Of a stretch of DNA of 64,000 nt, positions 1 to 64,000 are shown piece after piece (the stretch's first letter is position 1; each line of letters opens with the position of its first letter). The DNA lies in contig NZ_BJCC01000010.1 in assembly GCF_004309355.1 (NCBI RefSeq), forward strand, positions 124,001-188,000. Reading direction: 5' to 3'. The position numbers and the translations under genes are program-made. Under the pieces are notes generated by a model that was not told where the DNA came from, ran no database searches, and was given only the letters and a program-made list of their open reading frames with translations. This DNA is from Enterococcus florum (GTDB taxonomy: Bacteria > Bacillota > Bacilli > Lactobacillales > Enterococcaceae).

Positions 1-563
1 ATTGGAAGGAACTGACCGAAATCCTTGCTTGGAGCCAGACACATGTCACTTCGGTCATCCATATCTGCTGGGGTGCACAGGCAGGAATGTACTATCATTT
101 TGGGATTGAAAAAATCTTATTTGAAGAAAAGCTTTTCGGGATCTTTCCACAGAAGCTGCTAACGAAGCATCGGCTTTTTCGCGGTTTTGATGATGTTTTT
201 TGGGCACCTCAATCTAGGTACACGGGGATCAATCGGCAGCAAGTCAACGACAGCCCAATCGAAGTCGTTGCCGTAGATGAGACAGGGGCACCCTCCATCT
301 TGTTATCTGATGATGGGCACAAAGTCTTTCTGCTGGGCCATTTCGAATATGATTCAGACACGTTGGAAAATGAGTATCTGCGGGATCAGTCAAAAGGGAT
401 GTCGACTGAACCGCCAGAAAATTATAAGGATGAGCAGGGCCAGATCATTAATCGCTGGCGCGGCCATGCATATCTATTTTTCCATAACTGGATCAACGAT
501 GTGTATCAGGAAACACCGTATGAACGCTCAAGGATTTTTGAGATTCAGAGTCAAAGAAGGTAG
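1..563 (+). CDS. metA: Homoserine O-acyltransferase MetA, 3' part only
   Basis: The gene runs in from the left edge; the frame begins at base 3 and the N-terminal part is missing. MetA acylates the hydroxyl of L-homoserine at the start of methionine synthesis. Visible are the nucleophile motif ICWGAQAG (catalytic Cys, bases 48-71) and, further on, the GHFEYD motif, which supplies the catalytic His and the Glu of the MetA family, then the C-terminal HNWINDVYQ segment. The residue that decides between acetyl- and succinyl-CoA lies upstream of the window, so the acyl donor cannot be told. The first internal Met is at 87, but the conserved Cys lies before it, so 87 is not the start. Family assignment is firm. 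Confidence 0.93.
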   Translation, partial: WKELTEILAWSQTHVTSVIHICWGAQAGMYYHFGIEKILFEEKLFGIFPQKLLTKHRLFRGFDDVFWAPQSRYTGINRQQVNDSPIEVVAVDETGAPSILLSDDGHKVFLLGHFEYDSDTLENEYLRDQSKGMSTEPPENYKDEQGQIINRWRGHAYLFFHNWINDVYQETPYERSRIFEIQSQRR

Positions 564-581
564 TTTTCACTAATAGAATGG

Positions 582-621
582 AAAACAGTTGTGCATCGGA
601 GTGAAGATGTACAGCTGTTTT
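582..621 (+). terminator. Hairpin after metA
   Basis: Left arm 582-597 and right arm 606-621 form a 16-bp stem with two wobble positions, beginning AAAACAG and ending CTGTTTT. The U-run is only the four T of the arm, so termination may be modest. It lies 18 bases after the metA stop. Confidence 0.6.
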
Positions 622-689
622 GGGTGTGGGTGACTTGATTTCTCTTTTAACAGCTTAAAAAGGCGCTTTTTAGTTTTTAAGACTAGAAA

Positions 690-728
690 ATCAAAAATAG
701 ACGGCCAAGCGTTCCACTTAGCCGTCTG
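690..728 (-). terminator. Terminator of the 750-1607 gene
   Basis: Inverted repeat AGACGGC (699-705) / GCCGTCT (721-727). On the minus strand it is followed by a T-rich tail, as expected for a Rho-independent terminator 20-60 bases after the stop of the minus-strand gene. Confidence 0.75.
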
Positions 729-749
729 TGCGATTGATTCAAAAAGAGA

Positions 750-1607
750 TCACTCCCCATTTTCCTCCATAAAGTAATAACTATGGTCTTCAAGATCCAG
801 CGCGCTCATGATGATCGCTGCGGTTTCTTCGATCGAGAGATTGGCTACATTGATGATCTCACAGCCTAGTTGATGATACAGGTCGTTGGCAAAATCAAGC
901 TCGGCCTGAATTTTATTGCGGTCTGAATAGGCGGTCTCTGGGTTCATTCCATAGGCCCGCATGCGTTCTTTGCGAATGCCGATTAAGACTTCGGGATCAT
1001 TGGTCAAGCCGACGATTTTTTTCGGATCCATCTCGAAAAGCTGTTTTGGAATATGTGCCTGTGGGATCAAGGGCAGGTTGGCCACTTTTAGGTTTTTATT
1101 TGCCAGATACAAGCTCAAGGGTGTTTTTGAGGTTCTGGATACGCCTAAAAGAACGACATCCGCTTCTAAAAAGCCTCGCGGGTCTTTGCCGTCATCGTAT
1201 TTCACAGCGAATTCCATGGCTTTGATTCGTTTGAAATAATTATCGTTCAGGTGGTGAAGCGCCCCAGGTTCACCAGTAGGTTCGATTTGTGCCCGCTTGC
1301 CGATCTCTGTTACGACTGGATTCAATAGATCCATATGGAAAAGGCCTGCATGATCGCAGAATTCCTCAGTTAATTTTGATAATTCAGGATTGATCAGGGT
1401 GTGAATGACCATGCCGTTTTCTTCTTTCGCATCTTTTAGTGCCTTTAGCAATAATTCTTTTGAATGAATAAAGGTTCGGCGAAAAAGACAAAATTCGACG
1501 GTCGGGTATTGTGCCATAGAGGCTTGAGCAAGTTTAGATGCCGTCTCTCCAGCGGAGTCTGAAATAATAAAGATCGTTACTAAACTTGGTTGGTTTTCGT
1601 TTTCCAT
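750..1607 (-). CDS. PPDK regulatory protein family (DUF299), copy 1
   Basis: A 285-residue member of the pyruvate, phosphate dikinase regulatory protein family, bifunctional serine/threonine kinase and Pi-dependent phosphorylase. The N-terminus has the IISDSAGETASKLA signature, and the nucleotide-binding GVSRTSKTPLS loop sits near residue 155, followed by the family's YLANKNLKVANLPLIP block. A second, more typical paralogue lies at 36512-37330 beside ccpN and fbp; this copy stands alone, divergent from zur. No PPDK or PEP synthase gene is in the window, so its target is unknown. The ATG follows a GGGGAA-type SD. A Zur box lies just upstream of its extended -10 (TGGTATAAT on the minus strand). 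Confidence 0.88.
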   Translation of the reverse strand: MENENQPSLVTIFIISDSAGETASKLAQASMAQYPTVEFCLFRRTFIHSKELLLKALKDAKEENGMVIHTLINPELSKLTEEFCDHAGLFHMDLLNPVVTEIGKRAQIEPTGEPGALHHLNDNYFKRIKAMEFAVKYDDGKDPRGFLEADVVLLGVSRTSKTPLSLYLANKNLKVANLPLIPQAHIPKQLFEMDPKKIVGLTNDPEVLIGIRKERMRAYGMNPETAYSDRNKIQAELDFANDLYHQLGCEIINVANLSIEETAAIIMSALDLEDHSYYFMEENGE

Positions 1608-1637
1608 AAATTTTCCCCTTGCATAATTAGTAAATCT

Positions 1638-1675
1638 ATTATACCATATTTCTTATTCAGAATCATTACGATTTA
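1638..1675. promoter_or_regulatory. Zur box and divergent promoter region
   Basis: The right half of 1653-1675 (ATTACGATTTA, 1665-1675) equals the right half of the Bacillus Zur operator consensus; I count 7 of 11 matches in the left half. It lies between the extended -10 of the minus-strand gene (TATAAT, 1638-1643 on the minus strand) and the SD of zur, so it could control zur itself, the minus gene, or both. Zinc-dependent repression is inferred from the match and from the adjacent Zur gene. Confidence 0.65.
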
Positions 1676-1694
1676 ACTTCGGGAGGAATAGGAT

Positions 1695-2129
1695 ATGGCA
1701 CAGCCAACGCTGCTGGAAAAGGCCTTGTTTAAGGTGAAGGAGAACGGATTTAAGTATACAAAAAAACGGGAAGCGTTGTTGAACTTTCTAATCAAAAAGA
1801 ACCGGTATACGGCTGCCCGGGAGATCTATGAGCATTTGAACGGCTTGTTTCCTGGGTTAAGTTACGATACGGTCTATCGAAACTTGAGAGAGTTCGTCGA
1901 GATCGGCATTGTTGAGGATACCGATTATCAGGGGGAGATGAAGTTTCGTTTCAGCTGCAGCGAAGATTTTGGGCATCACCATCACTTCATTTGTACCGTT
2001 TGCGGAAAAACCAAGGAGATCCATATGTGTCCGATGGATTTTTTCAAAGAGCAGCTGGATGACTGTGAGATCGAGGGACATCGTTTCGAATTATACGGTC
2101 GTTGCTCAGACTGTAAAAAATTCGTTTAA
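1695..2129 (+). CDS. zur: Zinc uptake regulator Zur (Fur family)
   Basis: A 144-residue Fur-family repressor. The winged-helix half contains KYTKKREALLNFL and the PGLSYDTVYRNLREF recognition segment; the dimerisation half has an HHHHFICTVCGKTKEI motif, then CPMDFF and a final CSDC pair. The two CxxC pairs form the structural zinc site. Among Fur-family members it resembles Zur most (KTKEI..CPMD block) rather than PerR or Fur. SD GGGAGGA precedes the ATG by 7-8 bases. The Zur box at 1653-1675 in its own leader suggests autoregulation. Next downstream is rpsU with its own promoter. Confidence 0.88.
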   Translation: MAQPTLLEKALFKVKENGFKYTKKREALLNFLIKKNRYTAAREIYEHLNGLFPGLSYDTVYRNLREFVEIGIVEDTDYQGEMKFRFSCSEDFGHHHHFICTVCGKTKEIHMCPMDFFKEQLDDCEIEGHRFELYGRCSDCKKFV

Positions 2130-2160
2130 TTTCTGGGAAAATAAAAACCTCCTCATTGCC

Positions 2161-2189
2161 TTGACTCACTTTTCTGCATTCGATATAAT
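2161..2189 (+). promoter_or_regulatory. Promoter of rpsU-yqeY
   Basis: TTGACT at 2161-2166, a 17-base spacer, and a perfect TATAAT at 2184-2189. The leader to the rpsU ATG is about 75 bases. Confidence 0.85.
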
Positions 2190-2272
2190 AACTAATGGAC
2201 AGTCTTGTTTTTTGAAAGTAGATTTCAATAACAAAAACGGTTACTTTTTAAGCTCGGAGGGAGGGAATTTAT

Positions 2273-2449
2273 ATGTCAAAAACAGTGGTTCGTAAAAATG
2301 AATCTCTTGACGATGCTCTTCGTCGCTTCAAACGTTCCGTTTCAAAAGCGGGGACTTTGCAAGAATCTCGTAAACGTGAATTTTATGAAAAGCCTAGTGT
2401 GAAACGTAAGAAAAAATCAGAAGCAGCTAGAAAACGTAAGAAATTCTAG
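2273..2449 (+). CDS. rpsU: 30S ribosomal protein S21
   Basis: A 58-residue basic protein beginning [19 protein letters not shown] and ending in a Lys/Arg-rich tail (KRKKF). S21 binds the small subunit near the anti-SD region and assists initiation. The length and the N-terminal [16 protein letters not shown] pattern match S21. SD GGAGGGAGGG lies 8 bases before the ATG. It sits immediately ahead of yqeY, the usual Firmicutes order. Confidence 0.97.
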
Positions 2450-2467
2450 TATGACAGGAGTGATTTG

Positions 2468-2914
2468 ATGTCACTACTTACTACGTTGAACGAAGATATG
2501 AAACGCGCAATGAAAAGCAAGGACAAAGAAACCTTGCAGGTCATCCGCATGTTGAAGGCTTCGATTCAAAATGAACAGATCAATGCAGGTCACGAATTGA
2601 GCGGTGATGAAGAGTTAACAGTTTTGTCTCGTGAGATGAAACAACGCCGCGATTCACTAGCAGAGTTTGAAAAAGCTGGTCGTGACGATTTGACAGAAAA
2701 AGTCAAAAATGAAATCAAGATCGTGGAAACCTACATGCCTGCGCAGCTTTCCGAAGAGGAAATCCGCAGCATCGTCAAAGAAGCGATCGAAGCTACCGGC
2801 GCAACTTCACCAAAGGAATTTGGCAAGGTGATGGGGGCTGTGATGCCGAAGGTCAAAGGAAAAGCCGACGGAAATCAAGTCAATGCCATCGTCAAAGAGT
2901 TGCTGCAAGATTAA
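2468..2914 (+). CDS. yqeY: YqeY/GatB-like domain protein
   Basis: A 148-residue helical protein of the YqeY family, which shares its fold with the tRNA-binding tail of GatB and AspRS-associated proteins; its exact role is not settled. Family features are the N-terminal LNEDMKRAMKSKDKETLQVIRMLKA segment (positions 5-30 region), the YMPAQLSEEEI block and the GKVMGAVMPKVKGKADG motif near residue 120. A TTG lies one codon upstream, but ATG 2468 is better placed 7 bases after CAGGAG. It is cotranscribed with rpsU and ends in a terminator; phoH, its usual next neighbour, is 12.7 kb away. Confidence 0.92.
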   Translation: MSLLTTLNEDMKRAMKSKDKETLQVIRMLKASIQNEQINAGHELSGDEELTVLSREMKQRRDSLAEFEKAGRDDLTEKVKNEIKIVETYMPAQLSEEEIRSIVKEAIEATGATSPKEFGKVMGAVMPKVKGKADGNQVNAIVKELLQD

Positions 2915-2937
2915 TTCTAAAGAATGATCACTGAGGT

Positions 2938-2970
2938 CCAAGGAGAGTTTGCTTTCCTTGGGCTTTTTTG
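2938..2970 (+). terminator. Terminator after yqeY
   Basis: CCAAGG (2938-2943) pairs with CCTTGG (2956-2961), followed by GC and six T (2964-2969). Confidence 0.82.
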
Positions 2971-3244
2971 TGCATCTTAGAGGTTGCATAGTAAGCCGTT
3001 CTCTGATAAATGTCTTGTGTTTCTGACAATCAGCACTACAGAATACTGCAGGCACGAAAAATCCTGCAGTATGAATCTCGAATTGCCGAAGAAAATGATC
3101 AGGTAGATCAAACGTATTTGTTTTCTTGAAAGCATAATTATTGGACAAAAACAGCGGCGGGATTTCCCCAAAGGAAATTCCCATCGCTGTTTCTTTTAAT
3201 TTGTGCTGAAAAACATCTTCGTAAACACAGGTTAAGAAAATGCT
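2971..3244. other. Intergenic region with two strong hairpins
   Basis: No convincing gene in 274 bases. It holds a perfect 9-bp stem ATACTGCAG / CTGCAGTAT (3043-3051 / 3064-3072) and a long near-perfect stem (3149-3167 / 3173-3192, starting AAACAGCG and ending CGCTGTTT). The second is followed by T-rich sequence on both strands, so it can serve as a bidirectional terminator, including for the GntR gene ending at 3245. The rest could be a degraded gene or a small RNA. Confidence 0.5.
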
Positions 3245-3976
3245 CTACTTTTTAAACGTAACCTTAAAGGTAGAGATCAAGCCCTTATCACGAGCGATGG
3301 AGTACTCGATCGGATTATCTGAACTGTCAAAGGTGACAGTTTCTACTAGCTGCAGCGCATCGTTTTTTCTGATGTTTAAGATCTGAGCATCTTCACTAGA
3401 GCAATTGATTGCAGTGAATTTTTTTTCAGCATGAGAAATATCAATATTATAGGTTTCCCGCAAAATATCAAACAAGGAGATCTTTGAAAAGTCAAACTTG
3501 TCTAAATTTGACGCAATCGAAGTAGGAACATAGGTAGTCACAATTTCTGAAGGCTGGTTTTCGACGTACCGCAACCGTTCCAAATGATAAAAATGGGTAT
3601 ATTTATCTTTAAAAATGCGGCGAACAACCTCATCGCTCTCTACAATCTCGATCGATAAGACTTTTGTACTCGTCGAAAATTGTTTCTTTTGAGCAACATC
3701 ATTAAAACTGCGTAATTCCGAAACATCCCAAGAAAAGACCTCTCTTTTTCTGACAAACGTTCCTTTCCCGCGTCTCCTTTCAAGAAGACCATCATTCACT
3801 AACTGCTCAACAGCTTGGCGAATGGTCGTACGGCTCACATTATATTGATCGATTAGGGCGATTTCTGAAGGCAGTGCCTCTCCCTCTATATAGATTTCGT
3901 CTTTGATTTTCTTTTCAATGTCCTCTTTTACTTGAAAATACAAGGGAAGAGGACTGGTCTTGTCAATTGCTTCCAT
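3245..3976 (-). CDS. GntR/HutC-family transcriptional regulator (UTRA domain)
   Basis: A 243-residue repressor. Residues about 8-75 form the GntR winged helix (PLYFQVKEDIEKKI, then ALPSEIALIDQYNVSRTTIRQ); residues about 95-240 are a UTRA ligand-binding domain, usually binding a sugar phosphate. ATG at 3976 was chosen over upstream in-frame codons because AAAGGA lies 8 bases ahead of it. It is divergent from the polyol PTS operon and is the obvious regulator of it; candidate operators with TGACGT cores lie on both sides of the shared promoter. Confidence 0.88.
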   Translation of the reverse strand: MEAIDKTSPLPLYFQVKEDIEKKIKDEIYIEGEALPSEIALIDQYNVSRTTIRQAVEQLVNDGLLERRRGKGTFVRKREVFSWDVSELRSFNDVAQKKQFSTSTKVLSIEIVESDEVVRRIFKDKYTHFYHLERLRYVENQPSEIVTTYVPTSIASNLDKFDFSKISLFDILRETYNIDISHAEKKFTAINCSSEDAQILNIRKNDALQLVETVTFDSSDNPIEYSIARDKGLISTFKVTFKK

Positions 3977-4010
3977 ATCGTTATCCTTTCTTAGTATCGC
4001 TGTATTAATC

Positions 4011-4150
4011 ATGACGTCATTACCACTTAAGATGATATCAAAATTTGGTGTTAAAGGCAAAAATATTAAGAAATCTTGAAAAGAAAGCGTTGACAAATGC
4101 AACTATTTCTCTATAATACATATTATAACGATGTAGTGACGTAATGATGT
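4011..4150 (+). promoter_or_regulatory. Promoter, cre site and candidate GntR operators of the polyol operon
   Basis: Promoter TTGACA (4091-4096), 16-base spacer, TATAAT (4113-4118). A 14-of-15 match to the CcpA cre consensus spans 4082-4096 and covers the -35, which predicts glucose repression. ATGACGTCAT (4011-4020) is a perfect palindrome, and a related TGACGTAATGA element lies at 4138-4148, just after the start point; these two are the likely GntR operators. Operator assignment is inference. Confidence 0.65.
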
Positions 4151-4176
4151 CTCTATGTCAAAAGAGGAGGAAAACT

Positions 4177-4980
4177 ATGTGTGGAAAATGGCTTGATCTT
4201 TCGCAAAAGGTAATCGTAGTCACGGGAGGAAGTATGGGGATCGGCGAGAACATCGTTCGCAATTTACTGGATAACGGGGCCAAAGTAGTTATCGCTGATC
4301 TGGTGGAAAATGAGGAGCAGACGTCAAGTGACCGTGTTTTATTTATTCCTTGCGATATCACAAAAAAGGCAGATGCAGAGAAATGTATCGAGACGGCAGT
4401 GAATGAATTTGGACGTGTCGATGGGCTCGTCAACAATGCTGGGGCAAATCGTCCGAATCTTTTAGTGGATTATTATCATCAGAATCCTGAATTTGAAATG
4501 AGTGAAGAGGAATTGGATCTCATGTACCAGGTCAATCAAAAGGGGCTGTTTCTAATTTCTCAAGCAGCAGCACGGGAAATGATAAAGCAAAAAAGCGGTG
4601 TCATCGTCAATATCTCTTCGGAAGCTGGGATGGAAGGGTCCAAGGGTCAAAGTGGGTACTCAGCTACTAAAGGAGCGGTGAATTCCTTCACTCTCTCCTG
4701 GGCTAAGGAATTAGGTCAATTCAACATTCGGGTCATTGGTGTAGCGCCAGGTATCAACGAGCCGACTCCAATGGGTAATCAAAAGCACATGGAAAAGCTG
4801 GCTTATACGCGTGGAATTCAATCGAACGAAATCAAAGGTGATTATACCAAGATCATTCCTTTGGGTAGAATCGGGAGGCTTCAAGAAGTGGCTGATCTTG
4901 TTAGTTATTTGCAATCAGATCATTCATCGTATATCACTGGCACGATCATCAATGTTACAGGAGGAAAGTCACGAGGATAG
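4177..4980 (+). CDS. Short-chain dehydrogenase, sorbitol-6-phosphate 2-dehydrogenase-like
   Basis: A 267-residue SDR. It has the glycine-rich TGGSMGIGEN loop near residue 18, the NNAG motif, the catalytic Ser in NISSEAG, the YSATKGA catalytic Tyr-Lys pair, and a C-terminus ending GGKSRG. The FLISQAAAREM and SEAGMEGSKGQSGY stretches resemble bacterial sorbitol-6-phosphate 2-dehydrogenases, which oxidise the PTS product to fructose-6-phosphate with NAD+. ATG 4177 follows AGGAGG (4165-4170). It is the first gene of the PTS operon. The natural substrate could be another hexitol or pentitol phosphate. Confidence 0.82.
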   Translation: MCGKWLDLSQKVIVVTGGSMGIGENIVRNLLDNGAKVVIADLVENEEQTSSDRVLFIPCDITKKADAEKCIETAVNEFGRVDGLVNNAGANRPNLLVDYYHQNPEFEMSEEELDLMYQVNQKGLFLISQAAAREMIKQKSGVIVNISSEAGMEGSKGQSGYSATKGAVNSFTLSWAKELGQFNIRVIGVAPGINEPTPMGNQKHMEKLAYTRGIQSNEIKGDYTKIIPLGRIGRLQEVADLVSYLQSDHSSYITGTIINVTGGKSRG

Positions 4981-4992
4981 AAGGGGATGAAG

Positions 4993-5403
4993 ATGAAAAC
5001 AGCAATCGTATTAATGACACATGGACACTTTGGGGAAGAGCTGATTGCTTCGGGAGCACTTATTTTAGGTGAGCTGAAGGATGTCTTTTCGATTTCGTTA
5101 GAGGCTGAAAAGGAGCCAATGGAATTAATGACAGAATTGAAAACGCTTTTAGAAAAGGGCTTTGATCAGTATATTATTCTCGCAGATTTGTTTGGCGGTA
5201 CGCCTTGTAATGTGGCGACGCGATTTTCTTTAGAGGACCATGTGATCGTCTTGTCTGGTGTGAATTTACCGATGTTGATCGAGGCGGAAATGGCAAGAAT
5301 GCAGGGGGATTATGACGGGTTGACTGAGAAATTGATGAAAAGTGCGATGGAAGGGATCAAAGATGTAAAAACAATCATGCAAGAAAGGAAGGCAGAAAAA
5401 TGA
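4993..5403 (+). CDS. PTS mannose-family EIIA component
   Basis: A 136-residue cytoplasmic phosphocarrier. It begins MKTAIVLMTHGHFGEEL with the phosphorylatable His at residue 10, and contains the family's LADLFGGTPCNVA segment. It passes phosphate from HPr to the adjacent EIIB. ATG 4993 was chosen over ATG 4987 because GGGG (4983-4986) is 6 bases away from the former and touches the latter. The stop overlaps the EIIB start. EIIA and EIIB are separate genes here, as in Aga/Sor-type systems. Confidence 0.92.
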   Translation: MKTAIVLMTHGHFGEELIASGALILGELKDVFSISLEAEKEPMELMTELKTLLEKGFDQYIILADLFGGTPCNVATRFSLEDHVIVLSGVNLPMLIEAEMARMQGDYDGLTEKLMKSAMEGIKDVKTIMQERKAEK

Positions 5404-5891
5404 TGGAAGGAATTCGATTAGTACGGATTGATTTTCGATTGATCCATGGTCAGGTCATTACAAAGTGGAGCAAATTGACCGATGTGAAATCAATCATCGT
5501 CGTCAATGATGAATTAGCGGCTGATGAGTTTATGGCAGATATCTATGTGATCGCAGCACCACCGGGTATGCAGGTGGATGTGATCTCGAAGGAACAGTTC
5601 GTTCAAGGAGCAAAAGACGGAAAATTTGATTCTGGAAAAATCCTTGTTTTGTTTAAAAATATTGAGGATGCGCGAGAAGTAGTTGAGAAGGGAGTGACAT
5701 TTAAGCAGGTACAGGTTGGCGGACTAGGCAGCGGCAATGGCAGAACATCTGTTGTCAAAGGAATTTCTGTTGATAAAACAGACATCGCCAATTTAACTTT
5801 TGTTCAGGAGCAAGGTGCTGAGGTAACGTTCCAAGTTACACCGGAGGAACCAAAATTGAGCTTAGAAAAAGCAAGTAAGAAAGTGGGTTGA
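5400..5891 (+). CDS. PTS mannose-family EIIB component
   Basis: A 163-residue EIIB of the mannose/fructose/sorbose class. The motif VRIDFRLIHGQV places the phosphorylated His at residue 16; the FKNIEDAREVVEKG and VQVGGLGSG segments are family features. It receives phosphate from EIIA and gives it to the sugar during transport by EIIC/EIID. Its ATG overlaps the EIIA stop (ATGA), a sign of translational coupling. Confidence 0.92.
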   Translation: MMEGIRLVRIDFRLIHGQVITKWSKLTDVKSIIVVNDELAADEFMADIYVIAAPPGMQVDVISKEQFVQGAKDGKFDSGKILVLFKNIEDAREVVEKGVTFKQVQVGGLGSGNGRTSVVKGISVDKTDIANLTFVQEQGAEVTFQVTPEEPKLSLEKASKKVG

Positions 5892-5895
5892 GAGT

Positions 5896-6636
5896 ATGTT
5901 AGGGGTTAGTATTTTTACAGGTATTTATTATTGGATCATGAAAACTGACGTTGGATACGGTATCACACACGCAATACGGCAGCCTTTGTTTTCTGCACTA
6001 TTTATTGGGGTTATCATGGGCGACTTAAAGCAGGCCATCATCATTGGTGCGGCGGTTCAAATCCTTTATATTGGATTGGTCGCAGCTGGATCGAATCTAC
6101 CAGCTGATGATTGTTTAGCTGGCTTGATCGCTATTCCAATTGCTCTGCATTCTGGTTTGTCGACAGAGCTGGCGATTGCGATCGCTGTACCAGTGGGGGT
6201 AATGGGGGTATTTATTGATCAGCTGAGAAAGACGTTGAATGTTACGTTCGTTCACATGGCCGATCGTTATGCGGAAGAAGGAAACACGAGACAAATTATG
6301 CTGTGCAACAATGTGTATCCGACGATTTTGAACTTGATTCTTCGTTTCCCGATTCCGTTTTTAGCGAATTACTATGGAGCAGATGCTGTGAACAACTTTA
6401 TGGCAAGTGTCCCTGAGTGGCTGACACATGGTTTCTCTGTCGCAGGCGGCTTATTACCAGCATTAGGGTTTGCGTTGACGATGTTCGTTATCGGAAAAAA
6501 GGAACTGCTGCCATGGTTCTTCATCGGCTATTTCTTGATCCAGTTCAGCGGTATTCCAGTGCTGGGGGCGGCGATCTTCGGCTTATGTGCCATATTACTG
6601 ATTACGATGTATCAAAAAGCAAGTGTGGAGGGGTAA
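5896..6636 (+). CDS. PTS mannose-family EIIC permease
   Basis: A 246-residue membrane protein of the ManY/SorA type with about seven hydrophobic segments. The region near residues 35-75 (LFIGVIMGDLKQAIIIGAA, then QILYIGLVAAGSNLPAD) is characteristic of EIIC, which forms the sugar channel with EIID. It starts 5 bases after the EIIB stop. The substrate cannot be read from the sequence; neighbours point to a polyol. Confidence 0.92.
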   Translation: MLGVSIFTGIYYWIMKTDVGYGITHAIRQPLFSALFIGVIMGDLKQAIIIGAAVQILYIGLVAAGSNLPADDCLAGLIAIPIALHSGLSTELAIAIAVPVGVMGVFIDQLRKTLNVTFVHMADRYAEEGNTRQIMLCNNVYPTILNLILRFPIPFLANYYGADAVNNFMASVPEWLTHGFSVAGGLLPALGFALTMFVIGKKELLPWFFIGYFLIQFSGIPVLGAAIFGLCAILLITMYQKASVEG

Positions 6637-6640
6637 AAAA

Positions 6641-7456
6641 ATGGAAGAAAAATTAATCTCTGAAAAAGATGTCAGAAATGCTTGGCTGCGCTATTACATG
6701 TTTTGTGAAGTCGGAATTTCCTATGAACGCCTTCAAGCACTTAGCTTTTGCTATTCATTGATTCCCATCTTCAAAAAAATCTATCCTGACAAGGAAGACA
6801 TGAAGGCGGCATTACAGCGGCACCTCGTTTTTTACAATACGGAGGCTGTATTTGGATCTCCGATCAACGGGATCGTTATTGCACTGGAGGAACAAAAGGC
6901 GAAGGGGGAACCGATCGAAGATGATGCGATCACTGGTTTGAAGACTGGTTTGATGGGTCCATTAGCCGGAGTAGGTGATTCGATCGACTGGGCGACATTA
7001 AAACCGATTATTTTCGCATTGGGTGCCAGCCTGTCTGCCAGCGGGAATCCCATTGGAGCCTTTGTTCTCTTGCTGCTTCCAATCATTCAAATTGCTATCG
7101 GCACACAATTATCTGTCTATGGCTATAAAATGGGGCGTGCATCAATTCGCGAGATCCTGAGTTCAGGTCGAATCAAGGAATTGATCAATGGTGCCAGTAC
7201 GTTGGGGCTGTTTATGATGGGGGCACTTTCCTCGAATTATGTCGCATTGAGTTCGCCGTTGAAGTTTACGTTTGGAAAGGGCAATGATCCGTTTGTCGTA
7301 CAAAATATTATCGATAGTATCGTCCCAGGCCTACTTCCGCTGTTAGCTGTGTTAGGGATTTACTGGTGGTTGAATAAGAAAAATCAAAACATGGTGGCGA
7401 TCATGCTGATCATCTTAGCGATCTCATTGGTTGGGGCAATTACCGGCATACTTTAA
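6641..7456 (+). CDS. PTS mannose-family EIID permease
   Basis: A 271-residue partner of EIIC. It starts with a cytoplasmic stretch (VRNAWLRYYMFCEVGISYERLQ) and has the EIID signature TGLMGPLAGVGDSIDW near residue 110, then C-terminal membrane segments. ATG 6641 follows GGAGGGG (6628-6633) by 7 bases; an in-frame ATG 18 bases earlier lies inside the EIIC end and has no SD. Confidence 0.92.
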   Translation: MEEKLISEKDVRNAWLRYYMFCEVGISYERLQALSFCYSLIPIFKKIYPDKEDMKAALQRHLVFYNTEAVFGSPINGIVIALEEQKAKGEPIEDDAITGLKTGLMGPLAGVGDSIDWATLKPIIFALGASLSASGNPIGAFVLLLLPIIQIAIGTQLSVYGYKMGRASIREILSSGRIKELINGASTLGLFMMGALSSNYVALSSPLKFTFGKGNDPFVVQNIIDSIVPGLLPLLAVLGIYWWLNKKNQNMVAIMLIILAISLVGAITGIL

Positions 7457-7475
7457 TAAAGAGGGGTAAGCAATT

Positions 7476-8639
7476 ATGAAGGCAGTGCATTTTGGTGCGG
7501 GCAGTATCGGCAGAGGCTTCATTGCCGATTTACTGCATGATTCCGGCTATGAGATTACATTGGTAGATGTCAACGCACAACTGAATAAGCAAATCAACCA
7601 GACACATTCCTATCATCTTTATGTAATTGAAGAAAAGTATCAGGAAAAAACGATTGACCGAGTGAAGGCGCTATCTCCTGTAGACGAGGCGGCTGAGGTG
7701 ATCCAAGAAATTGTTTCGGCGAATATTCTCACGACCGCTGTTTGGGCAGACAACTTGCCAAAGGTAGCACCGATGATTTCGGAAGGGTTACACCAACGTT
7801 TCTTGCAATCGAAGGAAAGAATCAATGTTTTGGCTTGTGAGAATGCAATGTTCAACAGTGAAATTTTGAAAAAGGAGATCTTGAAGCTGGGACAATTGAC
7901 TGAAGACCAGTTAGAGCAGGTCGCGACCTTTCCGAATACTGCTGTGGATCGAATGGTGCTGGAAGATGAGCGAGCAGGTGAAAAAGTGATCAACATCGGT
8001 GTAGACTTTGAATTAGTGATCGAACGCACTAAATTGGCCGATCCAACAAGTTTACCGATCAAAGGTACAGAATATACGGATCATTTGGTGAAATACATTG
8101 AGCGCAAACTTTATATCATCAATTGCGGGCATGCATGGTCTGGCTATATGGGTGCAATCAAAGGCTATACGCTCATGTCAGATATCTTTGCAGACGAACA
8201 ACTGGTAGAGGCAACTCGAGAAGTCATGGGTGAATCCGCCGATTTACTAGCAAAAAAATATGGATTCACGAAAGAGGACTTGGACAGCTATATTGATTTT
8301 GCGATTCGCCGCTTCCAAACGCCGGGAGTAGTAGACACGGTTTCCCGTGTCTGCCGCTCGCCAATTCGTAAGCTGGAGCCGAATGAACGATTGGTTGGGC
8401 CTGCTAATCAATGTGAGGAAAATCAGTTGAAAAATGATCACCTGCTGGAAGGGATCGCGGCTGTGTTTCTTTTTGATGATTCTGAAGATCAGCAGTCAAA
8501 AGAGTTGCTGGCTTACGTTGAGGAACATGGGATTTCCGATGCAGTATCTCATTATACTGAATTGCCGCCAGAAGGTTCCATGCATCAAGCGATCGTACAA
8601 AAGTACCAACAATTACAAAAGCAAAAGGGTGAACGCTGA
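7476..8639 (+). CDS. mtlD: Mannitol-1-phosphate 5-dehydrogenase family protein
   Basis: A 387-residue polyol-phosphate dehydrogenase of the long-chain mannitol dehydrogenase family. The N-terminus MKAVHFGAGSIGRGFI is the NAD-binding loop; the conserved TFPNTAVDRMV (residue ~150), KLYIINCGHAWSGY (catalytic region, ~210) and SRVCRSPIRKL segments are present. MtlD oxidises mannitol-1-phosphate to fructose-6-phosphate. No mannitol-type EIICBA is nearby; it sits in a mannose-type PTS operon with a second, unrelated polyol-phosphate dehydrogenase, so its substrate may be a different hexitol phosphate. SD GAGGGG precedes the ATG. Confidence 0.87.
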   Translation: MKAVHFGAGSIGRGFIADLLHDSGYEITLVDVNAQLNKQINQTHSYHLYVIEEKYQEKTIDRVKALSPVDEAAEVIQEIVSANILTTAVWADNLPKVAPMISEGLHQRFLQSKERINVLACENAMFNSEILKKEILKLGQLTEDQLEQVATFPNTAVDRMVLEDERAGEKVINIGVDFELVIERTKLADPTSLPIKGTEYTDHLVKYIERKLYIINCGHAWSGYMGAIKGYTLMSDIFADEQLVEATREVMGESADLLAKKYGFTKEDLDSYIDFAIRRFQTPGVVDTVSRVCRSPIRKLEPNERLVGPANQCEENQLKNDHLLEGIAAVFLFDDSEDQQSKELLAYVEEHGISDAVSHYTELPPEGSMHQAIVQKYQQLQKQKGER

Positions 8640-9280
8640 TGGAACAGTCATTTACGAATGAAGACGGATTGTCTGTAGTGGTGAAGGTCATCGAGACGAT
8701 CAAATCCAATCGGGAATATTTGAGTGAAGTTGATAGTGTTGGTGGTGATGGGGATCATGGGATCAATATGAGCAAGGGCTTCACCATGGCAGAAAAAGAG
8801 ATAGAGAATCAGGGACAGATCAACATGAGCGAGGGATTTAAGATCATCAGCGGTGTGCTGGTCAATAAAATCGGGGGTTCGATGGGTCCGTTGTATGGCA
8901 GCTTCTTTCGCGGGTTGAGTGTGGCTTCAAGAAAACAAGCAGCGATTACCAAAGAAGTTTTCGGGGCGATGCTGGAAAAGGCCTATCAAAATATTGCTAT
9001 GCTGACAGAAGCGAAGATCGGTGATAAAACCTTGATGGATGTGCTGATACCAGCTGTAGAGACGTATCAAGCGCAGGAGTCAGCGAGCAGCTTTGAGGAG
9101 TGTCTGGAGGAAATGCAGCGGGCTGCAAAAGCTGGACTGGAATCAACCAAACAGATGGCCGCAAAAGTCGGTCGGGCAAGTCGAATCGGTGACCGCTCTC
9201 TAGGACACCAGGATGCTGGAGCGACCTCATGTTATTTGATACTGGAGGCTTTAGCAGAAGGAACGAAGAACTTACTTTAA
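8639..9280 (+). CDS. dhaL: DhaL-type kinase subunit, copy 1
   Basis: A 213-residue DAK2 (DhaL) domain protein, the nucleotide-binding half of dihydroxyacetone kinase. The three Asp ligands of the Mg-nucleotide are seen in EVDSVGGDGDHG (D32, D37, D39, followed by His). Later motifs GGSMGPLYGSFFRG and IGDRSLGHQDAGATS fit the family. In PTS-type Dha kinases DhaL holds bound ADP that DhaM rephosphorylates; there is no DhaM in the window, so ATP may be used directly. The start overlaps the mtlD stop, and dhaK follows after 13 bases. Confidence 0.88.
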   Translation: MEQSFTNEDGLSVVVKVIETIKSNREYLSEVDSVGGDGDHGINMSKGFTMAEKEIENQGQINMSEGFKIISGVLVNKIGGSMGPLYGSFFRGLSVASRKQAAITKEVFGAMLEKAYQNIAMLTEAKIGDKTLMDVLIPAVETYQAQESASSFEECLEEMQRAAKAGLESTKQMAAKVGRASRIGDRSLGHQDAGATSCYLILEALAEGTKNLL

Positions 9281-9293
9281 AGGAGGAGATTTT

Positions 9294-10289
9294 GTGCAGC
9301 GTTTTGTGAATGATCCGGATTTCGTCGTTGAGGACATGTTAAAGGGCTTTGTTTTGGCAAATCCTGAGGTCGAACTAGCAAAGGCCAATGATCGTGTTGT
9401 AGTGAAAAAGCAAAAACAAAACGGAAAAGTCGGTGTCATCACCGGCGGAGGCAGTGGTCATGAGCCAGCCTTTCTCGGCTATGTGGGGGAAGGAATGCTG
9501 GATGCGGTAGCGATTGGTGAAGTCTTTGCTTCTCCTCCTGCTCAAGCCTTTTATGACGCGATGCTTGAAGCAGATACGGGTGCAGGTGTCGCTTGCCTAT
9601 TCGGAAATTATGCTGGAGACAACATGAATGTAAAAATGGCGATCAAAATGGCAGAAGATGATGAGGTCGAAGTCAAGTATGTGGTTGCAACGGATGATGT
9701 TGCGTCTTCGCCAAAAGAAACCAAAGAAAAGCGTCATGGCATTGCCGGCGGCTATTTTATGTGGAAGGTCGGCGGGGCTAAAGCAGCAGCCGGCGGTACT
9801 TTGGATGAAGTGATCGCAGTTGCTCAAAAAGTGGTTGATCGGACTCGCAGTATTTGTGTCGGCTTGGAGCCGTGCATGATTCCGGCAGTCGGCAAACCGA
9901 ATTTTGAGATCGAAGCAGGAACGATGGAATTTGGGATTGGTCACCATGGAGAAACTGGGATTCGAAAGGAAGAGCTGAAAAAGGCAGATGCCATCGCAGA
10001 AGAAATGGTGAGCACGCTACTAGAGGATTTTGCCTTTGAGGATGGGCGGGAGCTTTCGGTCATGCTCTCTGGATTGGGCAGTACGATGCTGATGGAGCAG
10101 TACATCCTGGTCGGAAAAGTCTTGGAGATCTTGAAGGAAAAGGGGCACACTATTCATAAGGTCTACGTTGGAGACTTTGTGACCTCGCTGGATATGTCAG
10201 GTGCTTCTTTGACGTTCATTGACTTAGATGAAGAGATCAAGGAATTGATGGATATGTCAGGTCGTCCTGTGGGGATGAAGAATTACTAA
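9294..10289 (+). CDS. dhaK: DhaK-type kinase subunit, copy 1
   Basis: A 331-residue dihydroxyacetone-binding subunit. The GGGSGHEP motif carries His56, NYAGDN carries Asp109, and GHHGETG carries His218, which in DhaK forms the covalent hemiaminal with the ketone substrate; numbering coincides with E. coli DhaK. All active residues are kept, so a triose or short ketose substrate is expected. GTG start at 9294, with AGGAGG (9281-9286) 7 bases ahead. It works with the DhaL just upstream. The order L-K is reversed relative to the second pair (K-L). Confidence 0.9.
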   Translation: MQRFVNDPDFVVEDMLKGFVLANPEVELAKANDRVVVKKQKQNGKVGVITGGGSGHEPAFLGYVGEGMLDAVAIGEVFASPPAQAFYDAMLEADTGAGVACLFGNYAGDNMNVKMAIKMAEDDEVEVKYVVATDDVASSPKETKEKRHGIAGGYFMWKVGGAKAAAGGTLDEVIAVAQKVVDRTRSICVGLEPCMIPAVGKPNFEIEAGTMEFGIGHHGETGIRKEELKKADAIAEEMVSTLLEDFAFEDGRELSVMLSGLGSTMLMEQYILVGKVLEILKEKGHTIHKVYVGDFVTSLDMSGASLTFIDLDEEIKELMDMSGRPVGMKNY

Positions 10290-10314
10290 AGAATACAGTT
10301 GAGGAGCGTAAGAA

Positions 10315-10962
10315 ATGAAATTACAGTTAGCATTGGACGAACACAAATTAGAGGATGCATTGGAATTTGCAGAGCAGGTAGCGGAGTATATAGACATCAT
10401 TGAGATCGGTACCCCTTTTGTCATTGATTCTGGCATGGAGGCGGTACGTCGTTTCAAAGAAAAATTTCCTGAAAAAGAAATTTTATCAGACGAAAAAATC
10501 ATGGATGGCGGTTATTATGAGTCGCAGCTAGGATTTGAAGCGGGAGCAGAATATGTAACGGCATTAGGCGTTAGTGATTTGGTAACCATCAAAGGCTGTA
10601 TTAAAGCAGCCAATGATTTCAAGAAGCAAACTGTGGTAGACATGATCTGTGTCGAGGATATGCCGAAACGAATTGAGGAGTTGGAAGAGATCGGTGCACA
10701 TGTTTTGGCTGTTCATACCGGTGCAGATGTACAGGTGTTAGGCCGTACTCCGCTAGATGATCTAAAAGTAATGACCAAACATGCGAAAAAAGCCAAAATC
10801 GCCGTCGCAGGTGGGATCAATAGTCAAACTATCCAAAAATATGTGGAGTTAAACCCAGATATCATTATCGTTGGAACTGGAATCACGCGGGCGGAAAATC
10901 CAGTTGAGGAAGCTCGCTTGATTCGTAATGCGATCGATGAACATAAGAAGGCAGGGAAATAA
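10315..10962 (+). CDS. hxlA: 3-hexulose-6-phosphate synthase (HPS-like)
   Basis: A 215-residue TIM-barrel protein of the OMP decarboxylase superfamily, HPS/KGPDC branch. MKLQLALDEH and IDIIEIGTPFVI open the barrel; the metal and catalytic D-x-K-x-x-D motif is present as SDEKIMD (D59, K61, D64); VAGGIN and IIVGTGIT form the phosphate site. HPS joins formaldehyde and ribulose-5-phosphate to D-arabino-3-hexulose-6-phosphate, or the reverse. E60 and the GGYY after the motif differ from typical HPS (DLKTMDA), so a related aldol substrate is possible. The isomerase partner follows directly, which favours HPS over keto-gulonate-phosphate decarboxylase. Confidence 0.83.
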   Translation: MKLQLALDEHKLEDALEFAEQVAEYIDIIEIGTPFVIDSGMEAVRRFKEKFPEKEILSDEKIMDGGYYESQLGFEAGAEYVTALGVSDLVTIKGCIKAANDFKKQTVVDMICVEDMPKRIEELEEIGAHVLAVHTGADVQVLGRTPLDDLKVMTKHAKKAKIAVAGGINSQTIQKYVELNPDIIIVGTGITRAENPVEEARLIRNAIDEHKKAGK

Positions 10963-10963
10963 G

Positions 10964-11524
10964 ATGGCTGAATGTAAAAACTTGCTGGCGATCATTGAAG
11001 AGCTGGCTCAGGATGCAAAACAAGTGGACAATGATCAATTAGCCAAAATCGAGGAGCTGATCCTGCAGGCGAAGCGTGTGTTTATTGTTGGTGCGGGCCG
11101 TTCTGGCTTTGCTGCTCGTGCGTTTTCGAACCGTCTGATGCATTTAGGTTTTGATTCAAACTTTGTGGGGGAACCTACGACACCGTCTATTCGAAAGGGT
11201 GATTTGCTGATCGTTGGTTCTGGATCTGGAAAAACGGAAAGCTTGGTCACGATGGCGAAGAAAGCCAAAAGTGAAGGTGCATTGCTGGCGACGGTCACGA
11301 TCCATCCTGAAAACACGATCGGTTCGATGGCAGATGCCCATATTCGAATCCCAGGAATCTCTTCTCGTGATGAAGCGGTAGAAAAGGCCCCCTCTGTTCA
11401 ACCAAATGGATCTTCTTTTGAACAGTTGTCCTGGTTGGTCTATGACAGCATGATCGTGGACTTGAAAAAGGCGACGAAGCAGGAACAAGAAGATATGGAT
11501 TACCGTCACGCAAATATGGAATAA
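10964..11524 (+). CDS. hxlB: 6-phospho-3-hexuloisomerase (PHI)
   Basis: A 186-residue SIS-domain protein. FIVGAGRSGFAARAFSNRL (about residues 38-56), the VGEPTTP segment, IVGSGSGKTESL and the C-terminal YRHANME tail match PHI closely (B. subtilis HxlB ends HHANLE). PHI interconverts 3-hexulose-6-phosphate and fructose-6-phosphate. ATG 10964 begins one base after the hxlA stop, with AGGGA as SD; in-frame upstream codons lie inside hxlA and have no SD. A strong terminator follows. Confidence 0.9.
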   Translation: MAECKNLLAIIEELAQDAKQVDNDQLAKIEELILQAKRVFIVGAGRSGFAARAFSNRLMHLGFDSNFVGEPTTPSIRKGDLLIVGSGSGKTESLVTMAKKAKSEGALLATVTIHPENTIGSMADAHIRIPGISSRDEAVEKAPSVQPNGSSFEQLSWLVYDSMIVDLKKATKQEQEDMDYRHANME

Positions 11525-11530
11525 CGTTTG

Positions 11531-11569
11531 AAAACAGTGACCGGATTTTTGAGCTCGGTCACTGTTTTT
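11531..11569 (+). terminator. Strong terminator between hxlB and the second dhaK
   Basis: AAAACAGTGACCG (11531-11543) pairs with CGGTCACTGTTTT (11556-11568), then T. It would end the first operon, yet only about 60 bases separate it from the next gene and I see no good promoter there; dhaK copy 2 may depend on readthrough. Confidence 0.85.
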
Positions 11570-11594
11570 CATTTTATCCATGAGTATCTATGAA

Positions 11595-11632
11595 AGGAGA
11601 CAGCACCTAAAAGAGTGCTAAAAACAATGATG
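11595..11632 (+). promoter_or_regulatory. SD separated from the dhaK start by a small hairpin
   Basis: AGGAG (11595-11599) is 27-30 bases from the ATG codons at 11627/11630, too far for normal initiation. Between them AGCAC (11602-11606) and GTGCT (11615-11619) form a 5-bp hairpin; if it folds, the effective spacing becomes about 9-12 bases. Stem and positions are direct observations; the effect on initiation is inference. Confidence 0.5.
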
Positions 11633-12640
11633 AAAAAAATTATGAATGCTCCTGAGAACTATGTCACAGAAATGCTGGAAGGAATTTATACGGCCCATGC
11701 GGATATGGTCGCATTTACCGGAGACGATCTGCATTGTTACGTATCCAAAGTTAAAAAAGCAGGTAAAGTCGGCCTTGCTACAGGAGGTGGGTCGGGCCAT
11801 TTGCCCTTGTTTTTAGGCTATGTTGGTGAAGGAATGCTGGATGGCTGCACGATCGGCGATGTTTTTCAATCGCCTAGTCCAGAGCAAATGTACAATGTTA
11901 CCAAAGAAATCGATTCGGGATCAGGTGTTCTATACATTTACGGAAACTATAACGGGGATATTTTCAATTTTGATATGGCCGCAGAAATGGCGGACTTTGA
12001 AGACGGGATCGAAGTGAAAAGCGTGGTGGCTGGGGATGATGTCGCAACGGAAAAACCGGCTTCACCAGACGAAAAAAATAAGCGTCGCGGAGTGGCGGGC
12101 ATCTTCTTTGTTTACAAATGTGCTGGAGCAGCTGCAGATGCGATGTTGAATCTTGATGAAGTAAAACGTGTAGCTGATAAGGCTGCCGCTAACGTTCGGA
12201 CGATGGGCGTTGCGCTCACTCCGTGTATCGTTCCACGTGTTGGAAAAGCCGGCTTTACGATCGAAGAAAACCAAATGGAGATCGGGATGGGTATCCATGG
12301 AGAAACCGGGTTCCGTCGTGGACCGTTAGAGCCCGCAGATGTGATCGTTGATGAATTGCTGGAGAAAATCTTAGCAGATATTCCTTATGTCAAAGGAAAT
12401 GAGGTAGCGGTTTTAGTCAATGGATTAGGGGCTACTCCTTTGGATGAACAATATATCGTGGTTCGCAGGGTCAATGCGCGTCTTAAAGCAGCTGGTATTT
12501 CGGTTCACAGGTATTACGTTGGTGAATATGCAACAGCTTTAGAAATGGCTGGTTTTTCTATTTCATTGTTGAAACTAGATGAGGAACTTAAGAAATACAT
12601 TGATGGACCAGTAAACACGCCCTTCTTCAAACAATTTTAA
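11630..12640 (+). CDS. dhaK: DhaK-type kinase subunit, copy 2 (divergent)
   Basis: A 336-residue DhaK homologue starting MKKIMNAPENYV; ATG 11627 is the alternative start. It keeps the substrate His (GIHGETG, H223), the catalytic Asp (NYNGD, D110) and the His of the glycine loop (H57), but that loop reads GGGSGHLP instead of GGGSGHEP. It differs from copy 1 throughout, so it is not a recent duplication. Probably a kinase for a related ketose (triulose or tetrulose); the substrate is not known. It forms a pair with the downstream DhaL copy 2. Confidence 0.85.
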   Translation: MKKIMNAPENYVTEMLEGIYTAHADMVAFTGDDLHCYVSKVKKAGKVGLATGGGSGHLPLFLGYVGEGMLDGCTIGDVFQSPSPEQMYNVTKEIDSGSGVLYIYGNYNGDIFNFDMAAEMADFEDGIEVKSVVAGDDVATEKPASPDEKNKRRGVAGIFFVYKCAGAAADAMLNLDEVKRVADKAAANVRTMGVALTPCIVPRVGKAGFTIEENQMEIGMGIHGETGFRRGPLEPADVIVDELLEKILADIPYVKGNEVAVLVNGLGATPLDEQYIVVRRVNARLKAAGISVHRYYVGEYATALEMAGFSISLLKLDEELKKYIDGPVNTPFFKQF

Positions 12641-12659
12641 TATAAAGCAGGTGAGCGAA

Positions 12660-13301
12660 ATGGATCGGTTGTTTATTATCGACTATCTGAACGAATTATC
12701 TACCATAATGAAGGAAAAGCAAGAGTATCTGATCGAACTCGATAGCGTGGTCGGAGATGGTGATCTTGGATTAACGATGAGTGATGGCTTCGAGGCAGCT
12801 TTTGAGGCAATCAAAACATCAGAAGAAAATGACTTGGGCAGATTATTGTTCACTGCTGGAAAAGCAATGTCCTCTGCCGTGCCTTCTACGATGGGCACCC
12901 TGATGGCCTCGGGATTCATGCAGGCTGGAAAAGCTTTTAAGGGCAAGGACGTTATTGAAGCGAAAGAGATTGTTGATTTGCTGCGAGCCTATGCAGAAGG
13001 AGTCATGCATAGGGGAAAAGCACAGCCCGGTGAAAAAACTTTTATTGATGGTCTTATGCCAGCTATAAAGAAAATGGATGAAGCCTTTGCCCAGGGCCTT
13101 GATGCTTTTACAGCTGCTAAAAAAGGCGTAAGTGGAGCTGTAGAGGGATACGATCGTACTGCAGGTATGCTTGCTGTACACGGACGGGCAGCCACTCGCG
13201 GAGAAGCGTCAAGAACATTAAAAGACCCTGGAGCAGCGGTTGCTGTTTTGATGATCACTGCCCTTGAAAAGAGTACGAGAAATTTTAACCATAAGAAATA
13301 G
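12660..13301 (+). CDS. dhaL: DhaL-type kinase subunit, copy 2
   Basis: A 213-residue DAK2-domain protein. The nucleotide-site Asp residues are in ELDSVVGDGDLG (D28, D33, D35); the position after the third Asp is Leu, where copy 1 and E. coli DhaL have His. PSTMGTLMASGFMQAG and GEKTFIDGLMPA are further family motifs. ATG 12660 lies 5 bases after AGGTGA (12649-12654); an in-frame GTG at 12651 lies inside the SD. It follows dhaK copy 2 by 19 bases, so the two are one unit. Confidence 0.87.
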   Translation: MDRLFIIDYLNELSTIMKEKQEYLIELDSVVGDGDLGLTMSDGFEAAFEAIKTSEENDLGRLLFTAGKAMSSAVPSTMGTLMASGFMQAGKAFKGKDVIEAKEIVDLLRAYAEGVMHRGKAQPGEKTFIDGLMPAIKKMDEAFAQGLDAFTAAKKGVSGAVEGYDRTAGMLAVHGRAATRGEASRTLKDPGAAVAVLMITALEKSTRNFNHKK

Positions 13302-13303
13302 GC

Positions 13304-13393
13304 CCCTTCTCACTTTTAGAAGGGAAAGTGTCATTGATAATTTAGAGAATGCAGCAGGTGTAAGATTTCGAAACAGAAGTCTTGCACTTTTTT
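13304..13393 (+). terminator. Two hairpins after dhaL copy 2
   Basis: CCCTTCT (13304-13310) / AGAAGGG (13318-13324), without a T-run, is followed by GTGTAAGA (13358-13365) / TCTTGCAC (13380-13387) with six T (13388-13393). The second is the likely terminator of the operon. Confidence 0.7.
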
Positions 13394-13688
13394 GATAGAG
13401 TTTTGCTTTTACTGAAGGTATCCTGAGGTTCTTTACGATGGGCATTGCAGCTTAAATGAATATCTAGTTCTTCTAGAGGTAATGTCTGAGGTCCAAGCCA
13501 CTTTCTATCGCAGTTCGAATGCTGTTTAGCACAACTGCGTGGTTGGAACAAACAAGGAACATTTTGCTGTTCCTCATAATAGGTCATCAATCGATATTCT
13601 AAACTTTCTCTTTTCATGGTAAATAAGTGTCGTTGTTTAAGTTGTTTCAATTTCAGTATTTTTTACGGTGCACAACGTGTATGGTTTT
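13394..13688. other. Unassigned stretch between dhaL and mapZ
   Basis: No recognised gene. A minus-strand frame from ATG at 13617 (about 91 residues, Cys/His-rich, starting MKRESLEYRLMTYYEEQQN) is open down to 13342, but its end would run through the dhaL terminator, it has no clear SD and I recognise no family. It may be a gene remnant or chance. Confidence 0.3.
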
Positions 13689-13731
13689 ATAATAAAAGGA
13701 AGAGGCTATGACAGTGATGTCACAGTCTCTT
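13689..13731 (-). terminator. Terminator of mapZ
   Basis: A 14-bp arm from 13700 (AAGAGGCTATGACA) pairs, with two mismatches, with TGTCACAGTCTCTT ending at 13731. On the minus strand the stem is followed by CCTTTTATTAT, just after the mapZ stop. Confidence 0.78.
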
Positions 13732-13735
13732 CCAA

Positions 13736-15181
13736 TCAATGGCCGCCATTGCCTTGAAACCATCCGGTCTTACAGTTGATGGTTACTAAGTACATCGGCA
13801 GATCTGAAGCACTGTATCCGCTGGTCAGAGGAGCTCGATTGCTGGTCGCATACAGGTTGTAATAGCCTTCACCATTAATGATCTGCACAGGCTCTAAGGA
13901 ATAGCCGCCCTCTACGATATACCCTCGGTCAATACAGGTTTGGATCACTTTTGACTGAATGCCAGCGTTCCAGGTCCAAGCAGGATTGCTCGCATCGTTG
14001 ATCTGCCCTTGGTCTTGGTTAAGGATCGGCAGATTTTGACGATTGGTTTGAAAAAGCGGGGTCTGTCGAGCTTGTTCGGCTGCTTGCGCCTCTTTTTCAG
14101 TCAACGCTTGCTCGACCTTGGTCAACTCTTGCTTTTGTGGTTCTACCAGTGCCTGATTGGCAACGGCTGCTACCGCGGTTTTGGCTGCATCATATTGTTC
14201 TCTTGTTGCTGACTCGGTCAACGTTTCTTCAGACAACAGCTGTTCAGTCATTTGTTTGGCGATCTCAAGTTTTGCTCGTTGCTCCTTTGCTGTGGTGATG
14301 GCTTGATTCATCAGCTGATTGAAGCTTTGATCCGCCGTATTAGCGGTTAGTAAGATCGCTTGATCAGATTTCAGCTGGAGGCTGTCGGCCAAGGCATCCC
14401 CTTGAATAGCAGGCGCAGTGAAGAGTTGATTGACTGATTGGGTCAGCTTTTGTTTTTCGACCAGACGATCATAAGCCGATTGAAGCTGGGTGTATGCCTG
14501 ATGGTCTTTATGGTCCTCGATCAACTTTTTCAGATCAGTCGTATCCTTCTCAAGGGCTTCTGGTTTAAGAAAGGTTTGCTGCTTGTCTGTATAAAAATCA
14601 GCGATCGCTGACTTGACCTGCTTAACCTGCTGATTTTCTTTTTTAGCAAGTTCAATTTCTTTGGCCTCTGCTTGTTTAACGGAGTAATATTGGTAACCGC
14701 TCCACACACAAAAGATTAAAACAGCGACAAGGGCAAAGTAACGTAACTTATGGGACGAGTGTCTAGGTTTTGACGATCCTGCATTGGTTGAAGGCTCGGA
14801 TTCATTTTCGAGAGGGGGTTCCTCCGGCTCTTTATTCACTTCCGGAGGTTTAGGTTCCTCTTCGACTTTTTCCTCCGGAGAATCATCGGCTTTTTGTGAC
14901 AGATCGATCTCAATTGGCTTGGGTTTCGGGTCAGGGGTGGCTTCTTCTTTATGTTCACGAATATACTCTGCCAAGATGGGATTGGTTTCCTCTTTTGAAT
15001 CTTCTTCTTCGATGTCCTTTGAATGCTGCTCAAAATGTTGTTCGACTTCTTCGATCGTCATTTGAGCGAGCTCAGACCATTCGATGTCTTTCTGCGAGTG
15101 ATCAGTCGTTAAGGAAAACCCACAGCTGAGACAGATAGCCAATCGTTCATCCAATTCGGCTTGGCAATTTGGACATTTCAC
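13736..15181 (-). CDS. mapZ: MapZ-family cell-division site protein
   Basis: A 481-residue bitopic membrane protein. Residues 3-20 form a zinc ribbon (CPNC...CLSC); then an acidic, Pro/Glu-rich cytoplasmic stretch to about 145; one membrane segment (YFALVAVLIFCVWSGYQYY, about 148-166); an extracellular helical Gln/Ala/Glu-rich region; and a C-terminal domain with GYYNLYATSNRAPL and LVTINCKTGWFQGNGGH, which resembles the MapZ C-terminal domain of streptococci and enterococci. MapZ marks the division site and positions FtsZ rings. GTG start, with AAAGGAG about 12 bases ahead. The zinc ribbon at the N-terminus is an addition relative to pneumococcal MapZ. Confidence 0.78.
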   Translation of the reverse strand: MKCPNCQAELDERLAICLSCGFSLTTDHSQKDIEWSELAQMTIEEVEQHFEQHSKDIEEEDSKEETNPILAEYIREHKEEATPDPKPKPIEIDLSQKADDSPEEKVEEEPKPPEVNKEPEEPPLENESEPSTNAGSSKPRHSSHKLRYFALVAVLIFCVWSGYQYYSVKQAEAKEIELAKKENQQVKQVKSAIADFYTDKQQTFLKPEALEKDTTDLKKLIEDHKDHQAYTQLQSAYDRLVEKQKLTQSVNQLFTAPAIQGDALADSLQLKSDQAILLTANTADQSFNQLMNQAITTAKEQRAKLEIAKQMTEQLLSEETLTESATREQYDAAKTAVAAVANQALVEPQKQELTKVEQALTEKEAQAAEQARQTPLFQTNRQNLPILNQDQGQINDASNPAWTWNAGIQSKVIQTCIDRGYIVEGGYSLEPVQIINGEGYYNLYATSNRAPLTSGYSASDLPMYLVTINCKTGWFQGNGGH

Positions 15182-15561
15182 TATAAAAATCGGCTCCTTT
15201 GTTTTATTATATGGACCTCTAGTTTTTCAATCTATCATATTTTTTTGTTATTTCCAAACGATTAACGGATGTTTTAGAAAGTTAATTTTTAGTGGTTGAA
15301 ATATGATTGTATAGAGATTAAGATTTGGTTTGATTTAACTAATTTAATAGTTTGAATTTGTATCATGTGTTTTATTATCCATTTTTCATAATCAGTCTTT
15401 TGATAAATGCTTGTTTTTTAAAATCAACTGTCGTCCGATAATACATAAAGGGTAGAACAGGCATCATTATCAGAAAGAGCATTTATGAAATGATTTTTTT
15501 TCTGAAGAAGGTTTTTCTTTTTCGTCTCTTTTAGTTCTTTCTTAAGCTGAAAGAGTGAGAA
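15182..15561. other. AT-rich intergenic region between mapZ and phoH
   Basis: About 380 bases of AT-rich sequence carrying the divergent upstream regions of mapZ and phoH. I see no ORF with an SD, no strong hairpin and no RNA gene. Confidence 0.55.
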
Positions 15562-15590
15562 TTTTGCTTTTATTTAGAGTGTGGTATGAT
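15562..15590 (+). promoter_or_regulatory. Extended -10 promoter of the phoH operon
   Basis: TGGTATGAT (15582-15590) is an extended -10, with TTTTGC (15562-15567) at 17-base spacing as a weak -35. The predicted leader is about 30 bases. Confidence 0.6.
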
Positions 15591-15625
15591 AGGGTAGATG
15601 CTTAGAATGAGGAGATGAACGATTT

Positions 15626-16606
15626 TTGCAAAAGAACGATTCTACATCGTTGGAAATAAAACTCGATGCCAAAGATGATATCAGTATGCTGCTAGGTTCT
15701 CACGACAAACATATCAAATTTTTAGAGGAGAACACGGCAACTACTATTAACACAAGAGGCGAAACGATTCAGATCGTAGGGGCTGATGAAGAAATAAAAA
15801 TGGTCGCAGAAGTGATTCGTTCTCTGCAGCTGCTGATTGATCGCGGGATCAAGGTGGCAACACCAGACGTGATGACGGCGCTGCGGTTGGCAAAGGAAAA
15901 CCATCTAGACGAATTCGTCATGATGTATGAAGAAGAATTATTAAAGGATCGAAACGGCTCCCCGATCCGTCCTAAAAATATTGGTCAAAGTCGTTATATA
16001 TCGGCGATCCGCAAGTCCGACGTAGTCTTTGGGATCGGTCCTGCAGGGACTGGTAAGACTTATCTGGCGATCGTGATGGCGATTGCTGCGTTGAAAAAGG
16101 GTGAGGTGCAACGGATCATCCTGACTCGCCCGGCGGTTGAAGCTGGTGAGAGCCTAGGATTTCTTCCGGGGGATTTAAAGGAAAAGGTTGATCCTTACTT
16201 GCGTCCAATGTATGATGCATTGCACCAAATTTTTGGCGTCGAACATACAAATCGTTTACTAGACCGCGGGGTCATCGAGATCGCTCCGTTGGCTTATATG
16301 CGTGGGCGGACATTAGACGATGCCTTCGTGATTTTGGATGAGGCGCAAAATACGTCGATTGCACAAATGAAGATGTTTTTAACTCGGTTAGGCTTTCAGT
16401 CAAAAATGATCGTCAATGGCGACACGAGTCAAATCGACCTGCCAAGAGGGCAAATGAGCGGCTTGATGCATGCAGAACGAACGTTGAAAAACATCAAACG
16501 TATTCGTTTTGTGAATTTTGAAGCATCCGATGTGGTGCGGCATCCGGTCGTTGCAGAGATCATTGAAGCCTATGAGCAAGAAAATCTACGTCACATCGAA
16601 GACTAG
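15626..16606 (+). CDS. phoH: PhoH-family ATPase
   Basis: A 326-residue PhoH-like P-loop protein. N-terminal KH-like region (residues 1-100), Walker A GPAGTGKTYLA near 139, the TRPAVEAGESLGFLPGDL segment and Walker B FVILDEAQN near 235, then NGDTSQIDLP. Its role is thought to be in RNA metabolism together with YbeY. The start is a TTG at 15626; AGGAG lies 11 bases before, and no in-frame ATG lies close to the SD. First gene of phoH-pgpH-ybeY-dgkA-era. Confidence 0.93.
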   Translation: MQKNDSTSLEIKLDAKDDISMLLGSHDKHIKFLEENTATTINTRGETIQIVGADEEIKMVAEVIRSLQLLIDRGIKVATPDVMTALRLAKENHLDEFVMMYEEELLKDRNGSPIRPKNIGQSRYISAIRKSDVVFGIGPAGTGKTYLAIVMAIAALKKGEVQRIILTRPAVEAGESLGFLPGDLKEKVDPYLRPMYDALHQIFGVEHTNRLLDRGVIEIAPLAYMRGRTLDDAFVILDEAQNTSIAQMKMFLTRLGFQSKMIVNGDTSQIDLPRGQMSGLMHAERTLKNIKRIRFVNFEASDVVRHPVVAEIIEAYEQENLRHIED

Positions 16607-16621
16607 ATTGGAGGGAACGTT

Positions 16622-18823
16622 ATGTTGAATCAACCGATCAATCAGTTGCGCCAAAAACTTGGATCGAAGTTCATTCCCTTGATCTTGGTTCTTTTTGCTT
16701 TGATTTTATCTGGGTTGATGTTCACGAGTGTTCGGCAAAAAAGTGTCAACTTTAAAGAAGGACAAGTGGCATCAGAAAGTATTCGAGCGAACAAAACGAT
16801 CGAGAACAAAACCGAGACTGAGCAAAAGCGCAAGCTTGCTTCTGAAGCGGTGACGCCGGAGTATACGTATCAGCCGGAGTTAGCCGAAACACAGCACGAT
16901 CGAGTGAGCCAACTGATCGATTTGATCCAGAAAACCAATAGTGAGCTCGATAAAAACTACCAAAGCAAAGTCTCTCAAGCCAAAGATGGAGAGGCGGTAC
17001 CACAGCCGACAGCCGACGAACGTGTGGCAGCGGTGAAGAAAAATTTTGAAACGATCAATCAGGACGATGTCAGCTTTTACCAGCAGCTTCCTGATGGTTT
17101 TTACCAATTGGCTGTTCAGATGAGCTCTCAGCAGCTGGATCAAATCGAATCCAGCAGTCTAAAGCTGATCGACGAGCAGATGGAAAAGCGAATTCGCGAA
17201 AGCGATGTTGCTTCTTACAAGCAGCAGGCCAACGATAAGATTGAGGAACAAGGATTAAACGAGGAACAAAATCAGCTGGTTCGCTACTTGATCGAAGATG
17301 GAATCGTCGTCAACGATCTGTTGAATGAAAAACGCACGGCAGACTTAAAAGAACAAGCCAGCAACTCAGTTCAGCCGGTAATGATCTATCAAGGGGAGGT
17401 CATCGTCCGTGAAGGCAGTCAGATCGATGCCAACGCCTTCAACAAGCTGCAATTACTGGGACTGACCAGTTCGGGCGGCTCCGTCTTTCCGCTGGTGGCA
17501 ATGATCTTGGCAACCCTGCTGCAAGGCGTAGTTTTATGGTTTTACAGCCGCCAATTTGATGTTGAATTTCAACGGATTCGTTTTATCCTATTTTATTCAG
17601 CCTCAATGATTTTCAGTGTGGTGCTGATGAAGTTCTTGCAGGTTTTCCAAAGTACGACCACCAGCAACTTGGCTCTGTTTTTCCCAGCGGCCTTCATTCC
17701 GTTGATCCTGACGGTGTTTGTCAATCGGCGTGCCGGAAGTATTGCCGCTGTTTTCCAAACCGTGTTTGCTTTATTTGTGTACTACGCGGCAATTGGAACC
17801 AATATGCTGACAATTATTTTGATGACCTACATGTTTTCTGGAGTGTTGGCTGTAATGGTGAAGCAAAAACGGGTCACCGACCAGGCTCGCCAGGCATTGC
17901 TGTGGCTGGTCGTCTTTCCTTTCATGTGGAACATTGTGTTGAATGTATACCAGGGCTTGGCGTTTACCAACAGTCAAACTTGGGGAACCTTTATCTGTGC
18001 AGCTGCGGGAGCTTTGCTTTCCTTCTTACTGGGAACAGGCCTGCAGCCGTATATTGAATTGTTGGTGACAGACAATGGCGTAATCACCTTAAACGAGTTG
18101 AGCAATCCGAACCATCCGCTGCTGAAACAGCTGCTGGAGGAAGCACCGGGAACGTACCACCATTCCATGATGGTAGCGAATCTGAGTGCCAACGCAGTAG
18201 CCGAGATCGGCGGACGGTCCTTGCTGACGCGAGTGGCTTGTTATTACCACGATATCGGGAAGATCCGCCATGCCAATTTCTTTGTAGAGAATCTGCCGCC
18301 GGGTGCGGAGAATCCGCACAATTTTTTATTGCCGGAAGACAGCAAACAAATTATTTTCGGACACGTAATCGAAGGCGCCAAAATTTTAGAAGAATACAAG
18401 ATGCCGAAAATGGTGATCGATATTTGTTACCAGCATCATGGTACAACCTTGATGAAATTCTTCTATATGAAAGCCAAAGAACGCAACCCGGAGATCACCG
18501 AAGCGGAGTTTCGTTACCCTGGTCCTAAGCCGCAGACCCGAGAAGCGGGCGTGGTGAATATTGCTGACAGCTGTGAAGCGGCTGTTCGGGCGATGGATCA
18601 TCCGTCAATCGAAAAGATCACGAATTTTGTCCATGATCTGATCGAGGAACGAATTTCCGATGGTCAGCTGGATGATTCCGGCCTGACGTTGAAGGAAATT
18701 CGGATCGTCGAAAAATCACTGGTCAGCAGTTTAAGCTCCACCTTCCATTCGCGGATCAAGTATCCGAAAATGCAGTCAGAGGCGGAAAAGATGAAAGAAG
18801 AGCAAGAAAGAGGCGAACGGTAA
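16622..18823 (+). CDS. pgpH: 7TMR-HD family cyclic-di-AMP phosphodiesterase
   Basis: A 733-residue membrane protein of the PgpH/YqfF type. One N-terminal membrane segment (about 20-40), a long extracellular domain rich in Gln/Glu, a cluster of seven membrane segments (about 280-480), then a cytosolic HD domain with [22 protein letters not shown] and the H..HH metal ligands. In Listeria PgpH hydrolyses c-di-AMP to pApA. SD GGAGG lies 6 bases before the ATG; the stop overlaps the ybeY start. Confidence 0.94.
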
Positions 18824-19296
18824 TGGACATTACCTTTATTGACGAAACCGAAAAGGTCTCACCAGATAAGATTCAGGAAATCGATGATCTGCTGCAATTT
18901 GCGGCAGATCATTTGAAGCTGGCGAAGGATACAGAAATGTCTGTGACGTTTATGGATAATGCAGCGATCCAGACGATTAATCGTGAGTACCGAGGCAAGG
19001 ATGCTCCGACAGACGTGATCAGCTTTGCACTTGAAGAAGAGGGTGAAGATGAGATGCCCGTCATCTTTGATGCAGAAGACACGATGCCCCGCAATTTAGG
19101 CGATATCATGATCTCGATCGAAAGAGCCAGAGAGCAGGCGGAGGATTATGGACACAGTTATGACCGAGAACTGGGCTTTTTGGCGGTTCATGGCTTTCTG
19201 CACATCAATGGATATGACCATATGACCCCTGAAGACGAAAAAGTGATGTTTGGACTACAGAAAGAGATTTTGGATGCCTATGGACTTGAAAGATAA
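18823..19296 (+). CDS. ybeY: Endoribonuclease YbeY
   Basis: A 157-residue UPF0054 metalloprotein. The three zinc-binding histidines are in [11 protein letters not shown] near residues 125-135. YbeY takes part in 16S rRNA 3'-end maturation and ribosome quality control. Its ATG shares a base with the pgpH stop, and dgkA begins inside its 3' end. Confidence 0.96.
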
Positions 19297-19669
19297 ACCT
19301 GAAAAAAACAAGCATTTTATTACTTCTCTGGAGTTTGCGATTCAGGGAATCAAAACCGTATTTGATGAAGAACGCAACATGCGCAAGCATGTCATTTTTG
19401 GTGTGACCGCTATTTTGGCAGGATTGGTTCTGCAGCTGAATCGCTTTGAATGGCTGTGGATCTTATTGGCTGTATTTTTAGTTTGGATCGTTGAAATCAT
19501 CAATACGGTGTTTGAAAATGTGGTAGACATGTTTACTGATTTCCACTTTCATCCGATTGGAAAGAAGATTAAAGACATGGCGGCAGGAGCTGTCTTAATG
19601 ACCTCGCTCTTTGCCGTGATCGTGGGAGCGATCATTTTTCTGCCCAAGCTGCTAAGCCTATTCCGATAA
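19274..19669 (+). CDS. dgkA: Diacylglycerol/undecaprenol kinase DgkA
   Basis: A 131-residue membrane kinase with three hydrophobic segments. The [22 protein letters not shown] start and the [17 protein letters not shown] active-site helix are typical. Gram-positive members phosphorylate undecaprenol, recycling the wall-lipid carrier. ATG 19274 follows AAAGAG by 7 bases; ATG 19280 is the alternative. The start overlaps ybeY by about 23 bases. The usual cdd gene between dgkA and era is absent. Confidence 0.92.
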
Positions 19670-19685
19670 AGAAAGGACAAAGGAT

Positions 19686-20585
19686 ATGACAGAACATAAA
19701 TCTGGCTTTATTGCGATCGTCGGTCGTCCGAACGTTGGAAAATCGACGTTGCTAAATCGCATCGTCGGTCAAAAAATTGCTATCATGAGCGACAAGGCCC
19801 AAACGACCCGTAATAAAATTCAAGGGGTCTACACGACTGATGAAGCACAACTGGTCTTTATCGATACTCCAGGGATCCACAAACCGAAGCATCGTTTAGG
19901 CGACTACATGGTGGAGGCGGCTTACAGCGCGCTGCGAGAAGTCGATGCGATCCTTTTCATGGTCAGTGCCGATCAAAAACGCGGGCGGGGCGATGATTTT
20001 ATCTTAGAACGCCTGAAGAAACAAGAAGTGCCAGTCTATCTGATCATCAACAAGATCGATACGATCCATCCAGACGATCTGCTGGCAATCATCGACGACT
20101 ATCGTCAAATCATGGAGTTCAAAGAAATTATTCCTATTTCAGCAACAGAGGGCAACAACGTAGACAATCTAATGGCGACATTGGTCGATCAAATGGAGGA
20201 AGGACCTCAATACTTCCCGGACGACCAGATCACCGATCATCCGGAATATTTCGTGGTCTCTGAGTTGGTTCGTGAAAAAGTTCTGCTGCTGACACGAGAT
20301 GAAGTGCCTCACTCAGTCGCCGTTGTCATCGATTCCATGAAGCGAGAAGAAAACGAAAAGGTCCATATCCAAGCGACAATCATTGTTGAACGCACCAGCC
20401 AAAAAGGCATCATCATCGGCAAGGGCGGAAAAATGCTGAAGAATATCGGCACGCAAGCCCGCAAAGACATTGAACGCTTGCTGGGGGATAAGGTCTTTTT
20501 AGAGCTGTGGGTCAAGGTCCAGAAAGATTGGCGTGACAAGAAAACTTATTTGCAGGATTACGGCTATCGAAAGGATGACTATTAA
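19686..20585 (+). CDS. era: GTPase Era
   Basis: A 299-residue ribosome-assembly GTPase. G1 [10 protein letters not shown]2 with TTRNKIQG, G3 [10 protein letters not shown] and G4 NKID are visible, followed by a C-terminal KH domain ([14 protein letters not shown]). It binds the 3' end of 16S rRNA. It follows dgkA by 16 bases with SD AAAGGACAAAGGA. Confidence 0.97.
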
Positions 20586-20595
20586 CGAGAAGGAA

Positions 20596-20624
20596 AAAGA
20601 CGGAATACAGTTTCGTCTTTTTTT
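20596..20624 (+). terminator. Terminator after era
   Basis: AAAGACG (20596-20602) / CGTCTTT (20614-20620) with a run of T to 20624. Confidence 0.8.
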
Positions 20625-20656
20625 GCTAGAATAGACGATGACGGAGGTGAGAACCC

Positions 20657-21442
20657 ATGGCGCAGGTCAGCGAATCAAAGGGTTTGATTCTTTTCAGCCG
20701 GGACTATAAAGAAAAGGACAAGCTGGTGAAAATATTTACGGAATCGGCAGGCAAGGTGATGTTTTTTGTCAAAGGCATCCATCGGCCGAACAATCCGCTG
20801 CGAACAGCAGTCATGCCTTTTACAGAAGCGGTGTACATAGGAAATTTTAAGGCAGACGGACTGTCTTTTTTGAATAGTGCGAAGGCAGTGGAACCGTTTC
20901 GCAAGCTGCAGGAGGATATTTTTTTAAACGCGTATGGGTCATATATCCTTGGACTGGCAGATGCGGCGATCGATGATCATGTGTATGATCCAGCTCTGTA
21001 CGGTTTTACCAAGGAGGCCCTCTCGTTAATGAATGAGGGACAGGATGGGGAGACCATTCTGAATATCTACGAATTGCAGATTATGCAGCGGTTTGGTGTA
21101 GCTTTGAACTGGAAAGCTTGTAGTGTCTGCGGCAAGACGACGGGAGCTTTTGATTTCTCCTCCAACTACCATGGCGTTCTCTGCCAGGAGCATTGGCCGA
21201 TGGATGAGCGGCGTTATCATGCTGATCCGCGTGCTGTTCACTTTTTACGGATGTTTGCTGCGATCTCTTACGATCAGATCAGCAAGGTCCAGCTAAAACC
21301 AGAGACCAAGCAGGCGATCCGTCAAACCATCGATCAGTTGTATGAGGAATACATCGGCCTGCATTTAAAAAGCAAACGATTCATTGATCAGATGGGCGAA
21401 TGGCAAGGGATTTTAAAACCGAAGGAAGACCAAAAAGAATAG
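20657..21442 (+). CDS. recO: DNA repair protein RecO
   Basis: A 261-residue recombination mediator. An N-terminal OB fold (SKGLILFSRDYKEKDKLVKIFT), a helical middle part, and a zinc site starting CSVCGK followed by a further Cys and His (CQEHW). RecO loads RecA with RecR. Start ATG 20657 with SD GGAGGTGAG. The his operon replaces the glyQ neighbour usual downstream. Confidence 0.95.
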   Translation: MAQVSESKGLILFSRDYKEKDKLVKIFTESAGKVMFFVKGIHRPNNPLRTAVMPFTEAVYIGNFKADGLSFLNSAKAVEPFRKLQEDIFLNAYGSYILGLADAAIDDHVYDPALYGFTKEALSLMNEGQDGETILNIYELQIMQRFGVALNWKACSVCGKTTGAFDFSSNYHGVLCQEHWPMDERRYHADPRAVHFLRMFAAISYDQISKVQLKPETKQAIRQTIDQLYEEYIGLHLKSKRFIDQMGEWQGILKPKEDQKE

Positions 21443-21480
21443 GCTGAATGGACAATCGAAATCCATTCAGCCTATTTTTT
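21441..21480. terminator. Bidirectional terminator between recO and the minus gene
   Basis: A perfect 12-bp stem AGGCTGAATGGA (21441-21452) / TCCATTCAGCCT (21462-21473) with T-run 21475-21480; it begins in the recO stop codon. Confidence 0.88.
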
Positions 21481-21840
21481 AAGGTAAAAACAAATTAGTG
21501 ACCAGGCCAGTGCACCGAGAAATGCCAAGAGCAGATAAACCAGTATTAGACTGAGTGAAACCGCATTCTGGTAGATCAGCATAGACATGCAGCTGCCCAC
21601 AATAAAAAAGTAAGTGGTATACAACAAAAGACGTACTTGAAGATGCAGGGCCGTTTTGGCCTCTAAAAGATAGGAAAAAAGCAGGAACAGATAGACGATT
21701 GGAAAATTCAAAGCGGTTTTGAGCGACCAGCCAGTCCAAAACAGGTCAAGGCCCCAGTCAAACGAAAGCTTCACTAAAACAAAGCTCAATGCGTAGGGCA
21801 AAAAGCGAATGGGCTGGCTCTGTTGTTTATTTGACTTCAC
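21472..21840 (-). CDS. Small membrane protein of unknown function
   Basis: About 122 residues with four hydrophobic segments (FLPYALSFVLVKLSF, then ALNFPIVYLFLLFSYLL, YTTYFFIVGSCMSM and LSLILVYLLLAFLGALAW) and a short basic N-terminus. I recognise no family. GTG at 21840 was chosen because AGGAG lies 9 bases before it, while the upstream in-frame TTG touches the SD. It stands alone between recO and the his operon. Confidence 0.6.
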   Translation of the reverse strand: MKSNKQQSQPIRFLPYALSFVLVKLSFDWGLDLFWTGWSLKTALNFPIVYLFLLFSYLLEAKTALHLQVRLLLYTTYFFIVGSCMSMLIYQNAVSLSLILVYLLLAFLGALAWSLICFYLKK

Positions 21841-22003
21841 AATCCTCAACTCCTTCGCACGTTTCTCTTATAAGATAGCGGAAATCAGCTGCTTTGTCGA
21901 TCGTTTCCAGAAGCATTGATTTTGCGATTTCGTAAGAGATTTTAGAAAAGACGGACGATTAGGAATAACTTTGGGATTTTTTTGAGACTTTCACGGATTT
22001 TCA

Positions 22004-22032
22004 TTGACCTTTCATGATAAAATCATTAATAT
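22004..22032 (+). promoter_or_regulatory. Promoter of the histidine operon
   Basis: TTGACC (22004-22009), 17-base spacer, TAATAT (22027-22032). The leader is about 70 bases and holds a 7-bp hairpin AAATAGA / TCTATTT (22039-22045 / 22050-22056). There is no T-box consensus and no room for one. Confidence 0.7.
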
Positions 22033-22110
22033 ATCTAAAAATAGATTCATCTATTTATCATTTGGTAAAAGATAAAGCGAGGATGGATCGACGAAAGAGG
22101 AGTGGTATAG

Positions 22111-23667
22111 ATGAAGGATTTATGGAATGTGCTGCGGCCAGAAGAGCAGATTGAATTGCAATTAAGAAAGCTGTATGGGCAGCATCATTTTCATCTGTAT
22201 CGCTTGAACAGCTTTGAAGAATTTGACAATTACCAGCAGCAGCGCAATTTTTTAAGAGATTCCAGCATCATTACCTTTACCGGCAATGATGGTCGGACGA
22301 TGGCCTTGAAGCCGGATGTGACGATCTCGATCGTCAAGAACACGCCTTCTGGAGAACGGCGAAAGGTCTACTATGTGGAGGATGTTTACCGGCATGATCG
22401 TCATGAAGGAGAATACCAGAAGATCCAACAGATCGGACTGGAGATTATTGATGAGATCACCGAGAAAGATGAGCTGGAGGCCCTTAGCCTTGCTTGGCAA
22501 AGTCTGGCATTAGTTGGCGAGGGAACGCTGGATTTATCACACATCAAGATCATTGATGGGATTTGCGACCGATTTCCTGTGGAGGAACGGGAAAATGTCC
22601 TGCAGGCTCTGAATCGGAAGAGTTCTCACGAAATGCGTGATTTGGCAACAATGTATCGCTTGCCGCAACAGGAACAGGAGCATTTAGAGAAATTGGTTCG
22701 CTTGTCCGGAACGTTTGATGAGAAGTTTGAAAAGGCTCAGCATCTATTGGCTCTGTTTCCGAAGGCACTGGAAGGCTTGAACGAATTGAAGGTCTTGCAG
22801 GAAGCACAGTTGAAGGATCAGTCGCTGTCAGATAAAATCAGGCTGCGTTTGGATTTTTCGATCATCAATGATGCAGATTATTACAGCGGACTGCTGTTTC
22901 AAGGCTTTATCAAGGCATCTAAAGAAATTATTTTACATGGCGGCCGTTATGATCACCTGCTGGAGCGGCAAGGGAAAAGTCAAGGGGCGATCGGCTTTGG
23001 AATGAAGCTGAATGATGCAGGAATCAAGACAGCTCCGAAGGATTCAGAATATCTTAACATTGCATTGCCGAAAGGCCGCATGGGAGATAAAGTGTATCAG
23101 CTGTTCACGCAAGCGGGAATCGCTTCGGAAGGTGTTTTTGAAGACAATCGCAAATTAATCTTTGTCGATGAGGCGAAAAAGCTGCGTTTCTTCCTAGTGA
23201 AGCCCAGTGATGTGGCGATCTATGTGGAGCATGGGGCAGCCGATATAGGGGTCGTTGGAAAAGACGTGTTGTTGGAAAACGCGGCCGACGTGATTGAGTT
23301 TTTGGATCTGCATCTGGGGAAATGCAAGATCGCCGTGGCGGCCTGCAATAATTTCCAAGAAGATGAAAGCCGTCCGTTGCGAATCTCGACTAAGTATCCG
23401 CGCATCACCCGCAAGTATTACAATGGTTTGGGCCGTTCGATCGAGATCATTCCGCTTCACGGGTCGATCGAGCTGGCACCGCTTTTGGACCTGTCCGATG
23501 TGATCGTTGATATCGTGGAGACGGGCACGACCTTGAAGGAAAATGATTTAAAAGTGATTCAAGATATTTGTCCCTCCTCAGCGCGATTGATTATCAATCA
23601 TGCCACATGGCGTTTTAAACAGCAGCGGATTCAAGAAGTGATTGAGAAAGTGAGGCATCAGCTATGA
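22111..23667 (+). CDS. hisZG: HisZ-HisG fusion: ATP phosphoribosyltransferase with its regulatory subunit
   Basis: A single 518-residue frame carrying two proteins that are normally separate. Residues 1 to about 312 are HisZ, a histidyl-tRNA-synthetase-like regulatory subunit (ALKPDVTISIVKN, YYVEDVYR, GGRYDHLLE, GAIGFGM). From about 313 the short form of HisG begins (YLNIALPKGRMGDKVYQL), with DIGVVGKDVL, GRSIEIIPLHGSIELAP and VDIVETGTTLKEN, the PRPP-binding loop. Together they condense ATP and PRPP, the first and feedback-inhibited step of histidine synthesis. The junction has no linker, stop or second SD. First gene of the operon. Confidence 0.93.
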   Translation: MKDLWNVLRPEEQIELQLRKLYGQHHFHLYRLNSFEEFDNYQQQRNFLRDSSIITFTGNDGRTMALKPDVTISIVKNTPSGERRKVYYVEDVYRHDRHEGEYQKIQQIGLEIIDEITEKDELEALSLAWQSLALVGEGTLDLSHIKIIDGICDRFPVEERENVLQALNRKSSHEMRDLATMYRLPQQEQEHLEKLVRLSGTFDEKFEKAQHLLALFPKALEGLNELKVLQEAQLKDQSLSDKIRLRLDFSIINDADYYSGLLFQGFIKASKEIILHGGRYDHLLERQGKSQGAIGFGMKLNDAGIKTAPKDSEYLNIALPKGRMGDKVYQLFTQAGIASEGVFEDNRKLIFVDEAKKLRFFLVKPSDVAIYVEHGAADIGVVGKDVLLENAADVIEFLDLHLGKCKIAVAACNNFQEDESRPLRISTKYPRITRKYYNGLGRSIEIIPLHGSIELAPLLDLSDVIVDIVETGTTLKENDLKVIQDICPSSARLIINHATWRFKQQRIQEVIEKVRHQL

Positions 23668-24956
23668 GAGTTTTCTCGACTGAGACACATACAACCAAAG
23701 AGATCCTGCAACGAAAAATGTCTGAAACGATTGACGTTTCGGCCACAGTTTCAACGATTTTAGAACAAGTGAATACACAAGGCGATTCCGCTTTGTATCA
23801 ATTGACCAAAGACATTGATCAGGTGGAGCTGTCCGCGTTGCGGGTCTCGACGGAGGAGATTGAAGCAGGGATGTCTTCCATCTCTGAAGATCTGCTGCGG
23901 GTGATTCAGCAGGCGAAGGAAAATATTCTAGCTTTTCATAAAAAACAGGTACGAGAAGGCTTTGTATCGACTGACTCCAAAGGTTTAGTGATGGGACAGC
24001 GTATATTGCCATTAGCGGCAGTGGGGGTCTATGTGCCTGGTGGAACCGCGGCCTATCCCAGCACTGTACTGATGGATGTGCTGCCGGCTAAGATAGCGGG
24101 GGTCGAAAAGATTGTGATGGTCACTCCACCGAGCCAAGCAGGAACCATTCCGGCTGCGATTCTGGCAGCTGCGAAAATAGCCGGTGTCGACGAGATTTAT
24201 AAAATCGGCGGAGCCCAAGCAATTGCTGCCTTGGCTTATGGCACGGAGACGATTCCTCGTGTGGACAAGATCGTCGGTCCGGGAAATATTTATGTGGCCA
24301 CCGCTAAACGAATGGTCTATGGTCAAGTAGATATTGATATGATTGCAGGACCGAGTGACGTTTTGATCGTTGCAGATGAACAGGCGAACCCGCAATGGGT
24401 GGCGGCCGATTTGCTGGCTCAAGCTGAACACGATGTGTTGGCACAGGCGATTTTAGTAACTACCAGTCAGCGGATTGTTACGGAAGTTCAGACTGCCCTT
24501 TCAGAGCAGCTGGAAGAACTCCCGCGCCAAGCGATCGCTCAGGAGTCCATCGAGACGAACGGCAAAATCATTTTGGTTCGTGATTTGGCTGAAGCGCTTG
24601 AACTGGCCAATCGTATCGCTCCTGAGCATTTGGAATTGGCTGTCGAAAAGCCGTTTGATCTGTTAGGAAAGGTGAAAAATGCGGGGAGTGTCTTTTTAGG
24701 CAACTACACACCTGAAGCGCTTGGGGATTATTTTGCTGGACCCAATCATACGCTGCCCACGGAAGGGACCGCCCGGTTTTATTCGCCTTTGTCAGTGGAT
24801 GATTTCGTGAAAAAAAGCAGCTATTTGTACTATTCCAAAGCGGCTTTATCTGAAGTGACCGAGGATGTTGCGTTGTTTGCCCAAAGCGAGGGGCTGGATG
24901 GACATGCCCGCTCAATGACGATTCGAATGGAGGACCCGCAAAATGACTTTTCTTAA
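23664..24956 (+). CDS. hisD: Histidinol dehydrogenase
   Basis: A 430-residue zinc enzyme oxidising L-histidinol to L-histidine in two NAD+-dependent steps. YVPGGTAAYPSTVLM, the IDMIAGPSDVLI segment, LLAQAEHD, APEHLEL and NHTLPTEGTARFYSPLS are all present, including the zinc-site and catalytic Glu/His. The start overlaps the hisZG stop by four bases and the end overlaps hisC by 14, so translation is coupled. Confidence 0.97.
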   Translation: MRVFSTETHTTKEILQRKMSETIDVSATVSTILEQVNTQGDSALYQLTKDIDQVELSALRVSTEEIEAGMSSISEDLLRVIQQAKENILAFHKKQVREGFVSTDSKGLVMGQRILPLAAVGVYVPGGTAAYPSTVLMDVLPAKIAGVEKIVMVTPPSQAGTIPAAILAAAKIAGVDEIYKIGGAQAIAALAYGTETIPRVDKIVGPGNIYVATAKRMVYGQVDIDMIAGPSDVLIVADEQANPQWVAADLLAQAEHDVLAQAILVTTSQRIVTEVQTALSEQLEELPRQAIAQESIETNGKIILVRDLAEALELANRIAPEHLELAVEKPFDLLGKVKNAGSVFLGNYTPEALGDYFAGPNHTLPTEGTARFYSPLSVDDFVKKSSYLYYSKAALSEVTEDVALFAQSEGLDGHARSMTIRMEDPQNDFS

Positions 24957-26001
24957 TCAAAAATATGAACGCTTGATTCCTTATACTCCTGGTGAACAGC
25001 CCCAAAATCAGTCGCTGATCAAGCTGAACACCAACGAGAGTCCATTTGAACCAGCACCTGGAGTCAAAAAGGCTGTCGAAGCAGCAGCGGCTACGTTGAA
25101 CCGCTATTGCGACACTTCGACCCACGTGGTGATCAAACCATTGGCCAAACAATTAAGTGTCCAAGAGGATCAGCTGTTTTTAGGCAACGGCAGTGATGAA
25201 GTCCTGTCTTACATCTTCCAAGGCTTTACGGAAAAAGGGATCGCTTTTCCGGATGTAACCTACGGCTTTTATCAAATTTATTGCGACATGTATCAGGTAG
25301 AAGCGACGGTCGTTCCGTTGAAGGATGATTTTACACTAGAATTGGCAGCCTATGATGCATTGGAGGGTGCAGTGATCATCGCCAATCCCAATGCACCGAC
25401 GGGATTGCTGCTGAGCTATCAGACAATTTGCGCGTTTCTCGATCGGCACCCAAATCGTTTAGTCATCGTTGATGAAGCCTATATTGATTTTGGCGGAGAA
25501 TCGATGGTGCCCTATATCGATCAGTATCCGAATTTGATCGTGGTAGGAACCTTTTCGAAATCGCGGCAATTGGCCGGAGCCCGTTTAGGCTATGGAGCAG
25601 CCAACAGCCAGCTGATCAGTGATTTAAATCGCTTGAAATACAGTGTGAATCCATACAACATCAATAGTTTGACTCAGGCAGCCGGAGCCGCAGTGTTGGC
25701 TGAGCAGGAGTATGTCGAACGGTGTATCGAAAAAACCATTGCGGCCAGAAAGTGGAGCAGTGCAGCAATGAAGCAATTGGGTTTTGAGATGACTGACAGC
25801 TATTGCAATTTTCTTTTTGTACGCCATCCAAAGGTTTCGGGAGAAGCATTGTTTTTGGCGTTGCGGGAAAAAAATATCTTGGTTCGCTGGTTCAATCAGC
25901 CTAGAACCAAAGACTACTTGCGAATTTCGGTAGGAACACAGGAACAGATGGAGCAGTTGGTAAAAGCATTGCAGGAAATCTTGAAAGAGGTGCAGGTATG
26001 A
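24943..26001 (+). CDS. hisC: Histidinol-phosphate aminotransferase
   Basis: A 352-residue fold-type I PLP enzyme. LNTNESPFEPAPGV, the GNGSDEVL phosphate-loop motif, NPNAPTG, VDEAYIDF and the PLP-lysine motif TFSKSRQLAGARLGY are visible. It transfers an amino group from glutamate to imidazole acetol-phosphate. It overlaps hisD (14 bases) and hisB (4 bases). Confidence 0.97.
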   Translation: MTFLNQKYERLIPYTPGEQPQNQSLIKLNTNESPFEPAPGVKKAVEAAAATLNRYCDTSTHVVIKPLAKQLSVQEDQLFLGNGSDEVLSYIFQGFTEKGIAFPDVTYGFYQIYCDMYQVEATVVPLKDDFTLELAAYDALEGAVIIANPNAPTGLLLSYQTICAFLDRHPNRLVIVDEAYIDFGGESMVPYIDQYPNLIVVGTFSKSRQLAGARLGYGAANSQLISDLNRLKYSVNPYNINSLTQAAGAAVLAEQEYVERCIEKTIAARKWSSAAMKQLGFEMTDSYCNFLFVRHPKVSGEALFLALREKNILVRWFNQPRTKDYLRISVGTQEQMEQLVKALQEILKEVQV

Positions 26002-26591
26002 GAAAAGCAGAGATCATTCGCAACACATCGGAAACCAAGATCCAATTAAAGTTGAACATCGATGGCACAGGGCAGCAAAAGATCAAGACAGGTGTAGGCT
26101 TTTTAGATCATATGCTGGAGCTGTTCGCTCGGCACGGTCGTTTTGATTTGGAAATCGTATGCGACGGCGATGTGTATGTCGATGCGCATCATACGACAGA
26201 GGACATCGGTATTGCCATCGGGCGGGCATTTTCAGAGGCCTTAGGCGAACGTCGCGGAATCAAGCGCTACGGCAGCATGCTTCTGCCGATGGATGAAGCA
26301 CTGGTGATGACGGCTTTGGACATCAGCGGCCGCGGGATGGCAGTGGTAGAATTGGCGATTCCAACTGAAAAAATCGGCCAGCAATTCGATACGGAGTTGG
26401 TGGAGGAATTCTTTATTGCTTTGGCTCGTGAGCTGGGAGCGACCATCCATCTGCATCAAGTTGCCGGGAAAAACAGCCACCACATCGTTGAAGCCTGCTT
26501 CAAGGGAATCGGCCGTGCACTGGGAGAAGCAGTCACGATCAACCAGGCTGCACCGGATGAGATCCCCTCAACGAAAGGAACGATCATTTAG
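25998..26591 (+). CDS. hisB: Imidazoleglycerol-phosphate dehydratase
   Basis: A 197-residue monofunctional HisB. Metal-site motifs GVGFLDHMLELFARH, DAHHTTEDIGIAIG and KNSHHIVEACFK are complete. There is no fused histidinol-phosphatase domain; that step is provided by the PHP-type gene at the end of the operon. Confidence 0.97.
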   Translation: MRKAEIIRNTSETKIQLKLNIDGTGQQKIKTGVGFLDHMLELFARHGRFDLEIVCDGDVYVDAHHTTEDIGIAIGRAFSEALGERRGIKRYGSMLLPMDEALVMTALDISGRGMAVVELAIPTEKIGQQFDTELVEEFFIALARELGATIHLHQVAGKNSHHIVEACFKGIGRALGEAVTINQAAPDEIPSTKGTII

Positions 26592-26606
26592 ACTGGAGGA
26601 AAAAAT

Positions 26607-27233
26607 GTGATAGCAATCATTGACTACGGTGTCGGGAATTTGTTCAGTCTTGCCCGTTCTTTGGAATACATTGGCGCGGAAAGTGTCGTCACGCGCGACC
26701 TAAAACAGCTGGAGAAAGCCGACCAGGTCATTCTTCCAGGGGTGGGGGCCTTTGGCGATGCAGTCAACAAGCTGCAAGAGCTGGCGCTGATCGAACCGAT
26801 TAAGGCGTTGGCAGCGTCGGGAAAACCCTTTTTAGGCATTTGTCTGGGGATGCAGCTGTTGTTTGAAACGAGTGAAGAATTCGGAACGCATCAAGGATTG
26901 GGGCTGGTTCCGGGTCGAATCGTTTCGATGACCGAGGCTTTTCAACAGCAGCAGATCGACTTGAAGGTTCCTCAAATCGGTTGGAATCAGCTGGAGATCC
27001 TCCAGGCAGAGTGTCCGTTGATGAAGGAAGTTCAACCGGGTGATTATGTTTATTATGTCCACAGTTATTATGGAGTAGAATGTGAAAAGTCATTAGTCGC
27101 ATTTAGCGAGTATGGAGTCAAGGTTCCCGGTGTCGTGCAAAACGGCAACGTCTTTGGTACCCAATTCCATCCGGAAAAAAGCGGGGAAGTCGGCTTGAAC
27201 ATGTTGAAGGCATTTGCGGAGGTGACAAGATGA
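26607..27233 (+). CDS. hisH: Imidazole glycerol phosphate synthase, glutaminase subunit
   Basis: A 208-residue class I glutamine amidotransferase. The nucleophile is in FLGICLGMQLLFE; the His and Glu of the triad are in GTQFHPEKSG. It supplies ammonia to HisF. GTG start at 26607 after GGAGG; the ATG two bases earlier runs into an immediate stop in another frame. Confidence 0.97.
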   Translation: MIAIIDYGVGNLFSLARSLEYIGAESVVTRDLKQLEKADQVILPGVGAFGDAVNKLQELALIEPIKALAASGKPFLGICLGMQLLFETSEEFGTHQGLGLVPGRIVSMTEAFQQQQIDLKVPQIGWNQLEILQAECPLMKEVQPGDYVYYVHSYYGVECEKSLVAFSEYGVKVPGVVQNGNVFGTQFHPEKSGEVGLNMLKAFAEVTR

Positions 27234-27952
27234 AAATTTTTCCAGCAATTGATTTGTTGAATAAAAAGGTCGTGCGTTTGTACCAAGGCGATTATCAAAA
27301 ACAGGAGATTTTTGGCGATGATCCTGTTGCGTTTGCGAAAGAATTTGAAGCCGCAGGCGCAGAATACCTTCACTTAGTGGATTTGGATGGTGCTAAAGCA
27401 GGAAGCCTGCATTATTTTGACATCGCCAAACAGATCGTTGAGGCCACTGATCTTTTTGTTGAGGTCGGAGGCGGTATTCGTGATGAAGCTACAATCAATC
27501 ACTGCTTGGATGCAGGTGTTCATCGAGTGATCTTAGGGACGATTGCTCAAAAAGATCCTCAGTTTACCCAAGAGATGCTGAAAAAATATGGATCGCAGAT
27601 CGCAATCGGCGTGGATGCTAAGGACGGGAAGGTCGCTGTTGAGGGCTGGTTGGAAACCACGGAAACGGATGCCCTCGCTTTTTGCCGTCAGCTTCAAGCG
27701 TGGGGAGCAAAGACCATCATCTTTACAGAAATCTCCCGCGACGGAACAGGATTAGGCATCAACATTCCCCTGTATCAGCAGCTGAATCAGCTTGATCTGG
27801 AAATCGTCGCATCTGGCGGTGTAGCCGCTCTAACAGATATCGAGGAGCTTCGGAAGATCCACATTGGCGGTGCTATCGTCGGCAAGGCTTTGTACAGCGG
27901 AAATTTGAAGCTGACCGACGTACTGGCAGCCAGCAAGGGGGACGACCAATGA
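27230..27952 (+). CDS. hisA: ProFAR isomerase HisA
   Basis: A 240-residue (beta-alpha)8 barrel. FPAIDLLNKKVVRLYQGDY with the catalytic Asp, VDLDGA, VGGGIRD, DAKDGKVAVEGW and SGGVAAL are typical. It isomerises 5'-ProFAR to PRFAR. Four-base overlaps with hisH and hisF. Confidence 0.97.
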   Translation: MKIFPAIDLLNKKVVRLYQGDYQKQEIFGDDPVAFAKEFEAAGAEYLHLVDLDGAKAGSLHYFDIAKQIVEATDLFVEVGGGIRDEATINHCLDAGVHRVILGTIAQKDPQFTQEMLKKYGSQIAIGVDAKDGKVAVEGWLETTETDALAFCRQLQAWGAKTIIFTEISRDGTGLGINIPLYQQLNQLDLEIVASGGVAALTDIEELRKIHIGGAIVGKALYSGNLKLTDVLAASKGDDQ

Positions 27953-28707
27953 TCGCCAAACGAATCATCCCGTGTTTAGATGTGCGCGACGGTCGAGTGG
28001 TCAAGGGCGTTAATTTTGCCGGGCTGCAGGATGTCAATGATCCAATCACCTTGGCCCGCTTTTACAATCAACAGGGCGCCGATGAGCTCGTGTTTTACGA
28101 CATCACTGCTTCGGCAGAAGGACGAGAATTGTTTACAGATATTTTAGAAGGCGTGGCTTCGGAGGTTTTTATTCCTTTGACAGTTGGTGGCGGGATCAAT
28201 GAGGTCAGCGATTTTGAACGTGTCTTGAATTGCGGCGCAGACAAGGTTAGTGTGAATTCAGGCGCATTGCGAAATCCACGATTGATCGAAGAAGGTGCCA
28301 AGCGCTATGGCAGTCAATGTGTTGTTTTGTCAGTTGATATCCGTAAGGTCGGTGACCAGTGGCGAGTGTTTGCTAAAGGCGGTCGTGAGGATACTGGTTT
28401 GGATGCCTTGGAATGGATCAAGCAAGGAGACGCGCTGGGTGCCGGAGAGCTCGTGGTTAACAGCATGGATACTGATGGGGTCAAACGAGGCTTTGACTTG
28501 CCGCTGCTGCAGGCAGTCAGTGAACTGACCAACCTGCCGATCGTCGCGTCTGGCGGTGCGGGAAAGGTACAGGATTTCTATGAGCTGTTCCAACTGCCTA
28601 AGATTGAGGCCGGCCTTGCTGCGTCAATTTTTCATTACGGAGAAGTCAAGATCCCTGAGTTGAAACAAGAACTGGCAGACCAGCAGATACCAATGCGGAT
28701 CATTTAA
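27949..28707 (+). CDS. hisF: Imidazole glycerol phosphate synthase, cyclase subunit
   Basis: A 252-residue barrel related to HisA. RIIPCLDVRDGRVVKGVNF carries the catalytic Asp11 equivalent; TVGGGIN, VNSMDTDGVKRGFDL with the second Asp, and VASGGAG are present. It closes the imidazole ring using ammonia from HisH and releases AICAR. Confidence 0.98.
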   Translation: MIAKRIIPCLDVRDGRVVKGVNFAGLQDVNDPITLARFYNQQGADELVFYDITASAEGRELFTDILEGVASEVFIPLTVGGGINEVSDFERVLNCGADKVSVNSGALRNPRLIEEGAKRYGSQCVVLSVDIRKVGDQWRVFAKGGREDTGLDALEWIKQGDALGAGELVVNSMDTDGVKRGFDLPLLQAVSELTNLPIVASGGAGKVQDFYELFQLPKIEAGLAASIFHYGEVKIPELKQELADQQIPMRII

Positions 28708-28717
28708 GGAGGAGCAT

Positions 28718-29356
28718 ATGAAAGTATCATTTGATGAACAAGGCTTGATCCCTGTGATTGTTCAAGACGTAGAGACGGATCAGGTATTGACCTTGGCCTA
28801 TATGAATCAGGAAAGCTTGGAGTTAACGCTGAAGGATCGTTTGATGACCTTTTATTCTCGCAGCCGCCAAGAATTATGGCGTAAGGGCGAAACCAGCGGA
28901 AACTACCAACATCTGGTTTCGTTGACTGCGGATTGTGATCAGGATGCACTAGTCGCCAAAGTAAAAAAAGAGGGTCCGGCTTGTCATACTGGAACAGAGA
29001 GCTGTTTTACAGAGGTTCTGTTCGAGGATCAAAAAACTGAAGGAAAACTACAATTGGGGGCATTATACCAACTAATCAGCGAACGCAAAAACGAGACGAA
29101 AGAAGGCAGCTACACCAGCTATTTGTTTGAAAAGGGCAAAGAAAAGATTTTGAAGAAGGTCGGCGAAGAATCAACGGAGGTCGTGATTGGTGCCATGAAG
29201 GAAGATCAGCAGGAAACTATTTTTGAGGTTGCTGATTTGGCCTATCATCTGCTAGTATTAATGGTAGAAATGGGGATCACAGTTGAGGATGTTCGCCAAG
29301 AACTGTCAAAACGTCATGTGGTCGATCATAAAGTAAAGCAAGAAAGACTGCAATAG
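28718..29356 (+). CDS. hisI: Bifunctional PR-AMP cyclohydrolase / PR-ATP pyrophosphatase
   Basis: A 212-residue HisIE. Residues 1-110 are HisI (FYSRSRQELWRKGETSG, DCDQDAL, CHTGTESCF supplying the metal ligands); residues 115-212 are HisE (YTSYLFEKGKEKILKKVGEE, then STEVVIGA). It carries out steps two and three. SD AAGGAGGAG precedes the ATG; it starts 10 bases after hisF. A hairpin CCTGTC / GACAGG follows at about 29358-29384. Confidence 0.97.
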   Translation: MKVSFDEQGLIPVIVQDVETDQVLTLAYMNQESLELTLKDRLMTFYSRSRQELWRKGETSGNYQHLVSLTADCDQDALVAKVKKEGPACHTGTESCFTEVLFEDQKTEGKLQLGALYQLISERKNETKEGSYTSYLFEKGKEKILKKVGEESTEVVIGAMKEDQQETIFEVADLAYHLLVLMVEMGITVEDVRQELSKRHVVDHKVKQERLQ

Positions 29357-29419
29357 CCTGTCTTCAGTGTGGTCGAGAGGACAGGAGCACGGAGTACCTG
29401 AATGTAAGGGAGGGTTTCG

Positions 29420-30244
29420 ATGTTTTATTCTAATGCACACACTCACAGTACGTGGTGTGACGGCAAAGACACACTGATTGCAATGGCAGAGGCAGCACTT
29501 CAGATCGGCTTCACGGATATCGGCTTTACCAGCCATTCTTCCGCCCCTTTTGATCCATCTTGTCCGGGTGTTTCTGACGAGGAGGGTTACCAAAAGGAGA
29601 TCAAGGAAGTTCAAAAGCATCTGCAAGGACAGTTGACGATTCTGACAGGTCTGGAGTGGGATTATTATAGTCCTGCACCCCAAGAGGGCTATGACTATTT
29701 TGTCGGATCAGTCCATTATTTCCCGCCGCGGGATGGGGAATATCGGTCAGTGGACGAAAGTCCAGAGAGTCTGATGCGAACGCTGGACGACTGGTATGAA
29801 GGTGATAAAATCAAGATGGTTCAGGACTATTATGAAACCATCGTGAAGCATGTGGACCAACACCGGCCTAAGATCGTCGGTCATTTCGATCTGATCACGA
29901 AATTTAATGAAAAGAAGCCTTGGCTGGATGAAGAAAGTCCGGTCTATCAAAAGGTTGCTTTAAAGACCTTGAACGACGTGATCGATCTGGTCAAAAGTTA
30001 CGATGGGCTGATCGAAATCAATACGGGAGCTATTTCACGAAATTGGCGAACCCAGCCGTATCCGAATCCCTTCTTGTTGCGCCAAATGCAGGAGCGAGCG
30101 TGTCCAGTCATCGTGACTAGCGACAGCCACGAGATTGGTACTTTGAATTGTCATTTTGCGGAAACAGAAGAATTACTGAAAAGCGTAGGCTTTACTTCAA
30201 CGGTACAGCTGAAAGACGGTGTTTTTCAAAAGATTCCTCTTTAG
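29420..30244 (+). CDS. hisK: Histidinol-phosphatase, PHP type
   Basis: A 274-residue PHP-domain phosphatase. NAHTHSTWCDGKD opens the metal site; VGHFDLITKFN and TSDSHE complete the set of ligands. It dephosphorylates histidinol-phosphate, the step missing from the monofunctional HisB. SD GGGAGGG precedes the ATG. With it the operon covers all ten reactions. Confidence 0.94.
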   Translation: MFYSNAHTHSTWCDGKDTLIAMAEAALQIGFTDIGFTSHSSAPFDPSCPGVSDEEGYQKEIKEVQKHLQGQLTILTGLEWDYYSPAPQEGYDYFVGSVHYFPPRDGEYRSVDESPESLMRTLDDWYEGDKIKMVQDYYETIVKHVDQHRPKIVGHFDLITKFNEKKPWLDEESPVYQKVALKTLNDVIDLVKSYDGLIEINTGAISRNWRTQPYPNPFLLRQMQERACPVIVTSDSHEIGTLNCHFAETEELLKSVGFTSTVQLKDGVFQKIPL

Positions 30245-30256
30245 GGGAAATTCGAT

Positions 30257-30286
30257 TTGACAAAATGACCTAAAAGTCGCTATTAT
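30257..30286 (+). promoter_or_regulatory. Promoter of glyQS
   Basis: TTGACA (30257-30262), 18-base spacer and TATTAT (30281-30286), 13 bases after the hisK stop. Confidence 0.75.
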
Positions 30287-30302
30287 AGTAGCAAGTTAAT
30301 AG

Positions 30303-30494
30303 GTGCGAGGAGCAAAAAAAGAGATTCATCCCTCAGGATAGCGAGTTCGGAGCAGTGGAAGCCGAATATGATATGGATCATCGCAGGCGTTTGTGAGCAC
30401 AGAAGAAAAAAGCTGCCGGGTCAGGAGACCTGGAAGTAGGGTGGAACCGCGTTGATACGTCCCTATGTCTGATACCAGACATAGGGACTTTTTT
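30303..30494 (+). promoter_or_regulatory. T-box leader (glycine) of glyQS
   Basis: The T-box core AGGGTGGAACCGCG is at 30438-30451. The terminator GTCCCTATGTCTG / CAGACATAGGGAC (30459-30471 / 30476-30488) with six T follows. Stem I starts with GCGA (30305-30308) closing on TCGC near 30381. The 3' side of its internal loop contains GGA at 30375-30377, a possible glycine specifier codon. Uncharged tRNA-Gly would favour antitermination. The specifier reading is tentative; the class is certain. Confidence 0.93.
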
Positions 30495-30525
30495 CATTTT
30501 GGCAAAAAAACAAGGAGGAAATCAA

Positions 30526-31416
30526 ATGAGTAAAAAAAACATGCAAGAAATCATTTTGACTTTGCAGACGTTTTGGTCTGACAACGGCTGTATGCTGATG
30601 CAGGCATATGATACAGAAAAAGGGGCGGGAACCATGAGTCCCTATACGTTTTTACGTGCGATTGGGCCAGAGCCTTGGCGGGCAGCTTACGTAGAACCGT
30701 CTCGTCGTCCTGCAGACGGTCGTTATGGCGAAAATCCAAACCGTCTTTACCAGCATCATCAATTCCAGGTCGTTATGAAGCCCTCACCAAAAAATATTCA
30801 AGAATTGTATTTAGAAAGCTTACGGCTGCTGGGGATCGATCCTTTGGAGCATGACATTCGTTTCGTAGAAGATAACTGGGAAAACCCTTCGATGGGCTGT
30901 GCAGGTCTAGGCTGGGAAGTTTGGCTGGACGGCATGGAGGTCACTCAGTTCACGTATTTCCAACAAGTCGGCGGTCTGCCTTGCCACCCAGTGACAGCTG
31001 AATTGACGTATGGTTTAGAACGGTTGGCCTCGTATATCCAAGAAGTCGAAAGTGTCTACGATCTGCAATGGTCTGCAGATGTTAAATACGGAGAGATATT
31101 CAAGCAGCCTGAATACGAGCATTCCAAATATTCCTTTGAAGTCAGCGATCAGCAAATGCTGTTGGAAAACTTCGACAAATTTGAAAAAGAAGCGCAGCGT
31201 TGTATCGATGACGATTTGGTCCATCCAGCCTATGATTACATTTTGAAATGCAGTCATACTTTCAATTTGTTGGATGCACGGGGCGCCGTTTCCGTGACAG
31301 AACGTGCAGGCTATTTGGCGCGAATCCGCAATATGGCTCGTTCAGTTGCGAAAATTTTCGTGGCAGAACGTGAAAAATTAGGATTCCCATTGTTGAATCA
31401 TGAGGAGGTCAAATAA
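30526..31416 (+). CDS. glyQ: Glycyl-tRNA synthetase alpha subunit
   Basis: A 296-residue catalytic subunit of the bacterial alpha2beta2 Gly[34 protein letters not shown]-like class II motifs and [19 protein letters not shown]-like segments are visible, and the C-terminus has [17 protein letters not shown] 30526 follows AAGGAGGA (30512-30519); an upstream in-frame TTG lies in the leader. Confidence 0.97.
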
Positions 31417-31418
31417 AA

Positions 31419-33497
31419 ATGGCAAAAGATCTATTATTGGAAATTGGTTTAGAGGAAATGCCAGCCCATGTGGTTTGGCCCAGCAGCAAACAATTGGAAG
31501 AACGGGTATCCGCCTTTTTAGAGGAACAAAACCTGACCTTTGGCTCGATCGAAAACTTTTCAACTCCTCGTCGCTTGGGGATTCGTGTGACCGACATCCC
31601 TGACCGACAAGAAGATGTGCAGGAAGAAGTCAAGGGACCTGCGAAGAAGATCGCTCAGGATGCGGAAGGCAATTGGAGCAAAGCAGCAGAAGGCTTTGTT
31701 CGCGGACAAGGCTTGACGACAGATGCGATTACATTCAGAGAAGTCAATGGAACTGAATATGTTTATGTGACGAAGTACATTCACGGAAAAGACAGTAAAG
31801 ACGTTTTAACGGGCTTAGACACGGTGATCAAAAGCATGACTTTCCCGGTGACGATGCACTGGGGCGACAATTCGTTTGAATATATCCGTCCTATCCATTG
31901 GATCGTGGCGCTGCTGGATGATGAAGTGATCCCATTTACTTTATTGGATGTGACTACCGGCAGAGAAACGCTAGGCCATCGCTTTTTAGGGAACACAGCT
32001 ATGCTGGTGAATCCAAGTGAATACGAAGCAAAATTAAAAGAACAATTCGTGATTGCCAATGCCCAAGAGCGTCAGCAAATGATCATCGATCAAATCAATG
32101 TGTTGGCAGCAGAACACAAGTGGCAAGTTAATCTGGATGCGGACCTGCTGGAGGAAGTCACGAACTTGGTAGAGTACCCAACCGTTTTTATTGGCGATTT
32201 TGAAGAACGATTCTTGTCTGTCCCTGAAGAGGTCTTAGTCACCTCTATGAAGGAACATCAACGCTATTTTGAAGTTCGAAATCAAGCAGGCATGCTGCTG
32301 CCGCATTTCATTTCCGTGCGAAACGGCAACCGAGTCAAGTTAGAGAACGTCATCAAAGGCAATCAAAAAGTGCTGACTGCTCGGCTGGAGGACGCGGATT
32401 TCTTCTACGAGGAAGATAAGAAGCTGTCAATCGAAGAATGTGTCGAAAAGCTGAAAAATGTCACTTTCCACGAGAAGATCGGCAGTATGTATGAAAAAAT
32501 GCAGCGGGTAGGCATGATCAGTCAGATTATCGGAAAAAGTGTCGGCCTGACTGCTGAGGAATTGACCGCATTGAAACGCGCAGCGGAAATCTATAAATTT
32601 GACCTAGTCACCAACATGGTCGGTGAATTCTCTGAGCTGCAGGGAATCATGGGAGAAAAATATGCTCGCTTAAAAGGAGAAAGTCCGGCGGTTGCTCAGG
32701 CGATTCGAGAGCACTATATGCCGGTTTCCGCAGAAGGCGATTTGCCGGAATCAAATGTAGGCGCGGTCTTGGCAATTGCCGACAAACTGGACAGTGTTTT
32801 TGGTTTCTTTGCAGTGGGGATGGTGCCTAGTGGTTCCAATGACCCTTATGCGTTGAGAAGACAAACCTACGGCATCGTTCGAATCATCGAAGCAAAAGGC
32901 TGGACCTTCCCATTCACAGCGATGCATGGAAAAATCGTTGAGGCGATCAATGCAGACGAGCTGAACTATGGGATCCACTTTGATCAAGACCAGCAGGCTG
33001 TAGTCAATTTCTTCAAAGGGCGTTTGCGACAACGACTACAACTACAAAACATCCGGCATGACTTGATTGATGCCGTATTGGATTCAAAACAGGACGATCT
33101 GACCCAAATCTTTGAAGCAGCTCGAATCTTTGATCAGCATACCAAAGACATGGACTTCAAGGAAGCAATGGAGGCCTTGACACGTGTGATCAATCTGGCT
33201 AAGAAGAAAGAGCCAGAAACAGTTACCCAGCAGGTCGATCCAAGTCTGTTTGAAAATGACAGTGAGCAGGAATTGTATCAAGCAGTTAAAGAAGTACAAG
33301 ATCAATTTGGCGAGCAGTCCATGGCGGAAAATTATCAAATGCTGGCTGATCTGCGGCCAGTGATCGAACGCTATTTCAATCAAACCATGGTCATGGCAGA
33401 GGACGAGCAGGTACGCAACAATCGGCTGAGCCAGTTGGCTCAGATCGCCGATATCGCTGAAGCGTTGGCAAGTATCGATAAGATCATCACCAAATAA
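31419..33497 (+). CDS. glyS: Glycyl-tRNA synthetase beta subunit
   Basis: A 692-residue beta subunit that binds tRNA-Gly. It begins with the [12 protein letters not shown] motif; [20 protein letters not shown] and [15 protein letters not shown] lie in the middle, HD-like region; a DALR-type anticodon domain ends the protein. Two bases separate it from glyQ, and a terminator follows. Confidence 0.97.
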
Positions 33498-33503
33498 GAC
33501 GAA

Positions 33504-33541
33504 GAAACCCACGCCGCTGGCAGAGACAGCGCGTGGGTTTC
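33504..33541. terminator. Bidirectional terminator after glyS
   Basis: GAAACCCACGC (33504-33514) / GCGTGGGTTTC (33531-33541); shared by the convergent AEC carrier gene ending at 33548. Confidence 0.83.
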
Positions 33542-33547
33542 GTTTTG

Positions 33548-34489
33548 TTATAAAATCAATTTCAGCAGCAAAGGAATATAAAGCAGATAGATCAAGACAG
33601 AATAACCGAGTGAAGCAGCGGCATATTGCTGATCACCACCGTAGGAGCGGGCTAGGATCGGTACTGAATTTTGCACTGGCATGGCAGCTTGAATAATGAA
33701 AACCGACAGCATCAAAGGCGGTACGGGAATCCATTGCCCTAGCAGCCAGACGATCAGCGGAGAAAAAAGATAGCGGCCAATCAAGACGCCGAAAATGTCT
33801 TTGTTCATGGTCAGATTGCGTATTCCAACGTTATAGACGATAATCCCAATGACAAACATCGATAAGGGAGTAGTCAGATTTCCTAGGTACGCGAGAAAAG
33901 TTGCTGCTTCTTGCGGCATCGGCAGATTCAGCAGTACCCAGCCGACACCGATCAAAAAACCCAGCAGAGCAGGTGAAAAAATCTTTTTCAGAACCTGTAC
34001 AGGGTGGAAGTGCACCTTGGCCTGTTCAATCTGCGGGTGGTCTTTGGCGATCAGATAGATCCCGATCGTCCAGAACAATGTAGTGTTGACGATATAATAC
34101 AGAAGGACGTAAGGAACGGACTGTTCTCCGAAGATCGCCAAATTGATCGGCAACCCGATGAAAATAGTGTTTGAACAGGTAAACATCGTTGAAAACGCCC
34201 CTTGACGCCCTTCACTGACCTTTCCCAGTCTGACATAGACATAACTGATGGCAAATGTTACCAGCATTGAGATCAGCGGGATGATCATGCCGTTGAACAA
34301 TTCTAAAAAGGCTTCGCGCGAAAAATTCCTAGTGATGTTTAAAAACATATTGGCAGGCAGGGCGATCTGTAGAACCAGTTTCGAAAAAACATCTCCTACC
34401 AGATTGTTGAATAATTGCTTATAGGTTAAATAGTAGCCCATGAACATGAGGGCAAAGATCAGGAAAATATTTATGTACGCAGACAGCAT
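33548..34489 (-). CDS. AEC-family carrier
   Basis: A 313-residue membrane protein with about ten hydrophobic segments, of the auxin efflux carrier/malate permease family. The N-terminus has VLQIALPANMFLNITRN, the middle has CSNTIFIGLPI, and the C-terminal half has the paired AAMPVQNSVPILARSYG segment. Members in lactic acid bacteria carry malate, other organic acids or amino acids; the substrate is not evident. It stands alone between glyS and the fbp operon, with a poor SD. Confidence 0.85.
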   Translation of the reverse strand: MLSAYINIFLIFALMFMGYYLTYKQLFNNLVGDVFSKLVLQIALPANMFLNITRNFSREAFLELFNGMIIPLISMLVTFAISYVYVRLGKVSEGRQGAFSTMFTCSNTIFIGLPINLAIFGEQSVPYVLLYYIVNTTLFWTIGIYLIAKDHPQIEQAKVHFHPVQVLKKIFSPALLGFLIGVGWVLLNLPMPQEAATFLAYLGNLTTPLSMFVIGIIVYNVGIRNLTMNKDIFGVLIGRYLFSPLIVWLLGQWIPVPPLMLSVFIIQAAMPVQNSVPILARSYGGDQQYAAASLGYSVLIYLLYIPLLLKLIL

Positions 34490-34524
34490 CGTTTTTTACA
34501 CCTCACATCAACTATACAGAAAAA

Positions 34525-34557
34525 CACCTTTTCCAACAAGCTAAATTGGAAAAGGTG
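34525..34557 (-). terminator. Terminator of the ccpN-PDRP-fbp operon
   Basis: A perfect 12-bp stem CACCTTTTCCAA (34525-34536) / TTGGAAAAGGTG (34546-34557); on the minus strand it is followed by five T. Confidence 0.87.
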
Positions 34558-34569
34558 TGAAAATTTCTG

Positions 34570-36495
34570 CTAGGTTTTCTGATAATGCAGCAGACCAGTC
34601 AAATTCTCGATTTGTTCCTCGATGCTTTGGCCGACCGTCGTATCTTTGATCAAGATGCGCTGCAACTCACGATCAATGACCTTTTTCAGCAAGGTTTGAT
34701 CCGATTGCCGTTCCAATAGATTCTCTACGGAAGAAAAGGGATCATGAGTCACCAGCTGAAAGCCATAGGAATTGTTCAGAAGGGAATAGCCTGCGATCCC
34801 AGTCGTTTTCTGATAGGCCTTTGACAGACCGCCATCGATCACGAACAGCATGCCTTCTCCTTTGATCGGCGATTCGCCGCCCTTTACTTTTACCGGCGTA
34901 TGGCCGTTGATGATCCGCGAACAGGGAGAGTACAGGCCGAATTCTTCTAGGAGCATTTGACAGGTTTCCTTTGTGTCTCTGAAGGAATAATAACTGTTTT
35001 TGATTTCGCGATGGGTCTTCTTATCTGCAATAAAATAGCGTTCAAAGGTGGTCATCGCACTTTTGCCAAATTGTGGAGAGATCTTTCCAGACCAGCAGTA
35101 CCAGACCCAATCCGCATGCGGATTGTCACTGGTTTGCGCGTCACACCCTTGACGGATATGCTCCTCAAAAAAGGTCAGCAAACTCTTGCCGGAATAATCA
35201 ACACCTTCTACGTGCAAAGGCAAAAATTCACCTTTCTCAGTCAGTGGAATACAGCCGTGAAACAACAGATGCTGGTTGTAGACCAGATACATCGAACCTT
35301 TTTCCAACAAGAAGTTCATGTGTTCTTGCATTTTGCTGGATTGCTGAAAAGAAGTCAGCAACATATCGACCACGTATTCTTCCTGCTCGCTCAGCTGATA
35401 CGGATCCTCCAGCAAGGTTTGAAAACAGCTGCCTTGCAACGGATAGGTTTTGCCCTCTAGTGTAATCGTGTTTTGGTCAATGTCGATTTGATCAAACAGT
35501 AAGCGATCCTCCATCTCGAACTCGGGGTGGCGCTTGATCAGCTGACCCTCCAGCTTAAATTGCAGGATCGACAATGCTTGATGGACTTTTTCTAATGCAT
35601 CCATGCTTTCGATCGAATAATGATCACTGCAGGTGGTTTCCTTAGGCGTGAAAACCGGATTATTTTGATAATATTCTTCTGCATACATGAACAAAGGACG
35701 CAGATTTAAGGCATAGGCATGTTCGACTTCATAGAGATAATTGTAGCGTGCAGCGATCCGCAAAAGCGTCATCAGACAAGCCCGCGAGCCTGCATACGCA
35801 CCCATCCACAAGATGTCATGGTTTCCCCATTGCACATCGACAGAAGGCTGCTTGCACAGATGATCCATGATCTGGTCAGCATCGGGGCCGCGATCAAAGA
35901 TATCCCCCACGACGTGCAGATGGTCAACTACCAGACGCTGAATACTGTAGCAAAGCGCAATGATAAAGGCATCCCCCTGCTCCAGCTCCAATAGATGAGA
36001 CAGAATCTGATGGAAATAATCGGCTTTATCCTTGTAATTGGTGTCTGTGTACATCAGCTCTTCAATGATATAAGCAAATTGTTTGGGCAAAGCCTTACGT
36101 ACCTTAGATCGTGTGTATTTAGTTGAAGAGAAACTCAACAGCTCCAGCAGCTGCCGGATTTTCTTGCGGTACCAGGAACGGTCCTTATGCTCGAAAAAGC
36201 TGTCGCTGGCTAAAGACTCCCGCGGGTAGGCGACCAAAATCGTGAGTTTATCGATCTCATGAGAGGTCAAACGGTCCTCAAACAACAAACTGATTTTTTC
36301 TTTGATGTTTCCCGCACCAGTCCGCAGGATGTGATTGAAGGCCGTGTATTCACCATGAATATCGCTGATATACAATTCAGTACCCTTGGGCAGATGCATG
36401 ATCGCTTCAAGATTAATCAGCTCGGTCAAAATCGCTTCTTTTGATTGAAATTCTTTTTCCAGCATTTGATAATACTTTTCACGGGTAGATAACAT
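34570..36495 (-). CDS. fbp: Fructose-1,6-bisphosphatase class III
   Basis: A 641-residue Firmicutes-type FBPase with a calcineurin-like metal site: YISDIHGEYTAFNHIL near residue 45, VGDIFDRGPDADQIM, QWGNHDILWMG and, far downstream, INGHTPVKVKGGESP. It hydrolyses fructose-1,6-bisphosphate in gluconeogenesis. ATG 36495 was chosen with GGAGG 9 bases ahead; an upstream in-frame start would run into the preceding gene. It lies 16 bases after the PDRP paralogue, in an operon with ccpN. Confidence 0.94.
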   Translation of the reverse strand: MLSTREKYYQMLEKEFQSKEAILTELINLEAIMHLPKGTELYISDIHGEYTAFNHILRTGAGNIKEKISLLFEDRLTSHEIDKLTILVAYPRESLASDSFFEHKDRSWYRKKIRQLLELLSFSSTKYTRSKVRKALPKQFAYIIEELMYTDTNYKDKADYFHQILSHLLELEQGDAFIIALCYSIQRLVVDHLHVVGDIFDRGPDADQIMDHLCKQPSVDVQWGNHDILWMGAYAGSRACLMTLLRIAARYNYLYEVEHAYALNLRPLFMYAEEYYQNNPVFTPKETTCSDHYSIESMDALEKVHQALSILQFKLEGQLIKRHPEFEMEDRLLFDQIDIDQNTITLEGKTYPLQGSCFQTLLEDPYQLSEQEEYVVDMLLTSFQQSSKMQEHMNFLLEKGSMYLVYNQHLLFHGCIPLTEKGEFLPLHVEGVDYSGKSLLTFFEEHIRQGCDAQTSDNPHADWVWYCWSGKISPQFGKSAMTTFERYFIADKKTHREIKNSYYSFRDTKETCQMLLEEFGLYSPCSRIINGHTPVKVKGGESPIKGEGMLFVIDGGLSKAYQKTTGIAGYSLLNNSYGFQLVTHDPFSSVENLLERQSDQTLLKKVIDRELQRILIKDTTVGQSIEEQIENLTGLLHYQKT

Positions 36496-36511
36496 GCATG
36501 GAGACCTCCAT

Positions 36512-37330
36512 TTATTCTGCCAAGCGACTATCCATCTGTTCAATGATCAAGGTCGCGGCTTCTTCGATCGATTTATTAGTCATGTCGAGGGTAAAGGCGT
36601 TCAGTTCGTCAAAGACATTCAACGCGTAATCCAATTCCTCCTTGATACGTTCAAGATCCGCGTAACGCGAATTTTCTGCCAAGCCTAAAGAGTGCAAGCG
36701 GCTGGTTCGAATCTTTTGCTGAACATCCGGCTCGATGATCAGGCCAACCAATTTTTCCTTCGGTACCTTTTTGATTTGCTCTGGCAAGGGAACCTCTGGA
36801 ATCAACGGAAGGTTGGCTACCTTATATCGGCTGTTGGCCAAATACATACTCAGCGGTGTTTTAGAGGTTCGAGAGATCCCCAGCAGCACGATATCGGCAT
36901 CGAGGAACCCCTTAGGATCTTTGCCGTCATCATACTTGACGGCAAATTCGATCGCTGCCACACGGTTAAAGTATTCTTGGTTTAGTTTGTGCACGACACC
37001 GGCTTCCTCTAAAGGAGCAACGCCTGTTTTTTGATGGATGATGTCCATAAAGGGATTCATAAGGTCGATGTATTGCAGCCCCGTTCGTTTGCTAAAATCA
37101 GAAACGATCTTGCAAAGATTTTCGTTCACGAGGGTCGTTACGACGATGGCGCTATCCTTGAGTGCATCGCTTAAAATGCCTTTTAATTCTACTTCGTCTT
37201 TGGTGAACGGAAACCGATAGGTCATATCAAAATTGACCGTCGGGAATTGCGCAGTAACAGCATTGACTAATTTTAAAGAAGTTTCTCCAACAGCATCAGA
37301 AATCATATACAACGGAACACTTTTTTTCAT
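36512..37330 (-). CDS. PPDK regulatory protein family (DUF299), copy 2
   Basis: A 272-residue paralogue of the protein at 750-1607. It has MISDAVGETSLKLV at the N-terminus and the GISRTSKTPLSMYLANSRYKVANLPLIPE block near residue 148. Family members phosphorylate and dephosphorylate PPDK or PEP synthase; B. subtilis YqfL, encoded next to ccpN, modulates CcpN activity. The same neighbourhood here (ccpN upstream by 12 bases, fbp downstream) makes this the YqfL counterpart. Confidence 0.92.
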   Translation of the reverse strand: MKKSVPLYMISDAVGETSLKLVNAVTAQFPTVNFDMTYRFPFTKDEVELKGILSDALKDSAIVVTTLVNENLCKIVSDFSKRTGLQYIDLMNPFMDIIHQKTGVAPLEEAGVVHKLNQEYFNRVAAIEFAVKYDDGKDPKGFLDADIVLLGISRTSKTPLSMYLANSRYKVANLPLIPEVPLPEQIKKVPKEKLVGLIIEPDVQQKIRTSRLHSLGLAENSRYADLERIKEELDYALNVFDELNAFTLDMTNKSIEEAATLIIEQMDSRLAE

Positions 37331-37342
37331 CTTTATTATCTC

Positions 37343-37972
37343 CTATCGATTTGTCTCAGTTTGTTTGGCTTGCTGCATGATATAATTGAAAATCCGCGAT
37401 TTGGTAATTTTTCCAATAACCTTTTTAGGATCATCTTCGCTGACGACGGGCAAAGAATCTACTTGGTAATCCAGCAGGACCGCACCTGCTTCTAGAATCG
37501 TATAATCTTTGGTACAAGTCCGCACATGTGGTGCTCGAGTCATTACGACAGCTACTGGGGTACTTTGTAAATTGCTGTTGAGTGCGGCACGCAACAAATC
37601 CTTACGTGACAAGAGTCCTACAAGATGCTGTTCCTTGTCGGTGACATAAATGGATCCGACATCATACATAAACAGATTGGTGATCGCGTCATGGATCGAC
37701 GTATCTTGCGGCGTCAATAAAGGAGGCAGCATAATATCCTCGACCTTGACTGAAAAGATTTTGTCGAAAAGAAATTGTTCGATACCGACGCCTGTATAGG
37801 TATAGCCGACTTTTGGACTGGCTTCCAGAATACCAGCCATCGTCAAAAAAGAAAGATCCGTTCGCAGTGTCGCGTGAGAGATACCTAGATGCTCCGCAAT
37901 CTTTTCACCGCTCAACGGCTGGGCTTCTTTAACGATCTCGATGATTTTTTCTTGCCGTTCTGATAGATTCAT
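37343..37972 (-). CDS. ccpN: CcpN-type regulator with CBS domains
   Basis: A 209-residue repressor. Residues 1-60 are an HTH (ERQEKIIEIVKEAQPLSGEKIAEHLGISHATLRTDL in pieces), and two CBS motifs follow (VEDIMLPPLLTPQDTSIHDAI; VAVVMTRAPHVRTCTKDYTI). In B. subtilis CcpN represses gluconeogenic genes under glycolytic conditions in response to nucleotides. It leads the ccpN-PDRP-fbp operon, and may repress fbp here. SD GGAGGAAC immediately before the ATG region. Confidence 0.92.
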   Translation of the reverse strand: MNLSERQEKIIEIVKEAQPLSGEKIAEHLGISHATLRTDLSFLTMAGILEASPKVGYTYTGVGIEQFLFDKIFSVKVEDIMLPPLLTPQDTSIHDAITNLFMYDVGSIYVTDKEQHLVGLLSRKDLLRAALNSNLQSTPVAVVMTRAPHVRTCTKDYTILEAGAVLLDYQVDSLPVVSEDDPKKVIGKITKSRIFNYIMQQAKQTETNR

Positions 37973-38013
37973 AGTTCCTCCTACGGTGCTAATATTTCAT
38001 TCGTACATCACAT

Positions 38014-38041
38014 ATTATACACCAATCCAACATATAAACAA
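38014..38041 (-). promoter_or_regulatory. Promoter of ccpN operon
   Basis: On the minus strand TTGTTT (38036-38041), 16-base spacer, TATAAT (38014-38019), about 40 bases before the ccpN ATG. Confidence 0.7.
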
Positions 38042-38094
38042 CATAAACGAATAAATAAACGCATAATAGAATTCCCAAGTTGAGGACGAAATAG

Positions 38095-38123
38095 TTTACG
38101 AAAAAAGTCTTTCGCGCTATACT
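38095..38123 (+). promoter_or_regulatory. Promoter of tRNA-Glu
   Basis: TTTACG (38095-38100), 17-base spacer, TATACT (38118-38123), 17 bases before the tRNA. Confidence 0.65.
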
Positions 38124-38140
38124 TTTCTCGTTAAACCGAC

Positions 38141-38212
38141 AGCCTGTTGGTCAAGGGGTTAAGACGTCGCGTTCTCAGCGCGGAATCACGGGTTCGAATC
38201 CCGTACAGGTTA
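38141..38212 (+). tRNA. tRNA-Glu (anticodon CTC)
   Basis: A 72-base cloverleaf. Acceptor AGCCTGT pairs with ACAGGTT (one G-U) before the discriminator A; D stem GTC/GAC; anticodon stem TCGCG/CGCGG around loop TTCTCAG, giving anticodon CTC; T arm ACGGG-TTCGAAT-CCCGT. The body resembles bacterial tRNA-Glu. CCA is not encoded. It is a single gene with its own promoter and terminator. Confidence 0.9.
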
Positions 38213-38224
38213 TATTATGTTGCA

Positions 38225-38254
38225 AGAGCATTGATGAAAATCAGTGCTCTTTTT
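38225..38254 (+). terminator. Terminator after tRNA-Glu
   Basis: AGAGCATTGAT (38225-38235), GAAA loop, ATCAGTGCTCT (38240-38250), then T. Confidence 0.85.
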
Positions 38255-38267
38255 GTGTAAAAAGAAG

Positions 38268-38366
38268 GTGTGTTCAAACAAGTCAATATCTTTCAAGCGA
38301 TGGAGCGAAGCGGCAGCTAAACTAAAAGAAGCAGCAATCAAGCTTTTGAAAAGAGGGATTAGATGA
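38268..38366 (+). other. Short open frame overlapping the DUF2000 start; probable remnant
   Basis: A 32-codon frame opens at GTG 38268, contains a helical Ala/Lys-rich stretch (SEAAAKLKEAAIKLLKRG), and its stop overlaps the next ATG as ATGA. It has no SD at a usable distance. It looks like the 3' end of a decayed gene once coupled to the DUF2000 gene; a real small protein is less likely. Confidence 0.25.
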
Positions 38367-38785
38367 CAGGAACCGACTTAAAATGTGTCATGGTGGTGGA
38401 TGAAACCTTGCCAATGGGAATCATCGCCAACAGCACAGCAGTTATGGGAGCAACCATTGGCAAGCTTTATCCAGAGATTATTGGCGAGAGGGTGCTGGAC
38501 CAAACGGGGCATACCCATCAAGGGATTATTGAAATTCCGATCCCGATCTTAAAGGGGGATCGTGCTTGTTTAAAAGAGCTGCGCAGCTTTTTGTATGATC
38601 CGCAATTTTCGGCTTTGACTGTCGTTGATTTTTTCGATGTGGCACAAGGCTGCAAAACCTATGAAGAATATGTTGAAAAAATGAAGCAGATACCGGAAGC
38701 GGACATTGATTATTTCGGATTGACCTTGATGGGACCGAAAAAGCAGGTCAACAAATTAACGGGAAGCCTGCCTTTGCTGCGCTAA
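38363..38785 (+). CDS. DUF2000 family protein
   Basis: A 140-residue protein with DLKCVMVVDETLPMGIIANSTAVMGATIG at the N-terminus and HQGIIEIPIPILKGD in the middle, matching DUF2000, a family with a fold related to peptidyl-tRNA hydrolase 2. Its biochemical function is not known. SD GAGGG precedes the ATG. A terminator follows directly. Confidence 0.78.
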   Translation: MTGTDLKCVMVVDETLPMGIIANSTAVMGATIGKLYPEIIGERVLDQTGHTHQGIIEIPIPILKGDRACLKELRSFLYDPQFSALTVVDFFDVAQGCKTYEEYVEKMKQIPEADIDYFGLTLMGPKKQVNKLTGSLPLLR

Positions 38786-38816
38786 AAAAGCATCTCCTAC
38801 GCGGGGATGCTTTTTT
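38784..38816 (+). terminator. Terminator after the DUF2000 gene
   Basis: AAAAAAGCATC (38784-38794) pairs with GATGCTTTTTT (38806-38816). Confidence 0.85.
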
Positions 38817-38861
38817 GGTACCAAGTCTGGCAAATAAAAAAACCTAACTTTCCAGCTAGGT

Positions 38862-39791
38862 TTACTTGCGTTTTTGTTTGCCTGCGTTTCGACCGTTTGA
38901 CGAATTTTTCGGTGCATTGACTTGCTTTGGTTTCGGCTTGATCGGTTCGGCCTTTTTCATTGTCTGCGGAGTCACGACTTGTTTTGGCGGATTTTTTTTC
39001 AATTCCTCTTGGATCTTTGCTTTGATCCGCGGACGCATCAGCACGTTGGTGATGAAGGTTTGGATACAACTGAAAATCCCGCCGACGACCCAGTACAATC
39101 CCAGACCCGCAGGAGAGCTGAAAGTCATAAAGGTAATCATCAATGGTGATGCGATCATCATGCTGCGCATGGTTTTCTTTTGTTCTTCTGGAATACCAAT
39201 CAGAGAGATGTAGCTTTGCAATAGGTAAGCTGCTCCTACAATTACTACTAATACATAGTTTGGTCGTCCAAGGTCGATTCCTAAAAAGGTCGATTCTTGA
39301 ATGCCGGCAGAAAAACGAGCGGTATAGTACAAGGCAGAGAAGATCGGCATTTGTACCAGTAATGGCAAACAACCGATTCCGCCCATCATGCTCACGCCGT
39401 TTTCTTTATATACAGCTTGCATTTCTTGTTGGGCAGCCATTTGTTCTTCTGGGGTACTTGCTTGTTTTAACTTAGCCTGTGCAGCATCGACCTGCGGCTT
39501 AATGCTTTGCATTTTTTCAGATTGAATCAGGGATTTCCGAGATTGATGGATCCCTAACGGCATAATAATGATCCGAACGATGATGGTCAAAACGATGATC
39601 GCCAGTCCGTAAGACCAGTTGAAGTTTGAAACCATCCATTGCAAGAAGTTCTCTAAAGGAACCACTAAAAAACGATAGACGATCCCAGTCGTATCAGGTC
39701 TTCCATCGTCCCCCATGCGGACACAGCCGGATAATACGATCATCAGACCCAATAGGCCGGAGCCTAAAAGCCAGTTTTTTACTTTATTCAT
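38862..39791 (-). CDS. yidC: Membrane protein insertase YidC
   Basis: A 309-residue YidC/OxaA lipoprotein. The signal peptide ends in the lipobox LSGC (Cys23); five membrane segments follow, with YGLAIIVLTIIVRIIIMPL containing the groove Arg and GCLPLLVQMPIFSALY in the second pair. The C-terminal tail is long and basic (Lys/Pro/Asn-rich), as in YidC2-type insertases that interact with ribosomes. A small hairpin AAACCTA / TAGGTTT (38840-38846 / 38857-38863) at the stop may terminate it. Confidence 0.94.
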   Translation of the reverse strand: MNKVKNWLLGSGLLGLMIVLSGCVRMGDDGRPDTTGIVYRFLVVPLENFLQWMVSNFNWSYGLAIIVLTIIVRIIIMPLGIHQSRKSLIQSEKMQSIKPQVDAAQAKLKQASTPEEQMAAQQEMQAVYKENGVSMMGGIGCLPLLVQMPIFSALYYTARFSAGIQESTFLGIDLGRPNYVLVVIVGAAYLLQSYISLIGIPEEQKKTMRSMMIASPLMITFMTFSSPAGLGLYWVVGGIFSCIQTFITNVLMRPRIKAKIQEELKKNPPKQVVTPQTMKKAEPIKPKPKQVNAPKNSSNGRNAGKQKRK

Positions 39792-39893
39792 GTACTTCTT
39801 CCTCTGCTAAAAAATTTCACACAGGTCATACTATACTAGATATCATGGGGCTTTTCAATTGAATTCCTAAAAAAGCAGCGGCTTGACACTTTT

Positions 39894-40166
39894 TTAATAA
39901 ATCACATCGAATTTTTTTCGGTCTTCAATGGAAGGATCTTCGTGTTTACGGATCGAGTCCACCTTGGAAAAGGGATTTTGCGGTTTTGCCAATTGCTCCA
40001 GAAATTCCTCCAGATCACTCTCTGAACCAATCGCTTGGATCGAAACACTGCCGTCCAGCTCATTTTTAACGGTTCCGGTGATGCCGATCTCTCTGGCGAT
40101 CTGTTGGGTAGTGTAACGAAAACCAACGCCTTGCACACGGCCGGTTACTTGAATCTGCAATTTCAT
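39894..40166 (-). CDS. acyP: Acylphosphatase
   Basis: A 90-residue acylphosphatase. VTGRVQGVGFRYTTQQIA holds the catalytic Arg, and the Asn is in VKNELDGSVSI. It hydrolyses acyl phosphates such as acetyl phosphate. ATG 40166 was chosen since AGGAGG lies about 9 bases ahead; an ATG six codons upstream overlaps the SD. Confidence 0.93.
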   Translation of the reverse strand: MKLQIQVTGRVQGVGFRYTTQQIAREIGITGTVKNELDGSVSIQAIGSESDLEEFLEQLAKPQNPFSKVDSIRKHEDPSIEDRKKFDVIY

Positions 40167-40239
40167 GAATCTTCGCCTCCTCATCGATTAGTACCTTTAT
40201 CATAACTAGTTTTTCTAGCTGTTTCAAGAAAACGCGTGC

Positions 40240-40268
40240 TATAATGCTTGGGAGGTGATAAACAGGTG
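40240..40268 (+). promoter_or_regulatory. Extended -10 directly before the SD of the SpoU gene
   Basis: TGCTATAAT (40237-40245) is an extended -10. The SD GGAGGTGAT (40251-40259) and GTG start (40266) follow immediately, so transcription should begin at or within the SD, leaving a leader of about 14 bases. Confidence 0.6.
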
Positions 40269-41024
40269 AAAGAAATCCAATCGGTTAAGAATCCATTGAT
40301 CAAAGAAACCAAGAAATTAAACCAAAAAAAATACCGAGAACAAAAGGGTGCCTACTTATTGGAAGGCTTCCATCTCATCGAAGAAGCAGTTGAATCCGGC
40401 CAGCACTTGATGGAAGTATTTGTCAGTGAACGAGGAATGAAGCAATGGTCTGAATGGCTTCAGGAGCAGTTTGCTGATTATTATGTAGTATCTGAGGAAG
40501 TGTTGAAGTCCCTAGCAAGTCAACCGACACCTCAAGGAATTGTTGCAGTCGTGGCTCAGCCTGAAGAGAAAATGCCTGCTTTTAAAGGCGGATGGCTGCT
40601 GCTGGACAATGTTCAGGACCCTGGAAATGTCGGAACGATGATTCGTACGGCAGATGCTGCGGGCTTTTCCTGTGTTGTTCTGGGCGAGGGCACCGCTGAT
40701 CTATACAATCCCAAAACACTGCGCAGCACACAAGGCAGCCACTACCATCTTCCGGTTCTGCGGGCTGACTTGAAAGACCTTGTTCCTAAACTTCAAGAAA
40801 AGATGCCTGTTTACGGCACGGCTTTAGATAGACAGGCGCTGGATTATCGGCAAGTCCAAGCACAGACCGACGTTGGGGTGATCATGGGGAATGAAGGACA
40901 AGGGCTAAACAAAGAGCTGCAGGAGCTCAGCAGCAAGAATCTGTACATCCCAATCAAGGGTCAGGCAGAATCGCTGAACGTAGCAATAGCAGCGGGCATT
41001 TTATTATTCCGTTTGTTAAAATAA
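40266..41024 (+). CDS. SpoU/TrmH-family RNA methyltransferase
   Basis: A 252-residue SPOUT-class enzyme: an N-terminal substrate-binding domain (GAYLLEGFHLIEEAV) and a knotted SAM domain with LLDNVQDPGNVGTMIRTADAAGF, IMGNEGQGL and IPIKGQAESLNVAIAAGILL. It 2'-O-methylates rRNA or tRNA; the position is not deducible. GTG 40266 was chosen since GGAGGTGAT lies 6 bases ahead. It diverges from acyP. Confidence 0.93.
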   Translation: MKEIQSVKNPLIKETKKLNQKKYREQKGAYLLEGFHLIEEAVESGQHLMEVFVSERGMKQWSEWLQEQFADYYVVSEEVLKSLASQPTPQGIVAVVAQPEEKMPAFKGGWLLLDNVQDPGNVGTMIRTADAAGFSCVVLGEGTADLYNPKTLRSTQGSHYHLPVLRADLKDLVPKLQEKMPVYGTALDRQALDYRQVQAQTDVGVIMGNEGQGLNKELQELSSKNLYIPIKGQAESLNVAIAAGILLFRLLK

Positions 41025-41155
41025 TTTTTACGAAGAAGACACGCTTATTAAGGAACTGTTAAACTTGGGAGTCACTTGAAAGCGGAACCTGTCGCTTTTT
41101 CTTTTCACGTGCTATAATGCACAATAGAGATAAAAGAAAAGGGGCTTTGCTTTCT

Positions 41156-41653
41156 ATGGCTGAAAATTGGCGGAAAGACCACGAATACATGTCTTACATC
41201 GAAGACTTATTGGCAACAGACGAAGTGCAAAAATTAGCAAATTACACCCAACACATGAACTCTACACGGTTGGAACATTCCATCAGTGTTTCCTATAAAA
41301 GTTACAAATTAGCAAAACGCTTCAATGGAGATGCCAGAGCAACGGCTCGAGCTGGGTTGCTGCATGACCTGTTCTACTACGATTGGCATACAACTAAATT
41401 TGATGAAGGCTCTCACGCTTACATGCATCCGCGTATCGCCGTAAAAAATGCGGAAAAGATCACGGAATTGTCCGAGCTGGAAAGAGACATCATCATCAAA
41501 CACATGTGGGGTGCGACGATTACACCGCCTAAGTATAAAGAAGGCTATATCGTGACCATGGTGGACAAGTATTGTGCCATCAAGGAAGCTGCACAGCCAC
41601 TGACGGCTCGAATGAATGCATACAAAAAACGGATAAAACGTGAAATGATTTAG
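41156..41653 (+). CDS. HD-domain protein
   Basis: A 165-residue HD-superfamily hydrolase. RLEHSISVSYKSYKLAKRF gives the first His, ARAGLLHDLFYYDW the HD pair, and YIVTMVDKYCAI the final Asp. Members act on nucleotides or other phosphate esters; the substrate is not known. ATG 41156 follows AAGGGG; an earlier ATG coincides with the promoter -10 (TGCTATAAT, 41110-41118). Confidence 0.85.
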   Translation: MAENWRKDHEYMSYIEDLLATDEVQKLANYTQHMNSTRLEHSISVSYKSYKLAKRFNGDARATARAGLLHDLFYYDWHTTKFDEGSHAYMHPRIAVKNAEKITELSELERDIIIKHMWGATITPPKYKEGYIVTMVDKYCAIKEAAQPLTARMNAYKKRIKREMI

Positions 41654-41677
41654 AAAAGAGCCGAAAAGGCTCTTTTC
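41653..41677 (+). terminator. Terminator after the HD gene
   Basis: GAAAAGAGCC (41653-41662) / GGCTCTTTTC (41668-41677), five-base loop. Confidence 0.8.
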
Positions 41678-41701
41678 TTATCTATAAGTGAGGGATTCAA
41701 T

Positions 41702-42328
41702 TTGATTGGAAAAGAAAAATTAGTAAAACAGTTTACTTTAGCGGTTGCAGGCACGATCTTCGCAGCTGTTGGGATTCGTTTGATCGTCCTCAGCGGATCT
41801 GGGGCGGATGCGATCAGCACCTTGGTCTTAGGCCTGATGCAGCATGTGCCATTTCAATTCGGAACACTAAGTATGCTGTTTAATATCTTAGTGTTGACAG
41901 CGATTTATTTTTACGACCGCAGTCTGATTGGAATTGGCAGCATCATCAACGGATTCGGAGTGGGCTTCGTTTTAAATCTAATGGATGCGGCTGAGGTGCT
42001 GCAGACCATCCCAGCTTCCATGACTTATCCTTCGGTTATCTTGGGCACGGTGATCTTTGGGACCGGAACAGCGATCTATCTTTTGGCACATGCAGGGTCT
42101 GCGGCTTACGAGAGTTTGATGATTGTGATTCAGCGTCTGACCAAGCGTTCAGTTAAGGTATCACGGATTTTGCTGGATGGCAGTTTCTTTCTAACTGGTT
42201 ATTTGTTAGGCGGGACGATCGGATTCGGCACAGTCATTGTGCTGCTGTTGACGGGGCCTTCTTTAGAGATCGCCTTGAATCACCTGCCTAGAATCCCCGC
42301 ATTTCGAACCAAAGCCGTGAATAAATAA
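41702..42328 (+). CDS. YczE/YitT-like membrane protein
   Basis: A 208-residue integral membrane protein with about five hydrophobic segments, resembling the YczE/YyaS family (FAAVGIRLIVLSGSGADAISTL; FGTLSMLFNILVLTAIYF; GSIINGFGVGFVLNLMD). Function unknown; some relatives affect secondary-metabolite regulation. TTG start at 41702 with GAGGG about 8 bases ahead. Confidence 0.8.
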   Translation: MIGKEKLVKQFTLAVAGTIFAAVGIRLIVLSGSGADAISTLVLGLMQHVPFQFGTLSMLFNILVLTAIYFYDRSLIGIGSIINGFGVGFVLNLMDAAEVLQTIPASMTYPSVILGTVIFGTGTAIYLLAHAGSAAYESLMIVIQRLTKRSVKVSRILLDGSFFLTGYLLGGTIGFGTVIVLLLTGPSLEIALNHLPRIPAFRTKAVNK

Positions 42329-42331
42329 GTC

Positions 42332-42357
42332 AAGACTGCCGCGTGCAGTCTTTTTTT
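42332..42357 (+). terminator. Terminator after the YczE-like gene
   Basis: AAGACTGC (42332-42339) / GCAGTC (42345-42350) with seven T. Confidence 0.85.
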
Positions 42358-42462
42358 AGCTTTTAAAATTCCTCGTGAGAGAACTCATGATTTTTTTATA
42401 GTCACTAGGCGGGTTATTTGTTACAATGGGTAAGGTTAATGATAGTAGAAGGAGTGTTTTTA

Positions 42463-43026
42463 ATGATTGCAGCAAGTGATTTACGTGCCGGTATGACATT
42501 CGTGCAGGACGGCAAATTAATTAAAGTTTTAGATGCTAGTCACCATAAACCTGGGAAAGGCAATACTGTAATGCGCATGAAATTACGCGATGTGCGTACG
42601 GGCGCAACTTACGATACGACCTTCCGCCCAGATGAAAAGTTCGAAAAAGCGATGATGGAGACGAAGCCTGTACAATACTTGTACAGCCAAGAAGATGTGG
42701 CATTTTTCATGGATTTGGAAACCTATGAACAATATGAGATCCCAACTTCCACCATTGAAGAAGAAATGAAATACATCTTGGAAAACATGGAAGTGAAGAT
42801 CCAATTCTACGGTTCAGAAGTTATCGGCATTACGTTGCCAACTTCAGTTGTACTAAAAGTTGTTGAAACGCAACCATCAATCAAAGGCGCAACAGTAACC
42901 GGCTCTGGAAAACCAGCCACAATGGAAACTGGTTTGGTCGTTAACGTACCTGACTTTATCGAAGAAGGCGAGATGTTGGAAATCAACACCACTGAAGGCA
43001 CTTATCAAAAACGTGCCAACAAATAG
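42463..43026 (+). CDS. efp: Translation elongation factor P
   Basis: A 187-residue EF-P. The KOW-like N-terminal domain has [29 protein letters not shown]; the modification loop Lys lies in KPGKG; two OB domains follow with [17 protein letters not shown] and [18 protein letters not shown]. It relieves ribosome stalling at polyproline. ATG 42463 follows AAGGAGTG. Extended -10 TTGTTACAAT lies at about 42418-42427. Confidence 0.97.
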
Positions 43027-43037
43027 ACGAATCAAAC

Positions 43038-43083
43038 AAACAGCAGGGAAGCGATCCTACCATCGCCGACCTGCTGTTTTTTT
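43038..43083. terminator. Bidirectional terminator after efp
   Basis: AAACAGCAGG (43038-43047) / CCTGCTGTTT (43070-43079) with T to 43083; it also serves the convergent gene ending at 43082. Confidence 0.82.
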
Positions 43084-43984
43084 AGAGTGCACTTGCTTGA
43101 TCCATCAACTCTGGAACGTATTCATACCTTTCAAAAGCCTGCGGGTCGTGGATCAAAAAACGTTCTGCCCAATTGCGTGCTTCGAAGAAAGTCAACATTT
43201 CTGAATCGATTGGCTGGAAGGGTGTCTCTAAAAACAAAGGCAATTCTTCAAACGACCGCTGTTGCAATTGAAAAACATTCTCTGGTTTGTAAAGACGGTA
43301 ATAAGCAATCATCGGATTTTCTGTTAGAAGCTTTTTTCGGAAAAAACTAGATTCAAAGGTCCGCAGAGTAACGCCAAATTGCCCCGCACGCATGATCTCT
43401 AAGATACTGGTCGCACTTGCCATTAAGGCGACATATTCAGAATAAGGCAAATAGCCTTTTTGATCATTCCCCCGAGCTGGCAAAATGTGGTAATACGTTG
43501 TCAACGCTAGTTTATCGAAGTCCTGTTTAAGCGCCATCGCTTCCTGCTTGCGGCCATTGTCTGCTGCACCGAAGAAAATGTCGTACGCCTTTTGCGGAGT
43601 TGGACATCGCATGTTTCCAGAGTAAAAGGAGCTGTTGTGTATCAACCCAAGATCACGGGCTTCTAAAGGATCAAAGTGGGCAATCTGATCAATCGCAGGA
43701 GAGTGTAACCCAGCATCCAGCAAGCGATAATGCCGATCTAGAAAATGGTTCCAAAAAAACAGAACGATCTTTGCCTTAGTATACGGACGAATATGCTCTG
43801 CCATCTCAGGATCAAACCCGTAATCTAAAAAAATAATCAATTCATAAAAAGGAAGACGGCGCAACAGGTCGTGTTCGGCTGGGTCAAAGAGTTGATGGGC
43901 TGAACAGACATCTAAATCCACAATGCTTGAAAAAAAGTAAAGTTCTCGATCTTTAGCAACGAGAAGTATTCGGTGGTCATTCAT
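43082..43984 (-). CDS. Glycosyltransferase-like protein (polysaccharide biosynthesis type)
   Basis: A 300-residue soluble protein resembling a group of lipopolysaccharide/capsule biosynthesis proteins and GT-B glycosyltransferases. Suggestive motifs are YDIFFGAADNGRKQEAM near residue 135, and the C-terminal SATSILEIMRAGQFGVTLRTFES followed by FFRKKLLTENP, like the nucleotide-sugar half of GT-B enzymes. It is not in a polysaccharide cluster. Start ATG 43984 is uncertain; GTG 43993 is possible. Assignment is moderate. Confidence 0.55.
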   Translation of the reverse strand: MNDHRILLVAKDRELYFFSSIVDLDVCSAHQLFDPAEHDLLRRLPFYELIIFLDYGFDPEMAEHIRPYTKAKIVLFFWNHFLDRHYRLLDAGLHSPAIDQIAHFDPLEARDLGLIHNSSFYSGNMRCPTPQKAYDIFFGAADNGRKQEAMALKQDFDKLALTTYYHILPARGNDQKGYLPYSEYVALMASATSILEIMRAGQFGVTLRTFESSFFRKKLLTENPMIAYYRLYKPENVFQLQQRSFEELPLFLETPFQPIDSEMLTFFEARNWAERFLIHDPQAFERYEYVPELMDQASAL

Positions 43985-44114
43985 TCTGCTCACGGCTTTC
44001 TATATGGATGTGGCACCATCATAGTGTTCGTGGAAGAAAATAACGACTTTTTTGCTTGTGGAAAACTGCACAGAGAAAAAAGAGCAGGATCGTTTGATCC
44101 TGCTCCGCTAACTA

Positions 44115-44651
44115 TTAGGAATGACTGTGAGCCTTGAAGTGTGAGACCCAGCGTTTGTAAGGCAACACGCTGCCTAGGAAATAGGTCATGATGCTTTGTA
44201 CAGGAATCCAGATGACTGCTTTGATCAGGCGCGGTGCCCAGATGATCCAACTGTTCAGCGGAACACTGTACATGATCGCCAACCACAAGGGAGTCAGGAT
44301 CAAGTTGATCAATACATTGACCACCAAGACTGACTGGATCGAATTTTTCCAGGTGATCTCTTTTTTGTAAAAGAAGTAGCCATAGATCGCTCCTTCTAAA
44401 AAAGCGTTCAGGGTGAATCCGATGAAGAACGGCGCTTTTGGCAGCAAAGCCATGCCGACAAAATCGGCAACGACAGCTCCGATCCCAGACCATAACGGTC
44501 CAAACAACATACCCATGATGATCTCTGGAACGAAGGTGAAACTGACCTTCAAAAACTGTGTTTCAATCCCAAGTACACGAGACAACGTGACCATCAAGGC
44601 AATCAATAAAGCCATAGTAGTGATGCTTCTAGCATCCATTTTTTTCTTCAT
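44115..44651 (-). CDS. folT: Folate ECF transporter substrate-binding protein FolT
   Basis: A 178-residue membrane S-component with about six hydrophobic segments. ARSITTMALLIALMVTLSRVLGIE, TFVPEIIMGMLFGPLWSGIGA and GFTLNAFLEGAIYGYFF fit FolT. It captures folates and docks to a shared EcfAA'T module encoded elsewhere. ATG 44651 lies 9 bases after AGGAG; the ATG three codons earlier touches the SD. A tetrahydrofolate riboswitch precedes it. Confidence 0.9.
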   Translation of the reverse strand: MKKKMDARSITTMALLIALMVTLSRVLGIETQFLKVSFTFVPEIIMGMLFGPLWSGIGAVVADFVGMALLPKAPFFIGFTLNAFLEGAIYGYFFYKKEITWKNSIQSVLVVNVLINLILTPLWLAIMYSVPLNSWIIWAPRLIKAVIWIPVQSIMTYFLGSVLPYKRWVSHFKAHSHS

Positions 44652-44668
44652 TTCTAGCATCTCCTTTA

Positions 44669-44785
44669 AGAGCTGCTACATCTTCATGCAGCGAATGCGA
44701 AAACAAAACCGCAGACCGAAGTCTTTCGTCCAAAAGGCAACATCCCATCCTTTCAGCACTTAACGCTTTGCTTTCTACTCTGATT
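44669..44785 (-). promoter_or_regulatory. Tetrahydrofolate (THF) riboswitch of folT
   Basis: On the minus strand the leader has the conserved parts of the THF aptamer in order: GAGTAG (at 44775-44780), GCGTTAAGTG, GATGGGATGTTGCC and GACGAA, and a closing CTCT at 44669-44672, immediately before the AGGAG SD (44661-44665). That layout suggests control of translation start by SD occlusion. Match made from memory of the consensus. Confidence 0.87.
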
Positions 44786-44928
44786 TATTTTTGGGGGTAG
44801 ACCCGAGGAAAATAGTAACACAGAACCTCTTACAAGGCAATTTTTGTTGCGTTGATGGTGGCTGGTACAAGTCATATTCTTTCGTTTTAGAAAAGCAATT
44901 CTCTATAATAAAGGAGGAGGTGTCGAAT

Positions 44929-45549
44929 TTGGAAACAAAAACAGAATTTGAAGTCATGGTCAGCAATTTGGCCAATCGCTTTTTGTACAGCACGTTGCAA
45001 GCCCCCCAACGACTTTTGCCCTTAGCAGAAACGATCGTCAAGCAAGCGCAACGCATAGCTGAAGAAAATTCACCACAAGAAGCCATTCGAATTGCTGCAA
45101 AACAGCTGCTTCAGGTCATGGATCGGACGACATTTGTGACCGATCAGTTTGCTAAGGCTGTGTTAGCAGAAACCTATGAACAGTTGGACGAGGTTGTTTT
45201 GCTGGGTCAGCTGGAGGAAGTAAAGGGCTACTCTGACAACGAAGGCCAGCTCTTGTCCTTGCTCGAAGCTTCGCTTGAAAAAAATGTGGAACAGGGGGTT
45301 CCTCTGGAAACGATCTATTATGAAAATTACTTAGTAGAGTACGCTTGCTCTTTGATGGAAACTTCTGTTTTGCAGCATTTAAAGGAGAAGCCTCAACTGC
45401 TGCAGCAGCTGAAACCATTGATGGAAGAGGAATACAGTGATGTGCCGTACAAAATATTTCAGTTGATCGGCCAAAATTTTAAAAAGGAATTGGCTAAAAA
45501 TTATTATTCTTACGAGACTGCCGTAAGAATCAGCAAAACTGAGAATTAA
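44929..45549 (+). CDS. Unrecognised cytoplasmic protein, TTG start
   Basis: A 206-residue acidic, mostly helical protein without membrane segments or known motif. Runs such as LPLAETIVKQAQRIAEEN and QLLQQLKPLMEEEY suggest helical bundles. TTG 44929 was chosen since GGAGGAGGTG (44913-44922) sits 7-8 bases ahead; upstream in-frame codons would run through the promoter -10 TATAAT (44904-44909). As with the SpoU gene, this -10 is nearly on the SD, so the leader is very short. It ends in a good terminator. Confidence 0.65.
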   Translation: METKTEFEVMVSNLANRFLYSTLQAPQRLLPLAETIVKQAQRIAEENSPQEAIRIAAKQLLQVMDRTTFVTDQFAKAVLAETYEQLDEVVLLGQLEEVKGYSDNEGQLLSLLEASLEKNVEQGVPLETIYYENYLVEYACSLMETSVLQHLKEKPQLLQQLKPLMEEEYSDVPYKIFQLIGQNFKKELAKNYYSYETAVRISKTEN

Positions 45550-45551
45550 TC

Positions 45552-45591
45552 AAATCTCCCCCAGAACATACCATTCTAGGGGAGATTTTTT
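45552..45591 (+). terminator. Terminator after the unrecognised gene
   Basis: AAATCTCCCC (45552-45561) / GGGGAGATTT (45579-45588) followed by T. Confidence 0.85.
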
Positions 45592-45626
45592 GGTTTGATT
45601 TACAATAAGCGCGCAACTGCTCGTCT

Positions 45627-46529
45627 TTAATAGATCGTTTCCTTGGAATCCGAGTGAGCCAAAATATATTCTTTGAAATTGATCACGGCAGGCGTTAAAT
45701 ACGCATCCTTGTTGGTGGCCAAATAAAAGTAGCGCTCCCAGCGCAGGTTCTTTAGCCGAATTTTTTTTAACGGCAGCGATTCTAAGATATTCATATTTGG
45801 GATTACAGCGATACCGAAACCCTGACTCACAAAACCAGCGATGACTTGGTCAACGGTGACCTCATAGATGATGTTATACGTACAATCGTGCTTTTGAAAC
45901 ACACTGTCGATGATGCTGCGCAGGCCGCTGTTCTGACTAAAACCGATTTGATCGTAAGGTTGTGTTTGCTCTAAATAAATCTCATCAAATTGTGCCAGCG
46001 GATGGTCTAGTGGTGTGATCACTACCAGTTCCTGGTTGGCAACTGGAATAAATTCAATCGTGGGTTCATCAGGCAGATAAGAACAAATGCCAATGTCATA
46101 ACGCATAGACTTAATGCCTTCGACGATCTCCTTGGTCACTCCAGCGGAGGAATGAAAATCAAATTCGATCTCCTTATCTGAATTGCTGTCTATGAAGCCT
46201 TTCGTCAATCGGGGCACATACTTCGTTCCTAGTACAGGCAAAAATGCGAAACTGATGTATCCGCTCCCTTTACTGATCTTAGAAACCGTTTCAATGCCCG
46301 TATCCAACAACTCTAACGTACGGCCAACATAATCATGAAAAATCTTGCCCGGTTTGGTTAAAACCACATTGCGTCCCTTTTTCTCAAACAGGGTCACCCC
46401 TAACTCGTCCTCCAAAGAAGCAATCGCATTGCTGAGACTAGGCTGTGTCACGTTCAAAAGTTTGCTTGAACGAGTATAGTGCTGTTCTTTGGCCAGCACC
46501 TCAAAATATTTCAAGTGTTGTAGATTCAT
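45627..46529 (-). CDS. LysR-family transcriptional regulator
   Basis: A 300-residue LTTR. The N-terminal HTH reads MNLQHLKYFEVLAKEQHYTRSS with NVTQPSLSNAIASLEDELGV and LFEKKGR; residues 90-300 form the effector domain. ATG 46529 has GGAG 9 bases ahead. It is divergent from the catabolic cluster 46826-55217 and is its likely regulator; an ATC-N9-GAT site at 50080-50094 in front of the second transcription unit supports that. Confidence 0.92.
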   Translation of the reverse strand: MNLQHLKYFEVLAKEQHYTRSSKLLNVTQPSLSNAIASLEDELGVTLFEKKGRNVVLTKPGKIFHDYVGRTLELLDTGIETVSKISKGSGYISFAFLPVLGTKYVPRLTKGFIDSNSDKEIEFDFHSSAGVTKEIVEGIKSMRYDIGICSYLPDEPTIEFIPVANQELVVITPLDHPLAQFDEIYLEQTQPYDQIGFSQNSGLRSIIDSVFQKHDCTYNIIYEVTVDQVIAGFVSQGFGIAVIPNMNILESLPLKKIRLKNLRWERYFYLATNKDAYLTPAVINFKEYILAHSDSKETIY

Positions 46530-46825
46530 AATCGTAAACTCCACTCATTTTTTATATATTATAGCAAAATCTATATCTTTTACCTATAGGTTATTCGATA
46601 AAAACCAATTAGATATTTTGGGATAAGCACGATAGAATAATAACGAAAAGTGATTGTGAAATAAAAAACATTGCAATGAAACGATTTTACGAAAAATATC
46701 ACTGAAAAAAAATACGCTTTTCCAGATGCAGTACGGCTTTTTTTTTAAAAACCTAGTACACCTGGCTTTCTTTTATCTAGTCATGTGAAAGTCATAACAT
46801 TAATAGAAATTTGGGAGGAACCAAA
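46530..46825. promoter_or_regulatory. Divergent control region of the LysR gene and the catabolic cluster
   Basis: About 296 AT-rich bases without ORF. The palindrome ACCTATAGGT (46582-46591) followed by TTATTCGATAA lies near the LysR start and is a candidate autoregulatory LTTR site. I could not settle a promoter for the plus-strand gene. SD GGGAGGA is at 46812-46818. Confidence 0.45.
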
Positions 46826-47677
46826 ATGAAAAAAGTACCTTTAACAATCAGTTCGTTTACCTTAGGTGTTGAGATCGACTTCGAGGAACGTGTGAAAGCA
46901 GCAAAAGCGGCAGGCTTTGATGGAATCGGTATTCGGGCAGAAACGTATATGCTGGCAGTAAAACAAGGGTATTCTGATGAAAGAATGTTGGAAATCTTAG
47001 AAGAGAATGACATGAAGGTCACAGAAGTAGAATACATCACGATGTGGACAGATCCGAACAAAACAGCAGAAGCACCAAGCACTTTGCTGCAGCAGTTCAA
47101 GGAACAAACGATTTACCACATGGCTCGTTTATTCGGAGTGGGCCACATTAACTGCGGACTGATGGAGAATGATTCCTTAGAGGTACAGATCCAAGCATTC
47201 AAAGAATTGTGTGAACGTGCGAAGGAATTAGTGATTGGGTTAGAATTCATGCCTTACAGCGGTGTGCCGGATCTAAAAACGGCTTGGGAGATCGTAAAAG
47301 GGGCAGATTGCGAAAACGGAATGTTGATTTTAGATACATGGCACTGGGCACGTGCGAATTCAAAACCAGAAGATTTGAAAGGTATACCGGCTGAAAAAGT
47401 CGTATCCATCCAAATCTGTGATGTTTTAGAACGTCCTTATCCAACTGAGATTTTACGTGAAGAATCATTGCATGACCGCCTTTGCCCAGGAACGGGCTGG
47501 GGAGATACAGTTGGCTTCCTGAAAGCCTTGAAAGAGCACGGTGTGAACCCGCGTGTCGTGGGAACAGAAGTGATCTCAGATAACAACTTGCGTCTTGGTT
47601 ACGAAAAAGCAGCAAAAATGAATTATGACACAAGTATCGATGTGATCAAACAAGCTTGGCCAGAGCTGTTGGATTAA
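46826..47677 (+). CDS. Sugar-phosphate isomerase/epimerase-like TIM barrel
   Basis: A 283-residue xylose-isomerase-like barrel (AP endonuclease 2 family). Metal-ligand candidates lie in [11 protein letters not shown] (Glu), [11 protein letters not shown] (Asp, His), SIQICDV (Gln) and VVGTEVIS (Glu). The fold includes sugar epimerases, inosose dehydratase and 3-dehydroshikimate dehydratases. The shikimate-dehydrogenase-like gene next door makes a 3-dehydroshikimate dehydratase attractive, but that is inference. ATG 46826 follows GGGAGGA. First gene of the cluster. Confidence 0.78.
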
Positions 47678-47752
47678 AATAAAGGTTCAATAAACAAGGA
47701 TTTAATAGTATACTATCCGATGAGCATAAAGGAATAACAAAGGAGAGAAGAC

Positions 47753-48604
47753 ATGTTAGAAGGAATCTCAGGAAAAACCAGCTTGTATGCTTTGTTTGGC
47801 ACTCCTGTAGGACATTCAGGATCACCAGCCATGTATAATTATGCGTTTGAACAATTAGGAATAGACGCCGTGTATTTAGCGTTCGATGTGCAATTAGAGG
47901 AAACTCAAAAGGCGGTTGAAGCCGTTCGTACTTTTGGCTTATTGGGTGGAAACGTGACGATGCCTTGCAAAGGCGAAGCAGCCAAATACATGGATGAATT
48001 GTCGCCAGCAGCACAAATGGTCGGTGCAATCAACGTTTATAAAAATGAAGATGGCAAATTGACTGGACATATTACTGATGGTGTCGGCTTTGTGGATAAT
48101 TTAAAAGACCACGGTGTTGATCCGAAGGGTAAAAAATTTGTGGTCTTTGGTACAGGCGGTGCAGCCACAGCGATTCAGGTTCAATTGGCGATCGAGGGGG
48201 CTTCAGCGATCTCGATCTTCAATATGAAGGATCAGTTCTTTGCTAAGGGCGAACAGACCGTTGAACGGGTCAAAGCAAACTACCCAGAGTTGGATATCGC
48301 TATTTATGATTTAGCAGATAACGATTTAGTGAAAGAAAAAATAGCAGCAGCAGATGTGTTAGTCAACGGAACGATCGTCGGCATGGGCAAGGACTCGACA
48401 GATACCTTGGTCAAAGATACCAACTTATTCCACAAGGATCTGATCGTGGCCGACGCTATTTACAACCCGCCAAAAACCCAAATGATCAAGGATGCAGAAG
48501 CAAAAGGCTGCAAGACCGTGACTGGTGAAGGAATGCTTTTGGCACAAGGAAAAGCAGCATTCAAAATTTTCACAGGACAAGAACTTCCTGTAAAACCGAA
48601 ATAA
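47753..48604 (+). CDS. Shikimate/quinate dehydrogenase family protein
   Basis: A 283-residue AroE/YdiB-type protein. HSGSPAMYNYAFEQLG (the SxS substrate site), NVTMPCK with catalytic Lys73, and HITDGVGF with Asp109 precede the nucleotide loop VVFGTGGAATAIQVQL. It interconverts shikimate or quinate with the 3-dehydro compound. Its place in a catabolic cluster with carriers favours uptake and oxidation of a hydroaromatic acid over biosynthesis. A palindromic ATAGTATACTAT (47705-47716) upstream includes a plausible -10 (TATACT), with TTCAAT 17 bases before. Confidence 0.85.
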   Translation: MLEGISGKTSLYALFGTPVGHSGSPAMYNYAFEQLGIDAVYLAFDVQLEETQKAVEAVRTFGLLGGNVTMPCKGEAAKYMDELSPAAQMVGAINVYKNEDGKLTGHITDGVGFVDNLKDHGVDPKGKKFVVFGTGGAATAIQVQLAIEGASAISIFNMKDQFFAKGEQTVERVKANYPELDIAIYDLADNDLVKEKIAAADVLVNGTIVGMGKDSTDTLVKDTNLFHKDLIVADAIYNPPKTQMIKDAEAKGCKTVTGEGMLLAQGKAAFKIFTGQELPVKPK

Positions 48605-48687
48605 TGACTTGTTCTTCGTGTGCTTGTTCAAGAGGAGAAGCACACGAAGGGATCAACAGGATCAATTAAGCAATCGAGGAGAGAAAA

Positions 48688-49971
48688 ATGAGAGCAAAAA
48701 AATATGTTATGTCCTTACTCACTGTATATTTGTGCTATTTTACACATGGTATGCAAGCACTTATTCTTAGTCAAAATATGCCTTATTTCTATGAAAAATG
48801 GGGCTACACAGATGTTACCGCTGGAGCTGCAGCCGTTTCATTGGCCATTACAGCGACTGGTTTTGGTAAATTTATCTCAGTTTGGATCGGTGGAGAGATT
48901 TCTGATAAGATCGGCCGTAAAAAAATGGCGATCGGCGGTGCCCTGCTTTACATTATTTGTTTTGCTGGTTTGCTGCTTAGCCCAAGCATGATCATTGCTT
49001 CGATCTGTGCCTTCATGGCCGGTGTGGCAACCTCTGGTTTCTGGGATGCATCCCTTTATCCAGCAGTACAAGAAGCGGCACCTAAGTATGCTGGGTCTGC
49101 ATTGATCGGAATCAAATTGTTCGTTTCGCTAGGCGGCATCTTCTATCCATTGATGGTCGTGAATTTCACTGAAATGGGTTCACCTCAATTGAACGTGATC
49201 ATTCCGTTGGTATTGTCTGTTGCCTGTCTGGTTTTAGCAGCCGTTTCACCATTCGTTTATGACGATTTGATGAAGGGCAGTGGAGACTCCAAAGACGGCA
49301 GTCATGCAGATGCTATTAAAAAAGAGATCGACGATGCAAAAGCAAAATTGTTGGTAAAACCAAACGGATTAGTAAACTTTATCACAATGTTTTACGCGTT
49401 CTTATGTATGTTTATCATGTACGGTGCGCAGCAATACACGAAAGCGTTTGGGTTGAGCAATGCAGGTTTATCTGAGATCCAAGCAGCCGGATTAACTTCG
49501 ATCTATACCTTCGGCGGAATCATCGCTGTTGTATTCTGGGCAATCATGATGGGTAAGCTTCGTTGGAACCCATTAAAGGTGTTAGTGATCGATTCTATCT
49601 TCACGGCATTGGCGTTGGCGATCGTATTGATCATTCGCCATCCAACAGTTATCTACATCAGTATCGCTGCTCTGGGCTTCTTCGCTTCCGGCGGGGCACT
49701 GCAAACAGGACTGGGCGTACGTCAAATGTTTTGTCCAGGACCTAAAGGGAGAAATACTGGGATCTACTATACGTTCATGGGATTTGCCAGTACCTTCTTA
49801 CCCTTCGTCGTAGCAGCGATGACAAGATCGGTCGGGGAAACGCAAGCCGTTTATCTGATGATGGTACTGTTGTTAGCCGCAGCTGTCATAGCAACTGTAA
49901 TGATGTTCTACCTTGTTGGACAACATAAAAAAGTTTTTGGTTACAGTGCATTTGATAAACTGCGCGACTAA
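48688..49971 (+). CDS. MFS transporter
   Basis: A 427-residue carrier with 12 predicted membrane segments. The loop between segments 2 and 3 reads GGEISDKIGRKKMAIGG, the MFS signature, and a central hydrophilic loop (about residues 195-225) splits the two halves. Close to the shikimate-dehydrogenase-like gene, it probably imports the acid substrate of the cluster. SD GAGGAGAG lies before the ATG. A strong hairpin follows. Confidence 0.9.
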   Translation: MRAKKYVMSLLTVYLCYFTHGMQALILSQNMPYFYEKWGYTDVTAGAAAVSLAITATGFGKFISVWIGGEISDKIGRKKMAIGGALLYIICFAGLLLSPSMIIASICAFMAGVATSGFWDASLYPAVQEAAPKYAGSALIGIKLFVSLGGIFYPLMVVNFTEMGSPQLNVIIPLVLSVACLVLAAVSPFVYDDLMKGSGDSKDGSHADAIKKEIDDAKAKLLVKPNGLVNFITMFYAFLCMFIMYGAQQYTKAFGLSNAGLSEIQAAGLTSIYTFGGIIAVVFWAIMMGKLRWNPLKVLVIDSIFTALALAIVLIIRHPTVIYISIAALGFFASGGALQTGLGVRQMFCPGPKGRNTGIYYTFMGFASTFLPFVVAAMTRSVGETQAVYLMMVLLLAAAVIATVMMFYLVGQHKKVFGYSAFDKLRD

Positions 49972-49991
49972 TTTACAAGTGAGAAAAAAAT

Positions 49992-50040
49992 GGAGGAACG
50001 ACTATTTTCTTTTTTGAGAAAATAGTTGCCTCCTTGTTTT
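49992..50040 (+). terminator. Terminator after the MFS gene
   Basis: GGAGG...GACTATTTTCT (49992-50010) pairs imperfectly with GAGAAAATAGTTGCCTCC (50016-50033), then TTGTTTT. Confidence 0.75.
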
Positions 50041-50067
50041 GCTATATACGAGTATGTATGTAAAAAA

Positions 50068-50097
50068 TTGATAGAACGTATCCAAATTGTGGATACT
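50068..50097 (+). promoter_or_regulatory. Promoter with LysR-type site before the second transcription unit
   Basis: TTGATA (50068-50073), 18-base spacer and GATACT (50092-50097). The inverted repeat GTATCC (50078-50083) / GGATAC (50091-50096) contains ATC-N9-GAT (50080-50094), the classic LTTR half-site spacing, between the -35 and the -10. Confidence 0.55.
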
Positions 50098-50117
50098 AGG
50101 GATTTTAGGGGGTACCC

Positions 50118-51446
50118 ATGAATATTTTAATTGGGATGTTATTGATTCTTTCTTTTGCAGGAATGGTTACATATTGTATCAAAGGGCACAATTTGATGAT
50201 CGGCTTCTTCATTATGGCAACGATCTGGACCTTCTTGCCGATCATCGGCAACCTGTTATCGCCGAATGCGGCGTTTGATGGGTTGACGATCCACGATATG
50301 CTGAAGCAGGTTTACCAGACTGCGCCAGAAAAATACGGTGCTTCCGTCATGAATATCTTCTTGGGAGCATTTTTTGGGCGTATTCTATTGGACACAGGCA
50401 TTGCAGCCACCATTATTCGAAAAAGCGTGGAGCTTGGCGGGGACAACCCTGCAGTCATCTTGGCAATCGTGAATCTGATCAGCGGCTTCATTTTTACTTC
50501 GATGACAGGTGGAGGCTCGGTGATTGCGATTGCGGTCATCGTTCTGCCGATCCTCTTTTCGATCGGAATTCCCAAAGTGATTGGTTTCTTTTCTTTTACA
50601 GGATCCGTTGCAGCAGGAATCTTTTTAAATCCAATCAACTTTGGACAATACTCGGCCTTTTTCCTTAACTCAAAAGGCGGAGTAGAATATACCTACAATG
50701 ATTATTTTCCGTTTGGTATTTTGGCATTTGCAGTGATGATTACCGTCGTGTCGATCGCTTCTATGTTCTATTTGAAAATGGAAAATCTGACCTATTCATG
50801 GGCAGCGACAAAAAAAACGGAGGTCGTTGATGCACCAGGAATTTCGTTAATCACGCCTTTTTTACCTGTTGTAGGAGTGATCGTGTTTAAATTACCAGTG
50901 ATTCTTTGCTTTATTCTCGCTAGTTTATATGGACTAGGCGTCTGTGGTGGATTGAAAGGCAGCTTTAGAGACATTTGCCGGACGATTTCCAGAATCTTCA
51001 CTGAAGGAGTAAAGGACATGTCCGCTCTGATCGCTTTCTGGATCACACTGGCCATGTTCAACGATGCAGCAGTCTATGCAGCTCCTTATTTTCAAGAGAT
51101 CATTGGTGGTTTAATTCCTCAATCGCCTTTGGCATTGTGCATTTTGTTTGGTGTTTTGGCTCCTTTGACTTGGTTTAAGGGTCCGCTATCATTGATTGGA
51201 TCAGGAGCCGCCTTATTGGCAGTGGTTAGTCAGACGACGAATTACCCAACAACATTCCTGTATCCATTGTTTGCCTCTGTTTTGATCGGGATGGCTCACT
51301 TTGATATCACAATCTCTTGGAATGCTTGGGGATTGGGCTTCAACCGAATCAAGAGTGTGGACTATATGAAGATCGCCTTAATCCCTGGAACAGTGGTTGC
51401 GCTGATTTTGGAAATTGCCAACTTTTTCCTCAACAATCCAATATAG
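50118..51446 (+). CDS. Ion-transporter superfamily carrier (GntP/CitMHS-like)
   Basis: A 442-residue membrane protein with about 11 hydrophobic segments and two repeated halves. The motif LISGFIFTSMTGGGSVIAIAVIVLP in the first half and FGVLAPLTWFKGPLSLIGSGAAL in the second are the re-entrant loops typical of this superfamily, which moves organic anions such as gluconate or citrate with protons or sodium. SD GGGGG lies 5 bases before ATG. It precedes the HyuA-like gene by 27 bases. Confidence 0.78.
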   Translation: MNILIGMLLILSFAGMVTYCIKGHNLMIGFFIMATIWTFLPIIGNLLSPNAAFDGLTIHDMLKQVYQTAPEKYGASVMNIFLGAFFGRILLDTGIAATIIRKSVELGGDNPAVILAIVNLISGFIFTSMTGGGSVIAIAVIVLPILFSIGIPKVIGFFSFTGSVAAGIFLNPINFGQYSAFFLNSKGGVEYTYNDYFPFGILAFAVMITVVSIASMFYLKMENLTYSWAATKKTEVVDAPGISLITPFLPVVGVIVFKLPVILCFILASLYGLGVCGGLKGSFRDICRTISRIFTEGVKDMSALIAFWITLAMFNDAAVYAAPYFQEIIGGLIPQSPLALCILFGVLAPLTWFKGPLSLIGSGAALLAVVSQTTNYPTTFLYPLFASVLIGMAHFDITISWNAWGLGFNRIKSVDYMKIALIPGTVVALILEIANFFLNNPI

Positions 51447-51473
51447 ATTTTAAGAAGTAAGGAGAATTTCAAC

Positions 51474-53597
51474 ATGAAACGACGTGTTCGAATTGGAATA
51501 GACGTTGGCGGTACCCATACAAAAGCAGTGGCTATCGACAATGACACACAAGAAATTATCGGAAAATCATCCGTCAAAACCACCCATGATAATGAAAAGG
51601 GTGTTGCAGAAGGGGTGGTTAACTCCTTTCTGAAGTGTTTATCAGAATTCAACATTGCTCCTGACGAGGTGGTCTTCGTCGCCCACAGTACAACACAGGC
51701 AACGAACGCTCTATTGGAAGGCGACGTAGCTAAAATTGGCATCATCAGTACGGCTCGTGCGGGGATCGAAGGCTGGCTGGCACGTCCGCAGACAAACTTA
51801 AAGGATATTGATTTAGGGACCGGCAGAAGCATCTATGTGACCTCACGGTTTGTTTCGCAAAAGCATCTCGATGAAGCGACGATATCGAAGACGATTGACG
51901 AGCTGTTGGCAGAAGGCATCGATGTACTTGTCGCCTCCGCAGCCTTTGGGGTCGACAATTTATCCTACGAGGAAAAAATTGCAGAGATTGGACGAAAAAA
52001 GGGCGTACAGGTGACTTTGGCTTCAGAAATGACGAAGCTTTATGGCCTTTCTAGGCGTACACGAACGGCGACGATCAATGCATCGATTTTGCCGAAAATG
52101 TTGGAAACAGCGAATTCGACAGAAGCGAGTGTTCGTTCATCAGGTGTAGATGTTCCCTTAATGATCATGCGCGGCGACGGCGGTTTGATGGACGTAGTAG
52201 AAATGAAGAAACGACCTGTGTTGACGATGCTTTCAGGTCCGGCGGCTAGTGTAATGGGCGCATTGATGTATTTAAGAACGTCAAACGGCATTTATTTTGA
52301 AGTAGGCGGCACCTCCACCAACCTTGGAGTAATCAAAAATGGCCGTCCAGTCATCGATTATTCAGAGATCTCCGGACATAAAACCTATGTGAATTCGCTG
52401 GATGTTCGCGTGTTGGGTGTAGCTGGCGGCAGTATGATCCGTGTCAGCAAAAACGGTGTCAAAGATGTAGGGCCGCGAAGTGCGCATATTGCTGGGTTAG
52501 AGTATGCCGTTTACACACCTGAAGAAGAGATCGTTGATCCTAAGCTGGAGCTTTTTGCTCCCAAAGAAGGCGATCCGGAAGATTATGTCGCGATTCGCTT
52601 AGCTAGCGGGAAAGCAGTCACCATTACGAATTCCTGTGCGGCCAACGTATTAGGCTATGTGACCAGCGAAGACTTTTCGTATGGCCATGTCGAATCGGCA
52701 AAAAAAGCCATGCAGCCGCTTGCGGAATATTTAGGAATCTCCGTGGAGGAAGTGGCCCGCCAAATACTGAATAAAGCCGTTGAGAAAATCGAACCCGTCA
52801 TCCAATCGCTCGCCCGAAAATACCAGTTGGAGAGCAACCAAATGACACTGGTAGGTGTTGGCGGCGGAGTGGCATCCTTGATCAAGTACACAGCAGAGCG
52901 CATGGCCTTGAATTACAAAATCCCTGAAAATGCTGAAGTGATTTCCTCGATCGGAGTTGCTCTAGCAGCTGTTCAGGACGTGGTTGAACGGATCGTTCCC
53001 AGCCCAACTAAGTCGGACATTCAAGCCATCAAACGGGAAGTAACCGATATGGCGATCGAAAGTGGAGCGACTGAAGATAGTGTCGAGGTCCATATCGAAA
53101 TTGATCCGCAAACTCAGAAAATCACTGCACGGGCTTCTGGGTCCACTGCAGCACAGGCAACTGAATTGCAAAGTGCGGCAACGCCAGAAGAAGCCCGTTC
53201 GATAGCCGAACAGGACTTTCGTTTGCCTTCTGAGCAAGTAGATTTGATCGAAAAAACGGACAATTTTTATATTTTCGGTGCTTCTTCAGCAAAAACCGGT
53301 GATGCGATTCGCGTGATCGATAAAAAAGGGTTCATTCGTGTACAGCGAGCCCATGCGAAGGTGGTTCGTACATCGATCCAAAACTATTTGGAACAGGTCA
53401 CTCAATTGTGGGAAAGCATGGCGAATTACCAAAGTGATTTGATTATCCGCCCGGATTTTTATTTCTGTGTAGGCCCGCGTTTGCTGGACTTTGCCAGTAC
53501 AGATTTCACACAATTGACGATGCTGATCGATATTGAAATGAGTGAGATCGTCGGCACCGAAGAAATCATCGTTATTGCAGCAAATCGCTTCAAGTAA
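51474..53597 (+). CDS. Hydantoinase/oxoprolinase HyuA-like protein
   Basis: A 707-residue protein of the HyuA/acetone carboxylase beta family. The ASKHA nucleotide site starts RIGIDVGGTHTKAVAI; AHSTTQATNALLEGD, MIMRGDGGLMD and MLSGPAASVMGAL, and FEVGGTSTNLGVI are family motifs to about residue 290; VGVGGGVASLI follows at about 460. Residues ~510-707 form an extra C-terminal domain. Such proteins phosphorylate or open cyclic amides and related carbonyl substrates, usually with a HyuB partner, which is absent here. Substrate unknown. Confidence 0.82.
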   Translation: MKRRVRIGIDVGGTHTKAVAIDNDTQEIIGKSSVKTTHDNEKGVAEGVVNSFLKCLSEFNIAPDEVVFVAHSTTQATNALLEGDVAKIGIISTARAGIEGWLARPQTNLKDIDLGTGRSIYVTSRFVSQKHLDEATISKTIDELLAEGIDVLVASAAFGVDNLSYEEKIAEIGRKKGVQVTLASEMTKLYGLSRRTRTATINASILPKMLETANSTEASVRSSGVDVPLMIMRGDGGLMDVVEMKKRPVLTMLSGPAASVMGALMYLRTSNGIYFEVGGTSTNLGVIKNGRPVIDYSEISGHKTYVNSLDVRVLGVAGGSMIRVSKNGVKDVGPRSAHIAGLEYAVYTPEEEIVDPKLELFAPKEGDPEDYVAIRLASGKAVTITNSCAANVLGYVTSEDFSYGHVESAKKAMQPLAEYLGISVEEVARQILNKAVEKIEPVIQSLARKYQLESNQMTLVGVGGGVASLIKYTAERMALNYKIPENAEVISSIGVALAAVQDVVERIVPSPTKSDIQAIKREVTDMAIESGATEDSVEVHIEIDPQTQKITARASGSTAAQATELQSAATPEEARSIAEQDFRLPSEQVDLIEKTDNFYIFGASSAKTGDAIRVIDKKGFIRVQRAHAKVVRTSIQNYLEQVTQLWESMANYQSDLIIRPDFYFCVGPRLLDFASTDFTQLTMLIDIEMSEIVGTEEIIVIAANRFK

Positions 53598-53620
53598 TAG
53601 AAAGAGTAAGGTTGAAAAAA

Positions 53621-54298
53621 ATGGCGGCTGAATCAGTAATCCAACAAATTTTAGGATTGAAGGGAAAAGATCCACAGTTTTTCGGCCGCTATTTGTTAAA
53701 GCAGGATTTTCTTGAACACAAGATTCCTGCGAATGAGCGTGCCGGTTTGATTAAGAAAGCTCTAGACTGTGGGCGAGCTGCGGCACAGACTTTTCAAGTG
53801 GATTATCAGAGTATTCCCCAGTATCTCGAGGAACAACAGATAGCCATTCACTATTTTGAAGAAGTCTCTGCTGTGACTAAAAAGGATTACACGCTGGCAA
53901 GGATTACTTTGCCGGATCAGGTTTTTCTAAATCGAAGCTTGATCGATGCAGGAGAAGCATGGATCAAAGCAGAGACGCGGTTGCATTTTGTAACTGAGCA
54001 AACGAGCATCGAAACTATTTTGATCGCGCATGAATTGTATCATTCGATCGAGACATGCAAAAAGCTGTATACAACACAAAAGCATCTGACCTATCGGGTA
54101 GGACCCTTCAAGAAGCATGCGCGGTTGCATAGTCTAAGCGAAATCGCAGCAACGGCATTCGTTCAGGAGCTTTACGGATTAGTCTTTTCGCCGTTATTGT
54201 TGAATCCCGTATTGATCTATCCAGTAGATCCACCGTTTGGAACAGAGATTCTGCAGCAGTTTTTCGCAGAAGATGTATCACGCAAACCTATGGATTAA
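53621..54298 (+). CDS. Unrecognised protein with an HExxH motif
   Basis: A 225-residue soluble protein. The segment ILIAHELYHSIE near residue 142 has a zincin-type HExxH, and EIAATAF about 40 residues later could supply a third ligand, as in gluzincins. No signal peptide or membrane segment. I do not recognise a family; a metal-dependent hydrolase or peptidase is possible. ATG 53621 lies 9 bases after AGTAAGG. It lies between the HyuA-like gene and the SDR, so it is probably part of the same pathway. Confidence 0.6.
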   Translation: MAAESVIQQILGLKGKDPQFFGRYLLKQDFLEHKIPANERAGLIKKALDCGRAAAQTFQVDYQSIPQYLEEQQIAIHYFEEVSAVTKKDYTLARITLPDQVFLNRSLIDAGEAWIKAETRLHFVTEQTSIETILIAHELYHSIETCKKLYTTQKHLTYRVGPFKKHARLHSLSEIAATAFVQELYGLVFSPLLLNPVLIYPVDPPFGTEILQQFFAEDVSRKPMD

Positions 54299-54380
54299 TC
54301 AAAAAAAGCAATTAGTTTAATTCCGAAGAGTAACGTATAGTTGAAGATAGAAGAATAATAGCAAAAGGGGCTAGGAAGCA

Positions 54381-55217
54381 ATGGAAAAAACATGGTTAGA
54401 TTTAGCTGGTGACGTGGTCATTATCACAGGGGCACTAGGAGGAATGGGACGTAAGATCGCCAACGATTTTGCTGAGCAAGGTGCCAAATTGGCATTAGTT
54501 GATTTAAACGAGGAAGCAACAGAAAGCTATGCGAAAGAGCTTGCGAGCACGTACGGTGTAGAAGCTAAAGGATATGCCTGCAATTCAACAGTGGAAGAGC
54601 AGGTAGACGGTTTGGCAAAAGCAGTTAAGGCGGATTTCGGTCGAATCGATGTATTGGTACAAACTGCAGCGATCCTTACATTCAGTCCACTGGAAGATCT
54701 TGCGTTAGATGAATGGAAGCGTACAATCGATGTGAATCTGAACGGTTATTTCCTGGTTTCACAACGGGTGGGCCGCGTAATGATTGAACAGCAATCTGGA
54801 CGCATGGTCCATATCTCAACGATCGCTTCGATCGCGCCGGAGACCTACTCCGGTGCTTACAGCCCAAGTAAGGCCGGCGTGAACATGTTGTCTAAGATGA
54901 TCGCTGGAGAATGGGGACAATACGGCGTACGCAGCAACTGCGTCTTGCCTTGTTTCGTGAAAACACCATTGTCTACGAAATTCTATGAGGATGAAGAAGT
55001 AGAAGAAGGCAGAAGAAGAATGACTGCCAACCGTCGTATCGGTGAAGTGCAGGACATTGCCAATGCAGTTCTTTATCTTGCCAGCAAACGTTCAGACTAT
55101 ACAAATGGTCACGAATTACGCGTAGAAGGCGGCTTTGGCAACATGATCGGAGATTTGGTGCCAAAACCAGGCGGACGCCGTCAATACGCCATCGACTCAA
55201 AGAAACCAAAAAATTAA
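54381..55217 (+). CDS. Short-chain dehydrogenase/reductase
   Basis: A 278-residue classical SDR. TGALGGMGRKIA binds the cofactor; an Asp after VALVD-type strand (LALVDLNEE) favours NAD over NADP; the catalytic residues are Ser in HISTIAS and Tyr-Lys in YSGAYSPSKAG. The NNAG motif reads QTAA. Distinct from the SDR at 4177. Last gene of the second accessory cluster; a perfect terminator follows. Confidence 0.88.
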   Translation: MEKTWLDLAGDVVIITGALGGMGRKIANDFAEQGAKLALVDLNEEATESYAKELASTYGVEAKGYACNSTVEEQVDGLAKAVKADFGRIDVLVQTAAILTFSPLEDLALDEWKRTIDVNLNGYFLVSQRVGRVMIEQQSGRMVHISTIASIAPETYSGAYSPSKAGVNMLSKMIAGEWGQYGVRSNCVLPCFVKTPLSTKFYEDEEVEEGRRRMTANRRIGEVQDIANAVLYLASKRSDYTNGHELRVEGGFGNMIGDLVPKPGGRRQYAIDSKKPKN

Positions 55218-55220
55218 GTC

Positions 55221-55261
55221 AAAAAAGAGATTGAAGCGAACGAGGCTTCAATCTCTTTTTT
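55221..55261. terminator. Bidirectional terminator between the SDR and pepO
   Basis: A perfect 17-bp stem: AAAAAAGAGATTGAAGC (55221-55237) / GCTTCAATCTCTTTTTT (55245-55261), with T or A tracts on both sides. Confidence 0.92.
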
Positions 55262-57169
55262 TTACCAAATATGCACGCGTTTTTCTGGAGCAAGGTACAT
55301 TGCATCCTGCTCAGTGATGTCGAAGATTTGGTAAAAATCATCGATATTTTTAACTTGTACATTAGCCCTTAATTGGTTTGGTGCGTGAACATCTACCGAC
55401 AAAAGCAGCTGGGCATATTCTGGACGGGCCTTCATCCGCCAGATCGTAGCCCAATTGATGAAGAAAGCAGCTAAATCAACATCTGCTTCTCGTTTGGCTG
55501 CTTCTAAGGCACAGCTCAAACCGCCAGCATCCGCAATGTTCTCTGACACGGTAAGCTTCCCGTTGACCGTACCGCCAGCAATTTCCAGTCCATCAAATTG
55601 TTGAATCATCTCTTCTGCCAGTTTTTTAAACTGCTGCTGATCGGTCTCTGTCCACCAATTGTTCAGATTGCCGTATTCATCAAACAAGGCTCCATTGTTA
55701 TCAAAGGCGTGAGAGATCTCGTGGGCGATCACGGCACCGATCCCGCCGTAGTTGGCACTCTTTGATTGTTTCAGACTGTAAAAAGGCGCCTGCAAAATTG
55801 CTGCCGGAAATACAATAATGTTTCGAAATGGATGGTAGTAGGCGTTAACCGTATCAGCACTCATTTCCCACTCGTCGCGATCCACTTCTTTATTCCATTT
55901 TTTAAATTCATCTTCCCGAGACAATCGGCTAAAATGCAATGCGTTGGAAAGCAGGGTGCCTCCATCTTCAGCGGAAACAACGTTAAACTGTGTATAGATA
56001 GCCGGAATCTTGTCTGGATAGCCGACATGGATCCCTAAGGTGTTCAATTTCAAAATTGCTTTTTCTCGAGTTTCATCGCTCAGCCAGCGATTTGCGGCCA
56101 GCCGTTCTTGATAGACAACGATCATCGTCTCGACCATTTTCCGAACATCCTTTTTGGCCTGCTCACCAAAATAGTTCTTGCCGTAATAATCGCCGACGAC
56201 CTGGCTGAAACGGCCAGAAGCTAAATAGAAAGCCGCCTTTTTCTGTGGCCGTGCTTCAGGTGCTCCAGATAAGGCACGGTTGTATATCCCGCCAGCTTGG
56301 CGGAACTCTTCACTTAGATACCCAGTCAGCGAGTTCAAGGTCATCACCATCATCCAGCTTTTCATTAGTGAGAAAGTCTCAGGATTAACAAATGCATCCA
56401 TCTGCTCGAAATAATTGGGCTCAGTAACGATGATTTTCTCAGGCTGCGCTCCGATCAGATCCTGCAGCAGTTTCTTCAATGCAAGGTGTGTACTGTGTTG
56501 GACAAACTCTTCAGCGCTTTGAGGATTGTACATCTTACTGTAATCCGCACTTTCCTCGGCACTTTTCACAAGAGGGGCCAATAATTGGTCAAAACGAAGA
56601 GCTTCCTCTGTGTATGCTTTTGCCTTCTCCAAAGAGACACCAGCCAATTGGAACAGCTGTAAGGTCATATCACTAAAGATGTCTAGAAGTTGTTGGGCCT
56701 GCGGATGCCCTTCTGCATAATAGGTTTTGTCCGGCAAGATCAACCCCGGCGCACCAGCAAACAGTGCATTGATTTTGGTGTTTTTCATGTCCGCATCGAT
56801 GTCTAGACCAAAAGGCAGCGGCATACCGGAAAGCAGCCAGTCTGAGAGCTGTTGATTCAGATCATCAAAGCTAGAAATGTCTTCAACCCGTTTCAATAAA
56901 GGCAGTAAGGGTTCTGCTCCATCCTGGTCGCGTTTTTCGTAATTTTGAGCAAGTGTGTAATAAGCGATATATTGCTTCATCAACTCATTCGGGATGGTTT
57001 CAGGGTGTTCCTTCATGTTGAGAGTGTCTTTGATCATGAGGTCATCGATCTCGTCCACCAAGTCTTGAAAACCGCCAGTTGCTGGCTTGTCAGCTGGAAT
57101 GGCCGCCTGATCGATCCAGTCCCCATTGACGGCCGTGTATAAATCCTTTTTGAGCATTTCCTTGTTCAT
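55262..57169 (-). CDS. pepO: Neutral endopeptidase PepO (M13)
   Basis: A 635-residue neprilysin-family oligopeptidase without signal peptide. N-terminal M13 domain (DLYTAVNGDWID), then the zinc motif IAHEISHAFDNNG and the third ligand in ENIADAGGL; the VNAYYHPFRNIIVFPAAIL substrate segment precedes. It cleaves peptides in the cytoplasm. ATG 57169 with AAAGGGG about 10 bases ahead. Confidence 0.95.
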   Translation of the reverse strand: MNKEMLKKDLYTAVNGDWIDQAAIPADKPATGGFQDLVDEIDDLMIKDTLNMKEHPETIPNELMKQYIAYYTLAQNYEKRDQDGAEPLLPLLKRVEDISSFDDLNQQLSDWLLSGMPLPFGLDIDADMKNTKINALFAGAPGLILPDKTYYAEGHPQAQQLLDIFSDMTLQLFQLAGVSLEKAKAYTEEALRFDQLLAPLVKSAEESADYSKMYNPQSAEEFVQHSTHLALKKLLQDLIGAQPEKIIVTEPNYFEQMDAFVNPETFSLMKSWMMVMTLNSLTGYLSEEFRQAGGIYNRALSGAPEARPQKKAAFYLASGRFSQVVGDYYGKNYFGEQAKKDVRKMVETMIVVYQERLAANRWLSDETREKAILKLNTLGIHVGYPDKIPAIYTQFNVVSAEDGGTLLSNALHFSRLSREDEFKKWNKEVDRDEWEMSADTVNAYYHPFRNIIVFPAAILQAPFYSLKQSKSANYGGIGAVIAHEISHAFDNNGALFDEYGNLNNWWTETDQQQFKKLAEEMIQQFDGLEIAGGTVNGKLTVSENIADAGGLSCALEAAKREADVDLAAFFINWATIWRMKARPEYAQLLLSVDVHAPNQLRANVQVKNIDDFYQIFDITEQDAMYLAPEKRVHIW

Positions 57170-57250
57170 TCAATTCATTCCCCTTTCTTCCTTCTCTATT
57201 ATCATATAGACTAGAAGAATATACAAAAGAAATAGTCATAGGAGGAACAG

Positions 57251-57796
57251 ATGGATTATCCGATCAATCAGTGGGTATCCTTACCTGCGGAACGATTCAA
57301 AACCTATCAGCATTGGAAGACACCAAGTGGTTTTTTGTGCGGCACCTATGCCAGCAGTGTGCTGTTAGCTTATTATCAAGATTATATCGATGAACAGATC
57401 CTGCCTGTGGATGTACGGCGGAAGGGAACGAGCAGCAATCGAACGATGATCCCTCAACTAAAGCCTTATCTGCAGCCGATTGATGCGCCCACGATGCCTG
57501 TTCAAATCAGTTTCGGTCTGTGCCGTTTTTTTGCTCATGTCAACAGTCCGTACCGCAGCCGATTTACCAGCGTCGGGGCTTGGCAGCGCGCGGTCAAACG
57601 AATCTCTGAAGGCAAGCCCGTGATGGTCGGCGTTTTGAAGGTTCTCGGAAGCACCTATGGCAATCACTGGGTAGTCGCATATGGTTTTTACGAATCTGCT
57701 GCAGGCAAACGCTACTATAAGATCCATGACAATTGGGGGAATTATCAAAAAATCATTCCTGCTTCATGGGCAAACGGCACCATTTCATTTCCTTAA
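57251..57796 (+). CDS. C39/papain-like cysteine peptidase-like protein
   Basis: A 181-residue protein with a probable catalytic Cys in GFLCGTYASSVLLAYY, a His in GNHWVVAYGF and a Asp/Asn in IHDNWGNY, the order of papain-fold C39-like peptidases. No signal peptide, so it would act inside the cell or be a non-secreted relative. GKPVMVGVLKV is typical of the strand before the His. SD AGGAGG before the ATG. Single gene. Confidence 0.72.
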   Translation: MDYPINQWVSLPAERFKTYQHWKTPSGFLCGTYASSVLLAYYQDYIDEQILPVDVRRKGTSSNRTMIPQLKPYLQPIDAPTMPVQISFGLCRFFAHVNSPYRSRFTSVGAWQRAVKRISEGKPVMVGVLKVLGSTYGNHWVVAYGFYESAAGKRYYKIHDNWGNYQKIIPASWANGTISFP

Positions 57797-57864
57797 AATA
57801 GTCATCAAGTTTATAAAAATATGTTAAACTATGGATACAGAATGCTTGGAGGGAAATCAACATC

Positions 57865-58839
57865 ATGACGGAACAAAATAGCGAGAAGAAATTTAAGATC
57901 TTTAGTCTAAATGGGAACCAGCCTTTAGCAGAAAAGATCGCTGCTGTTTGTGGTACAAAGTTAGGGAAGTCTACAGTCAAACAATTTAGCGATGGCGAGA
58001 TTGCTGTCAATGTCGAGGAGACCGTTCGGGGATATGATGTTTATTTGATCCAATCAACGAATGCACCGGTGAATGATCATTATCTAGAGCTTTTGATCAT
58101 GATTGATGCTATGAAACGTGCGAGTGCAAAAACGGTCAACGTCGTTTTACCTTATTACGGTTATGCAAGACAAGACCGAACGGCTAAGCCGCATGAACCG
58201 ATCACAGCAAAATTGATCGCCAATCTGCTTTCTGATGCGGGAGCAACTAGAGTGCTGACCCTCGATCTTCACACGGTCCAGGTACAAGGATTTTTTGATA
58301 TTCCGGTGGACAATCTATTTACGATGCCATTATTCGCCCATTATTATCGCGAAAAAGGCATGGTGGGAGACGATTATGTCGTCGTTTCACCGAAGAACAG
58401 CGGGGTACAGCGTGCGCGCAGCTTGTCTGAATACCTGGATACGACGATTGCAATCGTTGATTTGACGGAAGAGGGCAATCCAGAAAGCGGCTATGTCATT
58501 GGTGATGTTGAAGGCAAAACTTGCATCATGGTGGATGATATCTTGAATACCGGCCAAGTATTCAAAACGGCGGCGAAAACCTTGAAAAAGAGCGGTGCCA
58601 AAAAAGTCGTTGCTTGTGCTTCCCATGGGCTATTGTCTGATTCTGCGAAGCAATGTTTAGATAAAACAGACATTAAAGATATTTGTATCACGGATTCCGT
58701 CTTAACAGACGAAAGCCGTCATCCAAAGAATTTGACGATCATTACTTGCTCTGATTTGATGGGCGAGGCAGTGAAACGAATCCATGATAATCAGTCGGTT
58801 AGTCCATTATTTACGATAGAAAAAAAGGATTATGAATAA
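57865..58839 (+). CDS. Ribose-phosphate pyrophosphokinase paralogue, active site degenerate
   Basis: A 324-residue Prs-family protein ([58 protein letters not shown]). The catalytic flexible loop, normally with the DKRR motif, reads [14 protein letters not shown] and has no Lys or Arg; the ribose-5-phosphate loop, normally DDxxDTAGT, reads DDILNTGQV (residues 224-232). It is therefore probably not an efficient PRPP synthetase and may be a regulatory partner of a true Prs encoded elsewhere. Loss of activity is inference. SD GGAGGG. Confidence 0.85.
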
Positions 58840-58848
58840 AAAACGGAT

Positions 58849-58875
58849 AAAAGGGCATTGTGGTGTCCTTTTTTT
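58849..58875 (+). terminator. Terminator after the prs paralogue
   Basis: AAAAGGGCA (58849-58857) pairs with TGTCCTTTT (58864-58872), one mismatch, then T. Confidence 0.75.
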
Positions 58876-58936
58876 GTTTACAGCTGTCAACTTATGCTAG
58901 AATAAGCCTACTATGACTAAGAAAGGTTCGAGAAAA

Positions 58937-60082
58937 GTGGAAAGCATTTATTTAGATCATGCAGCAACAAGTCCGATGCACCCTGCGGTGATTGACGCAA
59001 TGAGGGAGATCATGACCGATTATTTTGGCAATCCCTCCAGCATCCACGGGTTTGGACGGAAAGCTTCTGAAAAATTGGAAGAAGCCCGGGAAGTGATCGC
59101 AAACAGCCTTGAGGTGAAGCCCCATGAGATTATTTTTACCAGCGGCGGTACCGAAAGCGACAATACTGCGATCATCGAAACGGCTCGTTCACGTCAAAAA
59201 GAAGGCAAACATTTGATTACCACAGCAGTGGAACATCCCGCCGTTCTAAATACGATGCGCTATTTGGAAAAGGAAGGCTTTGAAGTCACCTATCTGCCGG
59301 TCGATCCACAAGGACACCTTTCCCTTGAAGCGTTAAAACAAGCATTACGGCCGGATACGACACTGGTTTCGATCATGTACGGCAACAATGAGATCGGAAA
59401 TCTAATGCCGATCAAAGAGATCGGAGCAATGCTGAAGGAGCATCCTGCTTATTTTCATACCGATGCGGTTCAAGCCTATGGCAATCAAACGATTCGCCCT
59501 CACGAATGGGGAATCGATCTTCTCAGCACCTCTGCACATAAAATCAATGGCCCTAAAGGCGTAGGATTTCTTTTTAAAAATGATGCTGTCAGCTTGCCAG
59601 CATTGTTGCATGGCGGAGAGCAAGAGGAAAAACGCCGCCCTGGGACTGAAAATCTTGCTGGAATCTATGGAATGGCCAAGGCAGCGGCACTGTTGACAAA
59701 GGAAGAACGAACAGCCAGACAGGACGCCTACGAAACTTTTACGAGCTACATTCTGGAAGAACTAAAAAGAAAGCAGATCGAGTTTCATGTCAACGGCGAT
59801 TTAGAAAATAAGCTGTCGCACGTCTTAAATCTGCAGTTTCCTGGCATCACCAATGATCTGTTATTGATGAAATTGGATTTGAAGGGCATGGCGATTTCCA
59901 CTGGTTCAGCTTGTACGGCCGGAACGATTGATCCTTCTCATGTGCTCGAAGCCATGTACGGAAAGAACAGTCCTGAGGTCAAGGAATCCATTCGAATCAG
60001 CTTTGGCTATGGAAATACTCAAGCAGAGATTACCCGATTTACGGAAACCTTGATTCAATGCATCAAAGAACTGACAAAGTAG
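58937..60082 (+). CDS. Cysteine desulfurase (NifS/IscS-like)
   Basis: A 381-residue PLP enzyme. YLDHAATSPMHPAVIDAM start, TSGGTESDN, the PLP-Lys in STSAHKINGPKG, and the persulfide Cys in STGSACTAGTIDPSHVL are all present. It releases sulfur from cysteine for Fe-S or tRNA thiolation. GTG 58937 is preferred to ATG 58913: the latter has no SD and is close to the start of transcription, while AAGAAAGG precedes the GTG by 10 bases. DUF1831 follows. Confidence 0.92.
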   Translation: MESIYLDHAATSPMHPAVIDAMREIMTDYFGNPSSIHGFGRKASEKLEEAREVIANSLEVKPHEIIFTSGGTESDNTAIIETARSRQKEGKHLITTAVEHPAVLNTMRYLEKEGFEVTYLPVDPQGHLSLEALKQALRPDTTLVSIMYGNNEIGNLMPIKEIGAMLKEHPAYFHTDAVQAYGNQTIRPHEWGIDLLSTSAHKINGPKGVGFLFKNDAVSLPALLHGGEQEEKRRPGTENLAGIYGMAKAAALLTKEERTARQDAYETFTSYILEELKRKQIEFHVNGDLENKLSHVLNLQFPGITNDLLLMKLDLKGMAISTGSACTAGTIDPSHVLEAMYGKNSPEVKESIRISFGYGNTQAEITRFTETLIQCIKELTK

Positions 60083-60144
60083 ATTGAAATGCGAACAAAA
60101 TCCCTCTATAATTAGATAGAATAGAAAATGAAGAGGTGATGATT

Positions 60145-60492
60145 ATGGCATTTAACAAAACAGCAACTGTCCAAGGAGCAGCCGTGACTTACGCGATCGC
60201 GCCAAGTGCGAAAAAATATACGTTGCGGGACAATGGATTTACCGAAACAACTTCAGGAAACTTTCAACTGGTCCGACCGTTGGAAGCGACTCCGCAAAGT
60301 AAAGAAGGATTCAAGCTGAAGATTACCGTCGCTAAAGACCTTCAACAATTGAAGATGTCGATCACGACAGCCAACGGCCTAAAAACCGTCAATATTTTCA
60401 AGGACGAGAAGCATCAGCTGCTGCAGGAAAAATTCTATTTCTTGTTGGACGGAATGGTCGATCGTGGTTTATTTGTAAAAGAAGAAAACTAA
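60145..60492 (+). CDS. DUF1831 family protein
   Basis: A 115-residue protein of the DUF1831 family, found in Lactobacillales almost always next to a cysteine desulfurase, as here. FNKTATVQGAAVTYAIAPS and the ending FLLDGMVDRGLFVKEEN are typical. A role with the desulfurase, such as sulfur acceptor or regulator, is inferred from conserved neighbourhood only. ATG 60145 follows AGAGGTG by 7 bases. Confidence 0.82.
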   Translation: MAFNKTATVQGAAVTYAIAPSAKKYTLRDNGFTETTSGNFQLVRPLEATPQSKEGFKLKITVAKDLQQLKMSITTANGLKTVNIFKDEKHQLLQEKFYFLLDGMVDRGLFVKEEN

Positions 60493-60498
60493 ACAAAC

Positions 60499-60551
60499 GA
60501 AGCAATTTTTTGGGACCTCCCCGAGAAATTGTTTCTTTTTTTGCATGAGAA
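60499..60551 (+). terminator. Terminator after DUF1831 gene
   Basis: GAAGCAATTT (60499-60508) pairs with GAAATTGTTTC (60535-60545), followed by T. Confidence 0.75.
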
Positions 60552-60622
60552 GCGGCATCTGGAATAGAGTATGGTACACTGGAATTACCAAGAAAAACTG
60601 TTGAAAAAGAGGTGAAGAGTTG

Positions 60623-61249
60623 ATGCGAAAAATAAATACCATCCCTCCAGTCCATACGAACTCCACGTACAATCAAGAGGACTGTCTAACCGTTTCGATC
60701 GATGATTGCGCTTACTTGACCGAACAGTTTTCGCGCTATGGTGTAGAGGAATACCGTCTTTTTCGTTATGAAGGATCAGGGTATGTCACCAGGTATATGA
60801 CGCATCGTCTGGAATTTTTGCCTTGTTGGGAATACAAGGACGGCTATATCGTGCCGCTGCTGTTTCGCGACATGCCTGACACCAAAAAAATGTTTGAAGA
60901 AGCGTTCCGTTGGCCGGCCTTTTTTAAATTGTTGGATTGGTATTTGGCCTATCGGCCGGAAAAGGCACTGATCCCAGTTCATGGGCCTTTGCAGGATCGA
61001 AGAGTCGTTGACACCGCTTATCTGATTTTCCGGCTGTCTGAAATTTGTGATGGTGCGGCTTTTCCCATCGGTCACCTAAACAATCTATCGGAATTTGAAC
61101 AATGGAACCAGATTTTTCATTTGATCGATACCGGAAAGTATTTTCGACGCCGCAAGGATTTTGATCCCACTCAGCTGGACGATCTGACCCAGCTGGAGGT
61201 CGTGATCGCAATCATTAAAATGAGGTATCAGCAGGAAGGTTACAGCTAG
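60623..61249 (+). CDS. Unrecognised soluble protein
   Basis: A 208-residue protein rich in aromatic residues (EEYRLFRYEGSGYVTRYMTH; FKLLDWYLAYRPEKALIPVHG). No membrane segment, signal or known motif. ATG 60623 follows GAGGTGAAG; promoter with extended -10 TGGTACACT about 50 bases upstream. Conserved among enterococci at best; function unknown. Confidence 0.65.
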   Translation: MRKINTIPPVHTNSTYNQEDCLTVSIDDCAYLTEQFSRYGVEEYRLFRYEGSGYVTRYMTHRLEFLPCWEYKDGYIVPLLFRDMPDTKKMFEEAFRWPAFFKLLDWYLAYRPEKALIPVHGPLQDRRVVDTAYLIFRLSEICDGAAFPIGHLNNLSEFEQWNQIFHLIDTGKYFRRRKDFDPTQLDDLTQLEVVIAIIKMRYQQEGYS

Positions 61250-61315
61250 TTTTGGTCGTAACCTTTTTGATTTTTTGGTGAAACAGGTATACTAAAACGA
61301 AACGAGGTGAAGGAA

Positions 61316-62161
61316 GTGAGTATTATGATGGATGCAAAGGAAATTCCTGCTATCGGTCTAGGCACGTGGCATATGGGCGATGACCCAGCAAAACGAGAGC
61401 AGGAGATCCAAGCATTGCGCGCAGGGATTGAAGCAGGAGCAAAAGTGATCGATACAGCAGAAATGTACGGCGACGGACGTTCCGAACGCTTGGTAGGAGA
61501 GGCCATCGCTGCTTTTGCCCGCGAGGATCTCTATTTAGTTTCTAAATTTTATCCATGGCATGCTGGAAAAGAAGACTTAGAAGCCACCTTGGATAAAAGC
61601 TTAGCACGTTTAAGGACTGATTACTTAGATTTGTACTTGCTTCACTGGAGCGGCAATGTGCCGTTGGAAGAAACGGTAACTGAGCTGGAGCGTTTAAAGA
61701 AAACCGGAAAAATCGTCCATTGGGGCGTGTCAAATTTTGATGTTGACGAGATGCAAGCGCTGTTCGAAGTGCCGCAGGGAACCCAGTGCTTGACGAATCA
61801 AGTCTTGTATAATCTGGGCAGCCGAGGGATCGAATATGACCTGCTGCCCTGGATGCGAGAGAAAGACCTGCCTCTGATGGCTTATTCACCGATTGCTCAA
61901 GGAGATACCTTGGGTGGTGATCTGCGTAACAATTCGGTCTTGAAATCGATCGCCGATCTGCACCATCGAACCGTTTTTCAGATTTTGCTGGCTTGGGCTG
62001 TCCGAGACGGCTCTACTCTGGCGATTCCGCAATCTGGCGATGCTGAGCATGTGAGAGACAATTTGCAAGCACTGAACATTCGGCTGAGCGAAGAGGAATG
62101 TGCTCTGATCGATCAGGAGTTTCCGCCACCAAGCCACAAACAACCATTAGATATATTGTAG
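61316..62161 (+). CDS. Aldo/keto reductase
   Basis: A 281-residue NADPH-dependent AKR. IPAIGLGTWHMG, the catalytic Asp-Tyr in VIDTAEMYGDGRSE, the Lys in LVSKFYPW and His in YLLHWSG form the tetrad; MAYSPIAQGD and AIPQSGDAEHVRDNL bind cofactor. Substrate unknown. GTG 61316 was chosen since AGGTGA is 5 bases ahead; ATG 61325 is possible. Promoter TTTTGA-N17-TATACT at 61265-61293. Confidence 0.9.
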   Translation: MSIMMDAKEIPAIGLGTWHMGDDPAKREQEIQALRAGIEAGAKVIDTAEMYGDGRSERLVGEAIAAFAREDLYLVSKFYPWHAGKEDLEATLDKSLARLRTDYLDLYLLHWSGNVPLEETVTELERLKKTGKIVHWGVSNFDVDEMQALFEVPQGTQCLTNQVLYNLGSRGIEYDLLPWMREKDLPLMAYSPIAQGDTLGGDLRNNSVLKSIADLHHRTVFQILLAWAVRDGSTLAIPQSGDAEHVRDNLQALNIRLSEEECALIDQEFPPPSHKQPLDIL

Positions 62162-62170
62162 GTGATTCGG

Positions 62171-62776
62171 ATGAAATTTTTTATTTCTGACACGCATTTT
62201 TTTCACGAACGATTACTAGGCGACAATGACTTTGCGCCGCGTTTATTCGAGACGGTTGAGGAGATGAATCGACAAATGGTAACCAGCTGGAATGCTGTGG
62301 TGAAAGAGCGGGACACCGTCTATCATTTAGGCGATGTGGCGATGCATCCATTGTACGAAAAAGGCAATCTGGAGGTGCTGGAGCAATTGATTCAGTTGAA
62401 CGGAAGGATCGTTTTTATTAAAGGCAATCACGATTCTCGATCATTTTTCAATTTTTTAGCTGATCATGACCCAAAACAGAAAGACGGCAGTTCTAAATTT
62501 GAGTTTCATGATGTCGGAACGATCGTCAAATTCAATCATCATCAATACTATTTGACTCATTACCCGATGCTGCTGGGCAAGACCCTGAATATCCGAAATC
62601 TGCATGGGCATATTCATCACTACAGTATTCCTATTGCCGAAGATATCAATGTCGGTGTTGATGCACCCGAAAGAGCGTTACTTCAAAGACCTTTGCCGTT
62701 CGGGACACCGATCTCAGAAAACTTGATCGATGAGATCGCTGCAGCTAAGATGCAGGAAATGGAAAAATTAAAATAG
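62171..62776 (+). CDS. Metallophosphoesterase
   Basis: A 201-residue calcineurin-like phosphoesterase. FFISDTHFFHE, HLGDVAMHP, IKGNHDSR and LHGHIHHYS give the complete metal set. Small bacterial members act on nucleotides or other phosphoesters. ATG 62171 follows AGGTGA by 5 bases, directly after the AKR stop, so the two are probably cotranscribed. Confidence 0.9.
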   Translation: MKFFISDTHFFHERLLGDNDFAPRLFETVEEMNRQMVTSWNAVVKERDTVYHLGDVAMHPLYEKGNLEVLEQLIQLNGRIVFIKGNHDSRSFFNFLADHDPKQKDGSSKFEFHDVGTIVKFNHHQYYLTHYPMLLGKTLNIRNLHGHIHHYSIPIAEDINVGVDAPERALLQRPLPFGTPISENLIDEIAAAKMQEMEKLK

Positions 62777-62777
62777 A

Positions 62778-62838
62778 AAGTCAGGAACAAACACCCTCCT
62801 AAAAACGGATGGCTGGGATCGTTTGTCCTGACTTTTTT
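62778..62838. terminator. Bidirectional terminator after the phosphoesterase
   Basis: AAAGTCAGGAACAAAC (62778-62793) pairs, with one bulge, with GTTTGTCCTGACTTT from 62821, then T. Confidence 0.85.
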
Positions 62839-62849
62839 GATTCATCGAA

Positions 62850-63992
62850 CTAGTTGTGTTTTGCTTTGAGTCGTTGGTAGTCTGTCAGCGTTTGTTTTGC
62901 ATCGCGGTTTGTATAGTAATAGTCGCGATCGGCGGTCTTGATCTTTAGAATAGGTGTGGACCGGTGATCCACCAAGAAAGTGGCAGCTTTTCCTTTTACA
63001 CGGAAACTGCCCACCGCATAGTTTTCAGTGGCCATCCCGTTCGTCCGGGTTCCGCTATTTGGCAGCTGTTCGAGCAAAGCGACCTGCTGGATCTTTTTTA
63101 ACGGAATCCTCTTTTTTCCAACATAGGGACCGTCCAATCGCACCTGATGCTCCGATACCTGAAGCGTCATTGGATTCGGATGAAAATCCAAAACGTACAG
63201 CGGCACGATGGAGATGAACATAGTCACTACCAAAATCACACCAGTAATCCCCAAAAAGATTTTTCCGCCGACACGAGCCAGATTGACCGAGAGGTTGAAG
63301 CCGATTCGATCAGGGACCATTAGTCTGCGGTCATCTGGATTGTAATAGAAGCCATATCGCCAATAATAGTCATCGCCATGGTAACGAAAAGAAGAAGTCT
63401 GAGCCAATAAGGCATCTTGTTTCCTTCTCAAACGGAACAACCAGTAGAAGGTAAAGGCGCAAAAAAACAGCAGCAGCAGAAAAAGTACGAATGCGATCAT
63501 TGAAAATACGGAAGCGGACAGTACCAGCGACCAGGCAGGTAAGAGCGTTAAAAATGGAAAGAGCCAGCTGATCACCAGCATTAAAAAGGACCAATGAAAT
63601 TTTGTCAGATCATTGTATTGTTGATTGATTGCTTGATCGTCTGTCAATGCTTTTACCGGCAAGCGGCTGATGCCGTACCAAATTGCAAGAAACAGCAGCT
63701 GGAGTCCGAACGAGAGCAGCACAAACAACCAAGTCAGTTGCCCGCTTCGCATGAAATGAACGGGCAGCAAGCATAGCAGCAGGCTGGGTAAAAACCATTT
63801 AATGGAAACCAGTCGCTGATTTTTGTTCATGATTAATTGGGTATCCACTTGGATCGGGACTTCTACGACTTGCCACTCGTTTTTGACGATCAATTCTCTC
63901 ATCCGCCGAATATAGCGAATTTGCAAAAAGAAACTCAACGACACCATAAAAATCAGCAGGAAGAACAGCGTCATGAAAATCGAATCCTTCAT
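62850..63992 (-). CDS. DUF5808 membrane protein with PH-like C-terminal part
   Basis: A 380-residue membrane protein, start near the window edge. About six hydrophobic segments (residues 5-25, 65-110, 140-190, 255-280). The DUF5808 motif is visible as YWRYGFYYNPDDRRLMVPDRIG near residue 215; after the last membrane segment, residues 285-380 look like a PH-like domain (KKRIPLKKIQQVAL). Often encoded with GntR/YtrA regulators, but the upstream neighbour is outside. ATG 63992 has its SD region cut off, so the frame may begin earlier. Confidence 0.72.
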   Translation of the reverse strand: MKDSIFMTLFFLLIFMVSLSFFLQIRYIRRMRELIVKNEWQVVEVPIQVDTQLIMNKNQRLVSIKWFLPSLLLCLLPVHFMRSGQLTWLFVLLSFGLQLLFLAIWYGISRLPVKALTDDQAINQQYNDLTKFHWSFLMLVISWLFPFLTLLPAWSLVLSASVFSMIAFVLFLLLLFFCAFTFYWLFRLRRKQDALLAQTSSFRYHGDDYYWRYGFYYNPDDRRLMVPDRIGFNLSVNLARVGGKIFLGITGVILVVTMFISIVPLYVLDFHPNPMTLQVSEHQVRLDGPYVGKKRIPLKKIQQVALLEQLPNSGTRTNGMATENYAVGSFRVKGKAATFLVDHRSTPILKIKTADRDYYYTNRDAKQTLTDYQRLKAKHN

Positions 63993-64000
63993 TGGAACCA

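Follow-up and report, generated by a model that had tools for sequence, protein, structure and literature searches.

A conserved hexitol-type PTS operon of Enterococcus florum carries an HPS–PHI pair and a DhaKL-type kinase and suggests a side route of hexitol breakdown

To our knowledge, the described mtl and srl operons for sugar alcohol use include no genes for HPS, PHI or DhaKL, and a mannose-type phosphotransferase system (PTS) accompanied by both an SDR and an MtlD is unusual. The best-known role of HPS and PHI is the scavenging of formaldehyde, in a reaction that favours fructose 6-phosphate (F6P). The kinases of the Mycobacterium smegmatis tetritol pathways are DhaK-type erythrulose kinases. 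These pathways are mentioned in the accessible portions of two sources (PMC10733421, PMC12780249), and a reverse RuMP pathway has been proposed for archaea, as stated in the available part of another (PMC5241800). The nearest described system is the mannitol operon of Streptococcus uberis 0140J (SUB0285-0289), in which a mannitol PTS, MtlD and PHI are encoded together, according to the part of the source available (PMC2657157). In the open-access literature, insofar as its text was accessible, no paper was found that describes the gene set reported here as a pathway, which agrees with the initial annotation of this DNA.

The window, i.e. the whole 64,000-nucleotide stretch of E. florum DNA analysed, contains a tight operon on the forward strand (positions 4177–11524) with genes for SDR, EIIA, EIIB, EIIC, EIID, MtlD, DhaL, DhaK, HPS and PHI, separated by −4 to 25 bases. 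The initial annotation had assigned twelve genes, including a second DhaK-DhaL pair, to a single regulated unit at 4177–13301. All twelve were found to be intact, on one strand and correctly placed. However, PHI is separated from the second pair by a gap of 108 bases (105 if dhaK2 starts at the ATG at 11630 rather than at 11633) and by a terminator-like hairpin (11530–11569, forward strand) with 15 pairs, a T run, an energy of −20.5 kcal/mol and a z-score of −5.5, which none of 200 shuffles equalled. A consensus scan that allowed loops of up to 8 missed the hairpin, whose loop of 10 is the probable reason. DhaK2 (11630–12640, forward strand; 11633–12637 in the searches) is of the GIHGE type and is a clear homologue that falls below the TIGR02363 cut-off (376.6 versus 406.25 bits); it is 49% identical to the DhaK encoded at C22 in the same genome. 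DhaL2 (12651–13301, forward strand) is narrowly under the TIGR02365 cut-off (134.9 versus 138.3 bits). None of the other eight copies of the set, described below, was found to have a DhaK2-DhaL2 pair next to it. Given this absence and its position beyond the hairpin, the pair was excluded from the conserved core, and the proposal that both DhaK-DhaL pairs belong to one set was abandoned.

A divergent gene upstream (3245–3979, reverse strand) encodes a GntR-family (HutC-like) regulator, for which none of the 25 listed models passed its cut-off (best, 140.4 bits). A divergent GntR homologue with 43–66% identity occupies the same position in three related operons (L035, L036 and L050), and the regulator is a probable repressor of the operon. 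The palindrome ATGACGTCAT at 4009–4022 (strand not assigned) is a candidate operator, the motif recurring before SDR in L035 (6 matches; 0 of 100 shuffles) and in L050 (7 matches, 6 of these before SDR; 0 of 200 shuffles). Its count did not exceed chance in the window (21 of 100 shuffles) or, with two mismatches allowed, in L036 (22 of 100 shuffles). A promoter, TTGACA-16-TATAAT, is located at 4090–4117 on the forward strand; a scan of 11.1 kb gave 22 promoter-like sites against 18.4 expected, and only this one matched at 12 of 12 consensus positions. No cre-like site was detected near the operon with one loose pattern.

The gene set recurs in other genomes. Nine operons from at least four genera were found to join a PTS and MtlD to DhaL-DhaK-HPS-PHI, and with five of them carrying a mannitol-type PTS the set occurs with two unrelated PTS types. 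The order SDR-EIIA-EIIB-EIIC-EIID-MtlD-DhaL-DhaK-HPS-PHI is repeated in L035 and L050, and L036 has the same order, except that MtlD lies a few genes upstream. DhaLK is flanked by MtlD and HPS in eight of these operons and by EIID and HPS in the remaining one. In a survey of 35 genes of the HPS clade, in which MtlD was counted if within 8.5 kb, DhaLK adjoined HPS in 9 of 16 cases with MtlD nearby and in 0 of 19 without. The mtl operon of the same genome retains a 28-residue C-terminal stump of DhaK between mtlD and HPS (22 of 28 residues, E 2.6e-12), indicating that a DhaK gene once sat at that slot. DhaLK is missing from the other 7 of the 16 MtlD-linked HPS genes. The mtl-HPS-PHI operons L057 and L058, which lack DhaLK, include a gene for an iron alcohol dehydrogenase after PHI. 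The match of the L057 protein to a solved NAD methanol dehydrogenase nearly equals its best hit and the L058 protein is 97% identical; this enzyme is a possible formaldehyde sink. No other sink was in view at L076, where an MtlD-linked HPS also lacks DhaLK, and L037, again without DhaLK, gave a weak zinc dehydrogenase-like match (63.5 versus 450 bits). A 217-aa gene after PHI in L054, considered as an FSA supplying dihydroxyacetone (DHA) within the module, resembles HAD phosphatases and was rejected.

The first part of the operon is of a hexitol type. SDR (4177–4980) passes the curated sorbitol-6-phosphate 2-dehydrogenase subunit model NF004817 (383.9 bits, cut-off 304). EIIA (4987–5403), EIIB (5400–5891), EIIC (5896–6636) and EIID (6641–7456) are clear homologues of mannose-family PTS components, all below the curated cut-offs, and MtlD (7476–8639) includes both Pfam mannitol dehydrogenase domains, yet scores under the cut-off of NF002652 (330.7 versus 356 bits). 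All six genes are on the forward strand. A further MtlD-like gene, the third in this genome, is at C7 (32%). Hexitol-phosphate dehydrogenase and PTS EII genes thus lie together in one operon, and from knowledge of these families a hexitol should be the substrate and F6P the product, with growth or induction on sorbitol or mannitol predicted. The earlier view of a polyol PTS operon is supported in that a hexitol-type PTS operon with dehydrogenases that should lead to F6P, a canonical HPS–PHI pair and a DhaKL-type kinase recur together as a conserved set.

HPS (10315–10962, forward strand) passes TIGR03128 (268.7 versus 200 bits), and its active-site columns LALD, IIE, SDEKIMD, VVDM, VHTG and VAGG, aligned to 3ajx and 3f4w, are canonical. 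PHI (10964–11524, forward strand) passes TIGR03127 (220.4 versus 160 bits) and matches the solved YckF, 1m3s. The pair shares 42–46% identity with copies from the same class and phylum, and 46% with staphylococcal plasmid copies. Assignment of HPS as a KGPDC (UlaD/SgbH)-like decarboxylase was rejected, as it fails the curated models (128.4 versus 250 and 99 versus 294 bits) and the motif columns disagree. The canonical catalytic residues speak against cleavage of a different ketose phosphate, the alternative raised earlier. Besides MtlD, genes of this HPS clade were found near ManA-like genes (10 places), galactitol-type PTS genes (3) and an ascorbate-type PTS (1), hence the clade does not imply a single direction; in this operon we infer that the pair would run in reverse.

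We tentatively favour a GntR-linked hexitol operon with an accessory module, in which a hexitol is converted via F6P to ribulose 5-phosphate and formaldehyde, and DhaLK recovers a short ketose. The PTS would import and phosphorylate sorbitol and/or mannitol, and SDR and MtlD would oxidise sorbitol 6-phosphate and mannitol 1-phosphate, respectively, to F6P. PHI would convert part of the F6P to hex-3-ulose 6-phosphate, and HPS would split this to ribulose 5-phosphate and formaldehyde, the RuMP reactions backwards. Ribulose 5-phosphate would enter pentose phosphate or phosphoketolase routes, and formaldehyde would be captured in a short ketose, in the simplest case DHA formed by transketolase from xylulose 5-phosphate. 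DhaL1-DhaK1 would then phosphorylate the ketose, returning its carbon to glycolysis. Transketolases (C12, C15 and C22), FSA and three phosphoketolases are encoded in the same genome. In the accessible part of one source (PMC3905653), transketolase A of Escherichia coli is reported to use formaldehyde, but DHA synthase activity was absent from both Bacillus methanolicus transketolases assayed there. Further points against this reading are that the genome encodes an ordinary PFK, so that no route around glycolysis is required, and other DHA kinases, and that seven of the MtlD-linked HPS genes lack DhaLK.

DhaL1 (8639–9280, forward strand), the phosphoryl-transfer subunit, passes TIGR02365 (171.8 versus 138.3 bits). 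DhaK1 (9294–10289, forward strand), the ketose-binding subunit, belongs to the Dak1 family and a GHHGE subfamily and fails TIGR02363 (347.3 versus 406.25 bits), whereas the glp-linked DhaK of the same genome (L069), used as a control, passes (507). As annotated earlier, no dhaM was found in the operon, which discounts a PEP donor via an operon-encoded DhaM; DhaM is found at C8 and C22 of the same genome. DhaK1 falls in a separate clade of 12 rows (support 100/100). At a threshold of E 1e-100 it was detected in 2 of 398 genomes of the phylum, including that of the window, and a search of viral contigs gave no relatives. H56, D109 and H218, which we take to be the catalytic residues and which are invariant in the alignment, are retained. 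Next to them the clade carries the substitutions K104G, I110N/T, F113V and I217H, and Lys in place of the acidic residue at 114. Position 104 is also Gly in DhaK2 and the C22 DhaK and is Lys in the C8 DhaK; the solved enzymes with Lys104 are presumably those of E. coli and Lactococcus lactis. By its sequence, DhaK1 stands apart from ordinary DHA kinases, and another short ketose, as also allowed for in the earlier annotation, is at least as likely a substrate as DHA.

DhaL1-DhaK1 could instead be a tetrulose (erythrulose) kinase, a less likely alternative. Erythrulose would arise from formaldehyde and DHA by a side reaction of an aldolase or transketolase, or by HPS cutting hex-3-ulose 6-phosphate at C4–C5 to erythrulose and glycolaldehyde phosphate. 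Three members of the DhaK1 clade are outside HPS operons, two next to a GolD/DthD threitol dehydrogenase (L091, over the cut-off; L092, as annotated) and one next to RpiB (L083); L092 has an extra DhaKL pair and L091 an extra dhaL. These neighbours, the score below the cut-off and the loss of Lys104 point to a tetrulose over DHA, as do the other substitutions. Nevertheless, the HPS-linked DhaKs form a subclade of their own (100/98), hence the specificity of the sisters need not carry over, and the erythrulose activity of the rhizobial kinases was itself deduced from a neighbouring gene. The operon lacks RpiB or a tetrulose-phosphate isomerase, and the ordinary catalytic columns of HPS lend no sequence support to an altered cleavage site.

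The module might also bypass PFK and aldolase through a formaldehyde shuttle, converting F6P and a phosphoryl donor to GAP and DHAP. PHI and HPS would form ribulose 5-phosphate and formaldehyde, xylulose 5-phosphate made from the former would react with formaldehyde to give GAP and DHA by transketolase, and DhaLK would yield DHAP; the operon would provide PHI, HPS and the dedicated kinase, and housekeeping enzymes the other steps. This reading is unlikely.

Formaldehyde fixation or detoxification by HPS and PHI in the forward direction, induced along with hexitol use, with DhaLK taking DHA from glycerol or another source, is quite unlikely. It fits the scavenger role and F6P-favouring reactions of these enzymes, and RpiB-, Rpe- and PfkB-like genes lie at a distance of a few kilobases from a related pair (L080). 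However, the operon has no recognised formaldehyde-producing gene, the adjacent regulator is of the GntR type, and the restriction of DhaLK to MtlD-linked HPS genes would be left unexplained. A last reading, in which HPS and PHI provide ribulose 5-phosphate and, by transfer of formaldehyde to tetrahydrofolate, one-carbon units for nucleotide synthesis, with DhaLK as a separate passenger, has a precedent in the archaeal pentose supply by reverse RuMP proposed in the accessible part of PMC5241800, but is improbable given the transketolases of this genome, the placement of DhaLK in the nine operons and the stump in the mtl operon.

The gene set suggests that hexitol catabolism has a side branch for which no description was found. 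If the favoured reading, reverse RuMP with recapture of formaldehyde, is true, some Firmicutes generate formaldehyde from ordinary sugar alcohols and then recapture it, RuMP enzymes have a catabolic role beyond methylotrophy, detoxification and archaeal pentose supply, and a function is assigned to a DhaK subfamily that has had none.

Among known systems, the DHA operon of the same genome (L070), which we take to be like the Listeria gol operon, encodes RpiB, FSA, TPI, DhaM, DhaK, DhaL and a transketolase in two halves. It likewise joins DhaKL to pentose-phosphate enzymes, but its DhaK is in a different clade, and no HPS, PHI or hexitol genes were seen there. Compared with DhaKLM, the catalytic residues of DhaK1 and an over-threshold DhaL1 are shared, whereas DhaM and K104 are missing and DhaK1 scores below the DhaK cut-off. 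Common ground with the M. smegmatis tetritol pathways lies in the threitol dehydrogenase genes beside DhaK1 sisters, although the operon itself includes neither a tetritol dehydrogenase nor an RpiB-type isomerase. The five S. uberis genes lack DhaKL, one is annotated as Rpe rather than HPS, possibly mis-named, and no pathway is proposed for them in the part of the source available (PMC2657157). The PTS-plus-dehydrogenase logic is that of the mannitol and sorbitol operons (mtlA-mtlR-mtlF-mtlD; srl/gut; sor), and in L052–L056 the core appears to have been added downstream of mtlD in an otherwise mtl-like operon. Finally, HPS and PHI resemble the hxlA-hxlB pair of methylotrophs and Bacillus in their canonical residues, but are placed here in a hexitol-type operon and fed by F6P-forming enzymes.

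All genes named in the initial annotation were recovered by profile and domain searches of the window. On the forward strand they are ordered SDR, EIIA, EIIB, EIIC, EIID, MtlD, DhaL1, DhaK1, HPS, PHI, DhaK2 and DhaL2, HPS and PHI being the ribulose-monophosphate (RuMP) pair hxlA/hxlB. The SDR dehydrogenase scores over the cut-off of the sorbitol-6-phosphate dehydrogenase model, and DhaL1, HPS and PHI are over theirs; the mannose-family EIIA, EIIB, EIIC and EIID and MtlD are homologues below cut-offs, as are DhaK1, DhaK2 and DhaL2. A GntR regulator gene (3245-3979) is divergent to the operon, and a promoter was found at 4090-4117 with 12 of 12 positions matched. Gaps from SDR through PHI are -4 to 25 bases, and the 108 bases between PHI and DhaK2 (105 counting from the ATG at 11630) include a hairpin and T run (z -5.5; none of 200 shuffles equally good).

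The HPS catalytic columns agree with known HPS and differ from 3-keto-L-gulonate-6-P decarboxylase. Among solved proteins the closest is 3f4w (256.6 bits), titled 'putative hexulose 6 phosphate synthase', and PHI matches solved YckF at 146.4 bits. One column of the SDEKIMD motif, variable over the HPS family, is Glu in the window and in L035, L048, L050, L052-L056 and L076. A hexitol operon with a working HPS-PHI pair is considered likely.

Searches with HPS covered 105 family genomes, 398 of the phylum and 395 of the order (some genomes recur), as well as plasmids and genome contigs (13 loci in the latter). Neighbourhoods were taken at family-search places of at least 53% identity among the matches listed, at three of 56-63% from the phylum and order searches, at some lower ones, and in one of six enterobacterial plasmid records at ~57%; neighbouring genes were labelled by BLAST against proteins of the window and its relatives. 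The scored set comprised 35 HPS places of at least 50% identity, including the window and two short contigs (L042 and L078). MtlD is within 8.5 kb of HPS at 16 places (14 loci, with two HPS each in L057 and L058). A DhaK1-type DhaK adjoins HPS at nine of the 16 (window, L035, L036, L050 and L052-L056) and at none of the 19 places without MtlD nearby, a contrast stated without a p-value because related loci are non-independent draws. The operon set is real and conserved. The transporter is of mannitol type in L052-L056; in L054, the one of these scanned, MtlA matches mannitol PTS models below cut-offs, the hits of EIIA are to fructose/mannitol models, and no NCBIfam model matched the 663-aa 'MtlR', a name given from position and length. 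In L036, MtlD is a few genes upstream rather than between EIID and DhaL.

The 19 other places are ManA-like triads (10), galactitol-type PTS (3), ascorbate-type PTS (1) and five others (L038, L039, L042, L077 with a mannose-type EIID, and L090). The triad of ManA-like cupin protein, PHI (36-41% to that of the window) and HPS is conserved at L049, L059-L065, L067 and L078. The galactitol-type clusters (L040, L041, L066) carry Rpe, a GatD-like dehydrogenase and same-clade HPS, with PHI absent nearby. In L090 (Salmonella enterica plasmid CP053577.1), which has an SgrR-like regulator, hxlB-hxlA lie behind an EIIBC gene of a glucose-type PTS and one for an unnamed protein.

Among 53 distinct DhaK-like sequences from the loci compared, 12 carry GHHGE and NYAGD[NT]MNVKM, absent from the other 41. 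These 12 form a single clade (support 100/100), within which the nine HPS-linked DhaKs are a subclade (100/98); some branches outside the clade, including those of DhaK2 and a fused L092 copy, are long. DhaK1 retains H56, D109 and H218 but carries Gly in place of Lys104, together with Asn110, Val113, Lys114 and His217. Against the DhaK model TIGR02363 (cut-off 406.25) it scores 347.3, and the seven other clade members scanned, of eleven, all fail at 334.6-365; hence 'dihydroxyacetone kinase' is an unsafe name for DhaK1. DhaK2 (376.6) and the genome's own DhaK on contig C22 (368.7) also fail, and its glp-linked DhaK on contig C8 passes at 507. Dihydroxyacetone (DHA) is a possible DhaK1 substrate, against which a failed cut-off is by itself insufficient. 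The clade members away from HPS are found in L083 as RpiB-DhaK-DhaL with ABC transporter genes; in L091 (Rhizobium plasmid; gene table incomplete) with an ABC transporter, a threitol dehydrogenase over the GolD/DthD cut-off (399.1 vs 286), DhaL and a second dhaL; and in L092 (Aureimonas plasmid) with an ABC transporter, GolD/DthD dehydrogenase, DhaL, a regulator-DhaK fusion and another DhaL. These neighbours are suggestive of tetruloses and argue for caution on a DHA shuttle.

The HPS genes with MtlD nearby in L037, L048, L057, L058 and L076 lack adjacent DhaLK. The same genome has a second hexitol-type operon, L048 (mtlA-mtlR-mtlF-mtlD-HPS-PHI), in which the 187-base mtlD-HPS gap encodes a 28-residue stretch matching the L054 DhaK C-terminus at 22/28 residues (E 2.6e-12) and DhaK1 at 14/27 (E 1.1e-7); no convincing DhaL remnant was found in this gap (best E 0.08). 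Downstream of PHI in the mtl-HPS-PHI operons of L057 and L058 comes an iron alcohol dehydrogenase. The best solved matches of the L057 enzyme are alcohol dehydrogenase 2 (377.9 bits) and NAD methanol dehydrogenase (376.4), and NCBIfam places it among lactaldehyde-reductase-like enzymes, below cut-offs. The L048 stretch and these dehydrogenases strengthen the link between hexitol operons and DhaLK, and either DhaLK or the iron alcohol dehydrogenase could serve as a formaldehyde sink. L037 has a zinc dehydrogenase-like gene (weak match); no possible sink gene was seen in cis in L048 or at the L076 locus. A second PHI-like gene (43-46%) is divergent beside mtlA in L048 (15831-16403, forward strand) and L052-L056.

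The operon lies at the yqeY-phoH junction (2914-15626), a site of insertion that varies within the genus. This region was compared in nine of 19 further genomes identified for the genus: the spacing is 0.15-0.7 kb in six (L146-L151), and ~5.7 kb of other DNA intervenes in three (L143-L145). The L145 insert includes a GH1 glycosidase, PTS EIIC and PRD regulator; L143 and L144 have DNA of similar length. As the hexitol operon occupies this site in none of the nine and only in the window, it is most simply viewed as an insertion. G+C per kb is 0.39-0.49 over 3001-13000 and 0.36-0.48 in the flanks. A MapZ-domain protein (13736-15181, reverse strand) is encoded between DhaL2 and phoH, and no counterpart of it was seen in the corresponding stretch of the nine relatives.

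The hexitol-type operon probably holds a reverse-RuMP module, and it has a non-standard DhaK. Sorbitol-6-phosphate dehydrogenases of the SDR type and MtlD dehydrogenases both yield fructose-6-phosphate (F6P). Hexitol-phosphate would be oxidised to F6P by both operon dehydrogenases, PHI would act on F6P, and HPS would then release ribulose-5-phosphate and formaldehyde, a reverse direction that we favour slightly. Such reversal is proposed for archaea in passages of PMC5241800. Transketolase may then move a two-carbon unit onto formaldehyde, giving DHA. Parts of PMC3905653 report this transfer by E. coli transketolase A and absence of DHA-forming activity from both B. methanolicus transketolases; DHA synthase with native DHA kinase was used likewise in engineered E. 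coli, according to an excerpt of PMC9871363. The genome has one 679-aa transketolase frame plus two shorter ones for the N-terminal part (on C22, next to the remaining half, and on C15), three phosphoketolases and a broken fragment, one PFK, and FSA. DHA as substrate of the DhaL1-DhaK1 kinase is a tentative proposal; if it holds, PHI, HPS and DhaLK with housekeeping Rpe and transketolase would take F6P to GAP and DHAP, bypassing PFK and aldolase. Elsewhere in the genome, an operon at C22:104500-124400 encodes RpiB, FSA, TPI, DhaM, two small probable membrane proteins, DhaK, DhaL and the two-half transketolase, and a third MtlD-like gene (32%) lies near a contig end (C7:247-1356, reverse strand).

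No description of the gene set was found in the open-access literature searched. In the portions concerned, a sourdough paper gives HPS and PHI as gene inventory only (PMC9472446), the erythrulose cycle is a synthetic design (PMC10733421), and tetritol pathways are mentioned too in PMC12780249. The section of PMC6685057 on the B. methanolicus arabitol operon names no HPS, PHI or DhaKL among BMMGA3_RS07325-RS07360, and RS07365 is unnamed there. The nearest system is that of Streptococcus uberis, for which the relevant part of PMC2657157 describes a mannitol PTS operon with a 'ribulose-phosphate 3-epimerase', PHI and MtlD.
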